DNA of 39,638 bases from Chitinophagales bacterium (GTDB lineage: Bacteria; Bacteroidota; Bacteroidia; Chitinophagales; JADIYW01), in the NCBI GenBank assembly GCA_019694955.1, contig JAIBAX010000045.1, positions 1 through 39,638 of the forward strand. The letters run 5' to 3'. A model generated the notes under the pieces. That model searched no databases. It saw nothing but the letters and a program-made list of their open reading frames with translations, and had not been told where the DNA came from. A program made the translations under genes and the position numbers. Below, in pieces: positions 1-39,638 of this stretch. The stretch's first letter is position 1. Every line of letters starts with the position of its first letter.

Positions 1-354
1 GATTTCAAATTCGTTTTTTGTTAACTTTGCAAGTGAGCAATTCATAAGATTATAATTTATTCGTTTTCAATACTAAATTATAACTTTTGAGTTGCTCTTC
101 TTTTTATTTAAAGTTTAAATCAGTTCGGGCATTAAATATTATGAGCCAAAACATTTTATGCCTTTGTGATAGATTTTTTTTAATTGATAAATATATGTAT
201 CACAAAGTTTCTCCAAGAAGGCACTAAGGACACTATGGTGTCGGCATAAGAGCTAGAAATTGTCAATTTTTATTAAGGGTTGTTTTATAACTACTTTTGT
301 GATTACAAGAAAATCGTTCAGTAATTCACACTATTTTTTAAAGGTATTCTAAAA
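1..354. other. Intergenic region holding one copy of a dispersed repeat
   Basis: No gene is visible here. About 195-306 contains a degenerate repeat built around the words GAAGGCACTAAG and GGTGTCGGCA, followed by TACTTTTGTGATTAC (292-306). A related copy with the same order of words lies at 16831-16975, and a shorter relative at 7374-7430. The rest is AT-rich with no hairpin that I would call a terminator. Confidence 0.5.
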
Positions 355-822
355 TCAAAACCCGTAATATTCAAATAAAGCATCCACGTTTTTCGCCGTT
401 TCTGTATCTGCTTGTAAATGATTCTTAAGATTATTTTTTAAAATCTCAGGGCTATCCGTTTCCGGAGAAAACAAACCATACATATCCTCAAATGAAACAT
501 CTTCTATCGCATCCCACGACTCGCTTTCCCCCTCATCAAATAAGTCATAATACAAACCCCATGGAATCCACGAATAATTGGCATTGGTATTTGCATCTAA
601 CATCTCATCTGTATACACATTGCTGCCATAAAAATAACGCAAACATTGCATGGATAGGTCTTCTGCCCAACTTTCAGAGAGCGCCACTAAACCACTTTCC
701 ACTTGTCCTCCATTACCATAACCACCATTTTGATAAATATGCATAATATATGGCTTCCAAAAAGAGTTGCCTACTTTCGCATAATGCCCTGCATGAGAAA
801 ATTCATGAAACAAAGCTTCCAT
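355..822 (-). CDS. C-terminal HExxH metallopeptidase part of a lipoprotein split by an in-frame stop
   Basis: This 155-residue segment carries HEFSHAGHY near its N-terminus, an HExxH zinc-binding motif, and a SESWAE segment about 35 residues later whose glutamate could be the third zinc ligand of a gluzincin-like peptidase. It lies in the same frame as the lipoprotein gene at 847-1899. Only a TAA (847-849) and eight sense codons (823-846, reading QQGVPKYY) separate that gene from the ATG at 822. The natural reading is one protein of about 514 residues with a premature stop, so this piece probably has no real start of its own: the ATG sits inside the peptidase fold, five residues before the motif. 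The substrate is unknown. If the stop is real, the peptidase half is either dead or made only by readthrough or internal initiation. Confidence 0.7.
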   Translation of the reverse strand: MEALFHEFSHAGHYAKVGNSFWKPYIMHIYQNGGYGNGGQVESGLVALSESWAEDLSMQCLRYFYGSNVYTDEMLDANTNANYSWIPWGLYYDLFDEGESESWDAIEDVSFEDMYGLFSPETDSPEILKNNLKNHLQADTETAKNVDALFEYYGF

Positions 823-846
823 ATAATACTTGGGAACACCTTGCTG

Positions 847-1899
847 TTAAGATGCCTGATAGGGAGCATACACATCCGGTAAATGCCCCTTTACAGCATT
901 TGCCAATGTTCCGGCAAGCGACGGCGGTAAATGAAACAGTCCGGTAAGCAATTGCTTAATGCTATTGATGTCCGTAAAACCTATGTTCCGCAACATTGGC
1001 GCAGCAAAACTGCCACCTGTGCCAAAGACATCATCTCCGGAAATCCATACATTCAATTTCTTGGGCGGCAGCAAATAATTCTCTTGCAAAGAAAACTGCC
1101 GATACGCTTGTAATGACAAAAATGTTGTTGCAGCAGTTTGAAGTGTAGCATTTGTATGATTTCCTTCACCGATATTGATTTGAATGCCATTTTCCACTGC
1201 CAAATTTCCGAGTGTTCTGGTATAAGGTGTTAAAAGTTGCGCAATATTGTCGGCATCAAAATTTCTTAACTCATACAACTCATTCTCAAAAGTCAGCAAT
1301 ACTTCCGGCTTATTGGATAATAAATTGGCACGCATTTCATATTCACCATTTTCATTGGTGATTGCTGTCCAAACCTTTGCAAACTGCCGATACCGCACTT
1401 GTACGCCTTTCAGTCCTTTTTGTGTGCCGTCTATTGGATCTTTACAAGTTATCTTACCTGAAAATGATTGTTTTACATTTGAAGATTCATAACCACAAAG
1501 TTCCCAAGCCTTCATCTCCAACGCATGTTCATTTTCTAAAGGAATATACAATTGTTGGATGACCTTAAAAGGGATATGCTGCATATCGAAATTCACCGGA
1601 ATGATTGCATAAAAAATGCCTTTTTGCTTGTTATTCTCTTCGGTAAGGAAAGAAGTTGCAGAAAAATAGATTTGATTATCCAACAAATAATCGCTTTGTA
1701 AATCATCAGAAAGCTGCATTGAAATGTATAAATGATTGGCAATCGGTTCAGCCATTTGCAACGCTTTAGCGGCATTTTCCATTACACCTATTTCATATGG
1801 ATTTTTTTGTTTATGATCATATTTCACTGGAAGAGAAGGCTCTTTTTTACAGCCCAAAATAACAGCCAGTGATAACAGTATTAGCCATGTATTCTTCAT
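847..1899 (-). CDS. Lipoprotein with carboxypeptidase-regulatory-like domain; N-terminal part of a nonsense-interrupted metallopeptidase
   Basis: The protein begins with a lipoprotein signal peptide (MKNTWLILLSLAVILGC, lipobox cysteine at residue 17). Around residues 150-215 a beta-rich segment (GKITCKDPIDGTQKGLKGV followed by TNENGEYEMRANL) resembles the carboxypeptidase-regulatory-like domain common in Bacteroidota surface proteins. The frame ends at TAA 847-849, but without that codon it would continue straight into the HEFSH peptidase segment ending at 355. The full protein would be an outer-membrane-anchored or surface-exposed zinc peptidase of unknown substrate. A -7-like TATATTTG (complement of 1921-1928) lies just upstream, in a region shared with the divergent TonB gene. 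The family is not recognised beyond these domains. Confidence 0.75.
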   Translation of the reverse strand: MKNTWLILLSLAVILGCKKEPSLPVKYDHKQKNPYEIGVMENAAKALQMAEPIANHLYISMQLSDDLQSDYLLDNQIYFSATSFLTEENNKQKGIFYAIIPVNFDMQHIPFKVIQQLYIPLENEHALEMKAWELCGYESSNVKQSFSGKITCKDPIDGTQKGLKGVQVRYRQFAKVWTAITNENGEYEMRANLLSNKPEVLLTFENELYELRNFDADNIAQLLTPYTRTLGNLAVENGIQINIGEGNHTNATLQTAATTFLSLQAYRQFSLQENYLLPPKKLNVWISGDDVFGTGGSFAAPMLRNIGFTDINSIKQLLTGLFHLPPSLAGTLANAVKGHLPDVYAPYQAS

Positions 1900-1920
1900 A
1901 AAATTATGGTTAGATCAACT

Positions 1921-1928
1921 CAAATATA
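1921..1928 (-). promoter_or_regulatory. Putative -7 box (TATATTTG) for the lipoprotein gene
   Basis: The complement of 1921-1928 reads TATATTTG, a full match to the Bacteroidota -7 consensus TAnnTTTG, 22 nt before the ATG at 1899. No clear TTTG -33 element is seen at the expected distance, so confidence is low. Confidence 0.3.
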
Positions 1929-1990
1929 GATAAGTTTTATTGGAATCCACCCGTTTATCTTTCAAATATCCACACGGTGTTAACGTTAAA

Positions 1991-2023
1991 TTTCGTTAAC
2001 CACTGTAGATAATACTATTTTTG
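1991..2023 (+). promoter_or_regulatory. Putative Bacteroidota-type promoter of the TonB gene
   Basis: TATTTTTG at 2016-2023 matches the -7 consensus TAnnTTTG exactly. TTTC at 1991-1994 lies 21 nt upstream, the right spacing for the TTTG -33 element with one mismatch. Transcription would begin near 2030, giving a leader of about 30 nt before the start at 2059. Confidence 0.45.
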
Positions 2024-2058
2024 GCAGTATATTTTCGTTGATTTACATATAAAATGAA

Positions 2059-2967
2059 ATGATTATGAGAAGGTTTGCAATGACATCTGATCCTGAAAAA
2101 CCTATGAAGAAAGATATAAAAGTAAAAAGTGCTATCGGCACACTTACTTTTGTCACCATATTTGCTTTGATATTTTTATTGTTGAAGCTACCACAAATCA
2201 TGCCTAAGGAGGAGGAAAAACCTGTTGTAGTATTAGACTTATCAGAATTTGGTGAAATAGGAGGCAATTTAGATTATGGCAATTCCGAACAAGGACAGGG
2301 TGAAGGCAATAATGGCGACCCATTAGCAGGAGAAAAACCCAATAATACACCTGAACAGTCGGCACAACAACCACAGCCTACAAAATCGCAACCTGTAAAA
2401 TCTTCAGCGCCTAAGATATTGACAAATAATAATGCGGATAATTCGTATGCCATCAAGCAGGCACAAATAAAAGCACAGAAAGAAGCCGAAGCAAAAGCTA
2501 AAGCCGCTGCAGAGTTAAAAGCCAAACAAGATGCCTTTCAAGCAAAGATGAATGCCGGTATAAAACCTGGAAAATCAGGTGTCAGTGGTGGTGGAAACGA
2601 CCCATCTCAAGGCAATAATGGAGGCAATGGTGATTTTGGCAAACCAGACGGACAAATTGGTGGCACTAGTTTAGAACCTGGAAAAGGATCTGGTGATGGA
2701 TTTGGTTATAGTTTAGCCGGAAGGAAATTAATTAAAAAGCCAGTAATTGTTGATGATTCGCAAGAAACAGGCACTATTGCAGTAAAAATTAAAGTTGATA
2801 AATATGGTAACGTGGTTTTTGCAGAGTTTTCTTCAAAAGGGTCGAATACGGCGAGTACTGTATTAAAAAACAAAGCTATTAAGGCGGCCAAGGAAGCAAA
2901 ATTTGATGCTAATGCCAACGCTGCTGAAGAACAATGGGGTACCATAACCATCACATTTAAATTTTAA
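2059..2967 (+). CDS. TonB-like energy transducer
   Basis: The 302-residue protein has the TonB layout. A short cytoplasmic N-terminus precedes one membrane segment at about residues 25-47 (AIGTLTFVTIFALIFLLLKL). A long linker follows, rich in Pro/Gln/Gly and then Lys/Ala (KAQKEAEAKAKAAAELKAKQ). The C-terminal domain of about 80 residues (GTIAVKIKVDKYGNVVFAEF and TITITFKF at the end) matches the TonB C-terminal fold that contacts the TonB box of outer-membrane receptors. The linker is unusually Gly/Asn-rich (SGGGNDPSQGNNGGNGDFG). Its role would be to pass proton-motive force from an ExbB/ExbD complex to TonB-dependent receptors; exbB and exbD are not in the window. The start could be ATG 2059 or the in-frame ATG at 2065 or 2104. 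Confidence 0.82.
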   Translation: MIMRRFAMTSDPEKPMKKDIKVKSAIGTLTFVTIFALIFLLLKLPQIMPKEEEKPVVVLDLSEFGEIGGNLDYGNSEQGQGEGNNGDPLAGEKPNNTPEQSAQQPQPTKSQPVKSSAPKILTNNNADNSYAIKQAQIKAQKEAEAKAKAAAELKAKQDAFQAKMNAGIKPGKSGVSGGGNDPSQGNNGGNGDFGKPDGQIGGTSLEPGKGSGDGFGYSLAGRKLIKKPVIVDDSQETGTIAVKIKVDKYGNVVFAEFSSKGSNTASTVLKNKAIKAAKEAKFDANANAAEEQWGTITITFKF

Positions 2968-2990
2968 TCTTAAAATTTTCTTCAACCCAA

Positions 2991-4256
2991 TTGACATACC
3001 AACAAACCATAGATTATCTCTACAGCCAATTGCCGATGTTTTCTAATATCGGCAAATCTGCGGTAAAAAAAGGTTTGGACAATATTATACAATTATGTGC
3101 CATCTTAGGCAACCCACAGGAAAAGTTCAGGTCTATCCATATCGCCGGAACCAATGGAAAGGGTTCTGTTTCACATATGTTGGCTTCTATTCTCTACGAA
3201 CAAGGCTACAAAACGGGGCTATATACTTCTCCACATTTAATCGATTTTAGAGAAAGAATCAGGATCAATGGCAAAATGGTGTCCAAAAAATGGGTAATAA
3301 ACTTTGTTCAAACGCTGCAACCAGCTATTGAAGCAATACAACCTTCTTTCTTTGAAATCACGGTAGCCATGGCTTTTGCTTATTTTGCCGAAAAAAAAGT
3401 AGCTGTTGCAGTCATAGAAACAGGTCTCGGTGGTCGCCTGGATTCTACCAATATTATCACACCCGTTTTATCGGTTATCACCAATATTTCTCTTGACCAC
3501 AAAGATATGTTGGGAGATACCCTTCAAGCAATCGCCGCAGAAAAGGCCGGAATCATTAAGCGACAAATACCCGTTATAATCGGAAGGAAACAAGCAGAAA
3601 CAACAGAAGTATTTACCCAAACTGCTAAATCTTGTAACAGTCCATTATTTTTTTCTGAGGATATGATAGAAGAAAAAAGTATTTCGCGGCGCAAAAATTT
3701 ACTCGTTTGTAAATATAATATGCCAAAAATAAGGATTTCTTCGCCTTTATTGGCTGTATATCAACAAGAAAATATAAAAACGGTTGTATCGGCGGTCAAT
3801 CTCCTACCCTTTCCAATAGATACCGATTCCATAAAAAATGGGATTAAGCATGTTATCGACCATACCGGATTAATGGCGCGGTGGCAAATCATTGGAACAT
3901 CACCCAACATTATCGCAGATGTAGGGCATAATGAAGATGGCATTTTACACGTTATGGAACAATTGAAGCAAGAAAAGTATCGTCAGTTGCATATCATCTT
4001 CGGTGCAGTAAAAGACAAAGATGTTCCGGCTGTACTCAAATTATTGCCTTCTGATGCCAAGTATTATTTAACTGAAGCAGATATACCCAGAAAATTACCC
4101 GTTGCCCAATTATCTGAAATGGCTAAGTCCCTCCAACTAAATTTTAAAATTTTTTCCACACCGAAAAAGGCACTAAAATCTGCAAAATCACATGCAAACA
4201 AGAAAGATTTAATCCTCTGTGTTGGTAGCTTTTTTATTGTCAAAGATATAATTTGA
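2991..4256 (+). CDS. folC: Bifunctional folylpolyglutamate synthase/dihydrofolate synthase
   Basis: This enzyme adds glutamate to dihydropteroate (making dihydrofolate) and to folates, using ATP in the cytoplasm. The 421-residue length is normal for FolC. The N-terminal motif YLYSQLPMF, the Mur-ligase P-loop GTNGKGS (residues 53-59), the YTSPHL segment, the ETGLGGRLDSTN motif, SLDHKDMLGDT and EKAGIIK are all in place, as are the C-terminal ligase motifs DVGHNEDG and FGAVKDKD. The start is TTG 2991, chosen because no ATG lies upstream within the family's usual N-terminus and translation from here gives the expected beginning. The gene follows the TonB gene by 23 nt. Its stop overlaps a TTG that could start the next frame, but I prefer a later ATG for that gene. 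Confidence 0.93.
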   Translation: MTYQQTIDYLYSQLPMFSNIGKSAVKKGLDNIIQLCAILGNPQEKFRSIHIAGTNGKGSVSHMLASILYEQGYKTGLYTSPHLIDFRERIRINGKMVSKKWVINFVQTLQPAIEAIQPSFFEITVAMAFAYFAEKKVAVAVIETGLGGRLDSTNIITPVLSVITNISLDHKDMLGDTLQAIAAEKAGIIKRQIPVIIGRKQAETTEVFTQTAKSCNSPLFFSEDMIEEKSISRRKNLLVCKYNMPKIRISSPLLAVYQQENIKTVVSAVNLLPFPIDTDSIKNGIKHVIDHTGLMARWQIIGTSPNIIADVGHNEDGILHVMEQLKQEKYRQLHIIFGAVKDKDVPAVLKLLPSDAKYYLTEADIPRKLPVAQLSEMAKSLQLNFKIFSTPKKALKSAKSHANKKDLILCVGSFFIVKDII

Positions 4257-4268
4257 TTTTATTTGACT

Positions 4269-4276
4269 TATATTTG
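4269..4276 (+). promoter_or_regulatory. Putative -7 box (TATATTTG) for the SLC13 permease gene
   Basis: TATATTTG matches TAnnTTTG exactly and would start transcription near 4283. This favours the ATG at 4319 over the TTG at 4253 as the permease start, since the TTG would lie upstream of the transcript. No clear -33 element is visible. Confidence 0.3.
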
Positions 4277-4318
4277 TATTGTTCTCAATATCAATTACTC
4301 TACCAAATATATAGGAAT

Positions 4319-6112
4319 ATGGATATATTGAATATTAGTATGCAAGCACAGGAAATAATTGTTATTCTAGTGACAATATTTATCATTATTTCTTTATATC
4401 TAGAGAAATTTCCTCCTGCACTTACCTTTTTTATGGGCGTTGCTTTTCTTTTGTTGGTAGGAATTTTAAAACCAGAGGAAGCTTTAAAGGGTTTTGGCAA
4501 TGATCAGATTATGACCATTATGCTGTTACTAGTGGTGTGCGGTATACTCAATAAAAGTGCACTTCCAGAGCAATTCTTTCAAAAAGTATTTGGAAATGTT
4601 AGCAATCTTGGGAGTTTTATGTGGCGGATGATGTTAGGTGTGGGTATCTTATCAGCATTTGTAAATAACACACCCATCGTAGCATTTTTAATTCCCTTTG
4701 TGTATAGTTGGTCTAAGAGCAATAATATAGCGCCTTCTAAGTTGATGATTCCGCTTTCCTACGCCACCGTTTTGGGTGGAACCGTTACACTAATAGGCAC
4801 CTCTACCAATTTAGTGGTAAATGGCTTAACAGTAGATGCAGGTTATAAGGAATTAAAAATGTTTGATTTCACAGTTGTTGGTAGCATACAGGCTATTCTA
4901 GGCATTGCGTATATGTATTTTTTCAGGAATAGAATATTGCCAAATAGAGCGGATCCCTTAGATACGTTTAAGAAATCACCCAGAAGTTTTTTGGTAGAAG
5001 GCAGAATAAAATCCGGCTCCAAATTAATGAATAAGTCAGTAGAATCTGCAAATCTAAGGCATTTGAAAAATTTCTTTTTAGTAGAAATAATTAGGAACAA
5101 TGAAACCATTAGCCCGGTTTCTCCTAAAGAAATCCTTCTAGAAGGTGATATTTTAATTTTTGCCGGTGATGTGAAGTATATTTCTGATTTGGTGAGCGAT
5201 CAAAAAGAGTTACATTTTCCAAAAACATTGAATATTAAAGCCCAAAACGCCACACAACTTATCGAAACGATGCTGCTCCCACAATCATCATTAATAGGAC
5301 AAACCATTAAAGAGTGCGACTTCCGGGGAAAATTTGATGCTGCGGTTGTTGCCATTCACAGGCGTGGGGAGCAGATAACCGGAAAACTTGGGGATGTTTT
5401 ATTAAAACAAGGAGATGTGTTATTGCTTTTTACCGGAGATGATTTTGAGACCAGAACAGAAAATAGTGAGGATTTTTTCACCATCAATAAAATAGAGAAA
5501 GAAGAAAGCCTTCCTGTGGGTAAATCGTGGATGGTTTTGATAGGATTCGCTTGTTGTATCGTTCTTTCTGCTCTATCGATTGTCAACTTGTTCCAAGGAC
5601 TCTTAATCTTATTGGCAGTGATTATTTTTACCAAAACGATAAGCTTTAGAGAAATGCACAATTTAGTAGACTATAATTTGTTCATTTTAGCGGCATTGGC
5701 GTTGGCACTTGGAGATGCACTTACAAAGACGGGTGCGGCTACCCATATAGCAAATGGTATTTTATCGGTAGTGGGTCAATGGGGTGCGGTGGGTGCATTA
5801 GCTGCTATTTACTTGATTACCATGTTGATAACAGAGATTATGACCAATGTCGCCGCAGCTACATTGGCATTCCCCTTAGGTATATCCATGGCGAATTCCT
5901 TAGGAATAAGCGATCCGAAGCCCTTTATCTTGGCCATTGCCTTTGCTGCATCTGCATGCTTCCTCACCCCTGTTGGTTACCAAACGAACCTCATGGTATA
6001 TGGTCCGGGTGGTTATAAGTTTTCAGATTATTTTCGCGTTGGTTTACCCTTAAGCCTTTTATGTATGGGCGTTTGTGTGATAGGTTTATCCATCATTTAT
6101 AATTTAATTTAA
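4319..6112 (+). CDS. SLC13 (DASS)-family permease with two central TrkA-C domains
   Basis: This is an inner-membrane ion-coupled anion transporter. The sequence has two halves of hydrophobic segments around a soluble centre. The first half carries AFVNNTPIVAF and GTSTNLVVNG; the second carries ITEIMTNVAAATLAFPLG and TPVGYQTNLMVYGPGGY. These are the paired TN-containing hairpin motifs of the DASS fold. The centre holds two TrkA-C/RCK-C domains (from about VEGRIKSGSKLM to FAGDVKYI, and from SSLIGQTIKECDF to LLLFTGDDF). This arrangement is widespread in bacteria and is often annotated as a sodium:sulfate or dicarboxylate symporter; the real substrate cannot be told from sequence. The start at ATG 4319 drops 22 residues relative to the TTG at 4253 that overlaps folC; ATG 4340 is also possible. 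A sulfotransferase follows 34 nt downstream, which would suit sulfate transport, but this is only suggestive. Confidence 0.85.
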   Translation: MDILNISMQAQEIIVILVTIFIIISLYLEKFPPALTFFMGVAFLLLVGILKPEEALKGFGNDQIMTIMLLLVVCGILNKSALPEQFFQKVFGNVSNLGSFMWRMMLGVGILSAFVNNTPIVAFLIPFVYSWSKSNNIAPSKLMIPLSYATVLGGTVTLIGTSTNLVVNGLTVDAGYKELKMFDFTVVGSIQAILGIAYMYFFRNRILPNRADPLDTFKKSPRSFLVEGRIKSGSKLMNKSVESANLRHLKNFFLVEIIRNNETISPVSPKEILLEGDILIFAGDVKYISDLVSDQKELHFPKTLNIKAQNATQLIETMLLPQSSLIGQTIKECDFRGKFDAAVVAIHRRGEQITGKLGDVLLKQGDVLLLFTGDDFETRTENSEDFFTINKIEKEESLPVGKSWMVLIGFACCIVLSALSIVNLFQGLLILLAVIIFTKTISFREMHNLVDYNLFILAALALALGDALTKTGAATHIANGILSVVGQWGAVGALAAIYLITMLITEIMTNVAAATLAFPLGISMANSLGISDPKPFILAIAFAASACFLTPVGYQTNLMVYGPGGYKFSDYFRVGLPLSLLCMGVCVIGLSIIYNLI

Positions 6113-6117
6113 ATTAG

Positions 6118-6125
6118 TACTTTTG
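6118..6125 (+). promoter_or_regulatory. Putative -7 box (TACTTTTG) for the sulfotransferase gene
   Basis: TACTTTTG is a perfect TAnnTTTG match just after the permease stop codon. It would start transcription near 6132, about 15 nt before the ATG at 6147. A -33 TTTG is not clear. Confidence 0.35.
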
Positions 6126-6146
6126 TAAAACAATAATAAAGGATAA

Positions 6147-7301
6147 ATGGCCATTTTTCATCCCAGCATTTTCTACCTTCATATCCGAACTTTTGGAATG
6201 CTCATTTATTTAATGTGTTTCAAGCATTTTAGTGTAAAAAGATGTCTCTTCATGCTTATGTTTTTGACATTGTATTTATTTATGGCGGCGATTGTCATAG
6301 TCACAAGATTATTAGATGAAGTGCTTTTCCCATCGTATAGAAAAGTAGAAATTCAAAAACCGGTTTTTATCATTGCCAATCCAAGAAGCGGCACCACCTA
6401 TTTACATAGATTATTTTGTTTAGATGGTGAAAAGTATAATTATACGTTGCTATACCATACAATTTTTCCATCCATCACACTATTTAAAATCGTTGATTTT
6501 TTTGGATGGATAGATAGGAGAATTGGTAGACCAATGCGCAAGTTCTTTGATTATATGGATTCCGTATTTTTCAAAGGGTGGGAAAATATTCATCCCATGG
6601 GTTTTAATAAATCCGAAGAAGACGAGGGTACTTATATTTTTACAATGATTACTGCAGGGATATTTCTATTATGCCCTTACCTAGATGAGATACCTTGGGT
6701 AAAATTTCCGGATAAAATGTCTGAAAGGGCACGTTATTCATTGATGGAATTTTATAAAAGCACCCTTCAAAGAGTTGCTTACGCACAAGGGCATCAAAAG
6801 ATATTTCTTTCTAAAAATGTTATGTCCACAGGGCGTCTCGAATCTCTTTTAGAATATTTCCCCAGTGCGCGTATTGTGTATATTGTAAGAAACCCATATA
6901 ATTCTGTTCCTTCCTTTATAAGTATGTTTTCCTCTTCATGGAGAGGCCATAGCAAAGATATCCCGGAAAATTCTCCACACCACCGTGCTTGGGGAAAATT
7001 AGGCATGGATTATTATGATTATTTCCACGAAAAAATCAAACGCTTAGATGAGCAACAAACCATTACATTGAAATATGATGACCTGGTACAACATCCGGTT
7101 GAAACTGTATTGAGTGTTTATAATAAATTTAATTTAGGTATTTCAGATGCATTTGTAGATCGGTTAAAGAAAGAAACATCCAAACAGAAATCCTACCGAA
7201 GTGACCACGAATATTCCCTCGAACAATATGGTATGAGCAAAGAAGAGGTATTATCCCAAATAGAATGGGTTTTTGATAAATATGGTTTTAGCAAAAATTA
7301 G
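6147..7301 (+). CDS. Sulfotransferase family protein (membrane-anchored)
   Basis: The 384-residue protein has a PAPS-binding P-loop-like motif ANPRSGTTYLHRLF (residues about 77-90) and the 3'-phosphate-binding motif RIVYIVRNPYNSVPSF (about 242-257). Together these define sulfotransferases of the PF13469 type, which move sulfate from PAPS to a hydroxyl or amine acceptor. Hydrophobic stretches at about residues 14-25 and 34-53 suggest membrane attachment, unusual for soluble sulfotransferases but seen in bacterial members of this group. The acceptor is unknown; a lipid or glycan is plausible. It follows the SLC13 permease by 34 nt and may have its own promoter. The next gene is convergent. Confidence 0.85.
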   Translation: MAIFHPSIFYLHIRTFGMLIYLMCFKHFSVKRCLFMLMFLTLYLFMAAIVIVTRLLDEVLFPSYRKVEIQKPVFIIANPRSGTTYLHRLFCLDGEKYNYTLLYHTIFPSITLFKIVDFFGWIDRRIGRPMRKFFDYMDSVFFKGWENIHPMGFNKSEEDEGTYIFTMITAGIFLLCPYLDEIPWVKFPDKMSERARYSLMEFYKSTLQRVAYAQGHQKIFLSKNVMSTGRLESLLEYFPSARIVYIVRNPYNSVPSFISMFSSSWRGHSKDIPENSPHHRAWGKLGMDYYDYFHEKIKRLDEQQTITLKYDDLVQHPVETVLSVYNKFNLGISDAFVDRLKKETSKQKSYRSDHEYSLEQYGMSKEEVLSQIEWVFDKYGFSKN

Positions 7302-7373
7302 TTTCGGTTGCCAGCCCAAAGGAGTCTTTGTGTTTCTTGGAGGGTCTTAGTGGTGCAGTGTTTAACATGATTG

Positions 7374-7430
7374 TTGTATCACAAGGATTCACTAGGGAGG
7401 CACTGAGTTCTCAAAGTGTCATTACGAGAA
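7374..7430. repeat. Degenerate dispersed repeat between convergent genes
   Basis: The words TTGTATCACAAGGATTCACT and GGAGGCACTGAG echo the repeat copies at about 195-246 and 16831-16885. The copy is short and diverged. The surrounding convergent intergenic space (7302-7489) holds nothing else I can name. Confidence 0.4.
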
Positions 7431-7489
7431 GGATTTTATCAATGGATCTTTTTTATAATTACTTGGTCCTGAATCGTTCCTGCGTTATT

Positions 7490-8341
7490 TTAATACTTTA
7501 CCAAATTAGACAATTTAATTGTACGTTTCATCGGATTAAAGGGTGCCTGAACGATGGAATTATTTTTGTCTAATAAAGTCAACTCAATGGTATTATCGCC
7601 TTCTTTCATGCCTTCAATAAAAAAAGGTGTCCATTGTTCTAATAAGAAATCTACACCATTTATGCTTGCTTTTACCTTATAACCTTTTCTGCTGAGGTCG
7701 CAATTCACTAGATAAAAATCCAATAAGACATATTTTGTATCTGCTCCTTTATATTCTCCTTTGGGGCGACTGTAGAACAACATCGGTTTTGAAAGGTCAT
7801 AAGGTTTCGCTACATCATTTACACCTACCGAAAATTGTGTAATTTGATAAGCGGTTTTATTTTTTATGCTTTCATGATAACTTCTGCTCAAAAAAGAAAG
7901 GGAAAGATATTGACCGTCTTTTAAGGTCTTTTTAAAGCCCCCTTCGTAATGCGCCGTGTAAGGCTCGTTATTTAGGATATGGTGTATATGTTGCCCTTGG
8001 GGAGAATTGGCGCATAATTTCTCACCGGCATCCGTTGTAGGAATACCTAAAGAATAGTTTTTGATAGAAAAATTAAAATCCACCATAGTATCACTCCATG
8101 ACAGGTTAGTTGGCGAGTTTTGTACCAAAATGGCATCATCAAACCCTGGCGACACCACTTCTGTCAATTTAATGCCATCCTTTTCAAGAACCACCAATGG
8201 ACTTGCAACTGGCAAGGTGGTTTGAGACAGTGATTTAGATTCTTTGCACCTTGCAAAAAAAACCAAGGAAGCAAATATTTCTAATAAAAACACCACAATA
8301 ATATAACGCCACCGCTTATTTGACCGAACCATATCTTTCAT
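7490..8341 (-). CDS. Hypothetical exported or membrane-anchored protein
   Basis: A basic N-terminus (SNKRW) precedes one hydrophobic segment (YIIVVFLLEIFASLVFFARC, residues about 13-32) that ends in a cysteine; the cysteine could be lipidated, though the lipobox is atypical. The rest is a soluble, beta-rich domain exported from the cytoplasm. It contains SPQGQHIHHILNNEPY, whose HIHHI pattern resembles the DUF4399-like segments of Bacteroidota proteins sometimes annotated as phosphopeptide-binding. A paired beta unit near the end (KASINGVDFLLEQWTPFFI then EGDNTIELTLLD) resembles a carbohydrate- or ligand-binding fold. The function is not known. The start codon overlaps the flippase stop by 4 nt, so the two genes are translationally coupled. 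Confidence 0.7.
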   Translation of the reverse strand: MKDMVRSNKRWRYIIVVFLLEIFASLVFFARCKESKSLSQTTLPVASPLVVLEKDGIKLTEVVSPGFDDAILVQNSPTNLSWSDTMVDFNFSIKNYSLGIPTTDAGEKLCANSPQGQHIHHILNNEPYTAHYEGGFKKTLKDGQYLSLSFLSRSYHESIKNKTAYQITQFSVGVNDVAKPYDLSKPMLFYSRPKGEYKGADTKYVLLDFYLVNCDLSRKGYKVKASINGVDFLLEQWTPFFIEGMKEGDNTIELTLLDKNNSIVQAPFNPMKRTIKLSNLVKY

Positions 8342-9546
8342 TTTGACAAGTTAAACAATTTGAACCATAAAATTATATAAAAAAGTATATTGACAGCACT
8401 CCAAACCGCCAAAACAGAAAGTACACTTAAGTGTTGACAACAGTAATACAAAACAATTAGTTTAACAGCCGTTTGTATAAGGTTAAAAAAGAACTCCCAT
8501 TTGAGTGCCGTTTTTACATCTAAAAGCATGGAAAGAGGACCCACAATAAAAGAGGCAAAAAACATTGGTGATAGTATGGCAGCCATCTTTCCGGCTTCTG
8601 CCCATGTCTCACCAAAAAAAGTAGTAAATAACCAAATGCCCAAAGCTGCCAATAATACACATGGAATGATTCCCAATAAACATAAAAATTTAGCTGTTTC
8701 AAGGAGCAACCTTCGTTGTTCTTGCTGCTTTTGTGCCAATTCCAATGCTGCAGATTGCTGATAGTATGCCTTGCTCATTGCAGCCGTAATAATACCTACT
8801 GGTGCTAATAATGCCCGTTGCGTGAAGGAAAAATCTCCGACTGTAGATAAGCCATAGAATTTTTTAAGGAAAACAGTAGGGATATACTTCCCTAAAACAT
8901 TTAGTAAAGAAGAAGCACTACCAAATGTCGCAAAGGTTGGATGGGTTTTTAGGCTATTGGAAATATTCCAATCAACTTTTTGCATGAGTGCTTTCATTGG
9001 GTCGGAAAACAATAACAACAGATTTTGCAACAAATAGCCACTCATAAATCCCCAAATCAACCCATATTCGATGTCCCATTTGCCCATTACAATTGTAATA
9101 ATGGCACTTATGATTACCTGCAATATCCGCGACCCAGCTATTAGCGTATATGCATTATTTTTTAATGCCACACTGTTAAACATTTGGTTCCAGCTCCAAA
9201 ATAGCAATGAAAATGCTGTTAGAATTTTAGGAATTGTGACCGGAATAAACAGCACAATTAGGTAGAACAAAATACTAATGATAAAACCCGACAATATTCC
9301 ACCCCAAAATGTGCTATTCATCTCTTGCTCATCCTTTGCTATGATGATTGCCTGATCTAATTTTAGGTTGATGACCTCTCCCAAAATAAACAAAGTCGTT
9401 AAGAATAATCCAAAAATGCCAAAATCTTCCTTCAAGAACATCCTTGAATAGACCAGCATCATCAGAAAATTAATACCTTGTGCCAAAAAATTGCCTGTGG
9501 ACAGTGTAAAAAATGGCTTCAGCAAATTATTTTTCAAATAAAACAC
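8338..9546 (-). CDS. Polysaccharide/lipid-linked oligosaccharide flippase (Wzx-like, MOP superfamily)
   Basis: The 402-residue protein is hydrophobic throughout, with about 12 predicted membrane segments. It begins with the typical flippase N-terminus (FFTLSTGNFLAQGINFLMML, then YSRMFLKEDFGIFGLFLTTL). Such proteins move undecaprenyl-linked glycan units across the inner membrane for surface polysaccharide assembly. The family fit is good, but the glycan cannot be predicted since no glycosyltransferase genes lie next to it. The downstream hypothetical gene overlaps by 4 nt. On the other side the divergent tRNA-Val begins 83 nt away. Confidence 0.85.
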   Translation of the reverse strand: MFYLKNNLLKPFFTLSTGNFLAQGINFLMMLVYSRMFLKEDFGIFGLFLTTLFILGEVINLKLDQAIIIAKDEQEMNSTFWGGILSGFIISILFYLIVLFIPVTIPKILTAFSLLFWSWNQMFNSVALKNNAYTLIAGSRILQVIISAIITIVMGKWDIEYGLIWGFMSGYLLQNLLLLFSDPMKALMQKVDWNISNSLKTHPTFATFGSASSLLNVLGKYIPTVFLKKFYGLSTVGDFSFTQRALLAPVGIITAAMSKAYYQQSAALELAQKQQEQRRLLLETAKFLCLLGIIPCVLLAALGIWLFTTFFGETWAEAGKMAAILSPMFFASFIVGPLSMLLDVKTALKWEFFFNLIQTAVKLIVLYYCCQHLSVLSVLAVWSAVNILFYIILWFKLFNLSK

Positions 9547-9553
9547 GAATTTG

Positions 9554-9586
9554 TTTGTTTTTGTAAAAGTATAAATATTATTTTCG
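9554..9586 (+). promoter_or_regulatory. Putative promoter of tRNA-Val
   Basis: TTTG at 9554-9557 and TATTTTCG at 9579-9586 are 21 nt apart. They fit the Bacteroidota -33/-7 pattern TTTG-N19-21-TAnnTTTG with one mismatch. Transcription would begin near 9593, about 37 nt ahead of the mature tRNA 5' end. Confidence 0.4.
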
Positions 9587-9629
9587 CCCTACAAAATTCT
9601 TTGACATTAGTTTTGGTACTAAATACTTT

Positions 9630-9704
9630 GGGTTGTTAGCTCAGTTGGTTTAGAGTACAGCCTTGACAGGGCTGGGGTCACTGGTTCGAACCCAGTACAA
9701 CCCA
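9630..9704 (+). tRNA. tRNA-Val (anticodon GAC)
   Basis: The cloverleaf can be drawn fully: acceptor GGGTTGT pairs with ACAACCC (9697-9703), D-arm GCTC/GAGT, anticodon stem CAGCC/GGCTG enclosing the loop TTGACAG (anticodon GAC), T-arm ACTGG/CCAGT around TTCGAAC, and discriminator A. The length is 75 nt. The 3' CCA is not encoded and must be added by nucleotidyltransferase. GAC reads GUC and GUU valine codons. The gene stands alone between the flippase (divergent) and the diheme cytochrome. Confidence 0.95.
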
Positions 9705-9725
9705 CTTTCTAGTACTTAGTACTTG

Positions 9726-9746
9726 GTATTTAGTGTTACTAAATAC
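9726..9746. repeat. Inverted repeat downstream of tRNA-Val
   Basis: GTATTTAGT and ACTAAATAC form a perfect 9-bp stem around a GTT loop. The preceding bases repeat TAGTACT twice (from 9710), and ACTAAATACT also occurs just before the tRNA at about 9618-9627. The tRNA is thus bracketed by related short words. The stem could help end transcription, but it is AT-only and lacks a clear T-run, so a terminator role is uncertain. Confidence 0.45.
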
Positions 9747-9798
9747 GGTTACATTCGAAATTTTCTTTTATTTTTATCAAAACTAATAGCATTCCACG

Positions 9799-10875
9799 AT
9801 GAAAAAGATTTGCTTAATGGCTTTTGCGCTCGTAATAGCTTTTATTTCTTGTAAAAAAGATCCAGAGCCGGAACCAGAACCACATCCCTCTCCTACCAAG
9901 GTGGATAGTTTAACCAACAAACTATCAGATTTAGAATTGTTCTTTGGAACCTTAAAAGACCTTAATCCTACCGATAATGTCGTTGAATATGACTTAAATA
10001 CACCGTTATATTCTGATTATGCATCAAAACGGCGGTTCATTTACCTTCCTACCGGAAAACAAATGACCTTTAAGGCTTCGGGTGCTTTTGACTTTCCCGA
10101 TGGCGCCATTATTTTAAAGACCTTTTATTTTAATAATGATTTTAGGAATACGGCACTTGGTCAAAAAATTATTGAAACAAGGGTTTTATTTAAAAAGGAT
10201 GGCAGTTGGATTTTTGCTTCTTACCAATGGAATGATGAACAAACGGAAGCGTTTCTTAGCGAAGAATCAAAAGAAGTCAATATTACGTGGAAAGATATTA
10301 ACGGAATTGCCCAGAACACGAATTATTATGTTCCCGCTCCGAATGAATGCGGACAATGCCACGAAAATAATGAAGATATTCTGCCGTTAGGCATTGAAGC
10401 CAGGCATTTAAACAGAAATTTCACCTATGGGAATGATACAAAAAATCAATTGGAATATTTTAAGGAAAAGGCATTCATAAATACCCTTCCTGCTATCAAC
10501 ACTATTGCAAAAGCACCTGTATGGAACGACCCTTCGACCGGAACATTAGAGCAAAGAGCACGCGCCTATTTAGATATCAATTGCGGGCATTGTCATAATC
10601 CTACTGGAACAGCTAATTACACGATTCATTTAAATTGGGAGGCGGCAGATAATATGCTGGGAAAATGTAAAATGCCAGATTATGGTAGCAGAGGTGGCGG
10701 ATTCACCTACGATATTGTTCCCGGCAAAGCCGATAGTTCCGTAATGACGTATAGGATGAAAAGCACCCTAAATATGGATAAAATGCCTCCGGTAGCAAAA
10801 TCTTTCACCCATCAAGAAGGTGTTCAACTCATCAAAGATTGGATCAATACCATGTCAGGAGGTTGTCCGGAATAG
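9799..10875 (+). CDS. Diheme c-type cytochrome lipoprotein (SO2930/HNE_0200-like family)
   Basis: The 358-residue protein starts with a lipoprotein signal (MKKICLMAFALVIAFISC, cysteine 18), then a Glu/Pro linker (PEPEPEPHP). Two covalent heme-attachment motifs are visible, CGQCH (residues 184-188) and CGHCH (262-266). The N-terminal pattern (YDLNTPLYSDYASKRRFIYLP) matches the conserved family known from TIGR03806 / SO2930-type diheme cytochromes, often reported beside a parallel beta-helix protein, which is absent here. It should act outside the inner membrane in electron transfer or as a redox enzyme; its partner is unknown. Maturation needs cytochrome c assembly factors, two of which (CcmE- and CcmF-like) are in this window. 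The next gene starts 4 nt after the stop. Confidence 0.85.
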   Translation: MKKICLMAFALVIAFISCKKDPEPEPEPHPSPTKVDSLTNKLSDLELFFGTLKDLNPTDNVVEYDLNTPLYSDYASKRRFIYLPTGKQMTFKASGAFDFPDGAIILKTFYFNNDFRNTALGQKIIETRVLFKKDGSWIFASYQWNDEQTEAFLSEESKEVNITWKDINGIAQNTNYYVPAPNECGQCHENNEDILPLGIEARHLNRNFTYGNDTKNQLEYFKEKAFINTLPAINTIAKAPVWNDPSTGTLEQRARAYLDINCGHCHNPTGTANYTIHLNWEAADNMLGKCKMPDYGSRGGGFTYDIVPGKADSSVMTYRMKSTLNMDKMPPVAKSFTHQEGVQLIKDWINTMSGGCPE

Positions 10876-10879
10876 CAAA

Positions 10880-12415
10880 ATGAGTCTTAAAAATCGTATA
10901 ACATATATAGAAACGCTTACCTTTTCGGTAATCACTTACTTAGCGTTGATTATCAAATGGGGTTATGAGTACGGTCGTGGCGACCAGATTGAACTTATCC
11001 CCTATGCTCGAATTTTGCAAGGTGCGCAATCCTTTAATGACGATTTTTTCTTTAGCACCCTTGTTAAAATCGTTCCTAATGAGCGTTGGATAATGGCTCA
11101 ATTTTTGGCCATTTTCAACCATTTAGAAATGGCTTGCCTAATTGGACATATCCTCACCACACTCCTACTGATTATTGCCATGGAGCAAGTAGGAAAGATA
11201 CTTATTAAAAATGTACTGCTTACAAGGATATCCATTTTCTTATGCTTGGTAATTTTCTATTATGATTATAATTTAGGTGGCAATGACTTGTATTACAACC
11301 TCCTTCAAGCGTCTAATATTTCAAAGATGCTTGGCATATGGGCGATTTATTTTTCATTGAGAAGCAAATGGAATATTGCTACTTTCTTGTTGATTATTGC
11401 AACATTTGTGCATCCAATTGCCGGTCTTACCCTTTCGATGGCGATGTTTTTTGCTTTAATGCTACAAATGAAAAAGAAGGTTGTATCAACAAAAAACGGC
11501 TTTTTTCTTCTTATAAGTTATCTATTAACGGCAGGAATATTTGTTTGCACCATTCAAGTAGCCTACGGACGTGCAAATGATGGATATGGCGCGGCGGGAG
11601 ATTTTTACAATACCATTTTCAGGTTCAGAAATGGACACCATTATATGCCGGACATGTTTCATTGCAAGGGATGGATCTTGTTGACGTGTTGCTATATGCT
11701 AACAGGGTGGAGATTCTATAAGAATGACGTGCTTCGTGGTTGGCTAATGGCCTTCTCCATCGGGTTAGTGGTGTATTTTATTGGGTTGTATTTTCAATCA
11801 TCTACTATTGTCGCTTTTCAATGGTTTAAACTGACCATTTGGTTGAAATACTTTGGCATGCTAGCATTTTTTGGGTTTATTCAAACATATATTCCAACAA
11901 GTGTTGACCATTTATTGAAAAAGGTGCAGTTGCCCGTCTACAGTATTGGTATATTGTTTGGAATCTTATTCTGGATATTTGCACCCCAAAAGTGGTTTCC
12001 TGATGGCGTACATTATGATTTCGGATCACAGTATTTAGAAGACCCTGCTGTTCGTATCTCATTGATGGCGAAGGAATGTACGGCAGAAAATGCTGTCTTT
12101 CTGGTGCCTTATAATTTTACGGAGTTATCCTGCTATGGCGAGAGATCTTGTTATTTTAGTGACAAAGCCAATCCTAAATATCCCAAAGCTGCCCATGAAT
12201 GGGAAAAGCGGGTTTCTATTTTTTATGGATTGCACAGCAAGACAGATGCTGAAAATTGGAATAAAGCAAATGAAAGATACCATGCCATTTTGCCGGGAAA
12301 AAGAAAGTACATGAAAGACCACGGCATCACCCATTTTATTACATTCGGAAAAGTAATGGGCTACAGAGAAATGGTGAAATGTGGCAATTATTATCTTTAT
12401 CGGGTTGGTGAATAA
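10880..12415 (+). CDS. Polytopic membrane protein, GT-C-like topology, function unknown
   Basis: About ten hydrophobic segments fill the first 400 residues, and a soluble C-terminal domain of about 110 residues follows (from FPDGVHYDFGSQYL to the end). Early motifs GRGDQIELIPYARILQG and SFNDDFFFSTL, an acidic pair in the first outer loop, and FVHPIAGLTLSM in a later segment are reminiscent of GT-C glycosyltransferases and related uncharacterised membrane proteins (for example the DUF6798 type), but no catalytic motif can be proven. The ATG at 10880 lies 4 nt after the cytochrome stop and is preferred to an upstream ATG at 10820 that would overlap it. The close spacing implies co-transcription with the cytochrome. 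The gene is convergent with the FAD oxidoreductase. Confidence 0.7.
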   Translation: MSLKNRITYIETLTFSVITYLALIIKWGYEYGRGDQIELIPYARILQGAQSFNDDFFFSTLVKIVPNERWIMAQFLAIFNHLEMACLIGHILTTLLLIIAMEQVGKILIKNVLLTRISIFLCLVIFYYDYNLGGNDLYYNLLQASNISKMLGIWAIYFSLRSKWNIATFLLIIATFVHPIAGLTLSMAMFFALMLQMKKKVVSTKNGFFLLISYLLTAGIFVCTIQVAYGRANDGYGAAGDFYNTIFRFRNGHHYMPDMFHCKGWILLTCCYMLTGWRFYKNDVLRGWLMAFSIGLVVYFIGLYFQSSTIVAFQWFKLTIWLKYFGMLAFFGFIQTYIPTSVDHLLKKVQLPVYSIGILFGILFWIFAPQKWFPDGVHYDFGSQYLEDPAVRISLMAKECTAENAVFLVPYNFTELSCYGERSCYFSDKANPKYPKAAHEWEKRVSIFYGLHSKTDAENWNKANERYHAILPGKRKYMKDHGITHFITFGKVMGYREMVKCGNYYLYRVGE

Positions 12416-12498
12416 GAGCAGGAAGCCATTATTGCAATATGCTATTTTGAATAACGAAATAATCATTATATAATTATCCCAGGTTATCGGAATTGCAG

Positions 12499-13776
12499 TT
12501 AAATAGCGGTTTTAGTAAAATGTTCTACCGGTTGTTCTATGCTCTGTTCTACCCGTAAGGCTACTTCTTTTCCACTTCTAAGTGCTGCATTTAATGACCC
12601 GTAAGTGAGATGGTCGCCGCAGATGAATAAATCTTCGGATATTTGTTTGGAATAAGCTGAAAAGGAAATGCTTTTCTTCCTGGGTATGGCATATTTTATA
12701 TGGTATGTTTTGAGGTGTTCCCATTGGCTCACTTGTGTCCCATACCACTCAATAAGTTCCATTTGCACTTGATCTACCAACTCATAATCGTCAAAATCAT
12801 TGGGCTTAGTGACGTTTACAGAGATAAGGTGCATACCTGATGGTGCATAGGAAGGTTGCACAAGACTCGGCACGAATGCATTGTTGACGATGCCTTTACC
12901 TTCGCCATTCAACATGACGATAGGTTTTTTTACAGGTGCAACAGAAGCGGCAAAATACAGTGTACTTACATGATGTGCATCAATATTACCGCTTAATCCG
13001 GGACATATCTTTTCCAAATCCATGGCATTTGCGGAAAGGATAATTTTTTTTCCGCTAATAACTTCCCCGGAGGTCAGTTCAACCATATTATCATGGACGT
13101 GTTTAACTTTCGCTTTGTATTGAATAGTATCGGGTAATAATGCGGCGGCCATCATTTTTGGAACGGCGCCGATTCCTTCTTTTGGCAAGCTAGCATCTTC
13201 AGAAAAGAGCATCTTCAGGTTGAAATGCAATAACCTCGAAGATGTTTTCATTTCATTTTCTAAAAATGCAGTACTTAGTAGCGGTTTAAAGAAACTTTGA
13301 ATGATTTTATTGGAGAAGCCATATTCTGTTAGGAATTCTAAAGATGTTTTTTCAGGAATATTAAATATTTCGTGCTCATCCATTTGCTGAATGTCATTAA
13401 ATAATTTTCCCAACTTTATCTTATCCCAAAAAGTAGCATTGCTGGCTACGGACATGCTAAGGATATCCAATGATTTTTTTAGGGGGTTGGAGATAATATT
13501 AAAAGCGCCTTTATAATAGACTAATATGCCGGGATAAAGAGATTTAAGTTCAAGTTTTTGGTAGTCTAAGGTGCTTTTTGCTTCGGGCAGTGCTTGTAGG
13601 AATAAGTGAAAACCTCGGTCTAAGATAAATCCGGCGTAGTTTTCGGAGCGCATCCGTCCTCCCGGTTCTGATGCCAACTCTAAGATTTTAACACTTAATC
13701 CTTTTTTTTGCAATATAGATGCAGCTGTCAATCCGGAAATACCGGCACCTACTATTACTACATCGTATTCTTGCAT
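12499..13776 (-). CDS. NAD(P)/FAD-dependent oxidoreductase (amine oxidase / phytoene desaturase-like)
   Basis: The 425-residue protein begins with an FAD-binding Rossmann motif VVIVGAGISGLTAA (residues about 6-19). The conserved glutamate (KILELASEPGGRMRS) and the GGRM fingerprint follow. The C-terminus has the second FAD-contact motif FICGDHLTYGSLNAALRSG. This is the pattern of the amine oxidase/protoporphyrinogen oxidase/phytoene desaturase superfamily. Substrate cannot be read from the sequence; carotenoid or other lipid substrates are common for this group. The HLFLQALPEA segment is typical of plastid- and Bacteroidota-type members. It is monocistronic with respect to the visible neighbours. 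Confidence 0.85.
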   Translation of the reverse strand: MQEYDVVIVGAGISGLTAASILQKKGLSVKILELASEPGGRMRSENYAGFILDRGFHLFLQALPEAKSTLDYQKLELKSLYPGILVYYKGAFNIISNPLKKSLDILSMSVASNATFWDKIKLGKLFNDIQQMDEHEIFNIPEKTSLEFLTEYGFSNKIIQSFFKPLLSTAFLENEMKTSSRLLHFNLKMLFSEDASLPKEGIGAVPKMMAAALLPDTIQYKAKVKHVHDNMVELTSGEVISGKKIILSANAMDLEKICPGLSGNIDAHHVSTLYFAASVAPVKKPIVMLNGEGKGIVNNAFVPSLVQPSYAPSGMHLISVNVTKPNDFDDYELVDQVQMELIEWYGTQVSQWEHLKTYHIKYAIPRKKSISFSAYSKQISEDLFICGDHLTYGSLNAALRSGKEVALRVEQSIEQPVEHFTKTAI

Positions 13777-13799
13777 CAGATTTTTAAATTAACAAAAAA

Positions 13800-13807
13800 C
13801 AAATTTA
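13800..13807 (-). promoter_or_regulatory. Putative -7 box (TAAATTTG) for the FAD oxidoreductase
   Basis: The complement reads TAAATTTG, an exact TAnnTTTG match 23 nt before the ATG at 13776. No convincing -33 element is seen, and such boxes are common by chance in AT-rich spacers. Confidence 0.28.
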
Positions 13808-13916
13808 ATATCTATGATGCAACCCTGCCTTTAACGGAGATTAATTAAAAATTAAGAATTAAAGATTAAAGATTTTTGTACTGCGCACCTCCTATAGTTA
13901 GTAAGAACTACTTTTA

Positions 13917-14474
13917 TCACTCACATTTAAAATACACCTCTCCGGTAATAATCTTGTTGCTCTCATTGCCGGCTCTATCAACAATGTATACTTCGTATTT
14001 AGTTGTATCTAAAGGTGTTGATACTCCGGGTAATAAACACCGACCTATTAGGTTGGGACCTAATTTCACTTCGATGGTGCCTGAAATATCCGGAACGCTA
14101 CCATTTGCCGGAATAGGATCCATTTGGTAGGTATCTATGATATTGGTTTTTAAGTCTTTAATAAAGATATTGCTCGCTCCGGTAGTAGTATCGCCTAAAT
14201 CGCCATCACCGTCTTTAAAATCGATGAATAGAGAAAGCGAATCTGCATCAAAATCTGTAATCACTACAGGATTCCTTGGAGATTGCCATTTATTGAAGGT
14301 TATGGATGGCACATCATCAAAGACTGGGGCATCAAAACAGCTATTGAATATCAACATGGCGATGCAGCAGATGGCAAATGCATATCCATACTTCTTAGAA
14401 AAGTATCCTTTATAACCTTCTCTTATCGGTTGTTTCGTGTTGTTATCGGAAGTCTTTGTTATCATGGCATTCAA
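13917..14474 (-). CDS. Hypothetical lipoprotein
   Basis: The 185-residue protein has a hydrophobic segment ending in a lipobox-like cysteine (YAFAICCIAMLIFNSC), but it is preceded by about 27 polar residues. The true start may therefore be downstream of the ATG at 14474; ATG 14465 also fits. The mature part is beta-rich and acidic, with DFKDGDGDLGDTT resembling a calcium-binding loop, and ends YEVYIVDRAGNESNKIITGEVYFKCE-like strands typical of Ig-like lipoproteins in Bacteroidota. Function unknown. It is divergent from the LuxE-like gene, with 33 nt between starts. Confidence 0.7.
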   Translation of the reverse strand: MNAMITKTSDNNTKQPIREGYKGYFSKKYGYAFAICCIAMLIFNSCFDAPVFDDVPSITFNKWQSPRNPVVITDFDADSLSLFIDFKDGDGDLGDTTTGASNIFIKDLKTNIIDTYQMDPIPANGSVPDISGTIEVKLGPNLIGRCLLPGVSTPLDTTKYEVYIVDRAGNESNKIITGEVYFKCE

Positions 14475-14507
14475 AATTAAAAAATTACTGCTTACTTTGC
14501 TGTCGTT

Positions 14508-15482
14508 TTGGAAATTTTAACAAACATACGTGATAAAATCTTTTCTGGCAAGGATTTTTCTATTGAAGAATCTGCTTTGGAACTTTTTCACCTGCATTAT
14601 CAACGCAATACGGTATATAAAAAGTATGTTGACTATCTTGCAATAGAGCCATTAAGTGTGAAGGATCTTGAAGCCATTCCCTTTCTGCCCATAGAATTTT
14701 TCAAAAACTACACCATAAATATTCTTGACAAAACCGCTACTATCTTTCGCAGTAGTGGCACCACCGGATCAATAAATAGTCAACATTATGTTGGAGACCT
14801 TGCGCTGTACCAAAAGAGTTTTCTAAGCGGCTTTAGTCATTTTTTTGGCAATATCGAGCAATATCACTTCGTGGGACTTTTGCCTTCTTATTTGGAACGT
14901 GAAGATGCCTCACTAGTGTATATGGTAAATGGATTAATGGAAGCCTCCGGGCAACATGAAAAGGATTTTTTCTTACATGATTCTGCTGCTTGCGTTCGAC
15001 GGTTGGAAGCATTAAAAAGTGAGGGCAAAAGAATTTTTCTTTTTGGTGTCACCTTTGCTTTATTGGAATTGGCTAAACATCGCCCAAACTTTTCGGGTCA
15101 TTATGTTTTGGAAACCGGCGGCATGAAAGGTAGAGGGAAAGAACTCATCCGGGAGGAACTCCACAAAATTTTAAGCGAAGCTTTTAATTGCGCTACTATA
15201 TATTCAGAGTACGGCATGACTGAATTATTGAGCCAAGCATATCTGACTGAAAGTGGCTTCTTTCAATGTCCACCTTGGATGAAAATATTGGTTAGGGACT
15301 TGTACGACCCAATGGATGTGACTTTAGAAGGAAAAGGCGCCGTCAATGTCATCGACTTCGCCAATCTATACTCCTGCCCTTTCATTGCCACATCTGATAT
15401 CGGTATTGTTCATAAAAATGGTTTCGACATTCAAGGAAGAATGGATCAGGCAGAAATGCGTGGGTGTAATTTGATGTTTTGA
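14508..15482 (+). CDS. LuxE/PaaK-family acyl-protein synthetase-like protein
   Basis: The 324-residue protein carries the adenylate-forming signature TIFRSSGTTGSINSQHY (residues about 78-94), then the LuxE-type features LLPSYLEREDASLVYM, LETGGMKGRGKE and YSEYGMTELLSQAY. LuxE activates fatty acids as acyl-AMP and holds them as a thioester in luciferase systems. No luxA, B, C or D lies nearby, so a role in light emission is not supported. Stand-alone LuxE-domain proteins in Bacteroidota probably activate acyl groups for other pathways. The start is TTG 14508, the only one that gives the full N-terminus. The last 12 coding bases, including the stop, belong to the first unit of a 106-bp tandem duplication. 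Confidence 0.85.
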   Translation: MEILTNIRDKIFSGKDFSIEESALELFHLHYQRNTVYKKYVDYLAIEPLSVKDLEAIPFLPIEFFKNYTINILDKTATIFRSSGTTGSINSQHYVGDLALYQKSFLSGFSHFFGNIEQYHFVGLLPSYLEREDASLVYMVNGLMEASGQHEKDFFLHDSAACVRRLEALKSEGKRIFLFGVTFALLELAKHRPNFSGHYVLETGGMKGRGKELIREELHKILSEAFNCATIYSEYGMTELLSQAYLTESGFFQCPPWMKILVRDLYDPMDVTLEGKGAVNVIDFANLYSCPFIATSDIGIVHKNGFDIQGRMDQAEMRGCNLMF

Positions 15483-15682
15483 GAAGGGTTTCTTTTTAAC
15501 AGAGTCCACAGTCTATAGTCCACAGATCACCGTTTTTCTTGGAGTTCTTTGTGTAATGACTTTGTGCGCTTTGTGGTTGATGTTTTGAGAAGGGTTTCTG
15601 TTCGACAGAATCCACTGTCCACTGTCCACAGACCACCGTTTTTCTTGGAGTTCTTTGTGTAATGACTTTGTGCGCTTTGTGG
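15471..15682. repeat. Two-copy 106-bp tandem duplication overlapping a gene end
   Basis: Unit 1 is 15471-15576 and unit 2 is 15577-15682, both exactly 106 nt. Both begin TTGATGTTTTGAGAAGGG and both end GTGCGCTTTGTGG. They differ only in the middle (around 15493-15527 against 15599-15633). Unit 1 begins inside the LuxE-like coding region and includes its stop codon. The units contain TTCTTTGTGTAATGACTTTG, akin to dispersed words common in intergenic DNA of this phylum. An apparent open frame on the minus strand through the units is a by-product of the repeat. Confidence 0.85.
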
Positions 15683-15742
15683 TTGAAATTCTTCACGATG
15701 GACTGTTCTTAGACTATACAGTTATTCCCGTAGGATGAATTA

Positions 15743-16534
15743 TTACTTGCTAACCATGCCATTAAAGAATTTATCATAATCGCTGACTTCTGGTGAGACA
15801 ATTCTGGTGGCAATAAATGCGCCTCCAATATGTTCAGGAAGTATCACTTGATTGGCGCCGGCCATTTTTAATTTGTTGACATTATCAGGATCTGAGGCCC
15901 TGGTATAGATGGGTAAATTTTTACTTTTTTCTCTGGCAGAAAGCACCAAAAATACATTTTCAGCGTCGGAAGGAAGCGTGGCAACAAATGCTTTTGCGCG
16001 TTCTATTCCCAAAATATCTAAGATATCATCAGAAGTTGCATCACCTTCTATGAACAGAAGATTTTTGTCTTTATGAATTCTTAATTTCTCAATATTCTTT
16101 TCTACAATTAAGAACTGAATATTGTTTTTCTCTAAAACACTGCTGATAGCATGTCCTAACCTGCCAAATCCACAAATGATAACATGATCTTTTAACGATG
16201 CTAATATTTTTTCCATCCGCCTTTCTTTTAAAAAATTCTTAAAATCTCCATCTAAAAATAATGCTGAAACCTTCGAAATCGAATAAGTTAATAGTCCTAA
16301 ATTAGAAATGATTAAAATCATCGTAAAAATCCGTCCCGCATGAGATAAAGGTACTACTTCTGTAAATCCTACTGTACTGGCAGTAATTACTGTCATATAT
16401 AGTGCATCAAACCAATGGGCATCTTCAATGAGTACATATCCGGTTGTTCCGGTAGTAACTAATCCAACAAACAACATCAATGAGGAAACCAATGTTTTTA
16501 CAACTTTGCGCTTATAGTTATTTTTATTATACAT
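15743..16534 (-). CDS. Two-TM potassium channel with cytoplasmic RCK (TrkA-N) domain
   Basis: The 263-residue protein has one membrane helix (about residues 13-35), a pore loop with the filter TVGFTE (residues 54-59) and a second helix (about 68-90). A Rossmann-type RCK domain follows with GFGRLG (122-127) and an acidic residue E145 at the end of the second strand, suggesting NAD(H) or nucleotide binding. The layout matches MthK/Kch-like ligand-gated K+ channels. The filter is TVGF-T-E rather than the canonical TVGYGD; the phenylalanine form is known, while threonine in place of the second glycine is less common. The C-terminal RCK-C subdomain seems short or absent, as the protein ends soon after PEHIGGAFIATRIVSPE. 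It stands alone. Confidence 0.87.
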   Translation of the reverse strand: MYNKNNYKRKVVKTLVSSLMLFVGLVTTGTTGYVLIEDAHWFDALYMTVITASTVGFTEVVPLSHAGRIFTMILIISNLGLLTYSISKVSALFLDGDFKNFLKERRMEKILASLKDHVIICGFGRLGHAISSVLEKNNIQFLIVEKNIEKLRIHKDKNLLFIEGDATSDDILDILGIERAKAFVATLPSDAENVFLVLSAREKSKNLPIYTRASDPDNVNKLKMAGANQVILPEHIGGAFIATRIVSPEVSDYDKFFNGMVSK

Positions 16535-17048
16535 GATTACCTTTTCTTATCTTTTCTAAAAAACTATAAATCAGCATTGGACAAAAATATGATGATATTT
16601 AATAGATGAATGCGGATATTTGTCTACATTCCGATATGTCAGGAGACGATCTAATGTCCACCAACGCTCGAAAAAGTAATTAAATTGCGTTATATTCACC
16701 TAGTCTGCTTTTTGGTACAAAATAGCCATATCCTTTGATTAATCCCATTTCCAATATCTCTAGTATTCATAATTGTTCCTGTATAAAAGTAGGTAATTTT
16801 TACTATTTCTAATAATTTATTGGATGATTATAGTATCAACAAGTTTCACAATGAAGGCACTAAGTCCACAAAGGTGTCGGCACAATAACGTGTTAAAGCA
16901 GGATGATTTATAAAGCATTCCACTCCTGTTTTCGCGAAGACACTAAAACAGGGAATTGATTACTTTTGTGATTACCACTGTTTGCGCCAATGATGGGAGC
17001 GATACCGTGTATAAGCGGACAGCGTGCCCGGGCGCCCATGTGATGCTT
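16535..17048. other. Gene-poor spacer with several dispersed repeats
   Basis: No gene is supported. Visible elements are: at about 16619-16650 a word series ending CCGATATGTCAGGAG, related to 19175-19207 (CCGATATATCGGAAGG); at 16831-16885 and 16961-16975 a second copy of the repeat near the window start; and at 16998-17019 a 22-nt word that recurs inverted at 22931-22952 with two mismatches. The stretch thus acts as a collecting site for repeats between the channel gene and maf. Confidence 0.5.
16582..16589 (-). promoter_or_regulatory. Putative -7 box (TATTTTTG) for the potassium channel gene
   Basis: The complement of 16582-16589 is TATTTTTG, matching TAnnTTTG. It would give a leader of about 40 nt before the ATG at 16534. 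A -33 element is not evident. Confidence 0.3.
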
Positions 17049-17615
17049 TTACTGAAAACTCTTGAGTATCTGATACACCCTTGGAATGGGCAACCCCATA
17101 ACGTTATAAAAGCAGCCTTCAATCTTCTTGACGCCGATATAGCCAATCCATTCTTGTATGGCGTAGGCGCCTGCTTTGTCTAAGGGCTTGTATTTTTCGA
17201 CAAAAAAATCTATCTCTTCCGGGGTGATTTCGTTGAAATAAACGTTGGTGACATCTGAGAACTGATGTTTTGTATGATTAAAAGCAATGGTAACGCCTGT
17301 TACGACCTGATGCATTTTGCCGCTTAATCTGGCAAGTATCTTCTTTGCATCTTGCAGATCAATGGGTTTACCGATGATATCGCCATCTAAAATTACGACG
17401 GTATCTGCGGTAATGACAATTTTATGTGCTTTTATATGATTGGGAACGGCATGATACTTCAACTCAGAAAGATACTGAGGAACATCCATGGCGGTCAAAT
17501 TATCATCAAAGACTTCTTCCACATCCGGGCTATAGGTTTCAAAGGTAAATCCCGCACCCGCAAGCAGTTCCTTGCGTCTCGGTGACTGCGAACATAAAAC
17601 GATATTCGTGAACAT
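17049..17615 (-). CDS. maf: Maf-family nucleotide pyrophosphatase
   Basis: Maf proteins hydrolyse non-canonical or normal nucleoside triphosphates (dTTP/UTP in the YhdE type) in the cytoplasm and are linked to cell-division arrest or house-cleaning. The signature CSQSPRRKELLAGAGFTFE is at the very N-terminus. TADTVVILDGDIIGKP, ARLSGKMHQVVTGV and the closing DKAGAYAIQEWIGYIGVKKIEG with YNVMGLP are all present, giving a complete 188-residue enzyme. I chose ATG 17615 because it puts the signature where the family has it and leaves 1 nt after the UbiA stop; an upstream ATG at 17645 would overlap that gene. It is last in the minus-strand set running from ccmE. Confidence 0.92.
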   Translation of the reverse strand: MFTNIVLCSQSPRRKELLAGAGFTFETYSPDVEEVFDDNLTAMDVPQYLSELKYHAVPNHIKAHKIVITADTVVILDGDIIGKPIDLQDAKKILARLSGKMHQVVTGVTIAFNHTKHQFSDVTNVYFNEITPEEIDFFVEKYKPLDKAGAYAIQEWIGYIGVKKIEGCFYNVMGLPIPRVYQILKSFQ

Positions 17616-17616
17616 G

Positions 17617-18603
17617 TTACAAGAGATTAAAACCCAACAAATCAAAGAAGCTTAGGAATATCTTCGCCGCAGCGCCGTTATGCAGAAATATTAAAGTTGA
17701 TAGTCCAAATATCATGATGGACTTTAAGATATTGCTCAAGTAGCGAAAATCGAGTTTTGTGGCGGCGGTTCTCAGCTTCCATTGCAGGAATAAACTGGGC
17801 AATATCAGCAAGGCTATAACGATGGCAAGTCCTACGTAGAATTGATTTTCAATGAATAACACAAGGAATAATAGATAGATGACTATCAAGATGGCATTGA
17901 GGGCACTCACCAGCCATTTTGTCTTTTTTATGCCGAATGCTATGGGTATGCTATTACATCCATAATCGCTATCTCCTTCCATGTCTTCTGCGTCCTTGAT
18001 GATTTCCCGCATCAAGGTTGTCCAAAAGGCAAAAAAAGTGTACCCTATCAATGCTGAATAGGTGCCGAGATAAACGGTGGCCTGAATGGAATTCATATCG
18101 TGTACATGGTCTAAATCGAAAAATATGAGGATGGCGATGGTAAAGGCCGTACAAAAGCTGACGATTAAATTTCCCCAGAACAATGTCTTTTTTATAAAGT
18201 GTGCATAGAAAAACAAGAGTGCGACCATCATAACATGCAATACGCCGAGCTTGGTCATGTGCAATTTTTTGGCAATATAAAAACCGATGGCTACGCCTAT
18301 TAATGACAACGCAAAATAGAGATACCATGCGATTTTTTCGGACAAATGCTTGCCGATGATCACTTGATTGGGTTTGTTGATATTATCCATATCCACATCA
18401 TAGATATCGTTGACGATATAACCACCTGCTGCAATACACAAGGTGCTTATTATCAGCAAGGTGAACTGAAAATTTGTCAACATAGGGTCGATGAACAATG
18501 TTTCCAGCATGGGAACGTCGGTTATAGACCATCTACACAGGAACATGGTGGCAGCGATTATAAGGAGATTAACCGGTCTAATGATCTGAATACTTTTTAG
18601 CAT
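17617..18603 (-). CDS. UbiA-family prenyltransferase (geranylgeranylglycerol-phosphate geranylgeranyltransferase-like)
   Basis: The 328-residue membrane protein has about eight hydrophobic helices and both aspartate-rich motifs of the UbiA superfamily: NDIYDVDMD (residues 65-73) and DAEDMEGDSDYG in the second half. These bind magnesium and the prenyl diphosphate. In Bacteroidota, members in this gene context are usually annotated as geranylgeranylglycerol-phosphate geranylgeranyltransferase, but the acceptor has not been inferred from sequence here and quinone or other lipid acceptors remain possible. It sits 3 nt from the KdsC-like gene and 1 nt from maf, so the three are almost surely co-transcribed. 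Confidence 0.87.
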   Translation of the reverse strand: MLKSIQIIRPVNLLIIAATMFLCRWSITDVPMLETLFIDPMLTNFQFTLLIISTLCIAAGGYIVNDIYDVDMDNINKPNQVIIGKHLSEKIAWYLYFALSLIGVAIGFYIAKKLHMTKLGVLHVMMVALLFFYAHFIKKTLFWGNLIVSFCTAFTIAILIFFDLDHVHDMNSIQATVYLGTYSALIGYTFFAFWTTLMREIIKDAEDMEGDSDYGCNSIPIAFGIKKTKWLVSALNAILIVIYLLFLVLFIENQFYVGLAIVIALLILPSLFLQWKLRTAATKLDFRYLSNILKSIMIFGLSTLIFLHNGAAAKIFLSFFDLLGFNLL

Positions 18604-18606
18604 AAT

Positions 18607-19125
18607 TTATTGATTTAGGGTTGGCACCACCCATTTGTTTTGTAATTTAAGTATCATTTCTGCTATTTCGCGAACGCACCCTTTTCCGCCTTTATTTTTG
18701 CAAATATAATGTGCGATAGCTCGAACTTCGGGGCGAGCATCTGCCGGACAAAAGCGTACACCACAATGCAGCATACCGGAAATATCAGGGATATCGTCGC
18801 CAATATAGGCTACCTGCTCTGGAAGGATGTCGTTTTTTTGGAGGTATTCTTTCAGGACTTCCAGTTTATTGAACGTTTTATCGTAAATATCGCGGATGCC
18901 CAAATGGTTTAACCGACGAATAACGCCTACTGAACCGCCGCCTGTAATCACACATAGATAAAAATCTTGCTCCAATAAGACTTTAATGGCATATCCATCC
19001 AAAACATTCATTACCCGCAACATTTCCCCATTTTCGGCGCATATTATGGTATTATCTGTAAGCACGCCATCTACATCCATGATGATGCAGCGAATATTCT
19101 TCAGTTTTTGATATACGTTTTCCAT
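18607..19125 (-). CDS. KdsC-like HAD phosphatase (3-deoxy-D-manno-octulosonate-8-phosphate phosphatase family)
   Basis: The 172-residue size and the motif MDVDGVLTD (residues 16-24, nucleophile D17 and acid/base D19) define a C0-type HAD phosphatase of the KdsC group. VITGGGSVGV is motif II and YIGDDIPD is motif IV. KdsC removes phosphate from KDO-8-phosphate during lipopolysaccharide core synthesis; related enzymes act on other sugar acid phosphates, so the substrate is likely but not proven. The protein acts as a cytoplasmic tetramer in the family. UbiA follows by 3 nt; the DUF2520 gene lies 96 nt upstream, with a dispersed repeat between. Confidence 0.9.
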   Translation of the reverse strand: MENVYQKLKNIRCIIMDVDGVLTDNTIICAENGEMLRVMNVLDGYAIKVLLEQDFYLCVITGGGSVGVIRRLNHLGIRDIYDKTFNKLEVLKEYLQKNDILPEQVAYIGDDIPDISGMLHCGVRFCPADARPEVRAIAHYICKNKGGKGCVREIAEMILKLQNKWVVPTLNQ

Positions 19126-19221
19126 TTAAGTGGCAAAGGTAAGGAATAACCGATAATTGGCAAGTAGAAATGTTATTTGTCCACATCCCGATATATCGGA
19201 AGGTCATCGCAAGGTTGTTGC

Positions 19222-19989
19222 TTAATAATTTTGCTCAATGGAGTCTGACATTATCTTATATATTGTGCGAAGCATTTCGTGTACATCTAGTAAATGTAAA
19301 TGAGCAGCTATGGTTTTTAGGTCGTGTCTACGGGCTGGACCGGTTTGCGCATGAAAGGGAGACATTGTTTTCAATTTCTCTGCGGTTTCTTCGATCAGTG
19401 GTAGCAAAAGGTTAAAATCCAAATCATTCTCGTGACAATAGTTTTCTGCCAGCAACCAAAGGTGGTTGACAAAATTATTACTAAATACGGCTGCGATATG
19501 CATTTTTTGGCGCTCCATATCTGTGAGTTGCACCACTTTATCAGAAATCTTTGATGCCATATCTTTTAGAAAAGTCACTAACGCTACATCAGGACTATCA
19601 ATAATGATGGGAATATTTCTAAAATCCATATTCTTACCTTTGGTAAAGGTTTGCAATGGATAAAAAACGCCAGTTTTTATGCAAATATCTTTCAGCAGTG
19701 TTGACGACTTTGTTCCGGAAGTGTGAACCACCGGGATATTTACTTCCTTCAGAACATTGCCCATTTCTTCTATGGCATCATCTTTAACGGCAATGATGAC
19801 CATATTTGTTTGATGAAAGACGATGGGCTGATGTGTACTGACAAATGTTGCTTTCACCTGTTTTGCCAAGGTGCGGCCTTCAGGTTCATTTCTTGCAATG
19901 ATATACTCAATAGGCAGTTTATTCTCAAAGAATGCTTGTGCCAAGTGGTTGGCAACGTTTCCAGAGCCAATAATAGAAATATTAATCAT
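19222..19989 (-). CDS. DUF2520 / Rossmann-like domain protein
   Basis: The 255-residue protein opens with a nucleotide-binding Rossmann motif IIGSGNVANHLAQAF. A DUF2520-type C-terminal half follows, with GVFYPLQTFTKGK, AAVFSNNFVNHLW and the late motif TGPARRHDLKTIAAHL. The fold resembles F420- or NADP-dependent oxidoreductases and ketopantoate reductase relatives; the biological reaction is not established. The start ATG 19989 overlaps the end of the CcmF-like gene by 8 nt. In Bacteroidota this family often neighbours the KdsC-like, UbiA and maf genes, as it does here. Confidence 0.87.
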   Translation of the reverse strand: MINISIIGSGNVANHLAQAFFENKLPIEYIIARNEPEGRTLAKQVKATFVSTHQPIVFHQTNMVIIAVKDDAIEEMGNVLKEVNIPVVHTSGTKSSTLLKDICIKTGVFYPLQTFTKGKNMDFRNIPIIIDSPDVALVTFLKDMASKISDKVVQLTDMERQKMHIAAVFSNNFVNHLWLLAENYCHENDLDFNLLLPLIEETAEKLKTMSPFHAQTGPARRHDLKTIAAHLHLLDVHEMLRTIYKIMSDSIEQNY

Positions 19990-22408
19990 TCAGCGCATGT
20001 TGTGAAGGAAGTGCCCTGCCTTTATCCTTTACACGCTTTAATAAGCTGAGTATGGTGCCGATTACCATGATGAATGCTCCCAACCACAGGAAGTTTATCC
20101 AAGGGAAAATAATGGCTTTCATGATAATATACTTCGGCATTTTCTGCTCGACGGTGATCTCAAATTTTTGCTGTTCCGGGTCGATTCTCGTAAAGGAAAA
20201 TCTGGTATCCAGCCCTTCAATTTTCGCCGGAATGGAACTGGCGACATTGCCACGAATAAAATACTTAGGTTCTACCTGTTGTACACCATCCATGGTAATA
20301 ACACGCATTTTTGCACCTACAATAATGTCTCCGGGTTTAGTTTCGAATCCATCAGCAGTAGCAAAAGGGTCTATCGAATCCAAAATTGCGTAGCAACGAT
20401 TGGGTTTCATGGTATCACCTAAGGAGAGATTGAAAGATTCGATGATAAGGCTATCCGGTAAGGTGCCATCTTCTTTCAGCGGTGCGCTGGTAATATGTGT
20501 ATATAAGTCTTTATGGATTTGGTGCTTTGTATCGGGATTGGCGACATTCCCCTTTTTAGGGTTCATGATAATATTCGGCGCTAAAACGAAAGATTTCCCG
20601 GATGGCATTCCTTTTTTGGTTAATTTCTCATACTTAACTTTAAAAAAGATATTAGGTGCGCCAACCGAATCACCGATATAGGTCACTCGATATCCATTCA
20701 TTTCCTGCGGCTCATTCAAATAAAGGAGGATATTGTTTTCATTTTCTTCATTAGAAAATCCGGAACCATAGTTCAACCCAAATCTATTGAGGGAAACGAC
20801 TTCTTGTTTTGCCTGAGAAATAAGGATACCGACCAACATCAAGCCAAATCCCGCATGTGCAATGGATGCACCAGAAGAAGCTAATTTCCTTTTTTGTACC
20901 GCCAGCAAGTAGTATATATTTCCGGTAATGGCAAAAATGCCAAAGAACAACATGAGTATATAATCCGGACGAGTAATCTTATAGATAACTGAAAAAACTG
21001 CCGCAAAAATTATAGATATCGCCAAGCAGATGAGGATGCGGATACTAATTTTCTTAAAGTCTGTTTGTTTATACACAAAAAACTGGGCGATAGCCATTCC
21101 AAAACCAATGAGTATGGCGATCCAGATTTGTATATTATTGTAATGTGCTTTGATATTGGAGGGTTGCGCCAAATTCAGTCCTGTGAATTTATTCAATGCC
21201 GGAATAGATGTTACGCCAATGATATGTAATGCAGAAAATATGAATATCAGCGATCCTAGAAACAACCAGAATTCCCGTGAGGAGAGTGCTTCTTCTTTCT
21301 TTGGGTTGGGTATTTCTTTGTAACGTAAGATAAAAAGCACAACTGAAGGGATAATAAAGGCGAATATAGACACCATCAACAATCCGGACATCCCTAAATC
21401 TGTAAAAGAATGGACGGAAGAATCGCCTAAGACACCGCTTTTTGTAAGAAAAGACGAGTATTGTACTAAAATAAATGAGAGAAAAAACAAGAAATATGTT
21501 GCGGGCAATGAATAGCCGGTATGTCGGTAAGCGAGTAAGGTATGAACGCCCGCCACGAGGATGATCCAAGGGACGAGGGAAGCATTTTCTACAGGATCCC
21601 ATGCCCAGAAGCCGCCAAAATTCAACGCCTCATATGCCCATGCGCCACCCATTAATACGCCAGTACCTAAAACAGCCATGGCAAACAAGGCCCAAGGAAG
21701 TGCCGGCTTTATCCAAGAGTGATAGTCTCGTTTTAGCAATGAGGCAAAGGCATATGCAAAAGGTACGGCAGTAGCGGCAAACCCCAAAAACAACGTGGGC
21801 GGATGTATGACCATCCAATAATTTTGCAAGGAAGGATTTAGGCCTGAGCCATCCTCTGCCACATAATTCGGGTTCATTTGATAGATAGGAATTTGCATGA
21901 CGTCCTTCATCAAGGAAAACGGGGTACTGCCCAATTTATAATGGAAAATATAAATACCCAATTCCATTAATCCCAATAATATCTGTACCAGTGCCATGAT
22001 AGTCAGAACCGGGGCTTCCCATTTCCTTTCCCGGAAGATGAGTACCATTCCCAATATTGCTGTCCAGAACATCCACAGTAGCGTACTTCCCTCCTGTCCT
22101 TCCCAAAATGCGGCTAAGAGATACTTGAAGGGCAGGCTTTTTGAAGAATGCTGCCAGACGTACTTATACTCAAAGAAATGTCCCTGAATCATGGCGATTA
22201 GGGTAATTATTGCGCCGATGATAGATACGGCGTGAACAGTGAATGCCATTCTGCCCAACTTCTTCCAGCGTATTTCAGAAGTGGTATCTGAGGAGAAAGT
22301 CCCCAAAACATAGGACGCGAAGGCAATTAGCGCACTTACAAAAGAAAGGATGATTAAAAAATGTCCAAACTGACCATAGGAATTATGTACGATAGATGTG
22401 CTTTCCAT
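19982..22408 (-). CDS. ccmF: Cytochrome c-type biogenesis protein CcmF/CcsA (heme ligase)
   Basis: This large inner-membrane protein attaches heme to apocytochrome c in System I maturation. It has about 15 hydrophobic segments, the family motif FWEGQEGSTLLW (residues 101-112), the conserved histidine segment WMVIHPPTLFLGFA (198-211) and the WWD-type heme-handling motif GGFWAWDPVENASLVPW (265-281). A long periplasmic domain lies between about residues 530 and 765, before the last helix. At 808 residues it is longer than the classic enterobacterial CcmF. It begins directly after the CcmE stop (TAA then ATG) and overlaps DUF2520 by 8 nt. CcmA, B, C and CcmG/H are not in the window. Confidence 0.93.
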   Translation of the reverse strand: MESTSIVHNSYGQFGHFLIILSFVSALIAFASYVLGTFSSDTTSEIRWKKLGRMAFTVHAVSIIGAIITLIAMIQGHFFEYKYVWQHSSKSLPFKYLLAAFWEGQEGSTLLWMFWTAILGMVLIFRERKWEAPVLTIMALVQILLGLMELGIYIFHYKLGSTPFSLMKDVMQIPIYQMNPNYVAEDGSGLNPSLQNYWMVIHPPTLFLGFAATAVPFAYAFASLLKRDYHSWIKPALPWALFAMAVLGTGVLMGGAWAYEALNFGGFWAWDPVENASLVPWIILVAGVHTLLAYRHTGYSLPATYFLFFLSFILVQYSSFLTKSGVLGDSSVHSFTDLGMSGLLMVSIFAFIIPSVVLFILRYKEIPNPKKEEALSSREFWLFLGSLIFIFSALHIIGVTSIPALNKFTGLNLAQPSNIKAHYNNIQIWIAILIGFGMAIAQFFVYKQTDFKKISIRILICLAISIIFAAVFSVIYKITRPDYILMLFFGIFAITGNIYYLLAVQKRKLASSGASIAHAGFGLMLVGILISQAKQEVVSLNRFGLNYGSGFSNEENENNILLYLNEPQEMNGYRVTYIGDSVGAPNIFFKVKYEKLTKKGMPSGKSFVLAPNIIMNPKKGNVANPDTKHQIHKDLYTHITSAPLKEDGTLPDSLIIESFNLSLGDTMKPNRCYAILDSIDPFATADGFETKPGDIIVGAKMRVITMDGVQQVEPKYFIRGNVASSIPAKIEGLDTRFSFTRIDPEQQKFEITVEQKMPKYIIMKAIIFPWINFLWLGAFIMVIGTILSLLKRVKDKGRALPSQHALND

Positions 22409-22801
22409 TTATGCGGCTGCTTTTTGCATTTCGTTTTCGACATATTTAGAAGGGCATTTCATCAATATTTTCGATGCTTTGAACACCTCTCCTTCCATAT
22501 GTCCTGTTACGACAATTTTTTCGGAGCGTTCAATATCTCTTGGTTTTGCCCCTTTATACTCCACCATGCGTTGGTTACCTTTTTCATCAGCGATATAAAA
22601 AGAGAAATAATTTGGGTCTTTGAGCGGATTGTATTGCAGTGGTTTTTCCTTTACCAGTTTGCCGGCGACGACGATTTCGTTGCCTTTTTTTGCGGCTCTG
22701 GAGTTAAAATCCTCATACCTGCTAAAATTTCCCAACAGAGATACTAGCACGCCAATTAGCACCGCCACCATTACTAAAGCTAAGATATGTGTCTTCTTCA
22801 T
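22409..22801 (-). CDS. ccmE: CcmE-like heme chaperone, CxxxY variant
   Basis: CcmE takes heme from CcmC and passes it to CcmF at the periplasmic face. The 130-residue protein has an N-terminal anchor (ILALVMVAVLIGVLVSLLG), an OB-fold region with LVKEKPLQYNPLKDPNYFSF and YKGAKPRDIERSEKIVVTG, and at its end ILMKCPSKY. The heme-binding residue in enterobacterial CcmE is a histidine in an HxxxY motif; here it is cysteine C116 with Y120, the CxxxY variant described for archaea and some bacteria. I chose ATG 22801 over ATG 22816 because a -7-like box (complement of 22814-22821) would lie inside the longer gene and because MKKTH suits the anchor. It is followed immediately by ccmF. Confidence 0.9.
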   Translation of the reverse strand: MKKTHILALVMVAVLIGVLVSLLGNFSRYEDFNSRAAKKGNEIVVAGKLVKEKPLQYNPLKDPNYFSFYIADEKGNQRMVEYKGAKPRDIERSEKIVVTGHMEGEVFKASKILMKCPSKYVENEMQKAAA

Positions 22802-22813
22802 AAGATATGCTGG

Positions 22814-22821
22814 CAAAATTA
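22814..22821 (-). promoter_or_regulatory. Putative -7 box (TAATTTTG) of the ccmE-ccmF set
   Basis: The complement of 22814-22821 reads TAATTTTG, an exact TAnnTTTG match. It would start a transcript only a few nucleotides before ATG 22801, giving an almost leaderless message. No TTTG -33 element is found at the usual distance. Confidence 0.35.
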
Positions 22822-23040
22822 CGCTAAAATCACATATCGTTTATTAAACTAATTTTATTTAATCAATGGATACGTCATCAGGAAAAGGATGATGGGCATG
22901 CCCCCGTCCCTATCGGTTGGGGTCTTGTGTTCCGCTTGTACACGGTACCGCTGCACCCACTCATGCGGGCGGAGGTGGTTTATTCAATAGCATTGGAAAT
23001 AAATAAGTCGTTTATTCAGATCAATAGCGCATACTTCAAT
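22822..23040. other. Spacer with a GC-rich dispersed repeat
   Basis: No gene is seen. The part from about 22890 to 22976 is distinctly richer in G and C than its surroundings. It contains, in inverted orientation, the word shared with 16998-17019 (here 22931-22952). It marks the border between the ccm gene set and the AT-rich accessory island. Confidence 0.45.
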
Positions 23041-23274
23041 CTACCTTCGCTTTAATATGAACTCCGGCAGAATCCTTAATAGTTCAACTTTTAAAAATGA
23101 ACTAAGTTCAAGTTTTTCTTCCTTACTAAAACTATCTCCATAAAGATTGTAACCGTCTGCCATCCTTTCAATGTATTTCATATCATTACAGATACAGTAA
23201 TGAACATCCATCTTAAATACGCTACATTTAATTTGGTTGGTAAGTTTAAAACGATATCCCGCTTTCGTAATTTT
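23041..23274 (-). pseudogene. Out-of-frame coding continuation of the adjacent small secreted protein
   Basis: Read on the minus strand with a stop at 23041-23043, this stretch is open for 77 codons. It gives a protein-like sequence with FKLTNQIKCSVFKMDVHYC, DGYNLYGDSFSKEEKLEL and a natural-looking end LLRILPEFILKRR (written here in pieces). The frame is closed upstream by a TAG at 23275-23277. It overlaps the last codons of the gene ending at 23246, in a different frame. The simplest view is one gene of about 190 codons with a frameshift between 23248 and 23274. Alternatively it is a separate 56-codon gene from ATG 23211. Confidence 0.45.
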
Positions 23275-23614
23275 CTAATAAATTATCAATAATATTAGAG
23301 TATTTATCAATAACACTATCATAAGCAATTTTACCATTATATATAGCAACGGAATCCAAATAAGTTTTCCCATTACAACATTCAATTGTACCCCAATAAT
23401 TCCAAGAAGTATAATTTAAAATCTGTAGCTTGCTTATGGGAAGCGAATCAGCCATATAATAATAATACTTCTTTTTATAATGACTACCTGGATATTCTAT
23501 TTGAATAAGATAGGTGCTTTGACCAAGGCTCCAACCATAAAAGGTTATAATTATAAATAATGTCATTATATACCTTGGTAATAGTTCTTTCATTTTTTGT
23601 TTACATTTTACCAT
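23246..23614 (-). CDS. Small secreted hypothetical protein, probably truncated by a frameshift
   Basis: A hydrophobic signal (IMTLFIIITFYGWSLG) sits behind a basic start (MVKCKQKMKELLPR). The remaining 90 residues are rich in Tyr, Ser and Asn (PGSHYKKKYYYYMADS; CNGKTYLDSVAIYNGKIAYDS) and match no family I know. The reading frame ends at 23246, while the next frame stays open for another 70 codons, so the protein may be cut short. The real start is likely the ATG at 23593 (MKELLPRY) or the listed one. It is the last of a minus-strand run of small exported proteins, 20 nt downstream of the LRR lipoprotein. Confidence 0.6.
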   Translation of the reverse strand: MVKCKQKMKELLPRYIMTLFIIITFYGWSLGQSTYLIQIEYPGSHYKKKYYYYMADSLPISKLQILNYTSWNYWGTIECCNGKTYLDSVAIYNGKIAYDSVIDKYSNIIDNLLENYESGISF

Positions 23615-23634
23615 ACAATGTCAAATTCTTGCCT

Positions 23635-24375
23635 TCAAGGGTTGTAGAGATAGATAAATTTAATAAAAGATAAAGAATCCTTTAGTGTTGATTTATAGTC
23701 TTCAGTAAATTTATTCATTTCCAAATTTATTTGCTTTATGTTATGTAATTTAAAGACACATGGAGGGAGTTCTTTTAATTCATTTCCAATAAAACTTAAC
23801 ATAAATAGTTTCGGCAGGGTGCATATTGAATTCGGAATTTTGCTAATATTACAATATTCTACCGACAGAGATCCTAATTTTGAATAATTTAGACATTGAT
23901 TAAATAATAATTCCAAATTAATAGTTGGATTATATGATATGTCTATACTCTCTAAAGATTCCAAATCAATAAAAATTAAAGGTAATGTGTCTATGTTCGT
24001 ATTTATTAAGTTTACATGTCTTAGATTTTGGAGTGAAGCATTATTTGTCCATTTGATATTTGATAAATCTATGTCGCCAATGGTTAAACTATTCGGTTTT
24101 ACATAAATAATATCATCTAATATCTGAATTAGGCTATCTTTACCGATATTATAAATTCTCAATTCATTAAAATATATCTTTCTTTTAGCAATAAGTACTA
24201 TGTTCTTTTTAAAATTAGCTTGATCAATTATTAAAACAGGTCTAAAATACTCCTTGGCTGTTTTAGTCTTAATTCCCAACTTTTTAGTATTACATTGTAT
24301 CATAAATAATGAGAGCAATAGTAGTATAAATTTAATCCCAAAGGATGTTTTATGGATAAAAAAGGGATGACTCAT
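23635..24375 (-). CDS. Leucine-rich-repeat lipoprotein, paralogue 1
   Basis: The 246-residue protein has an N-terminal signal ending in a lipobox-like cysteine (FILLLLSLFMIQC). About six leucine-rich repeats follow from roughly residue 90 (for example LRHVNLINTNIDTLPLIF, LESIDISYNPTINL, LGSLSVEYCNISKIPNSI). LRR domains bind proteins; the partner is unknown. The gene immediately upstream at 24463-25173 encodes a close paralogue with the same ending KDSLSFxKFIYL, so the pair arose by tandem duplication. Base composition is very AT-rich compared with the ccm genes. The upstream sequence (24349-24449) recurs at 26121-26220 without an intact gene. An immunity-like role beside the RHS toxin is possible but unproven. 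Confidence 0.72.
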   Translation of the reverse strand: MSHPFFIHKTSFGIKFILLLLSLFMIQCNTKKLGIKTKTAKEYFRPVLIIDQANFKKNIVLIAKRKIYFNELRIYNIGKDSLIQILDDIIYVKPNSLTIGDIDLSNIKWTNNASLQNLRHVNLINTNIDTLPLIFIDLESLESIDISYNPTINLELLFNQCLNYSKLGSLSVEYCNISKIPNSICTLPKLFMLSFIGNELKELPPCVFKLHNIKQINLEMNKFTEDYKSTLKDSLSFIKFIYLYNP

Positions 24376-24449
24376 ATAATAAACTTTTGGTCGGGTATGA
24401 AAATACTTGTCATGATTGTTTGTAATGAGATGTGATCAATTTTGAATAT
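24349..24449. repeat. Repeat copy covering the 5' end of the LRR gene
   Basis: About 100 nt here (including AAACTTTTGGTCGGGTATGA and TTTTGAATATTTC) match 26121-26220 with scattered differences. The copy includes the first coding bases of the LRR gene and its upstream region. Confidence 0.7.
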
Positions 24450-24462
24450 TTCTGCAAAAACT

Positions 24463-25173
24463 TTAGAGGTAAATAAATTTTACAAAACTCAATGAATCCT
24501 TAATTACTTTTTTGTATTCATCTGAAAATTTATTTTGTTCAAAATGCACTTGCTTCAATGTCTTAATATTAAATATGTAATTCGGTAATTCTGTAAAATA
24601 ATTGTCATTTAATCCTAAAATAAAAATGTTTTTAAAGTCACATATTGACTGTGGAATCTCAGTAAGATTATTATCTTCTAAATACAAAGCTCCTAGTTTA
24701 TCTGCATTTAATTGCTTAAATATAATGTCTAAATTAATAGCAGGATTTCTTGAAATTACTAACTCATCCAATTTTTCTAAATTTTGAAAAATATAAGGTA
24801 ATGTATCTATATTATTTTTAATTAATGTTAGGTCTCGAAGATTAATTACTGAAGTTTTGTCAAAATAGTTTAAATTTGATAAGTTTACATTGTAAATATA
24901 TAATGAATTGATATTTACATATCCAATTTTATCTAAAATTTGCACTAAACTATCTGTACCAATACTATGAATTCTTAGTTCTTTAAAATAAATACTTTTT
25001 GTATTAAAAAGAGAAAGATACTTTTTGAAATTATCCTTTTCAATAACAATTATTGGTTTAACATTCTCTTGGTTTGAAATTGCTTTCTTTTGTTGACTAC
25101 AATTGATTGTAAATACCAATGCTAACACAAATATTAACAATTTTAAACAAACAGGATAATCTCTGCCTTGCAT
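24463..25173 (-). CDS. Leucine-rich-repeat lipoprotein, paralogue 2
   Basis: The 236-residue protein has an N-terminal signal with a possible lipobox cysteine (LLIFVLALVFTINC), a Lys/Gln-rich linker and leucine-rich repeats such as LRDLTLIKNNIDTLPYIF, LDELVISRNPAINLDIIF, LGALYLEDNNLTEIPQSI and IFILGLNDNYFTELPNYI. Clear colinear similarity to the product of 23635-24375 runs along its whole length, including FKELRIHSIGTDSLVQIL near residue 70. Both are likely surface or periplasmic lipoproteins. No enzymatic domain is seen. The gap to the downstream paralogue is 87 nt. The function is unknown. Confidence 0.72.
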   Translation of the reverse strand: MQGRDYPVCLKLLIFVLALVFTINCSQQKKAISNQENVKPIIVIEKDNFKKYLSLFNTKSIYFKELRIHSIGTDSLVQILDKIGYVNINSLYIYNVNLSNLNYFDKTSVINLRDLTLIKNNIDTLPYIFQNLEKLDELVISRNPAINLDIIFKQLNADKLGALYLEDNNLTEIPQSICDFKNIFILGLNDNYFTELPNYIFNIKTLKQVHFEQNKFSDEYKKVIKDSLSFVKFIYL

Positions 25174-25261
25174 AGTCTATTCTGGTTTTGTCTTTGCTTT
25201 TAAATCAAAAAATAAATCCATTCTTGTTTTTACAGTTACCATCTTACATTTACACATAAAA

Positions 25262-25951
25262 CTAATATTTTTCAATAATTAAGCCTTCTGGTTCAATAAT
25301 TTTACAAACACCATCCTCACATTTTAATGTATACCATATCCTTTTTATTGCGTAGTAACGTGCATACACCCCATCTTTAGGAACACCATTCTCATAAATC
25401 ATATATTCAATTGGAATGCCATCTCTATCATAATATGCTGAAAATCCATCTAATTCACCTTCCTTATAGTGGGAAATCCATCTAATTCCATCTCTAACTG
25501 TTGAATAAGCCAAACCCTCTTTTAAACCATTACGATAATGTATAAAAATAAAAGAACTATCGAATCCCTCAATTTTAGTTATTCCATTTTTTTTCCCATT
25601 CTTATAGGCACTTTCAGATACCAATTCCATATTACTTTTAGCATAATATTCATAAAATAAAAAATTTCCTTCAGGTATTCCATCTCTATTGAATGTGCCT
25701 TTCTGGATTAGTCTATCCGAAGCGAGGAGTCTCCACTCAACTGTATCATAGTTCATACCTTTTTTTGTAATAGTATAACCCTCAGCAAGATTTACAGAAT
25801 CTTCTGAAATTGATGCAATTAAAGAATCTTTATTTGTATAAACATAGTTATAAAAGTAATGAAAGAGTCCATCATCGGGTTTTTTATGAACTTCTTGCCC
25901 TGTTACAGAATAAAATGTTGATAAGCAAATCAAAAATACCAATGCTTTCAT
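25262..25951 (-). CDS. Secreted MORN/YwqK-like repeat protein
   Basis: A cleavable signal peptide (MKALVFLICLSTFYSVTGQ) starts this 229-residue protein. The body consists of repeated units of the form YKNGKKNGITKIEGF, YRNGLKEGLAYS, YKEGELDGFSAYYDRDG and YENGVPKDGVYARYY, the toxin-antitoxin YwqK / MORN-like pattern common in Bacteroidota. In Bacillus the name-giving YwqK is the antidote of a polymorphic toxin, so this type of protein is a reasonable candidate for an orphan immunity factor in an RHS island; that role is inference. The gene lies on the same strand as the RHS gene and its downstream genes. Confidence 0.7.
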   Translation of the reverse strand: MKALVFLICLSTFYSVTGQEVHKKPDDGLFHYFYNYVYTNKDSLIASISEDSVNLAEGYTITKKGMNYDTVEWRLLASDRLIQKGTFNRDGIPEGNFLFYEYYAKSNMELVSESAYKNGKKNGITKIEGFDSSFIFIHYRNGLKEGLAYSTVRDGIRWISHYKEGELDGFSAYYDRDGIPIEYMIYENGVPKDGVYARYYAIKRIWYTLKCEDGVCKIIEPEGLIIEKY

Positions 25952-26120
25952 ATTGTAAAACTAGTAAACCAATTATTTTTTTAAAACTTCATCAACAACT
26001 TTAATAGCCCTAAATTTTGCATGGTCAATGGCTTCAGTCCAAAGGCTAATCTAATGCATTCATATATAAATATTCTTAGCTAAGATAGTATTTTTTTCAG
26101 TAGATTACAAGTGGTAGGAT

Positions 26121-26220
26121 TTTTATGGATTGAAAAGAAATAGCATGATAAACTTTTGGTCGGGTACGAAAAACTTATCATCATTGTGGGTGCTGAGATC
26201 TAATAAACTTTTGAATATTT
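26121..26220. repeat. Second copy of the LRR-gene 5' region
   Basis: The sequence follows 24349-24449 almost word for word (TTTTATGGAT, AAACTTTTGGTCGGGTACGA, TTTTGAATATTTC) but is not followed by an intact LRR reading frame on the minus strand. It looks like the scar of a deleted or recombined paralogue. Confidence 0.65.
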
Positions 26221-26225
26221 CAAGG

Positions 26226-26467
26226 GGCATCTTGCTGTTGCTGTTGTTACGTCATCTTATCGAGTTCGCAGGTCATATGAAAGAATGTATCCCCTCAAAA
26301 TATTCTTGTTGTTACGTCATCTTATCGAGTTCGCAGAGTTTCACTTGCTCTGCTGTCAACTCCTCCTCACATATCGTTCCAGGGTCTGCATAAGGACCAT
26401 CCTCATCTATCCAGATTATATTTGGTAAGTTCACCTTTTGGTCGTTGCAACTTCCCAACCAGTCTCC
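26226..26467 (-). pseudogene. Displaced fragment of the RHS core gene
   Basis: Positions 26329-26467 match 31595-31733, inside the large RHS gene, with about 5 differences in 139 nt. The encoded segment (GDWLGSCNDQ, NLPNIIWIDEDGP, EEELTAEQVKLCEL) is nearly the same as residues 1736-1781 of the RHS protein. The part from 26226 to 26271 corresponds to the next RHS bases (around the poly-Gln codons). The fragment also holds a partial repetition of itself: TTGTTACGTCATCTTATCGA (26245 on) recurs at 26310. It has no usable start, so it is a relic. Confidence 0.8.
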
Positions 26468-26559
26468 GAGACTACACAAGGTAAAGTATAGCATAATAGC
26501 TATGTTTCCTCTTTATTTTCACTCGATACAAATTTATGCACTTTTTTTACTTTTTTATT

Positions 26560-26629
26560 TGGTTTTTATGATAGTACCTTGCATCATTGTTAGTTCTAAG
26601 CTATAATAAACTTTAGAACAGTTCAGGGA
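26560..26629. repeat. Hairpin repeat, copy A1
   Basis: This copy reads TTTTTATGATAGTACCTTGC, then GTTCTAAG (26593) and CTTTAGAACAGTTCAGGG. It is related to copies at 27085-27156 and 27765-27894, with a slightly imperfect stem. Confidence 0.65.
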
Positions 26630-26642
26630 AAATTAGCTATAC

Positions 26643-26702
26643 GGGGATTGCAAATCCCCAACGTCCACACTTCGACATGCGCTTTCGCTGAACATGTCGA
26701 AG
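26643..26702. repeat. Two adjacent REP-like hairpins
   Basis: GGGGATT-GCA-AATCCCC (26643-26659) is a perfect 7-bp stem. CTTCGACATG (26670-26679) pairs perfectly with CATGTCGAAG (26693-26702), with a smaller GCG/CGC stem in its loop. Sequences of this sort are scattered palindromes in many Bacteroidota genomes. They lie between copy A1 and the XRE gene and could end or insulate transcription. Confidence 0.7.
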
Positions 26703-26746
26703 AGCAGTGGGTATAAATCTTTATTTAGCATAACTTTTTAACACTT

Positions 26747-27079
26747 ATGAGTTTTGGTAAACGTTTAACAGATGCCCGAAAAAAGAAGGGTTTAAGCCAA
26801 GAAGATGTTGCTTTGGCTCTCGGAACTAAAGCTCCAGTTATTGGACGTTATGAACGTGATGAAATGAAGCCTTCTATTGAAGCTGCTGCTAAAATTGCGG
26901 ATGTATTGGAGGTATCGCTTGATTGGATTGTTGGTAATACAGATGCAGAACTTGATAAAGATACGCTTAAAAGAATTTTAGAATTGCAAAAATTACCCAA
27001 GGATATCAGAGAAAAATTATACTACTTCATTGATATGTCTATCAGAGATTTTAAAGCTAAACAGGCTTATGCATCTTAA
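26747..27079 (+). CDS. XRE-family transcriptional regulator
   Basis: The 110-residue protein has a Cro/C1-type helix-turn-helix at about residues 4-62: RLTDARKKKGLSQEDVALAL is followed by the recognition helix region KAPVIGRYERDEMKPS and the domain end AKIADVLEVSLDWIVGN. A short C-terminal helix follows, probably for dimer formation. Such regulators often control mobile elements or toxin modules. It is the only plus-strand gene in the island and is bracketed by hairpin repeats. Its last codons and the following 60 nt are part of the repeat that recurs, decayed, near 27755. The target is unknown; its neighbours do not fix it. Confidence 0.85.
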   Translation: MSFGKRLTDARKKKGLSQEDVALALGTKAPVIGRYERDEMKPSIEAAAKIADVLEVSLDWIVGNTDAELDKDTLKRILELQKLPKDIREKLYYFIDMSIRDFKAKQAYAS

Positions 27080-27084
27080 CAGTA

Positions 27085-27156
27085 TTTGTGTACGCAAGTT
27101 ATAAACTTGCCTCATCGTTAGTTCTAAGTTATAATAAACTTAGAACAGTTCAGGGG
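27085..27156. repeat. Hairpin repeat, copy A2 (two perfect stems)
   Basis: GCAAGTT-ATA-AACTTGC (27094-27110) and GTTCTAAGTT-ATAATA-AACTTAGAAC (27121-27146) are perfect stems of 7 and 10 bp, followed by AGTTCAGGGG. The copy starts within a few bases of the XRE stop codon and ends where the transposase remnant begins. Confidence 0.8.
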
Positions 27157-27515
27157 AAGTAATCTCCTGGATTGAACGGATTAAAGCACCGCCGTGTGTT
27201 AAAAAAATAACCGCTAAAACTACTCCTTTCCCTTATTCAAACTCCATGATTGAAGAAACTTTCAATCTCTTTAAACATGGCTACCTAAAAGGGGACACTC
27301 CTTTTTCCGCTAAAGACTGTCATAAAAAAGTTGAAGACTTCGCCCATCACAATAATAATCGGTACTTCTGTGAATTATTCGGTATTACTCCTAATCAAGT
27401 CCTTAAAGGACAGCCTCCCGATAAACATAAATTTAAATATCAAATAAGCAAAGCTGCTAGCCAACGAAGAATTGCAAATCAATCTTTCGCTCTTTGTACT
27501 ATTGATAATTGTTAA
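27147..27515 (+). pseudogene. 3' remnant of a DDE transposase/integrase (IS3/IS481-like)
   Basis: The frame is open from an in-frame stop at 27141 (inside copy A2) to 27515. It encodes WIERIKAPPCVKKITAKT and PYSNSMIEETFNLFKHGYL, where the MIE glutamate fits the last acidic residue of a DDE integrase core. HHNNNRYFCELFGITPNQVL is the end motif typical of these transposases. The N-terminal DNA-binding part and the first two aspartates are missing, so the gene is a relic; the ATG at 27246 is only incidental. The 5' break is exactly at the end of hairpin repeat A2, suggesting that repeat insertion or recombination there removed the rest. Terminal inverted repeats are not recognised. Confidence 0.7.
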
Positions 27516-27764
27516 CAAAATAAACCCATTTATACCCATCTCTTCTGTAAAAAATTACCAAATACCTTTGGCATACCATTAACAACACTTTTGTCGTCCT
27601 TTTCTTTTACTCCTCATCCTCAAAAACATCAATCCGCTTTCTTCCATTCTCTTATGTTCTACAAAATCACCGAAAAATACCATTTTATTCACCTTGTTCA
27701 ATTATTCGTACGCTTTAGTTTGGTTTTACTTAGACAGCGCTGCAAGCTTACACCTCTTAACAGC
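27516..27764. other. T/C-rich spacer after the transposase remnant
   Basis: No gene is supported on either strand. The plus strand is rich in pyrimidine runs. The last bases (CTTACACCTCTTAACAG) resemble the end of the XRE gene (CTTATGCATCTTAACAG at 27067 on), pointing to an earlier duplication of that gene end. Confidence 0.4.
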
Positions 27765-27894
27765 ATTTGTGTACGCAAGTTATAAACTTGCATCATTGTT
27801 AGTGCTAAGTTATAAGAAACTTAGAACAGTTCAGGATAAAAACTTAGAACAGTTCAGGGGTTTTTATGATAGTACCTTAGAACAGTTCAGGGGA
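27755..27894. repeat. Hairpin repeat, copy A3 with two extra terminal units
   Basis: The copy repeats A2 closely (GTGTACGCAAGTTATAAAC, then CTAAGTTATAAGAAACTTAG) and is followed by two more AACTTAGAACAGTTCAGG-type units at about 27841-27860 and 27875-27893, separated by TTTTTATGATAGTACC, a word otherwise found in A1. The last unit runs into the stop codon of the 190-residue gene. Confidence 0.75.
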
Positions 27895-28459
27895 CTATAG
27901 TCAAACTCTTTAGTTTTATTTTTTTTGATCCTATTAAAGGGGTCTTAATAAGTCCAATTGTAAGTTCTATTTTATCAATTTTACTTACTTCTAAACTATC
28001 AAAGTTTAGTCTAAGGTCATCTAATATTAAATCACTAATAAAATTTAACTCAAGGTATTTATTGTTTATAGTTGCCCTACCAAATTTATCTGTATGAAGA
28101 TATTCCTTATGATTACCATCATATGCTTCAAACCAAAAATTTGATAAAGTATCGCCCATTGTACTCTTAAGCATTATTTTATAATTGCTATCTTCTGAAC
28201 CAATGCTATCATATACAAATATTATACTATGATTTTCGAACCTTGTACTGCTATTAAAGTCAATTATAATATTTTTCTTACCAATAGTATATGTACCAAA
28301 ACAATAATTATGCAACAATCCATACCTCCAGTCAACTGAGACTATTGAATCTTCATAAAAAATATAATTATAACCATTCGAATCAATATAATTCTTGCCA
28401 AATTCAATGTCATTATTTGTTGTAAATGCAAGTAAAATTGATAAAAAAAGTAATTTCAT
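27887..28459 (-). CDS. Secreted hypothetical protein next to the RHS tip; candidate immunity protein
   Basis: The 190-residue protein has a short signal peptide (MKLLFLSILLAFTTN) and an acidic, beta-rich body (IYFDSNGYNYIFYEDS-like strands; KIDKIELTIGLIKTPLIG near the end). No family is recognised. It begins 7 nt after the stop of the RHS gene, on the same strand, the position that immunity genes take behind RHS toxins. An exported immunity protein would suit a toxin acting in the periplasm or at the cell surface. Its composition is AT-rich like the RHS tip. The stop codon lies inside the last hairpin-repeat unit (TTCAGGGG), so the original C-terminus may have been altered by the repeat. Immunity function is inference. 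Confidence 0.65.
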   Translation of the reverse strand: MKLLFLSILLAFTTNNDIEFGKNYIDSNGYNYIFYEDSIVSVDWRYGLLHNYCFGTYTIGKKNIIIDFNSSTRFENHSIIFVYDSIGSEDSNYKIMLKSTMGDTLSNFWFEAYDGNHKEYLHTDKFGRATINNKYLELNFISDLILDDLRLNFDSLEVSKIDKIELTIGLIKTPLIGSKKIKLKSLTIVP

Positions 28460-28466
28460 AAATATC

Positions 28467-31400
28467 TTAACCAGTTATCAACATTAACAATCTTTCTTCA
28501 ATAAAATATCCTCTATCAATTTCACCCATATAAGTGTCTTTTTCCCAACCGTTATATCTATAAACTTTGTTATTGTGAATATCGTATAGTGAATTTTGAT
28601 ATAGTATTAATTTTGAAAAAATTACAGATAATTGACTCCCTTTTTGTTGCAAATTACTATAGTTCACGCCCATTTCATAAACAAATTTTGCATCTGTTGG
28701 TGTTCCAAATTTATTAGTCCCTTCAAATAATTTTTGCCTACCATAAGCCTCTTGTTCATCATAAACATCATATGCGAATCCTCCTCCTGTTTGTGTTGAA
28801 CTCTGTCCATATGTTGCTACAATATCTAATTCAAGTATCTCATATTGATATGCATGCTTTAACTCATGTGCAAGATAGTTTATGCCACTTTTATAATTGA
28901 CTTCTACTCTCTCTTTGTCTAGATTATATCCTAGATTACCAGTGATACTTGTTTTGGAGTATGTAACACCAGAGTTAATATAATATAAAACACTAGAGGT
29001 TTCTAAGCTATTAAATTCATTTTTGACTTGTTCCCATGCTTGAAGTTGCTTTTTTAGATTATCTATTTTTTTGTCCTTACCCTTATTACTTAAAGCATTA
29101 ATTTTTTCACCTAATTTCTGAATCTTACTATTAGCTTTTTGTTTCGCTTTATTATAATCTTCTAAACCTTTTTTATCACCATCAACTACATCACCATTAA
29201 TATCAGTAAAATATATTGGATTATTAGTCATACAGGTATATCCCCCATGCCAAGGATAAGTAACAGGGTCAACATTCCACCTTCTTCCCAATCTTGCATC
29301 ATATTCCCAGAACATGGCGGTATTGATATTGCCGTCTGCATTTATTTCAAAATCTCTTTCCTGTCCGTTAAATCCTCTTGAATATGAAGTAGTTGCGGTG
29401 TATGTTCTATACGCTAGTTGCATCCCAAATGGGTCATAATCACTAGCCGACAAAACAACCGCTTCATAAGTTAAATCAGTGCCATTAGAAATGATTGATT
29501 TATAATCAGATACGGTAGTGAGGACGTTACCGAGGTGGTTGGATAATTCGTAGCTACGAAGTCCTATAATACGCTCATATTCATTCGGAGTAGTCGGTGG
29601 TAAAACGTCCAACACATCTTCTGTATAAACACCTAATCTACTACTGCCATAAATGGCAAATTCTCTGCTTCCTTTTATGTTGTTGGTTACCGTTGCTAAA
29701 ATCTCTTCTGTCATCAGCACATTGCCTTGAGCATCCCTAAAATATAACGTAGTTTTTTCAACTAATCCGGTACTTCCATTTTTGACAATTTTGGCGATTC
29801 TGTTGCCCATTGCATCATACTGGAAGTCCAAATCACTCTTTGTATCAAAATTAATGGACTTTATTTTACCATAAACATCCCAAACAATCTCATCAATATC
29901 TTCGGCATCATCTCTTATCAAATTACCAATCTCGTCATACCCATAATTACCTGTTCCTTGGTCTTCTATATCTTTATCAAAATTACTTGAATTTGTACCA
30001 TTTATCGCATCATCCACATAATTCAAACGATTATTAACCAATTTGCCGTTCGCATCTTGGGTGTAATGATATTCCAAATCATCCATCGCTAATGCAGTAG
30101 ATTGTATCGTCGCATTTATACCACTACGTGTCAATTCGGTGATATTACCATTCGGGTCGTACGCATAACTCATGCCTACTGTTGGAACTACCGTAAATGC
30201 GTCATTCGCTCCCGGTCCAAGACGATTTCCTGTACATGTCCTGATTCTATTCAATTGGTCATACTCGTATTCGTTAAAGTTATATGCTGTATAAATACCA
30301 GGACCTGTATTACTTGACCTAAAATGACGTAAATATGTACCCATAAAGGCAATATTGCCATTAAATAATCCCTTATCTCCATTGACATCATTACCGGATG
30401 TATTGTAAAACGGCGTAATGCCTGAAATACTAAACGGCTCTATAAATGACTGATCTATACCATTATAATCTCCTTGGTAATAACCTAAATAAAACGACAT
30501 TTCATCCTGCGCTACAAAATTATCCAAACCTGTTACTCCATCTTGCGATGCTGTCGGGTCTATATAATTTGTTCCCTTCAACCAACCCTGCAGTGTGTAA
30601 ACATAGTCCACACCCTGCACTTTCCCATCGCCCAACTCTACCCGTGCCAACGGTCCGTGGGGATAGTAAAAATACTTCGCATCCCTGCTTTCAAATCTGC
30701 CGTCTCTGGAGGTATATACATCCGTAATCCTATTGTCCGCATCGTACTCATATCGGTGGCTGTACTGGTCTATCGCTCCCTTCTGGAAGGTAACCTTGTT
30801 CACCTTGCCACTCTGCAAGTCGTACTCGTACCTTACTTGTTTGACATATACCTCATTGTTCACTACCAATTTCTGTACAAGCACATTCACATTGCCCAAT
30901 TCATCATAGCTGTATATTGTAGCATTGCCGCTGTTGGCAATCATGGCTGCATTGTCTTCATATCTATATACTGCAGATACCCTGTTGCGCAGGTAGCGTT
31001 GTTGTACGCCTGTCTCTACAACTTTTAGGTCATATATCGTCTGGGTGATATCGTGGGCAGCTGCCATCAGGTTATTATCTTCTACAAAATTAGCATTTTC
31101 TACCAATGTTGCAAGAGTTGCTATGTTAATATTTTCTAATTCGCCCACCATCGATATCCTACCCAATGCATCGTATTTTGTAAACGAGTAGTCAGATTCG
31201 TTGGTATTTTCTACCACAGCCTGTTTTGCATTCTGCGATAGCATCAACTGTCCCTTGCTGTTGTACCAAAAATTCGTTTCTCCGGCGTCCGGTGTTTGCT
31301 GCTCCACCACTTGGTTGCGGGTATTATAAGCGTATCTTGTGTTAAGCACGTGGTCGGGTTCATCGGTGCCATTCCATTTCCCTTGGCTATTAAAGGAAAT

Positions 31401-34400
31401 GCTTGCTAATGGCGTTACGCCTGATGGTGGTATCGTTTGCGCTAAATTGCCCGCAATATCGTAATAGTACAACGTATAATGTCCTTCCTTTTTATTATAA
31501 CTATAGCTAAAAGATTCTTGTGTATTCAAACAATGTGCTTGATAATAATGCAATAAGGCATCTTGCTGTTGCTGCTGATACGTCGTACTATTGAGTTCGC
31601 AGAGTTTCACTTGCTCTGCTGTCAACTCCTCTTCACATATCGTTCCAGGGTCTGTAAAAGGGCCATCCTCATCTATCCAGATTATATTTGGTAAGTTCAC
31701 CGTTTGGTCGTTGCAACTTCCCAACCAGTCTCCACAGGGTGCATTATTGGCGGAAATAGAGAAAATAATGGGGTACACCCGCACCTGCTGACCATTGGTT
31801 TTGGTGGCCATGTACGACATCACCGCACTTTGTGCCATCACCGGATAAAAACCTGTACCCGTACCTATCACAAACGGTAGCGGCGACGGTGTCTCCAATG
31901 GCGATGATAGATTCTCTATGCTCGTAACCTTGGTTCCGGATGCATCCACAAAAATAATCGTATTAAAACAACATGTGGATGCAGTTTGTATAGTTGACGG
32001 CGTAATGTTCAATTGTGTAATATCAGCTATTGCTGTTGGGAGTTCTATCAATTCTATTGGTCCACCACCCAAGGGAAGGTCTTCCTCCGGTTGTGGATAG
32101 CTGATATCAAAACCATGCCCGTTAGCAAAATTTACTAATTCTTGAAAGCGTGGCTGCGTACAATAGTGCACTGTCAAGGGGGTACCATTGATTTGTAGCT
32201 GTGTCTGCGTAATAGCCAATGGTGTAGAAAGGGCGGCTACCGCACACGGAATATCGGGGTCATTATTAGTGTTATATGTGTTTAAAAATGTTTGCCATTC
32301 TGTACTGTTCATCACACCAAAGATATTGTCGAAGCCCGTGCAATGGCTTTCTATCTCCTCTGTCAATGCTGCAATGAATGTATTTCTTTCTGCCTCGCTA
32401 AAACTAGATAAATCCGGGCATAAGTTTTCCATCTGTGCCCATGTGAACTCCGCCTGATAGGCAGCAGCTTGCTGGCAATTGCTGATTACTTCGTCCACCT
32501 GCTGACCCTGCGAAGTTGTACCAAAGTCTATTTGTGGATATACCGCATAATCTTCGGTAATATAGGGGCAATCTTCTTTGTCCTGCTCCATGAATTTCGC
32601 CTTTAATCCCAAATACAACGATACATAGCGCAGGTACCTGTATTCTTCGGCACTCACACCTACGGGCAAATCGCTGGTTTTAACCCTAAAATCCGGTAGT
32701 AGTTCTTGTCCTTGCTCGTAATTCGATGCAGTAATGTCCCACAGGGTTTGTGCACCAGAGATCTCCTCAAACACATCCGTAGTAGCATTTTTCTTATATA
32801 CCGGATAATCGTTCAACATATCCGCCAAATCTTCGTTTTCGTAGGGGTCTTTGTCCTGAAATGGCCATAGATTATTGGATGACGCTACCGCTTGACTGTT
32901 CACATGAGAAATCTTGAAGTCGAAGATTTTTGAATCCCGATTTTCCCAACACTCAAACTTATAATGACAGTATTCTGCATGGTGTTTCACAAAATAGTAT
33001 TTTACCTGCTCCCAATGTTCATACACCCAATCCTCATAAAAATTATTATAGGGTGATATTTCCGGTACATCCCCCCAATCCCCACCTTCGAATACCAAAT
33101 CATCCTCATCATATATATACGGACCAAATAAGAGATCTCTACATCCCTCTAGCCATGTTTCATTATTATAATATTGTGCCAATAAATCCGCCTCTGCATC
33201 CGGACCGATTTGACTGAGCAACATTTCATACTTTGCATCGCACTCCGACTGTACCTCCGATGCTGCGTTCGCTACCAAACCGCCTTCAACATCGCAATGG
33301 GATTGGATATAGGCTTCTATCGTTGGGTTCTTTGGAGAATTTGCATAATTTGCATAATTTGGCTCAATATTGTTATTGGGGTCATTGTCATTGTTTACCT
33401 CGTCCCGATAAAGATAATACGCTATTTGCTCGCACTCCGTAGCACATATCGATGGATCCGGTGTAGGAACACTCTGGCAGTTCTGCTCGTTCACATTCAA
33501 GTTATTGGCGGTGTACCATCCTTCCAATATCGTATTATCTGGTGGTATCACCGTTAGGGCTTTTATCACTCGGTAATTGCCCACTTCATCAAACGTCGCC
33601 TCAAACTCTACCGCTCCATATCCTTTATAACTCGGTGTCCCATCTAGCGGACTGGTCGTACACGCTTCCCCAAAATCACCCAAATCCGCACTCAATATAT
33701 AATCACTTATACTTACCGTCATCTGTGGTGTCGGTTGTGTACTCGTCAGCGTCATGTCCACCAATTCTCCTCGTTGGTTGTATATCTTGATATCTAGATG
33801 GTATTTACATTCTTTACAAAAAGCAGTGGCGCCCGGTGGCAAAACACCGCTGTGGAACTCTGCTATTGCTCCATCCAAATCATAGGTAAACGTATAATCT
33901 GTGTTCGGGGTGGTGTTCAGTATCTCGTGGTCAATCACCAGCGACCTGCCGTCTATGCCTATTTTGTTCTTTGTGGAAAGGTCTTCGGTAACGTTGGTTT
34001 CTGCTATCTCCGGTGCATTATCGTTCAAACCGTCCTGAAGTTCGTGCAGGTTGTTGGGGTTGTCTCCCGCTAATGCCGTCATAATCGTCTTACCTGCCAT
34101 GTTTTGGATGCTCACCGATACCTGTCCGTTTGGATCTACCGCCATCACCTTGCTGTAATATTGTGCCTCACCAACATTTGAACCAAACAACCTGTTCAAC
34201 TCCGTCTGAGTTGGCTGACCGTAGTAGTAACGTGAGTAGTGGCTGTTTGCAGGGTTCTCATCAAATCTAAACATTTCTCCGATGCCGCTCTGTGCCGATA
34301 CCCTGCCCGAATTATCCGGCATATAGCGCACCAGTGTGCTGATATATCCACCCGCATCCGGTACTAAACCCATATTCGCATAGTATTTGTCCGGATTGAG

Positions 34401-36938
34401 GAGAAATTCGTTGTTCGAAGAATAATATTGTTGCGTCAACCCTGCCGAAATACTAGGTTGTGTTGACACACCGTCAAAGTCTTCCGCTTCCGGTGCTACA
34501 TTACTACCGCCTCTGTCCACCAATGTCAATCCTGATTTGTACAACAGGTTATTGTCGCCAAATAATGGTACCGGTAGCACGTTGAACACCGAGCGACCTT
34601 CTTGGTCGTAGTACGACTCTCCCGCTAGGGTCAACCCTTCCGTGTTCAGGTTCGTAACCACCTGTATCGGGCGCATCAAATCGTCGGCGTAGGTGATGAC
34701 TTCTTTTTTCTTGCCGTCTTCGGCAAAGGTAATCGTCTTCTGCCAGTGGTATTCCGGCTCAAAAGGTAGTGCCTCTGTGCCGTCTATCGCTATGCTTTCT
34801 TCATCACTCCATTTGCCAACATAGCGGTGTGTATAGTTCGTTTCAAACGCGCTATTATGTCTCCCGATGGGGCGTACCTTGTAGTATAACGTTCCCTCCG
34901 GGTAGGTTAGGTCGAAGGTATAGTAATTATCCGATGTCGTCACCGTCCACAACAAGCGGTCGGCGGTAGTATTGTCTGCATACTTGTCTTTATAGCCTAT
35001 TTCCAACTCGTACTCATATGCCGATGCTACTATCGGCCAGTGGATGGTCGCTTTGCGGTCGGTAGGGTCGATGGTGGCACTTAAATTACTCACATCTATC
35101 ATGTCGTCAGCTCTGCTGAAAGCTGGCACGTATTCTATCGACAACTCTGCTTCAAATTTTATCGCCTCATACAGTACCGCTCTGTCGCCGATGGTATGGT
35201 TGAGGCGGATATCGGTAACCGTCACCAATGCACCTGATAGTTGCTCAGAGGGCTGATTGGAAAAAACCCGAATGCTGTTATCGAAGATATGACCGTTGTC
35301 GTCGTTGCGGATGCTCAGTGTTCCTTGCTCTGAAGCGTCATTATTCGGATCAATCGTCCCATCGTTGTCGCTGTCGATATGTACCGTATAGTCTATCTCT
35401 GCTGTCCAGCCATTGTCTGTACTCGAAAAGTTTGATGGCGGCAGTGATACATCTAAGGCACTGTTGCGGTAAGATAGGTTCATGTACAAACGGTAGTGTA
35501 CTACATCTTCCGATTTATATTGTACTGCTTGCGGCGCATCTTCCATCGCTCGTGGATCCGCAATCAGAAAACGAAGGTTATCACCCGGAGCATCCTCATC
35601 ATAATCTTCGTCTTCTAAGTCATTCTCCATCTGACTCAACGATTGACCTACATACAGGCTATTGCCATTGAAATCATCGTTGCAGCGTTTGTCTATGTCT
35701 ATCGAAGCACTTGTTTGGCAACCGCCATTGCTCACACCCGACACTGTATATACACCCGGAGCGGTGATGCCTGTACGCAGTGCACCCGTCGTTGTCGTTC
35801 CCATATCTGACCAGATGTAGCTGCCATTCGTGACTCCACCTAATACCCGTATGCTAACCGCTCCCTTGCACAAATCATTCGCACCATTATCATAAACAAT
35901 CCGCAGATTTGACGATTTTACATCAACATCCACACTCGCTGTCGTTTTACATCCCTGACTATAGGCTGTCAACACATAATGCCCCTCCTGATGGGTTACC
36001 AAATTCTCTGAACAGGAGTAATCATGACCGTCTTTCTGCCAATGAAACTGTGTGAACGGAACAGATGGAGAGGGTGAATATTCAGGTGATACTGTAACCG
36101 TTGTACCACTACATATTTCTATAGAATTGTCAATAAAACTTATTGTCGGTAATGTAACCGAATTCACCTCAAAATTATTCGAGAGTGTCGGACAAACACC
36201 ATAACGGTCACCACTGATGCGGTAGGTGCCACTCGACGGAAAAATTACCGTATTGGTAAATGGGCTTCCGCTAACCGTTTGCCAAGTGCTACCATTTTGT
36301 TTTTCCAATGTGAGCGGTGTATTCAAAAAGCCTTCCGGTAGCGTATAGCTGGCTGTTCCGTTTGCCAAATCGTAATCACAAAAGGTCAGAGGGGGAATAT
36401 CTAATACATTACAGCCCATGTCGGTATACTTATAGGCAATATCTAGCCAGTAACGTGGGTTGACTTTTCCATCATCATCATATGCTTCGATGGTAGAAAA
36501 TTGCTCTATGTTCGAGAAATGATACACTTTTGTCTTTACGGCATACTGTCCGCCTTTGCGCCATCCTTCTAGGGTAACCCATACGCTGATATTTGGTAGA
36601 TTGGCATTGCTGACACAATGTTTTACGGATATCTCTTGGTTCTCACAAGCGCCATCGGAATTGCAGTTAAGTATTTGTTCATGAAATTTCGTCCCTCCTT
36701 CAAAAAAAGAATAGGTTATCTTCCAAGTACGATGATCTCCCTCCGGACGTATGTCGAGGTTGCGAACGCTAAATTCAAATGTCTTTAGCTGTTGTGCTTG
36801 GGTATTAAAAATAAAACAAACACACAATAAACTCATCAATAAAATTGACCTTACGTAGACAGCATGAAGGTAATCTGAATAAACAATCTTAAAAAAAGAA
36901 CATTCTCGGAACACTTTAAAATTCATTTTGGGTTGCAT
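28467..36938 (-). CDS. Giant RHS-repeat protein with C-terminal HExxH metallopeptidase tip
   Basis: The 2823-residue protein has an N-terminal signal (RSILLMSLLCVCFIFNTQAQ, residues about 31-50). Ig-like modules lie at about 180-440 and a fibronectin-III-like segment at about 610-715. Next comes the DUF6443-like region around YHWQKTITFAEDGKKKEVIT (about 730). RHS/YD repeats run from about 1825 (YYDIAGNLAQTIPPSG) to 2380 (YDAMGNRIAKIV). The core ends with EYDARLGRRWNVDPVTYPW (about 2545) and NNPIYFTDINGD. The last 250 residues form a separate tip: a Lys-rich coiled-coil-like linker, then YLAHELKHAYQYE with H2691, E2692 and H2695, and DEQEAYGRQ giving E2730 as a possible third zinc ligand. RHS proteins encapsulate and deliver toxic tips; a protease tip of the NleD/M91 kind is plausible. 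DNA of the tip (28467 to about 29230) is much more AT-rich than the core. Confidence 0.88.
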   Translation of the reverse strand: MQPKMNFKVFRECSFFKIVYSDYLHAVYVRSILLMSLLCVCFIFNTQAQQLKTFEFSVRNLDIRPEGDHRTWKITYSFFEGGTKFHEQILNCNSDGACENQEISVKHCVSNANLPNISVWVTLEGWRKGGQYAVKTKVYHFSNIEQFSTIEAYDDDGKVNPRYWLDIAYKYTDMGCNVLDIPPLTFCDYDLANGTASYTLPEGFLNTPLTLEKQNGSTWQTVSGSPFTNTVIFPSSGTYRISGDRYGVCPTLSNNFEVNSVTLPTISFIDNSIEICSGTTVTVSPEYSPSPSVPFTQFHWQKDGHDYSCSENLVTHQEGHYVLTAYSQGCKTTASVDVDVKSSNLRIVYDNGANDLCKGAVSIRVLGGVTNGSYIWSDMGTTTTGALRTGITAPGVYTVSGVSNGGCQTSASIDIDKRCNDDFNGNSLYVGQSLSQMENDLEDEDYDEDAPGDNLRFLIADPRAMEDAPQAVQYKSEDVVHYRLYMNLSYRNSALDVSLPPSNFSSTDNGWTAEIDYTVHIDSDNDGTIDPNNDASEQGTLSIRNDDNGHIFDNSIRVFSNQPSEQLSGALVTVTDIRLNHTIGDRAVLYEAIKFEAELSIEYVPAFSRADDMIDVSNLSATIDPTDRKATIHWPIVASAYEYELEIGYKDKYADNTTADRLLWTVTTSDNYYTFDLTYPEGTLYYKVRPIGRHNSAFETNYTHRYVGKWSDEESIAIDGTEALPFEPEYHWQKTITFAEDGKKKEVITYADDLMRPIQVVTNLNTEGLTLAGESYYDQEGRSVFNVLPVPLFGDNNLLYKSGLTLVDRGGSNVAPEAEDFDGVSTQPSISAGLTQQYYSSNNEFLLNPDKYYANMGLVPDAGGYISTLVRYMPDNSGRVSAQSGIGEMFRFDENPANSHYSRYYYGQPTQTELNRLFGSNVGEAQYYSKVMAVDPNGQVSVSIQNMAGKTIMTALAGDNPNNLHELQDGLNDNAPEIAETNVTEDLSTKNKIGIDGRSLVIDHEILNTTPNTDYTFTYDLDGAIAEFHSGVLPPGATAFCKECKYHLDIKIYNQRGELVDMTLTSTQPTPQMTVSISDYILSADLGDFGEACTTSPLDGTPSYKGYGAVEFEATFDEVGNYRVIKALTVIPPDNTILEGWYTANNLNVNEQNCQSVPTPDPSICATECEQIAYYLYRDEVNNDNDPNNNIEPNYANYANSPKNPTIEAYIQSHCDVEGGLVANAASEVQSECDAKYEMLLSQIGPDAEADLLAQYYNNETWLEGCRDLLFGPYIYDEDDLVFEGGDWGDVPEISPYNNFYEDWVYEHWEQVKYYFVKHHAEYCHYKFECWENRDSKIFDFKISHVNSQAVASSNNLWPFQDKDPYENEDLADMLNDYPVYKKNATTDVFEEISGAQTLWDITASNYEQGQELLPDFRVKTSDLPVGVSAEEYRYLRYVSLYLGLKAKFMEQDKEDCPYITEDYAVYPQIDFGTTSQGQQVDEVISNCQQAAAYQAEFTWAQMENLCPDLSSFSEAERNTFIAALTEEIESHCTGFDNIFGVMNSTEWQTFLNTYNTNNDPDIPCAVAALSTPLAITQTQLQINGTPLTVHYCTQPRFQELVNFANGHGFDISYPQPEEDLPLGGGPIELIELPTAIADITQLNITPSTIQTASTCCFNTIIFVDASGTKVTSIENLSSPLETPSPLPFVIGTGTGFYPVMAQSAVMSYMATKTNGQQVRVYPIIFSISANNAPCGDWLGSCNDQTVNLPNIIWIDEDGPFTDPGTICEEELTAEQVKLCELNSTTYQQQQQDALLHYYQAHCLNTQESFSYSYNKKEGHYTLYYYDIAGNLAQTIPPSGVTPLASISFNSQGKWNGTDEPDHVLNTRYAYNTRNQVVEQQTPDAGETNFWYNSKGQLMLSQNAKQAVVENTNESDYSFTKYDALGRISMVGELENINIATLATLVENANFVEDNNLMAAAHDITQTIYDLKVVETGVQQRYLRNRVSAVYRYEDNAAMIANSGNATIYSYDELGNVNVLVQKLVVNNEVYVKQVRYEYDLQSGKVNKVTFQKGAIDQYSHRYEYDADNRITDVYTSRDGRFESRDAKYFYYPHGPLARVELGDGKVQGVDYVYTLQGWLKGTNYIDPTASQDGVTGLDNFVAQDEMSFYLGYYQGDYNGIDQSFIEPFSISGITPFYNTSGNDVNGDKGLFNGNIAFMGTYLRHFRSSNTGPGIYTAYNFNEYEYDQLNRIRTCTGNRLGPGANDAFTVVPTVGMSYAYDPNGNITELTRSGINATIQSTALAMDDLEYHYTQDANGKLVNNRLNYVDDAINGTNSSNFDKDIEDQGTGNYGYDEIGNLIRDDAEDIDEIVWDVYGKIKSINFDTKSDLDFQYDAMGNRIAKIVKNGSTGLVEKTTLYFRDAQGNVLMTEEILATVTNNIKGSREFAIYGSSRLGVYTEDVLDVLPPTTPNEYERIIGLRSYELSNHLGNVLTTVSDYKSIISNGTDLTYEAVVLSASDYDPFGMQLAYRTYTATTSYSRGFNGQERDFEINADGNINTAMFWEYDARLGRRWNVDPVTYPWHGGYTCMTNNPIYFTDINGDVVDGDKKGLEDYNKAKQKANSKIQKLGEKINALSNKGKDKKIDNLKKQLQAWEQVKNEFNSLETSSVLYYINSGVTYSKTSITGNLGYNLDKERVEVNYKSGINYLAHELKHAYQYEILELDIVATYGQSSTQTGGGFAYDVYDEQEAYGRQKLFEGTNKFGTPTDAKFVYEMGVNYSNLQQKGSQLSVIFSKLILYQNSLYDIHNNKVYRYNGWEKDTYMGEIDRGYFIEERLLMLITG

Positions 36939-36953
36939 TTTTTATTCAACGTT

Positions 36954-36985
36954 TGAATATATAAAATTATTTTTTTTACTGCAAA
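36954..36985 (-). promoter_or_regulatory. Weak putative promoter of the RHS gene
   Basis: On the minus strand TTTG (complement of 36982-36985) is followed after 20 nt by TATATTCA (complement of 36954-36961). The spacing suits the Bacteroidota promoter, but the -7 box differs from TAnnTTTG at two positions. Confidence 0.25.
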
Positions 36986-37014
36986 CTATCTTAATAAAAA
37001 AAACTAACACCAAT

Positions 37015-39638
37015 CTACTTCATCAACGTCACCTGCCCTTTTGCGCTGCCTGTTATGCCATCTATAAACGTCACCTCTACAAAGTAAACATATACATCTA
37101 CGTTCTGCAATTTCTCTTTATAACTGCCATCCCATCCGTTTGTATCTATCTGTGGCACATAGTTACTCGCCTCAAATACCTTCTCTCCCCACCTGTTGAA
37201 CACTTGAAATAAATTCACCCGCTCGATACTCTTGGCCGGCATCACCTGCAAAACATCATTCGTACCATCTCCATTCGGAGAAAATGCCGTCGGCACAAAG
37301 ATATCTCTCGTCTTCTCCACCAGCACGCCTATATTATCCGTAGCCGTACAAGCCTGCTGGTCTTCCACTACTAACGTATATACAACATCAAACAGTGGCG
37401 TCGTTGTCGGTTGTGCACAATCCACACAACTCAAATAATCCGTCGGCGTCCATGCATAACCAACACTCCCCTGATTACCCGTAACCACCGGTTCTAACGT
37501 CGCCGTCTCTCCTAAGTCTAACGTAATACTAACCCCCAAATCAACCAATAACGGCAAGGGTTCTGTCAATGTCGCTGTCGTACTCGCACTACATCCTACC
37601 GAATCCTTCACCACAACAACGTATCCTCCGGGACTTAGACTCCCAAATACACTACCGCTCTGTGTAACACCCGGCGTCAGCGTATATCCTACCGACCCTT
37701 GCGCATTCACCAAATTCGTGATGCTTATCGTTCCATCGTTGTATCCATTACAGGTGATATCCGTCGAAACCACACTAAAAGATAGCTGACCCGGCTCTGT
37801 CAATGTCGCTGATGACGTCGTTGTACACCCTTTGCCATCTACAACCGCAACTCCATACGTCCCCGCTCCTAGGTTTGTTATCTGTGCATCCGTGCTACCA
37901 TTTGTCCACAAATAACTGTATGGTATTGTTCCGCCACTCACTGTCGCCGTTACACTGCCATTCTTATCACCATAACAACCCAAAGAAGTGTTACTTAAAC
38001 TCAATGCCAATGCCGTGGGTTCTCCAACTGATATATTGGGTGTTGTCAACGGACAACCCTTGCTGTCTGTTATCGTTACACTATAATCCCCCGAAGGCAA
38101 ATTCGTAACAGGATTCGTCGTTTGACCATCTGACCACACATAACTATATGATCCTGAACCACCACTCGCCGTTACAGATATACTGCCATCTGACCCTCCA
38201 TTACAACGTACATCTGTCACCTGACTCATGTACAATATCGCTGCATTCTCCTCAACAACAACAGCATCACTACCAAAACATCCATGCACATCCTCTACCG
38301 TAACACTATAATTACCACCCGCCGTCACTGTCGTCGTTTGCGTTGTACTGCCATCACTCCACACGTAACCGCTATATCCCGCTCCCGCATCCAATACACT
38401 ACTGCCATCCCAACAGAAAAACAAACTACCTGTTATATTTGGAAGAACTTCGGCATACTCGATAACATTCACCGTATCACGACCGAAACAGCCTATGCCA
38501 TTGCTCACCACTACACGCACTTCTCCACTGCTATTCACCGTCGTCGTTTGCGTTGTACTGCCATTACTCCAAAGATAACTGCTATATCCCGCTCCCGCAT
38601 CCAATATCGTGTTGCTATTGTAGCAAAAATCTACATCTCCACTAATCGATGGTGATACACTTTGTATATCCAACTCCACTTCATTCGAAACCGCAGGATT
38701 GCCTGTCGGACATATCGCATTCGACGTGACAGTAACCTTCACCTTATCGCCGTCAATAAAACTGTTGCTGCTCAATACATTGCTATTACCACCCGTTGGC
38801 ACACCATTCAGCGTCCATGCATACTGTGGATTGCTACCGCCATTTACCACAGTTGCTGTAAATGTCACCAATTCTCCCAAACAGGCCGGATTCCTATTAC
38901 CGATTATACCCACACTCACCGGAAGATTCGGGTGAACGATCATCTTTATCTCATTGGACAGCGCCGGATTGCTAACAGCACATAAAGCATCTGACAATAA
39001 TTGAACCTTTACATAATCGTTCATCGACAACGTACCGGAACTATAAGTGGGCGAGTTCGTACCTACCGGAATATTATTGACATACCACTGATAAACAGGG
39101 TTCAAACCACCATTTGTCGGCGTAGCCGTGAATGTAACATTTGTCCCCTCGCAAATATTCGAACTGCTCGCAACTATGCTCACACCCACGGGTAAATTTG
39201 GATTTACTGTTATCGTTACAGTATTCGAAGTCGCGGGATTACCCGTAGCACAGTTTGCATTCGAGGTCAATACACAAGTGATTTGGTCTCCATTTGCTAA
39301 TGTACTGTTGGAATAAGTAGCTGAGTTGCTACCAACATTCACGCCGTTTAATTTCCATTGATAAACAGGTGTTGTGCCACCATTGGTCGGTACTGCCGTG
39401 AATGTTACATTCGTACCGGAACAAATATTGTTCTTATCTTCCGAAATTGTCACACTTACCGGAAGATTCGCCTTGACAACAATATCTACATCATTTGAAA
39501 CAGCCGGATTGCCTGTGGCACAGTTTGCATTGGAGGTCAGGGAGCAAGTGACTTGATCTCCATTCACAAAACTACTGCTCGTATAGCTCGATGCGTTCAA
39601 GCCAACGGGTAAACCATTTACATACCACTGATAGATAG
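37015..39638 (-). CDS. T9SS type-B secreted repeat protein (SprB-like repeats, gliding-motility-associated C-terminal domain), 5' end outside window
   Basis: The frame is open to the window edge: codons before 39600 read IYQWYVNGLPVG and continue the repeat, so the N-terminus is missing. At least 874 residues are visible. They include about four Ig/PKD-like units of about 90 residues (each with ICSGTNVTFTAVPTNGG and QWxxNGVxVG patterns), two units with ILDAGAGYSSYLWSNGSTTQ, and three SprB-like units (VTDVRCNGGSDGSISVTASG, LGCYGDKNGSVTATVSGG, STDITCNGYNDGTISI). The end FVPTAFSPNGDGTNDVL with FNRWGEKVFE and NGWDGSYK is the type-B sorting domain (TIGR04131) that routes proteins through T9SS to the surface. 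It likely serves adhesion or motility. The RHS gene follows 76 nt downstream on the same strand. Confidence 0.93.
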   Translation of the reverse strand, partial: IYQWYVNGLPVGLNASSYTSSSFVNGDQVTCSLTSNANCATGNPAVSNDVDIVVKANLPVSVTISEDKNNICSGTNVTFTAVPTNGGTTPVYQWKLNGVNVGSNSATYSNSTLANGDQITCVLTSNANCATGNPATSNTVTITVNPNLPVGVSIVASSSNICEGTNVTFTATPTNGGLNPVYQWYVNNIPVGTNSPTYSSGTLSMNDYVKVQLLSDALCAVSNPALSNEIKMIVHPNLPVSVGIIGNRNPACLGELVTFTATVVNGGSNPQYAWTLNGVPTGGNSNVLSSNSFIDGDKVKVTVTSNAICPTGNPAVSNEVELDIQSVSPSISGDVDFCYNSNTILDAGAGYSSYLWSNGSTTQTTTVNSSGEVRVVVSNGIGCFGRDTVNVIEYAEVLPNITGSLFFCWDGSSVLDAGAGYSGYVWSDGSTTQTTTVTAGGNYSVTVEDVHGCFGSDAVVVEENAAILYMSQVTDVRCNGGSDGSISVTASGGSGSYSYVWSDGQTTNPVTNLPSGDYSVTITDSKGCPLTTPNISVGEPTALALSLSNTSLGCYGDKNGSVTATVSGGTIPYSYLWTNGSTDAQITNLGAGTYGVAVVDGKGCTTTSSATLTEPGQLSFSVVSTDITCNGYNDGTISITNLVNAQGSVGYTLTPGVTQSGSVFGSLSPGGYVVVVKDSVGCSASTTATLTEPLPLLVDLGVSITLDLGETATLEPVVTGNQGSVGYAWTPTDYLSCVDCAQPTTTPLFDVVYTLVVEDQQACTATDNIGVLVEKTRDIFVPTAFSPNGDGTNDVLQVMPAKSIERVNLFQVFNRWGEKVFEASNYVPQIDTNGWDGSYKEKLQNVDVYVYFVEVTFIDGITGSAKGQVTLMK

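What the first reader, a model, noticed from the sequence alone, without database searches (positions are those of the whole stretch)
26226..26467. Relic of the RHS core 5 kb from its source
139 nt at 26329-26467 match 31595-31733 with about 5 differences, and the frame is preserved over about 46 codons. It shows that RHS genes have recombined in this locus: either an earlier RHS copy was deleted or a core segment was inserted during tip exchange. High identity implies a recent event or gene conversion.
Basis: seen in the sequence. Interest (0 to 1): 0.55.

Follow-up and report, generated by a model that had tools for sequence, protein, structure and literature searches.

The report
Decayed leftover of an RHS gene
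A 242-base scrap of the neighbouring RHS toxin-carrier gene survives between repeat sequences downstream of it; it is most likely non-working debris from the reshuffling that such genes commonly undergo, and so is ordinary.

Summary
Window 26226-26467 is a second, same-orientation copy of 31557-31733, inside the RHS gene at 28467-36938 (-). It matches at 166 of 177 positions once a 65-nt local duplication is set aside. It is the only other copy in the 4.1-Mb genome. The genome's two other RHS genes are about 47-49% identical in protein over their best stretches and have no nucleotide match to it.

The interpretation needs two corrections. First, the copied stretch (residues 1736-1794) lies just before the conserved YD-repeat shell and about 1,030 residues before the stop. 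It is therefore neither 'core' in the strict sense nor next to the tip. Second, it carries no tip, has a stop codon in frame, and changes as unconstrained DNA would.

In related bacteria, same-strand leftovers downstream of RHS genes are common: 22 of 55 loci, against 2 of 55 on the opposite strand. None of those 52 segments comes from the stretch before the shell. The relic abuts other repeats exactly on both sides.

Best reading: a non-functional remnant of RHS displacement or local duplication, trimmed by deletion in a repeat-rich graveyard. It is a new example of a known kind.

The parts
26226..26467 (-). RHS gene relic, same orientation as the RHS gene; corresponds to 31557-31733 (residues 1736-1794)
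   Evidence: blastn and direct comparison, 166/177 after setting aside a 65-nt local duplication; only other copy in the genome
26242..26336 (.). local rearrangement inside the relic: 30-nt exact direct repeat (26242-26271, 26307-26336) around a 35-nt insert (26272-26306) found nowhere else in the genome
31557..31733 (-). source stretch inside the intact RHS gene, just before the conserved YD-type shell
28467..36938 (-). intact RHS-type polymorphic toxin gene, 2823 aa; tip carries an HELKH (HExxH) motif near residue 2691
   Evidence: RHS_repeat and DUF6443 only below Pfam cut-off
27887..28459 (-). 190-aa ORF directly after the RHS gene, probable immunity gene by position
   Evidence: no Pfam or NCBIfam family at the limits used
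26116..26225 (-). repeat element copy D, abutting the relic's downstream edge; related to 24342-24452, which overlaps the start of an LRR gene
26468..26580 (-). repeat segment abutting the relic's upstream edge exactly; 104/115 identical to C6:105839-105953
26578..26631 (.). repeat element copy C (palindromic family shared with 27062-27156 and 27743-27893)

Best explanation
The fragment is a non-functional relic. At some time a second copy of at least part of this locus's RHS gene lay downstream of the intact gene in the same orientation, as happens when an RHS gene is displaced or recombines with a circular or duplicated copy of itself. Later deletions, probably between the short repeats that litter this stretch, removed everything but 177 nt. 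A further small rearrangement (65 nt: 30 duplicated, 35 inserted) then broke it up. Shown: the duplication, its orientation, its single nearest source, the frame break, the repeat-bounded edges, and that same-strand RHS leftovers are common in relatives. Inferred: that the copy was once longer, that deletion trimmed it, and the order of events.
For: 166/177 match to the window's RHS gene and no other genome copy. Paralogs are too distant in this stretch to be donors. The in-frame TAA and the change spectrum (3 synonymous, 6 non-synonymous, 1 stop codon) are close to random expectation, 94:357:26. 22 of 55 related RHS loci have same-strand nucleotide leftovers downstream, against 2 of 55 opposite-strand, among them broken or internal ones (L113, L086, L119). 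Both edges abut repeats: 26225/26226 with element D, 26467/26468 with a segment also on C6. The surroundings hold an HTH-gene tail duplicate, a transposase-like remnant and LRR gene duplicates. C-terminal displacement leaving core fragments downstream is described for enterobacterial rhs (PMC2935791, passages; PMC3967940, passages).
Against: No trace of the rest of a displaced copy (shell, tip) was found between 22000 and 28466, so a longer ancestor is not shown. The relic's source, before the shell, is unlike every one of the 52 relic segments seen in relatives. No relative with the same locus was found, so order and polarity are untested.
Confidence: 0.62

Rival explanations
1. A short segment was copied once, directly from the RHS gene into the repeat-rich stretch, by template switching or repair with filler DNA, without any longer RHS copy ever being there.
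For: Only 177 nt are present and nothing else of the gene is nearby. The edges show short shared letters and a small palindrome (AGTCTCCGAGACT at 26461-26473, read). The 35-nt insert and 30-nt duplication look like a template-switch product.
Against: Both edges coincide with the ends of repeats, which deletion or recombination explains at least as well. Longer leftovers are common in relatives.
Confidence: 0.28
2. It is a silent donor segment kept for gene conversion or recombination with the intact RHS gene.
For: 161 nt of direct repeat with identical runs of 39, 39 and 31 nt, long enough to recombine by general knowledge (runs).
Against: Recombination between the two would delete the shell, the tip and the probable immunity gene; the segment is not variable-tip sequence; it has a stop and a rearrangement.
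Confidence: 0.03
3. It acts as RNA or a small peptide: an antisense RNA against RHS mRNA if read from the + strand, or the 60-aa ORF 26312-26494 (-) that fuses nine new residues to the relic frame.
For: 161 nt of near-perfect complementarity to the RHS mRNA if transcribed on +; a 60-aa ORF exists.
Against: Promoter-like sites are no more frequent than in shuffles (9 against 11.0); no Rfam match; no sign of coding constraint.
Confidence: 0.04
4. A template/variable repeat pair of a diversity-generating retroelement.
For: Two near-identical segments of about 140-180 nt, one inside a gene.
Against: Differences are not confined to one base: in gene orientation the relic has A at 5 of 11 differing sites. 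The gene copy lies in the middle of the gene. No reverse transcriptase was seen among the proteins scanned, which covered only this part of the window.
Confidence: 0.01

Closest known systems
Dissociated rhs core/tip fragments from C-terminal displacement (Enterobacteriaceae; PMC2935791, passages read)
   Same: A fragment of the same gene lies downstream of the intact gene, on the same strand, nearest to the local gene.
   Different: Those fragments carry core sequence running into a variable tip; this one comes from before the shell, is cut on both sides and has no tip.
Orphan rhs-CT/rhsI module of Salmonella Typhimurium LT2 (PMC3967940, passages read)
   Same: Downstream fragment sharing high identity with the main gene (there 95% over 522 bp).
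   Different: No toxin-tip reading frame follows here, and fusion by recombination would remove, not supply, a tip.
Polymorphic toxin loci with strings of former immunity genes (PMC3482391, passages read)
   Same: Small secreted or lipoprotein-like ORFs (190, 229, 236, 246 and 122 aa) follow the RHS gene, two of them paralogous LRR proteins.
   Different: None of the five was matched to a named immunity family.

Membership tests
Displaced (dissociated) rhs fragment | Sequence of the local rhs gene's own lineage, downstream, same orientation | tested here: met
Displaced (dissociated) rhs fragment | Core fragment that runs to the core/tip junction | tested here: not met
   relic ends about 1,030 residues before the stop; no other RHS similarity in 22000-28466
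Displaced (dissociated) rhs fragment | Same arrangement in related loci | tested here: met
   22 of 55 loci have same-strand leftovers, 2 of 55 opposite-strand; but 0 of 52 segments come from before the shell
Functional orphan rhs-CT/immunity module | Open frame for a variable toxin tip after the core fragment | tested here: not met
   frame stops at codon 1787 and relic DNA ends at 26226 against element D
Functional orphan rhs-CT/immunity module | Linked immunity gene | tested here: inconclusive
   a 229-aa ORF starts about 275 nt further on, with a repeat element between; no family
Diversity-generating retroelement repeat pair | Differences at template adenines only | tested here: not met
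   relic>gene differences: G>A 3, T>C 2, A>T 2, A>G 2, A>C 1, G>T 1
Dispersed mobile repeat (MITE or REP-like) | Several copies in the genome | tested here: not met
   2 matches in 4.1 Mb: the relic itself and the gene; the flanking segments do recur

The most novel reading that the evidence does not exclude
The repeats that bound the relic on both sides are cassette borders: a short palindromic element family (copies at 24342-24452, 26116-26225, 26578-26631, 27062-27156, 27743-27893) that sits at or near gene ends and at the relic's edge and gives RHS tip/immunity cassettes a shared downstream arm for exchange. The relic would then be an emptied cassette. In at least three related loci (L069, L082, L102) repeats outside the RHS gene likewise end within a few bases of some RHS leftovers, which fits, though plain co-duplication explains it as well.
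Probability: 0.1. Interest if true: 0.45.

Novelty: new member of a known kind. Interest (0 to 1): 0.18.

Why it matters
It is a small scar of RHS locus turnover in a bacterium whose window also encodes a SprB-repeat protein with a CHU_C type IX secretion signal. Together with the survey of 55 related loci it shows that downstream RHS leftovers, described in enterobacteria in the papers read, are common in this order too. The scrap itself has no likely function.

Tried and rejected
Other RHS genes as donor: C103 and C85 encode paralogs, but their DNA does not match the relic and their protein does not align well there. Close relatives for polarity: of 99 genomes searched (own genome included) 7 had a match, and the 6 others had only 28-36-nt chance-like matches; the genome-contig scan gave 8 pattern hits and no relative; the plasmid collection had no match. 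Faint remains of a larger RHS copy: none in 22000-28466 beyond the relic. Regulatory RNA: no Rfam match, promoter-like sites at shuffle level. DGR: mutation pattern wrong. I first took the palindromic element to be confined to this locus (5 of 5 pattern matches in C28), but a 57-nt stretch of it also occurs on C37 at 91% and more weakly on C49, so I dropped that claim; notebook entry 1 still words it the old way. The transposase-like label of 27156-27515 rests on my reading; no Pfam family was found, and the one plasmid match (37.6%, Leptospira) lies in an unannotated stretch.

Survey limits: 60 loci in 43 genomes were chosen by me from the match list, favouring high scores and long contigs; 5 of 60 were dropped from the count for having under 1 kb downstream. 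In a few (L102, L118-L121) the main ORF taken was itself short. The source region examined starts about 1,000 codons before the shell (longer genes are cut there).

Full report
What is there. The 2823-residue RHS-type gene runs on the minus strand from 36938 to 28467. Downstream of it, at 26226-26467, lies a second copy of part of it in the same orientation. 26307-26467 matches 31573-31733 at 150 of 161 bases, and 26226-26271 matches 31557-31602 at 87%. The two pieces overlap in the gene because 30 nt are exactly repeated inside the relic (26242-26271 and 26307-26336) around a 35-nt insert that has no other match in the genome. Setting that aside, the copy is colinear with 31557-31733 over 177 nt with 11 differences.

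Which part of the gene. The copied stretch is residues 1736-1794. Similarity to the genome's other two RHS genes becomes strong only from about residue 1800, where the YD-type motifs begin; before that the paralogs align poorly. I call the conserved part from residue 1800 the shell; that border is mine. The relic ends about 1,030 residues before the stop codon. It is therefore neither strict core nor next to the tip, which carries an HExxH motif near residue 2691.

Source. A search of the whole genome (4,135,380 bases, 103 contigs) with the relic found 2 matches, itself and the window's gene. The RHS genes on C103 and C85 are about 49% and 47% identical in protein over their best stretches. 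The C85 gene runs to its contig end, so a missing copy cannot be wholly excluded.

State. The relic frame is open for 51 codons and then has TAA in place of codon 1787. Ten codons differ: 3 synonymous, 6 non-synonymous, 1 stop. Random single changes in the same codons would give 94:357:26. Six of eleven differences fall within 18 nt (p about 0.007 under random placement), and both copies of the 30-nt repeat share that cluster, so the small duplication came after those changes or in the same event. Divergence of 6.2% is similar to that of other repeats nearby, for example 27062-27154 against 27743-27835 at 90%. 'Recent' is therefore not a safe inference.

Edges. On its downstream side the relic meets repeat element D at 26225/26226. 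Element D is 79% identical to 24342-24452, which overlaps the start of an LRR gene, and is related to three other copies at 26578-26631, 27062-27156 and 27743-27893 (0 of 500 shuffles reached the score in each of the six pair comparisons made). On its upstream side, from 26468 exactly, begins a 113-nt segment 90% identical to C6:105839-105953. Beyond lie a dispersed repeat (26639-26711; 25 of the 35 genome matches fall in it by my count of that table), an HTH gene whose tail is duplicated at 27743, and a transposase-like remnant found once in the genome. This is a patchwork of short repeats and broken genes.

Is it usual? 69 of 298 genomes of the order encode a protein matching the shell at E up to 1e-40. 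I fetched 60 RHS loci from 43 of these genomes. 55 had at least 1 kb downstream. Of these, 22 have same-strand nucleotide leftovers of their own RHS gene downstream, and 2 have opposite-strand ones. 39 of the 52 segments end within 350 codons of the gene's stop, and 47 of 52 within 600. None starts before the shell. Broken internal leftovers occur: L113 (814 nt, frame-broken), L086 (163 nt) and L119 (40 nt). The window's relic thus belongs to a common phenomenon but comes from an unusual part of the gene.

Mechanism. Jackson and colleagues (author names recalled) propose for enterobacterial rhs that displaced tips attached to core fragments of variable length gather downstream through recombination with circular intermediates (PMC2935791, passages). 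Koskiniemi and colleagues give evidence of recombination between a main rhs gene and a downstream orphan fragment sharing 95% over 522 bp (PMC3967940, passages). The 2012 survey of polymorphic toxins reads strings of immunity genes as leftovers of such events (PMC3482391, passages). The window fits as a decayed product: a downstream RHS copy, trimmed to 177 nt, bounded by repeats and then rearranged. That a longer copy existed is inferred; no other RHS trace was found in 22000-28466. A direct short copy by template switching is the main rival. A role as recombination donor, antisense RNA, peptide or retroelement template is unlikely.

Verdict. Ordinary; low interest.

Noticed in passing
24342-24452, 26116-26225, 26578-26631, 27062-27156, 27743-27893: Five copies of a palindromic repeat family lie between the small genes downstream of the RHS gene; a 57-nt stretch of it also occurs on contig C37.
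   Followed up: partly
26639-26711: A dispersed repeat (ACGGGGATTGCAAATCCCC...) with many copies across the genome, including a small array on C103 near 101950-102166.
   Followed up: partly
23635-24375 and 24463-25173: Two paralogous LRR proteins, 46% identical in protein, with N-termini that look like secretion or lipoprotein signals, in a probable string of former immunity genes.
   Followed up: no
L028 1-9585 with L027 (C103 RHS gene): An RHS paralog in a 4,754-codon open frame, with about 3.9 kb between the shell match and the RHS-associated terminal match.
   Followed up: no
L082, L069, L102: Related RHS loci with three to six truncated RHS copies in a row, some preceded directly by repeats outside the RHS gene.
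   Followed up: partly
27156-27515: Transposase-like remnant found once in the genome, with no Pfam family.
   Followed up: partly
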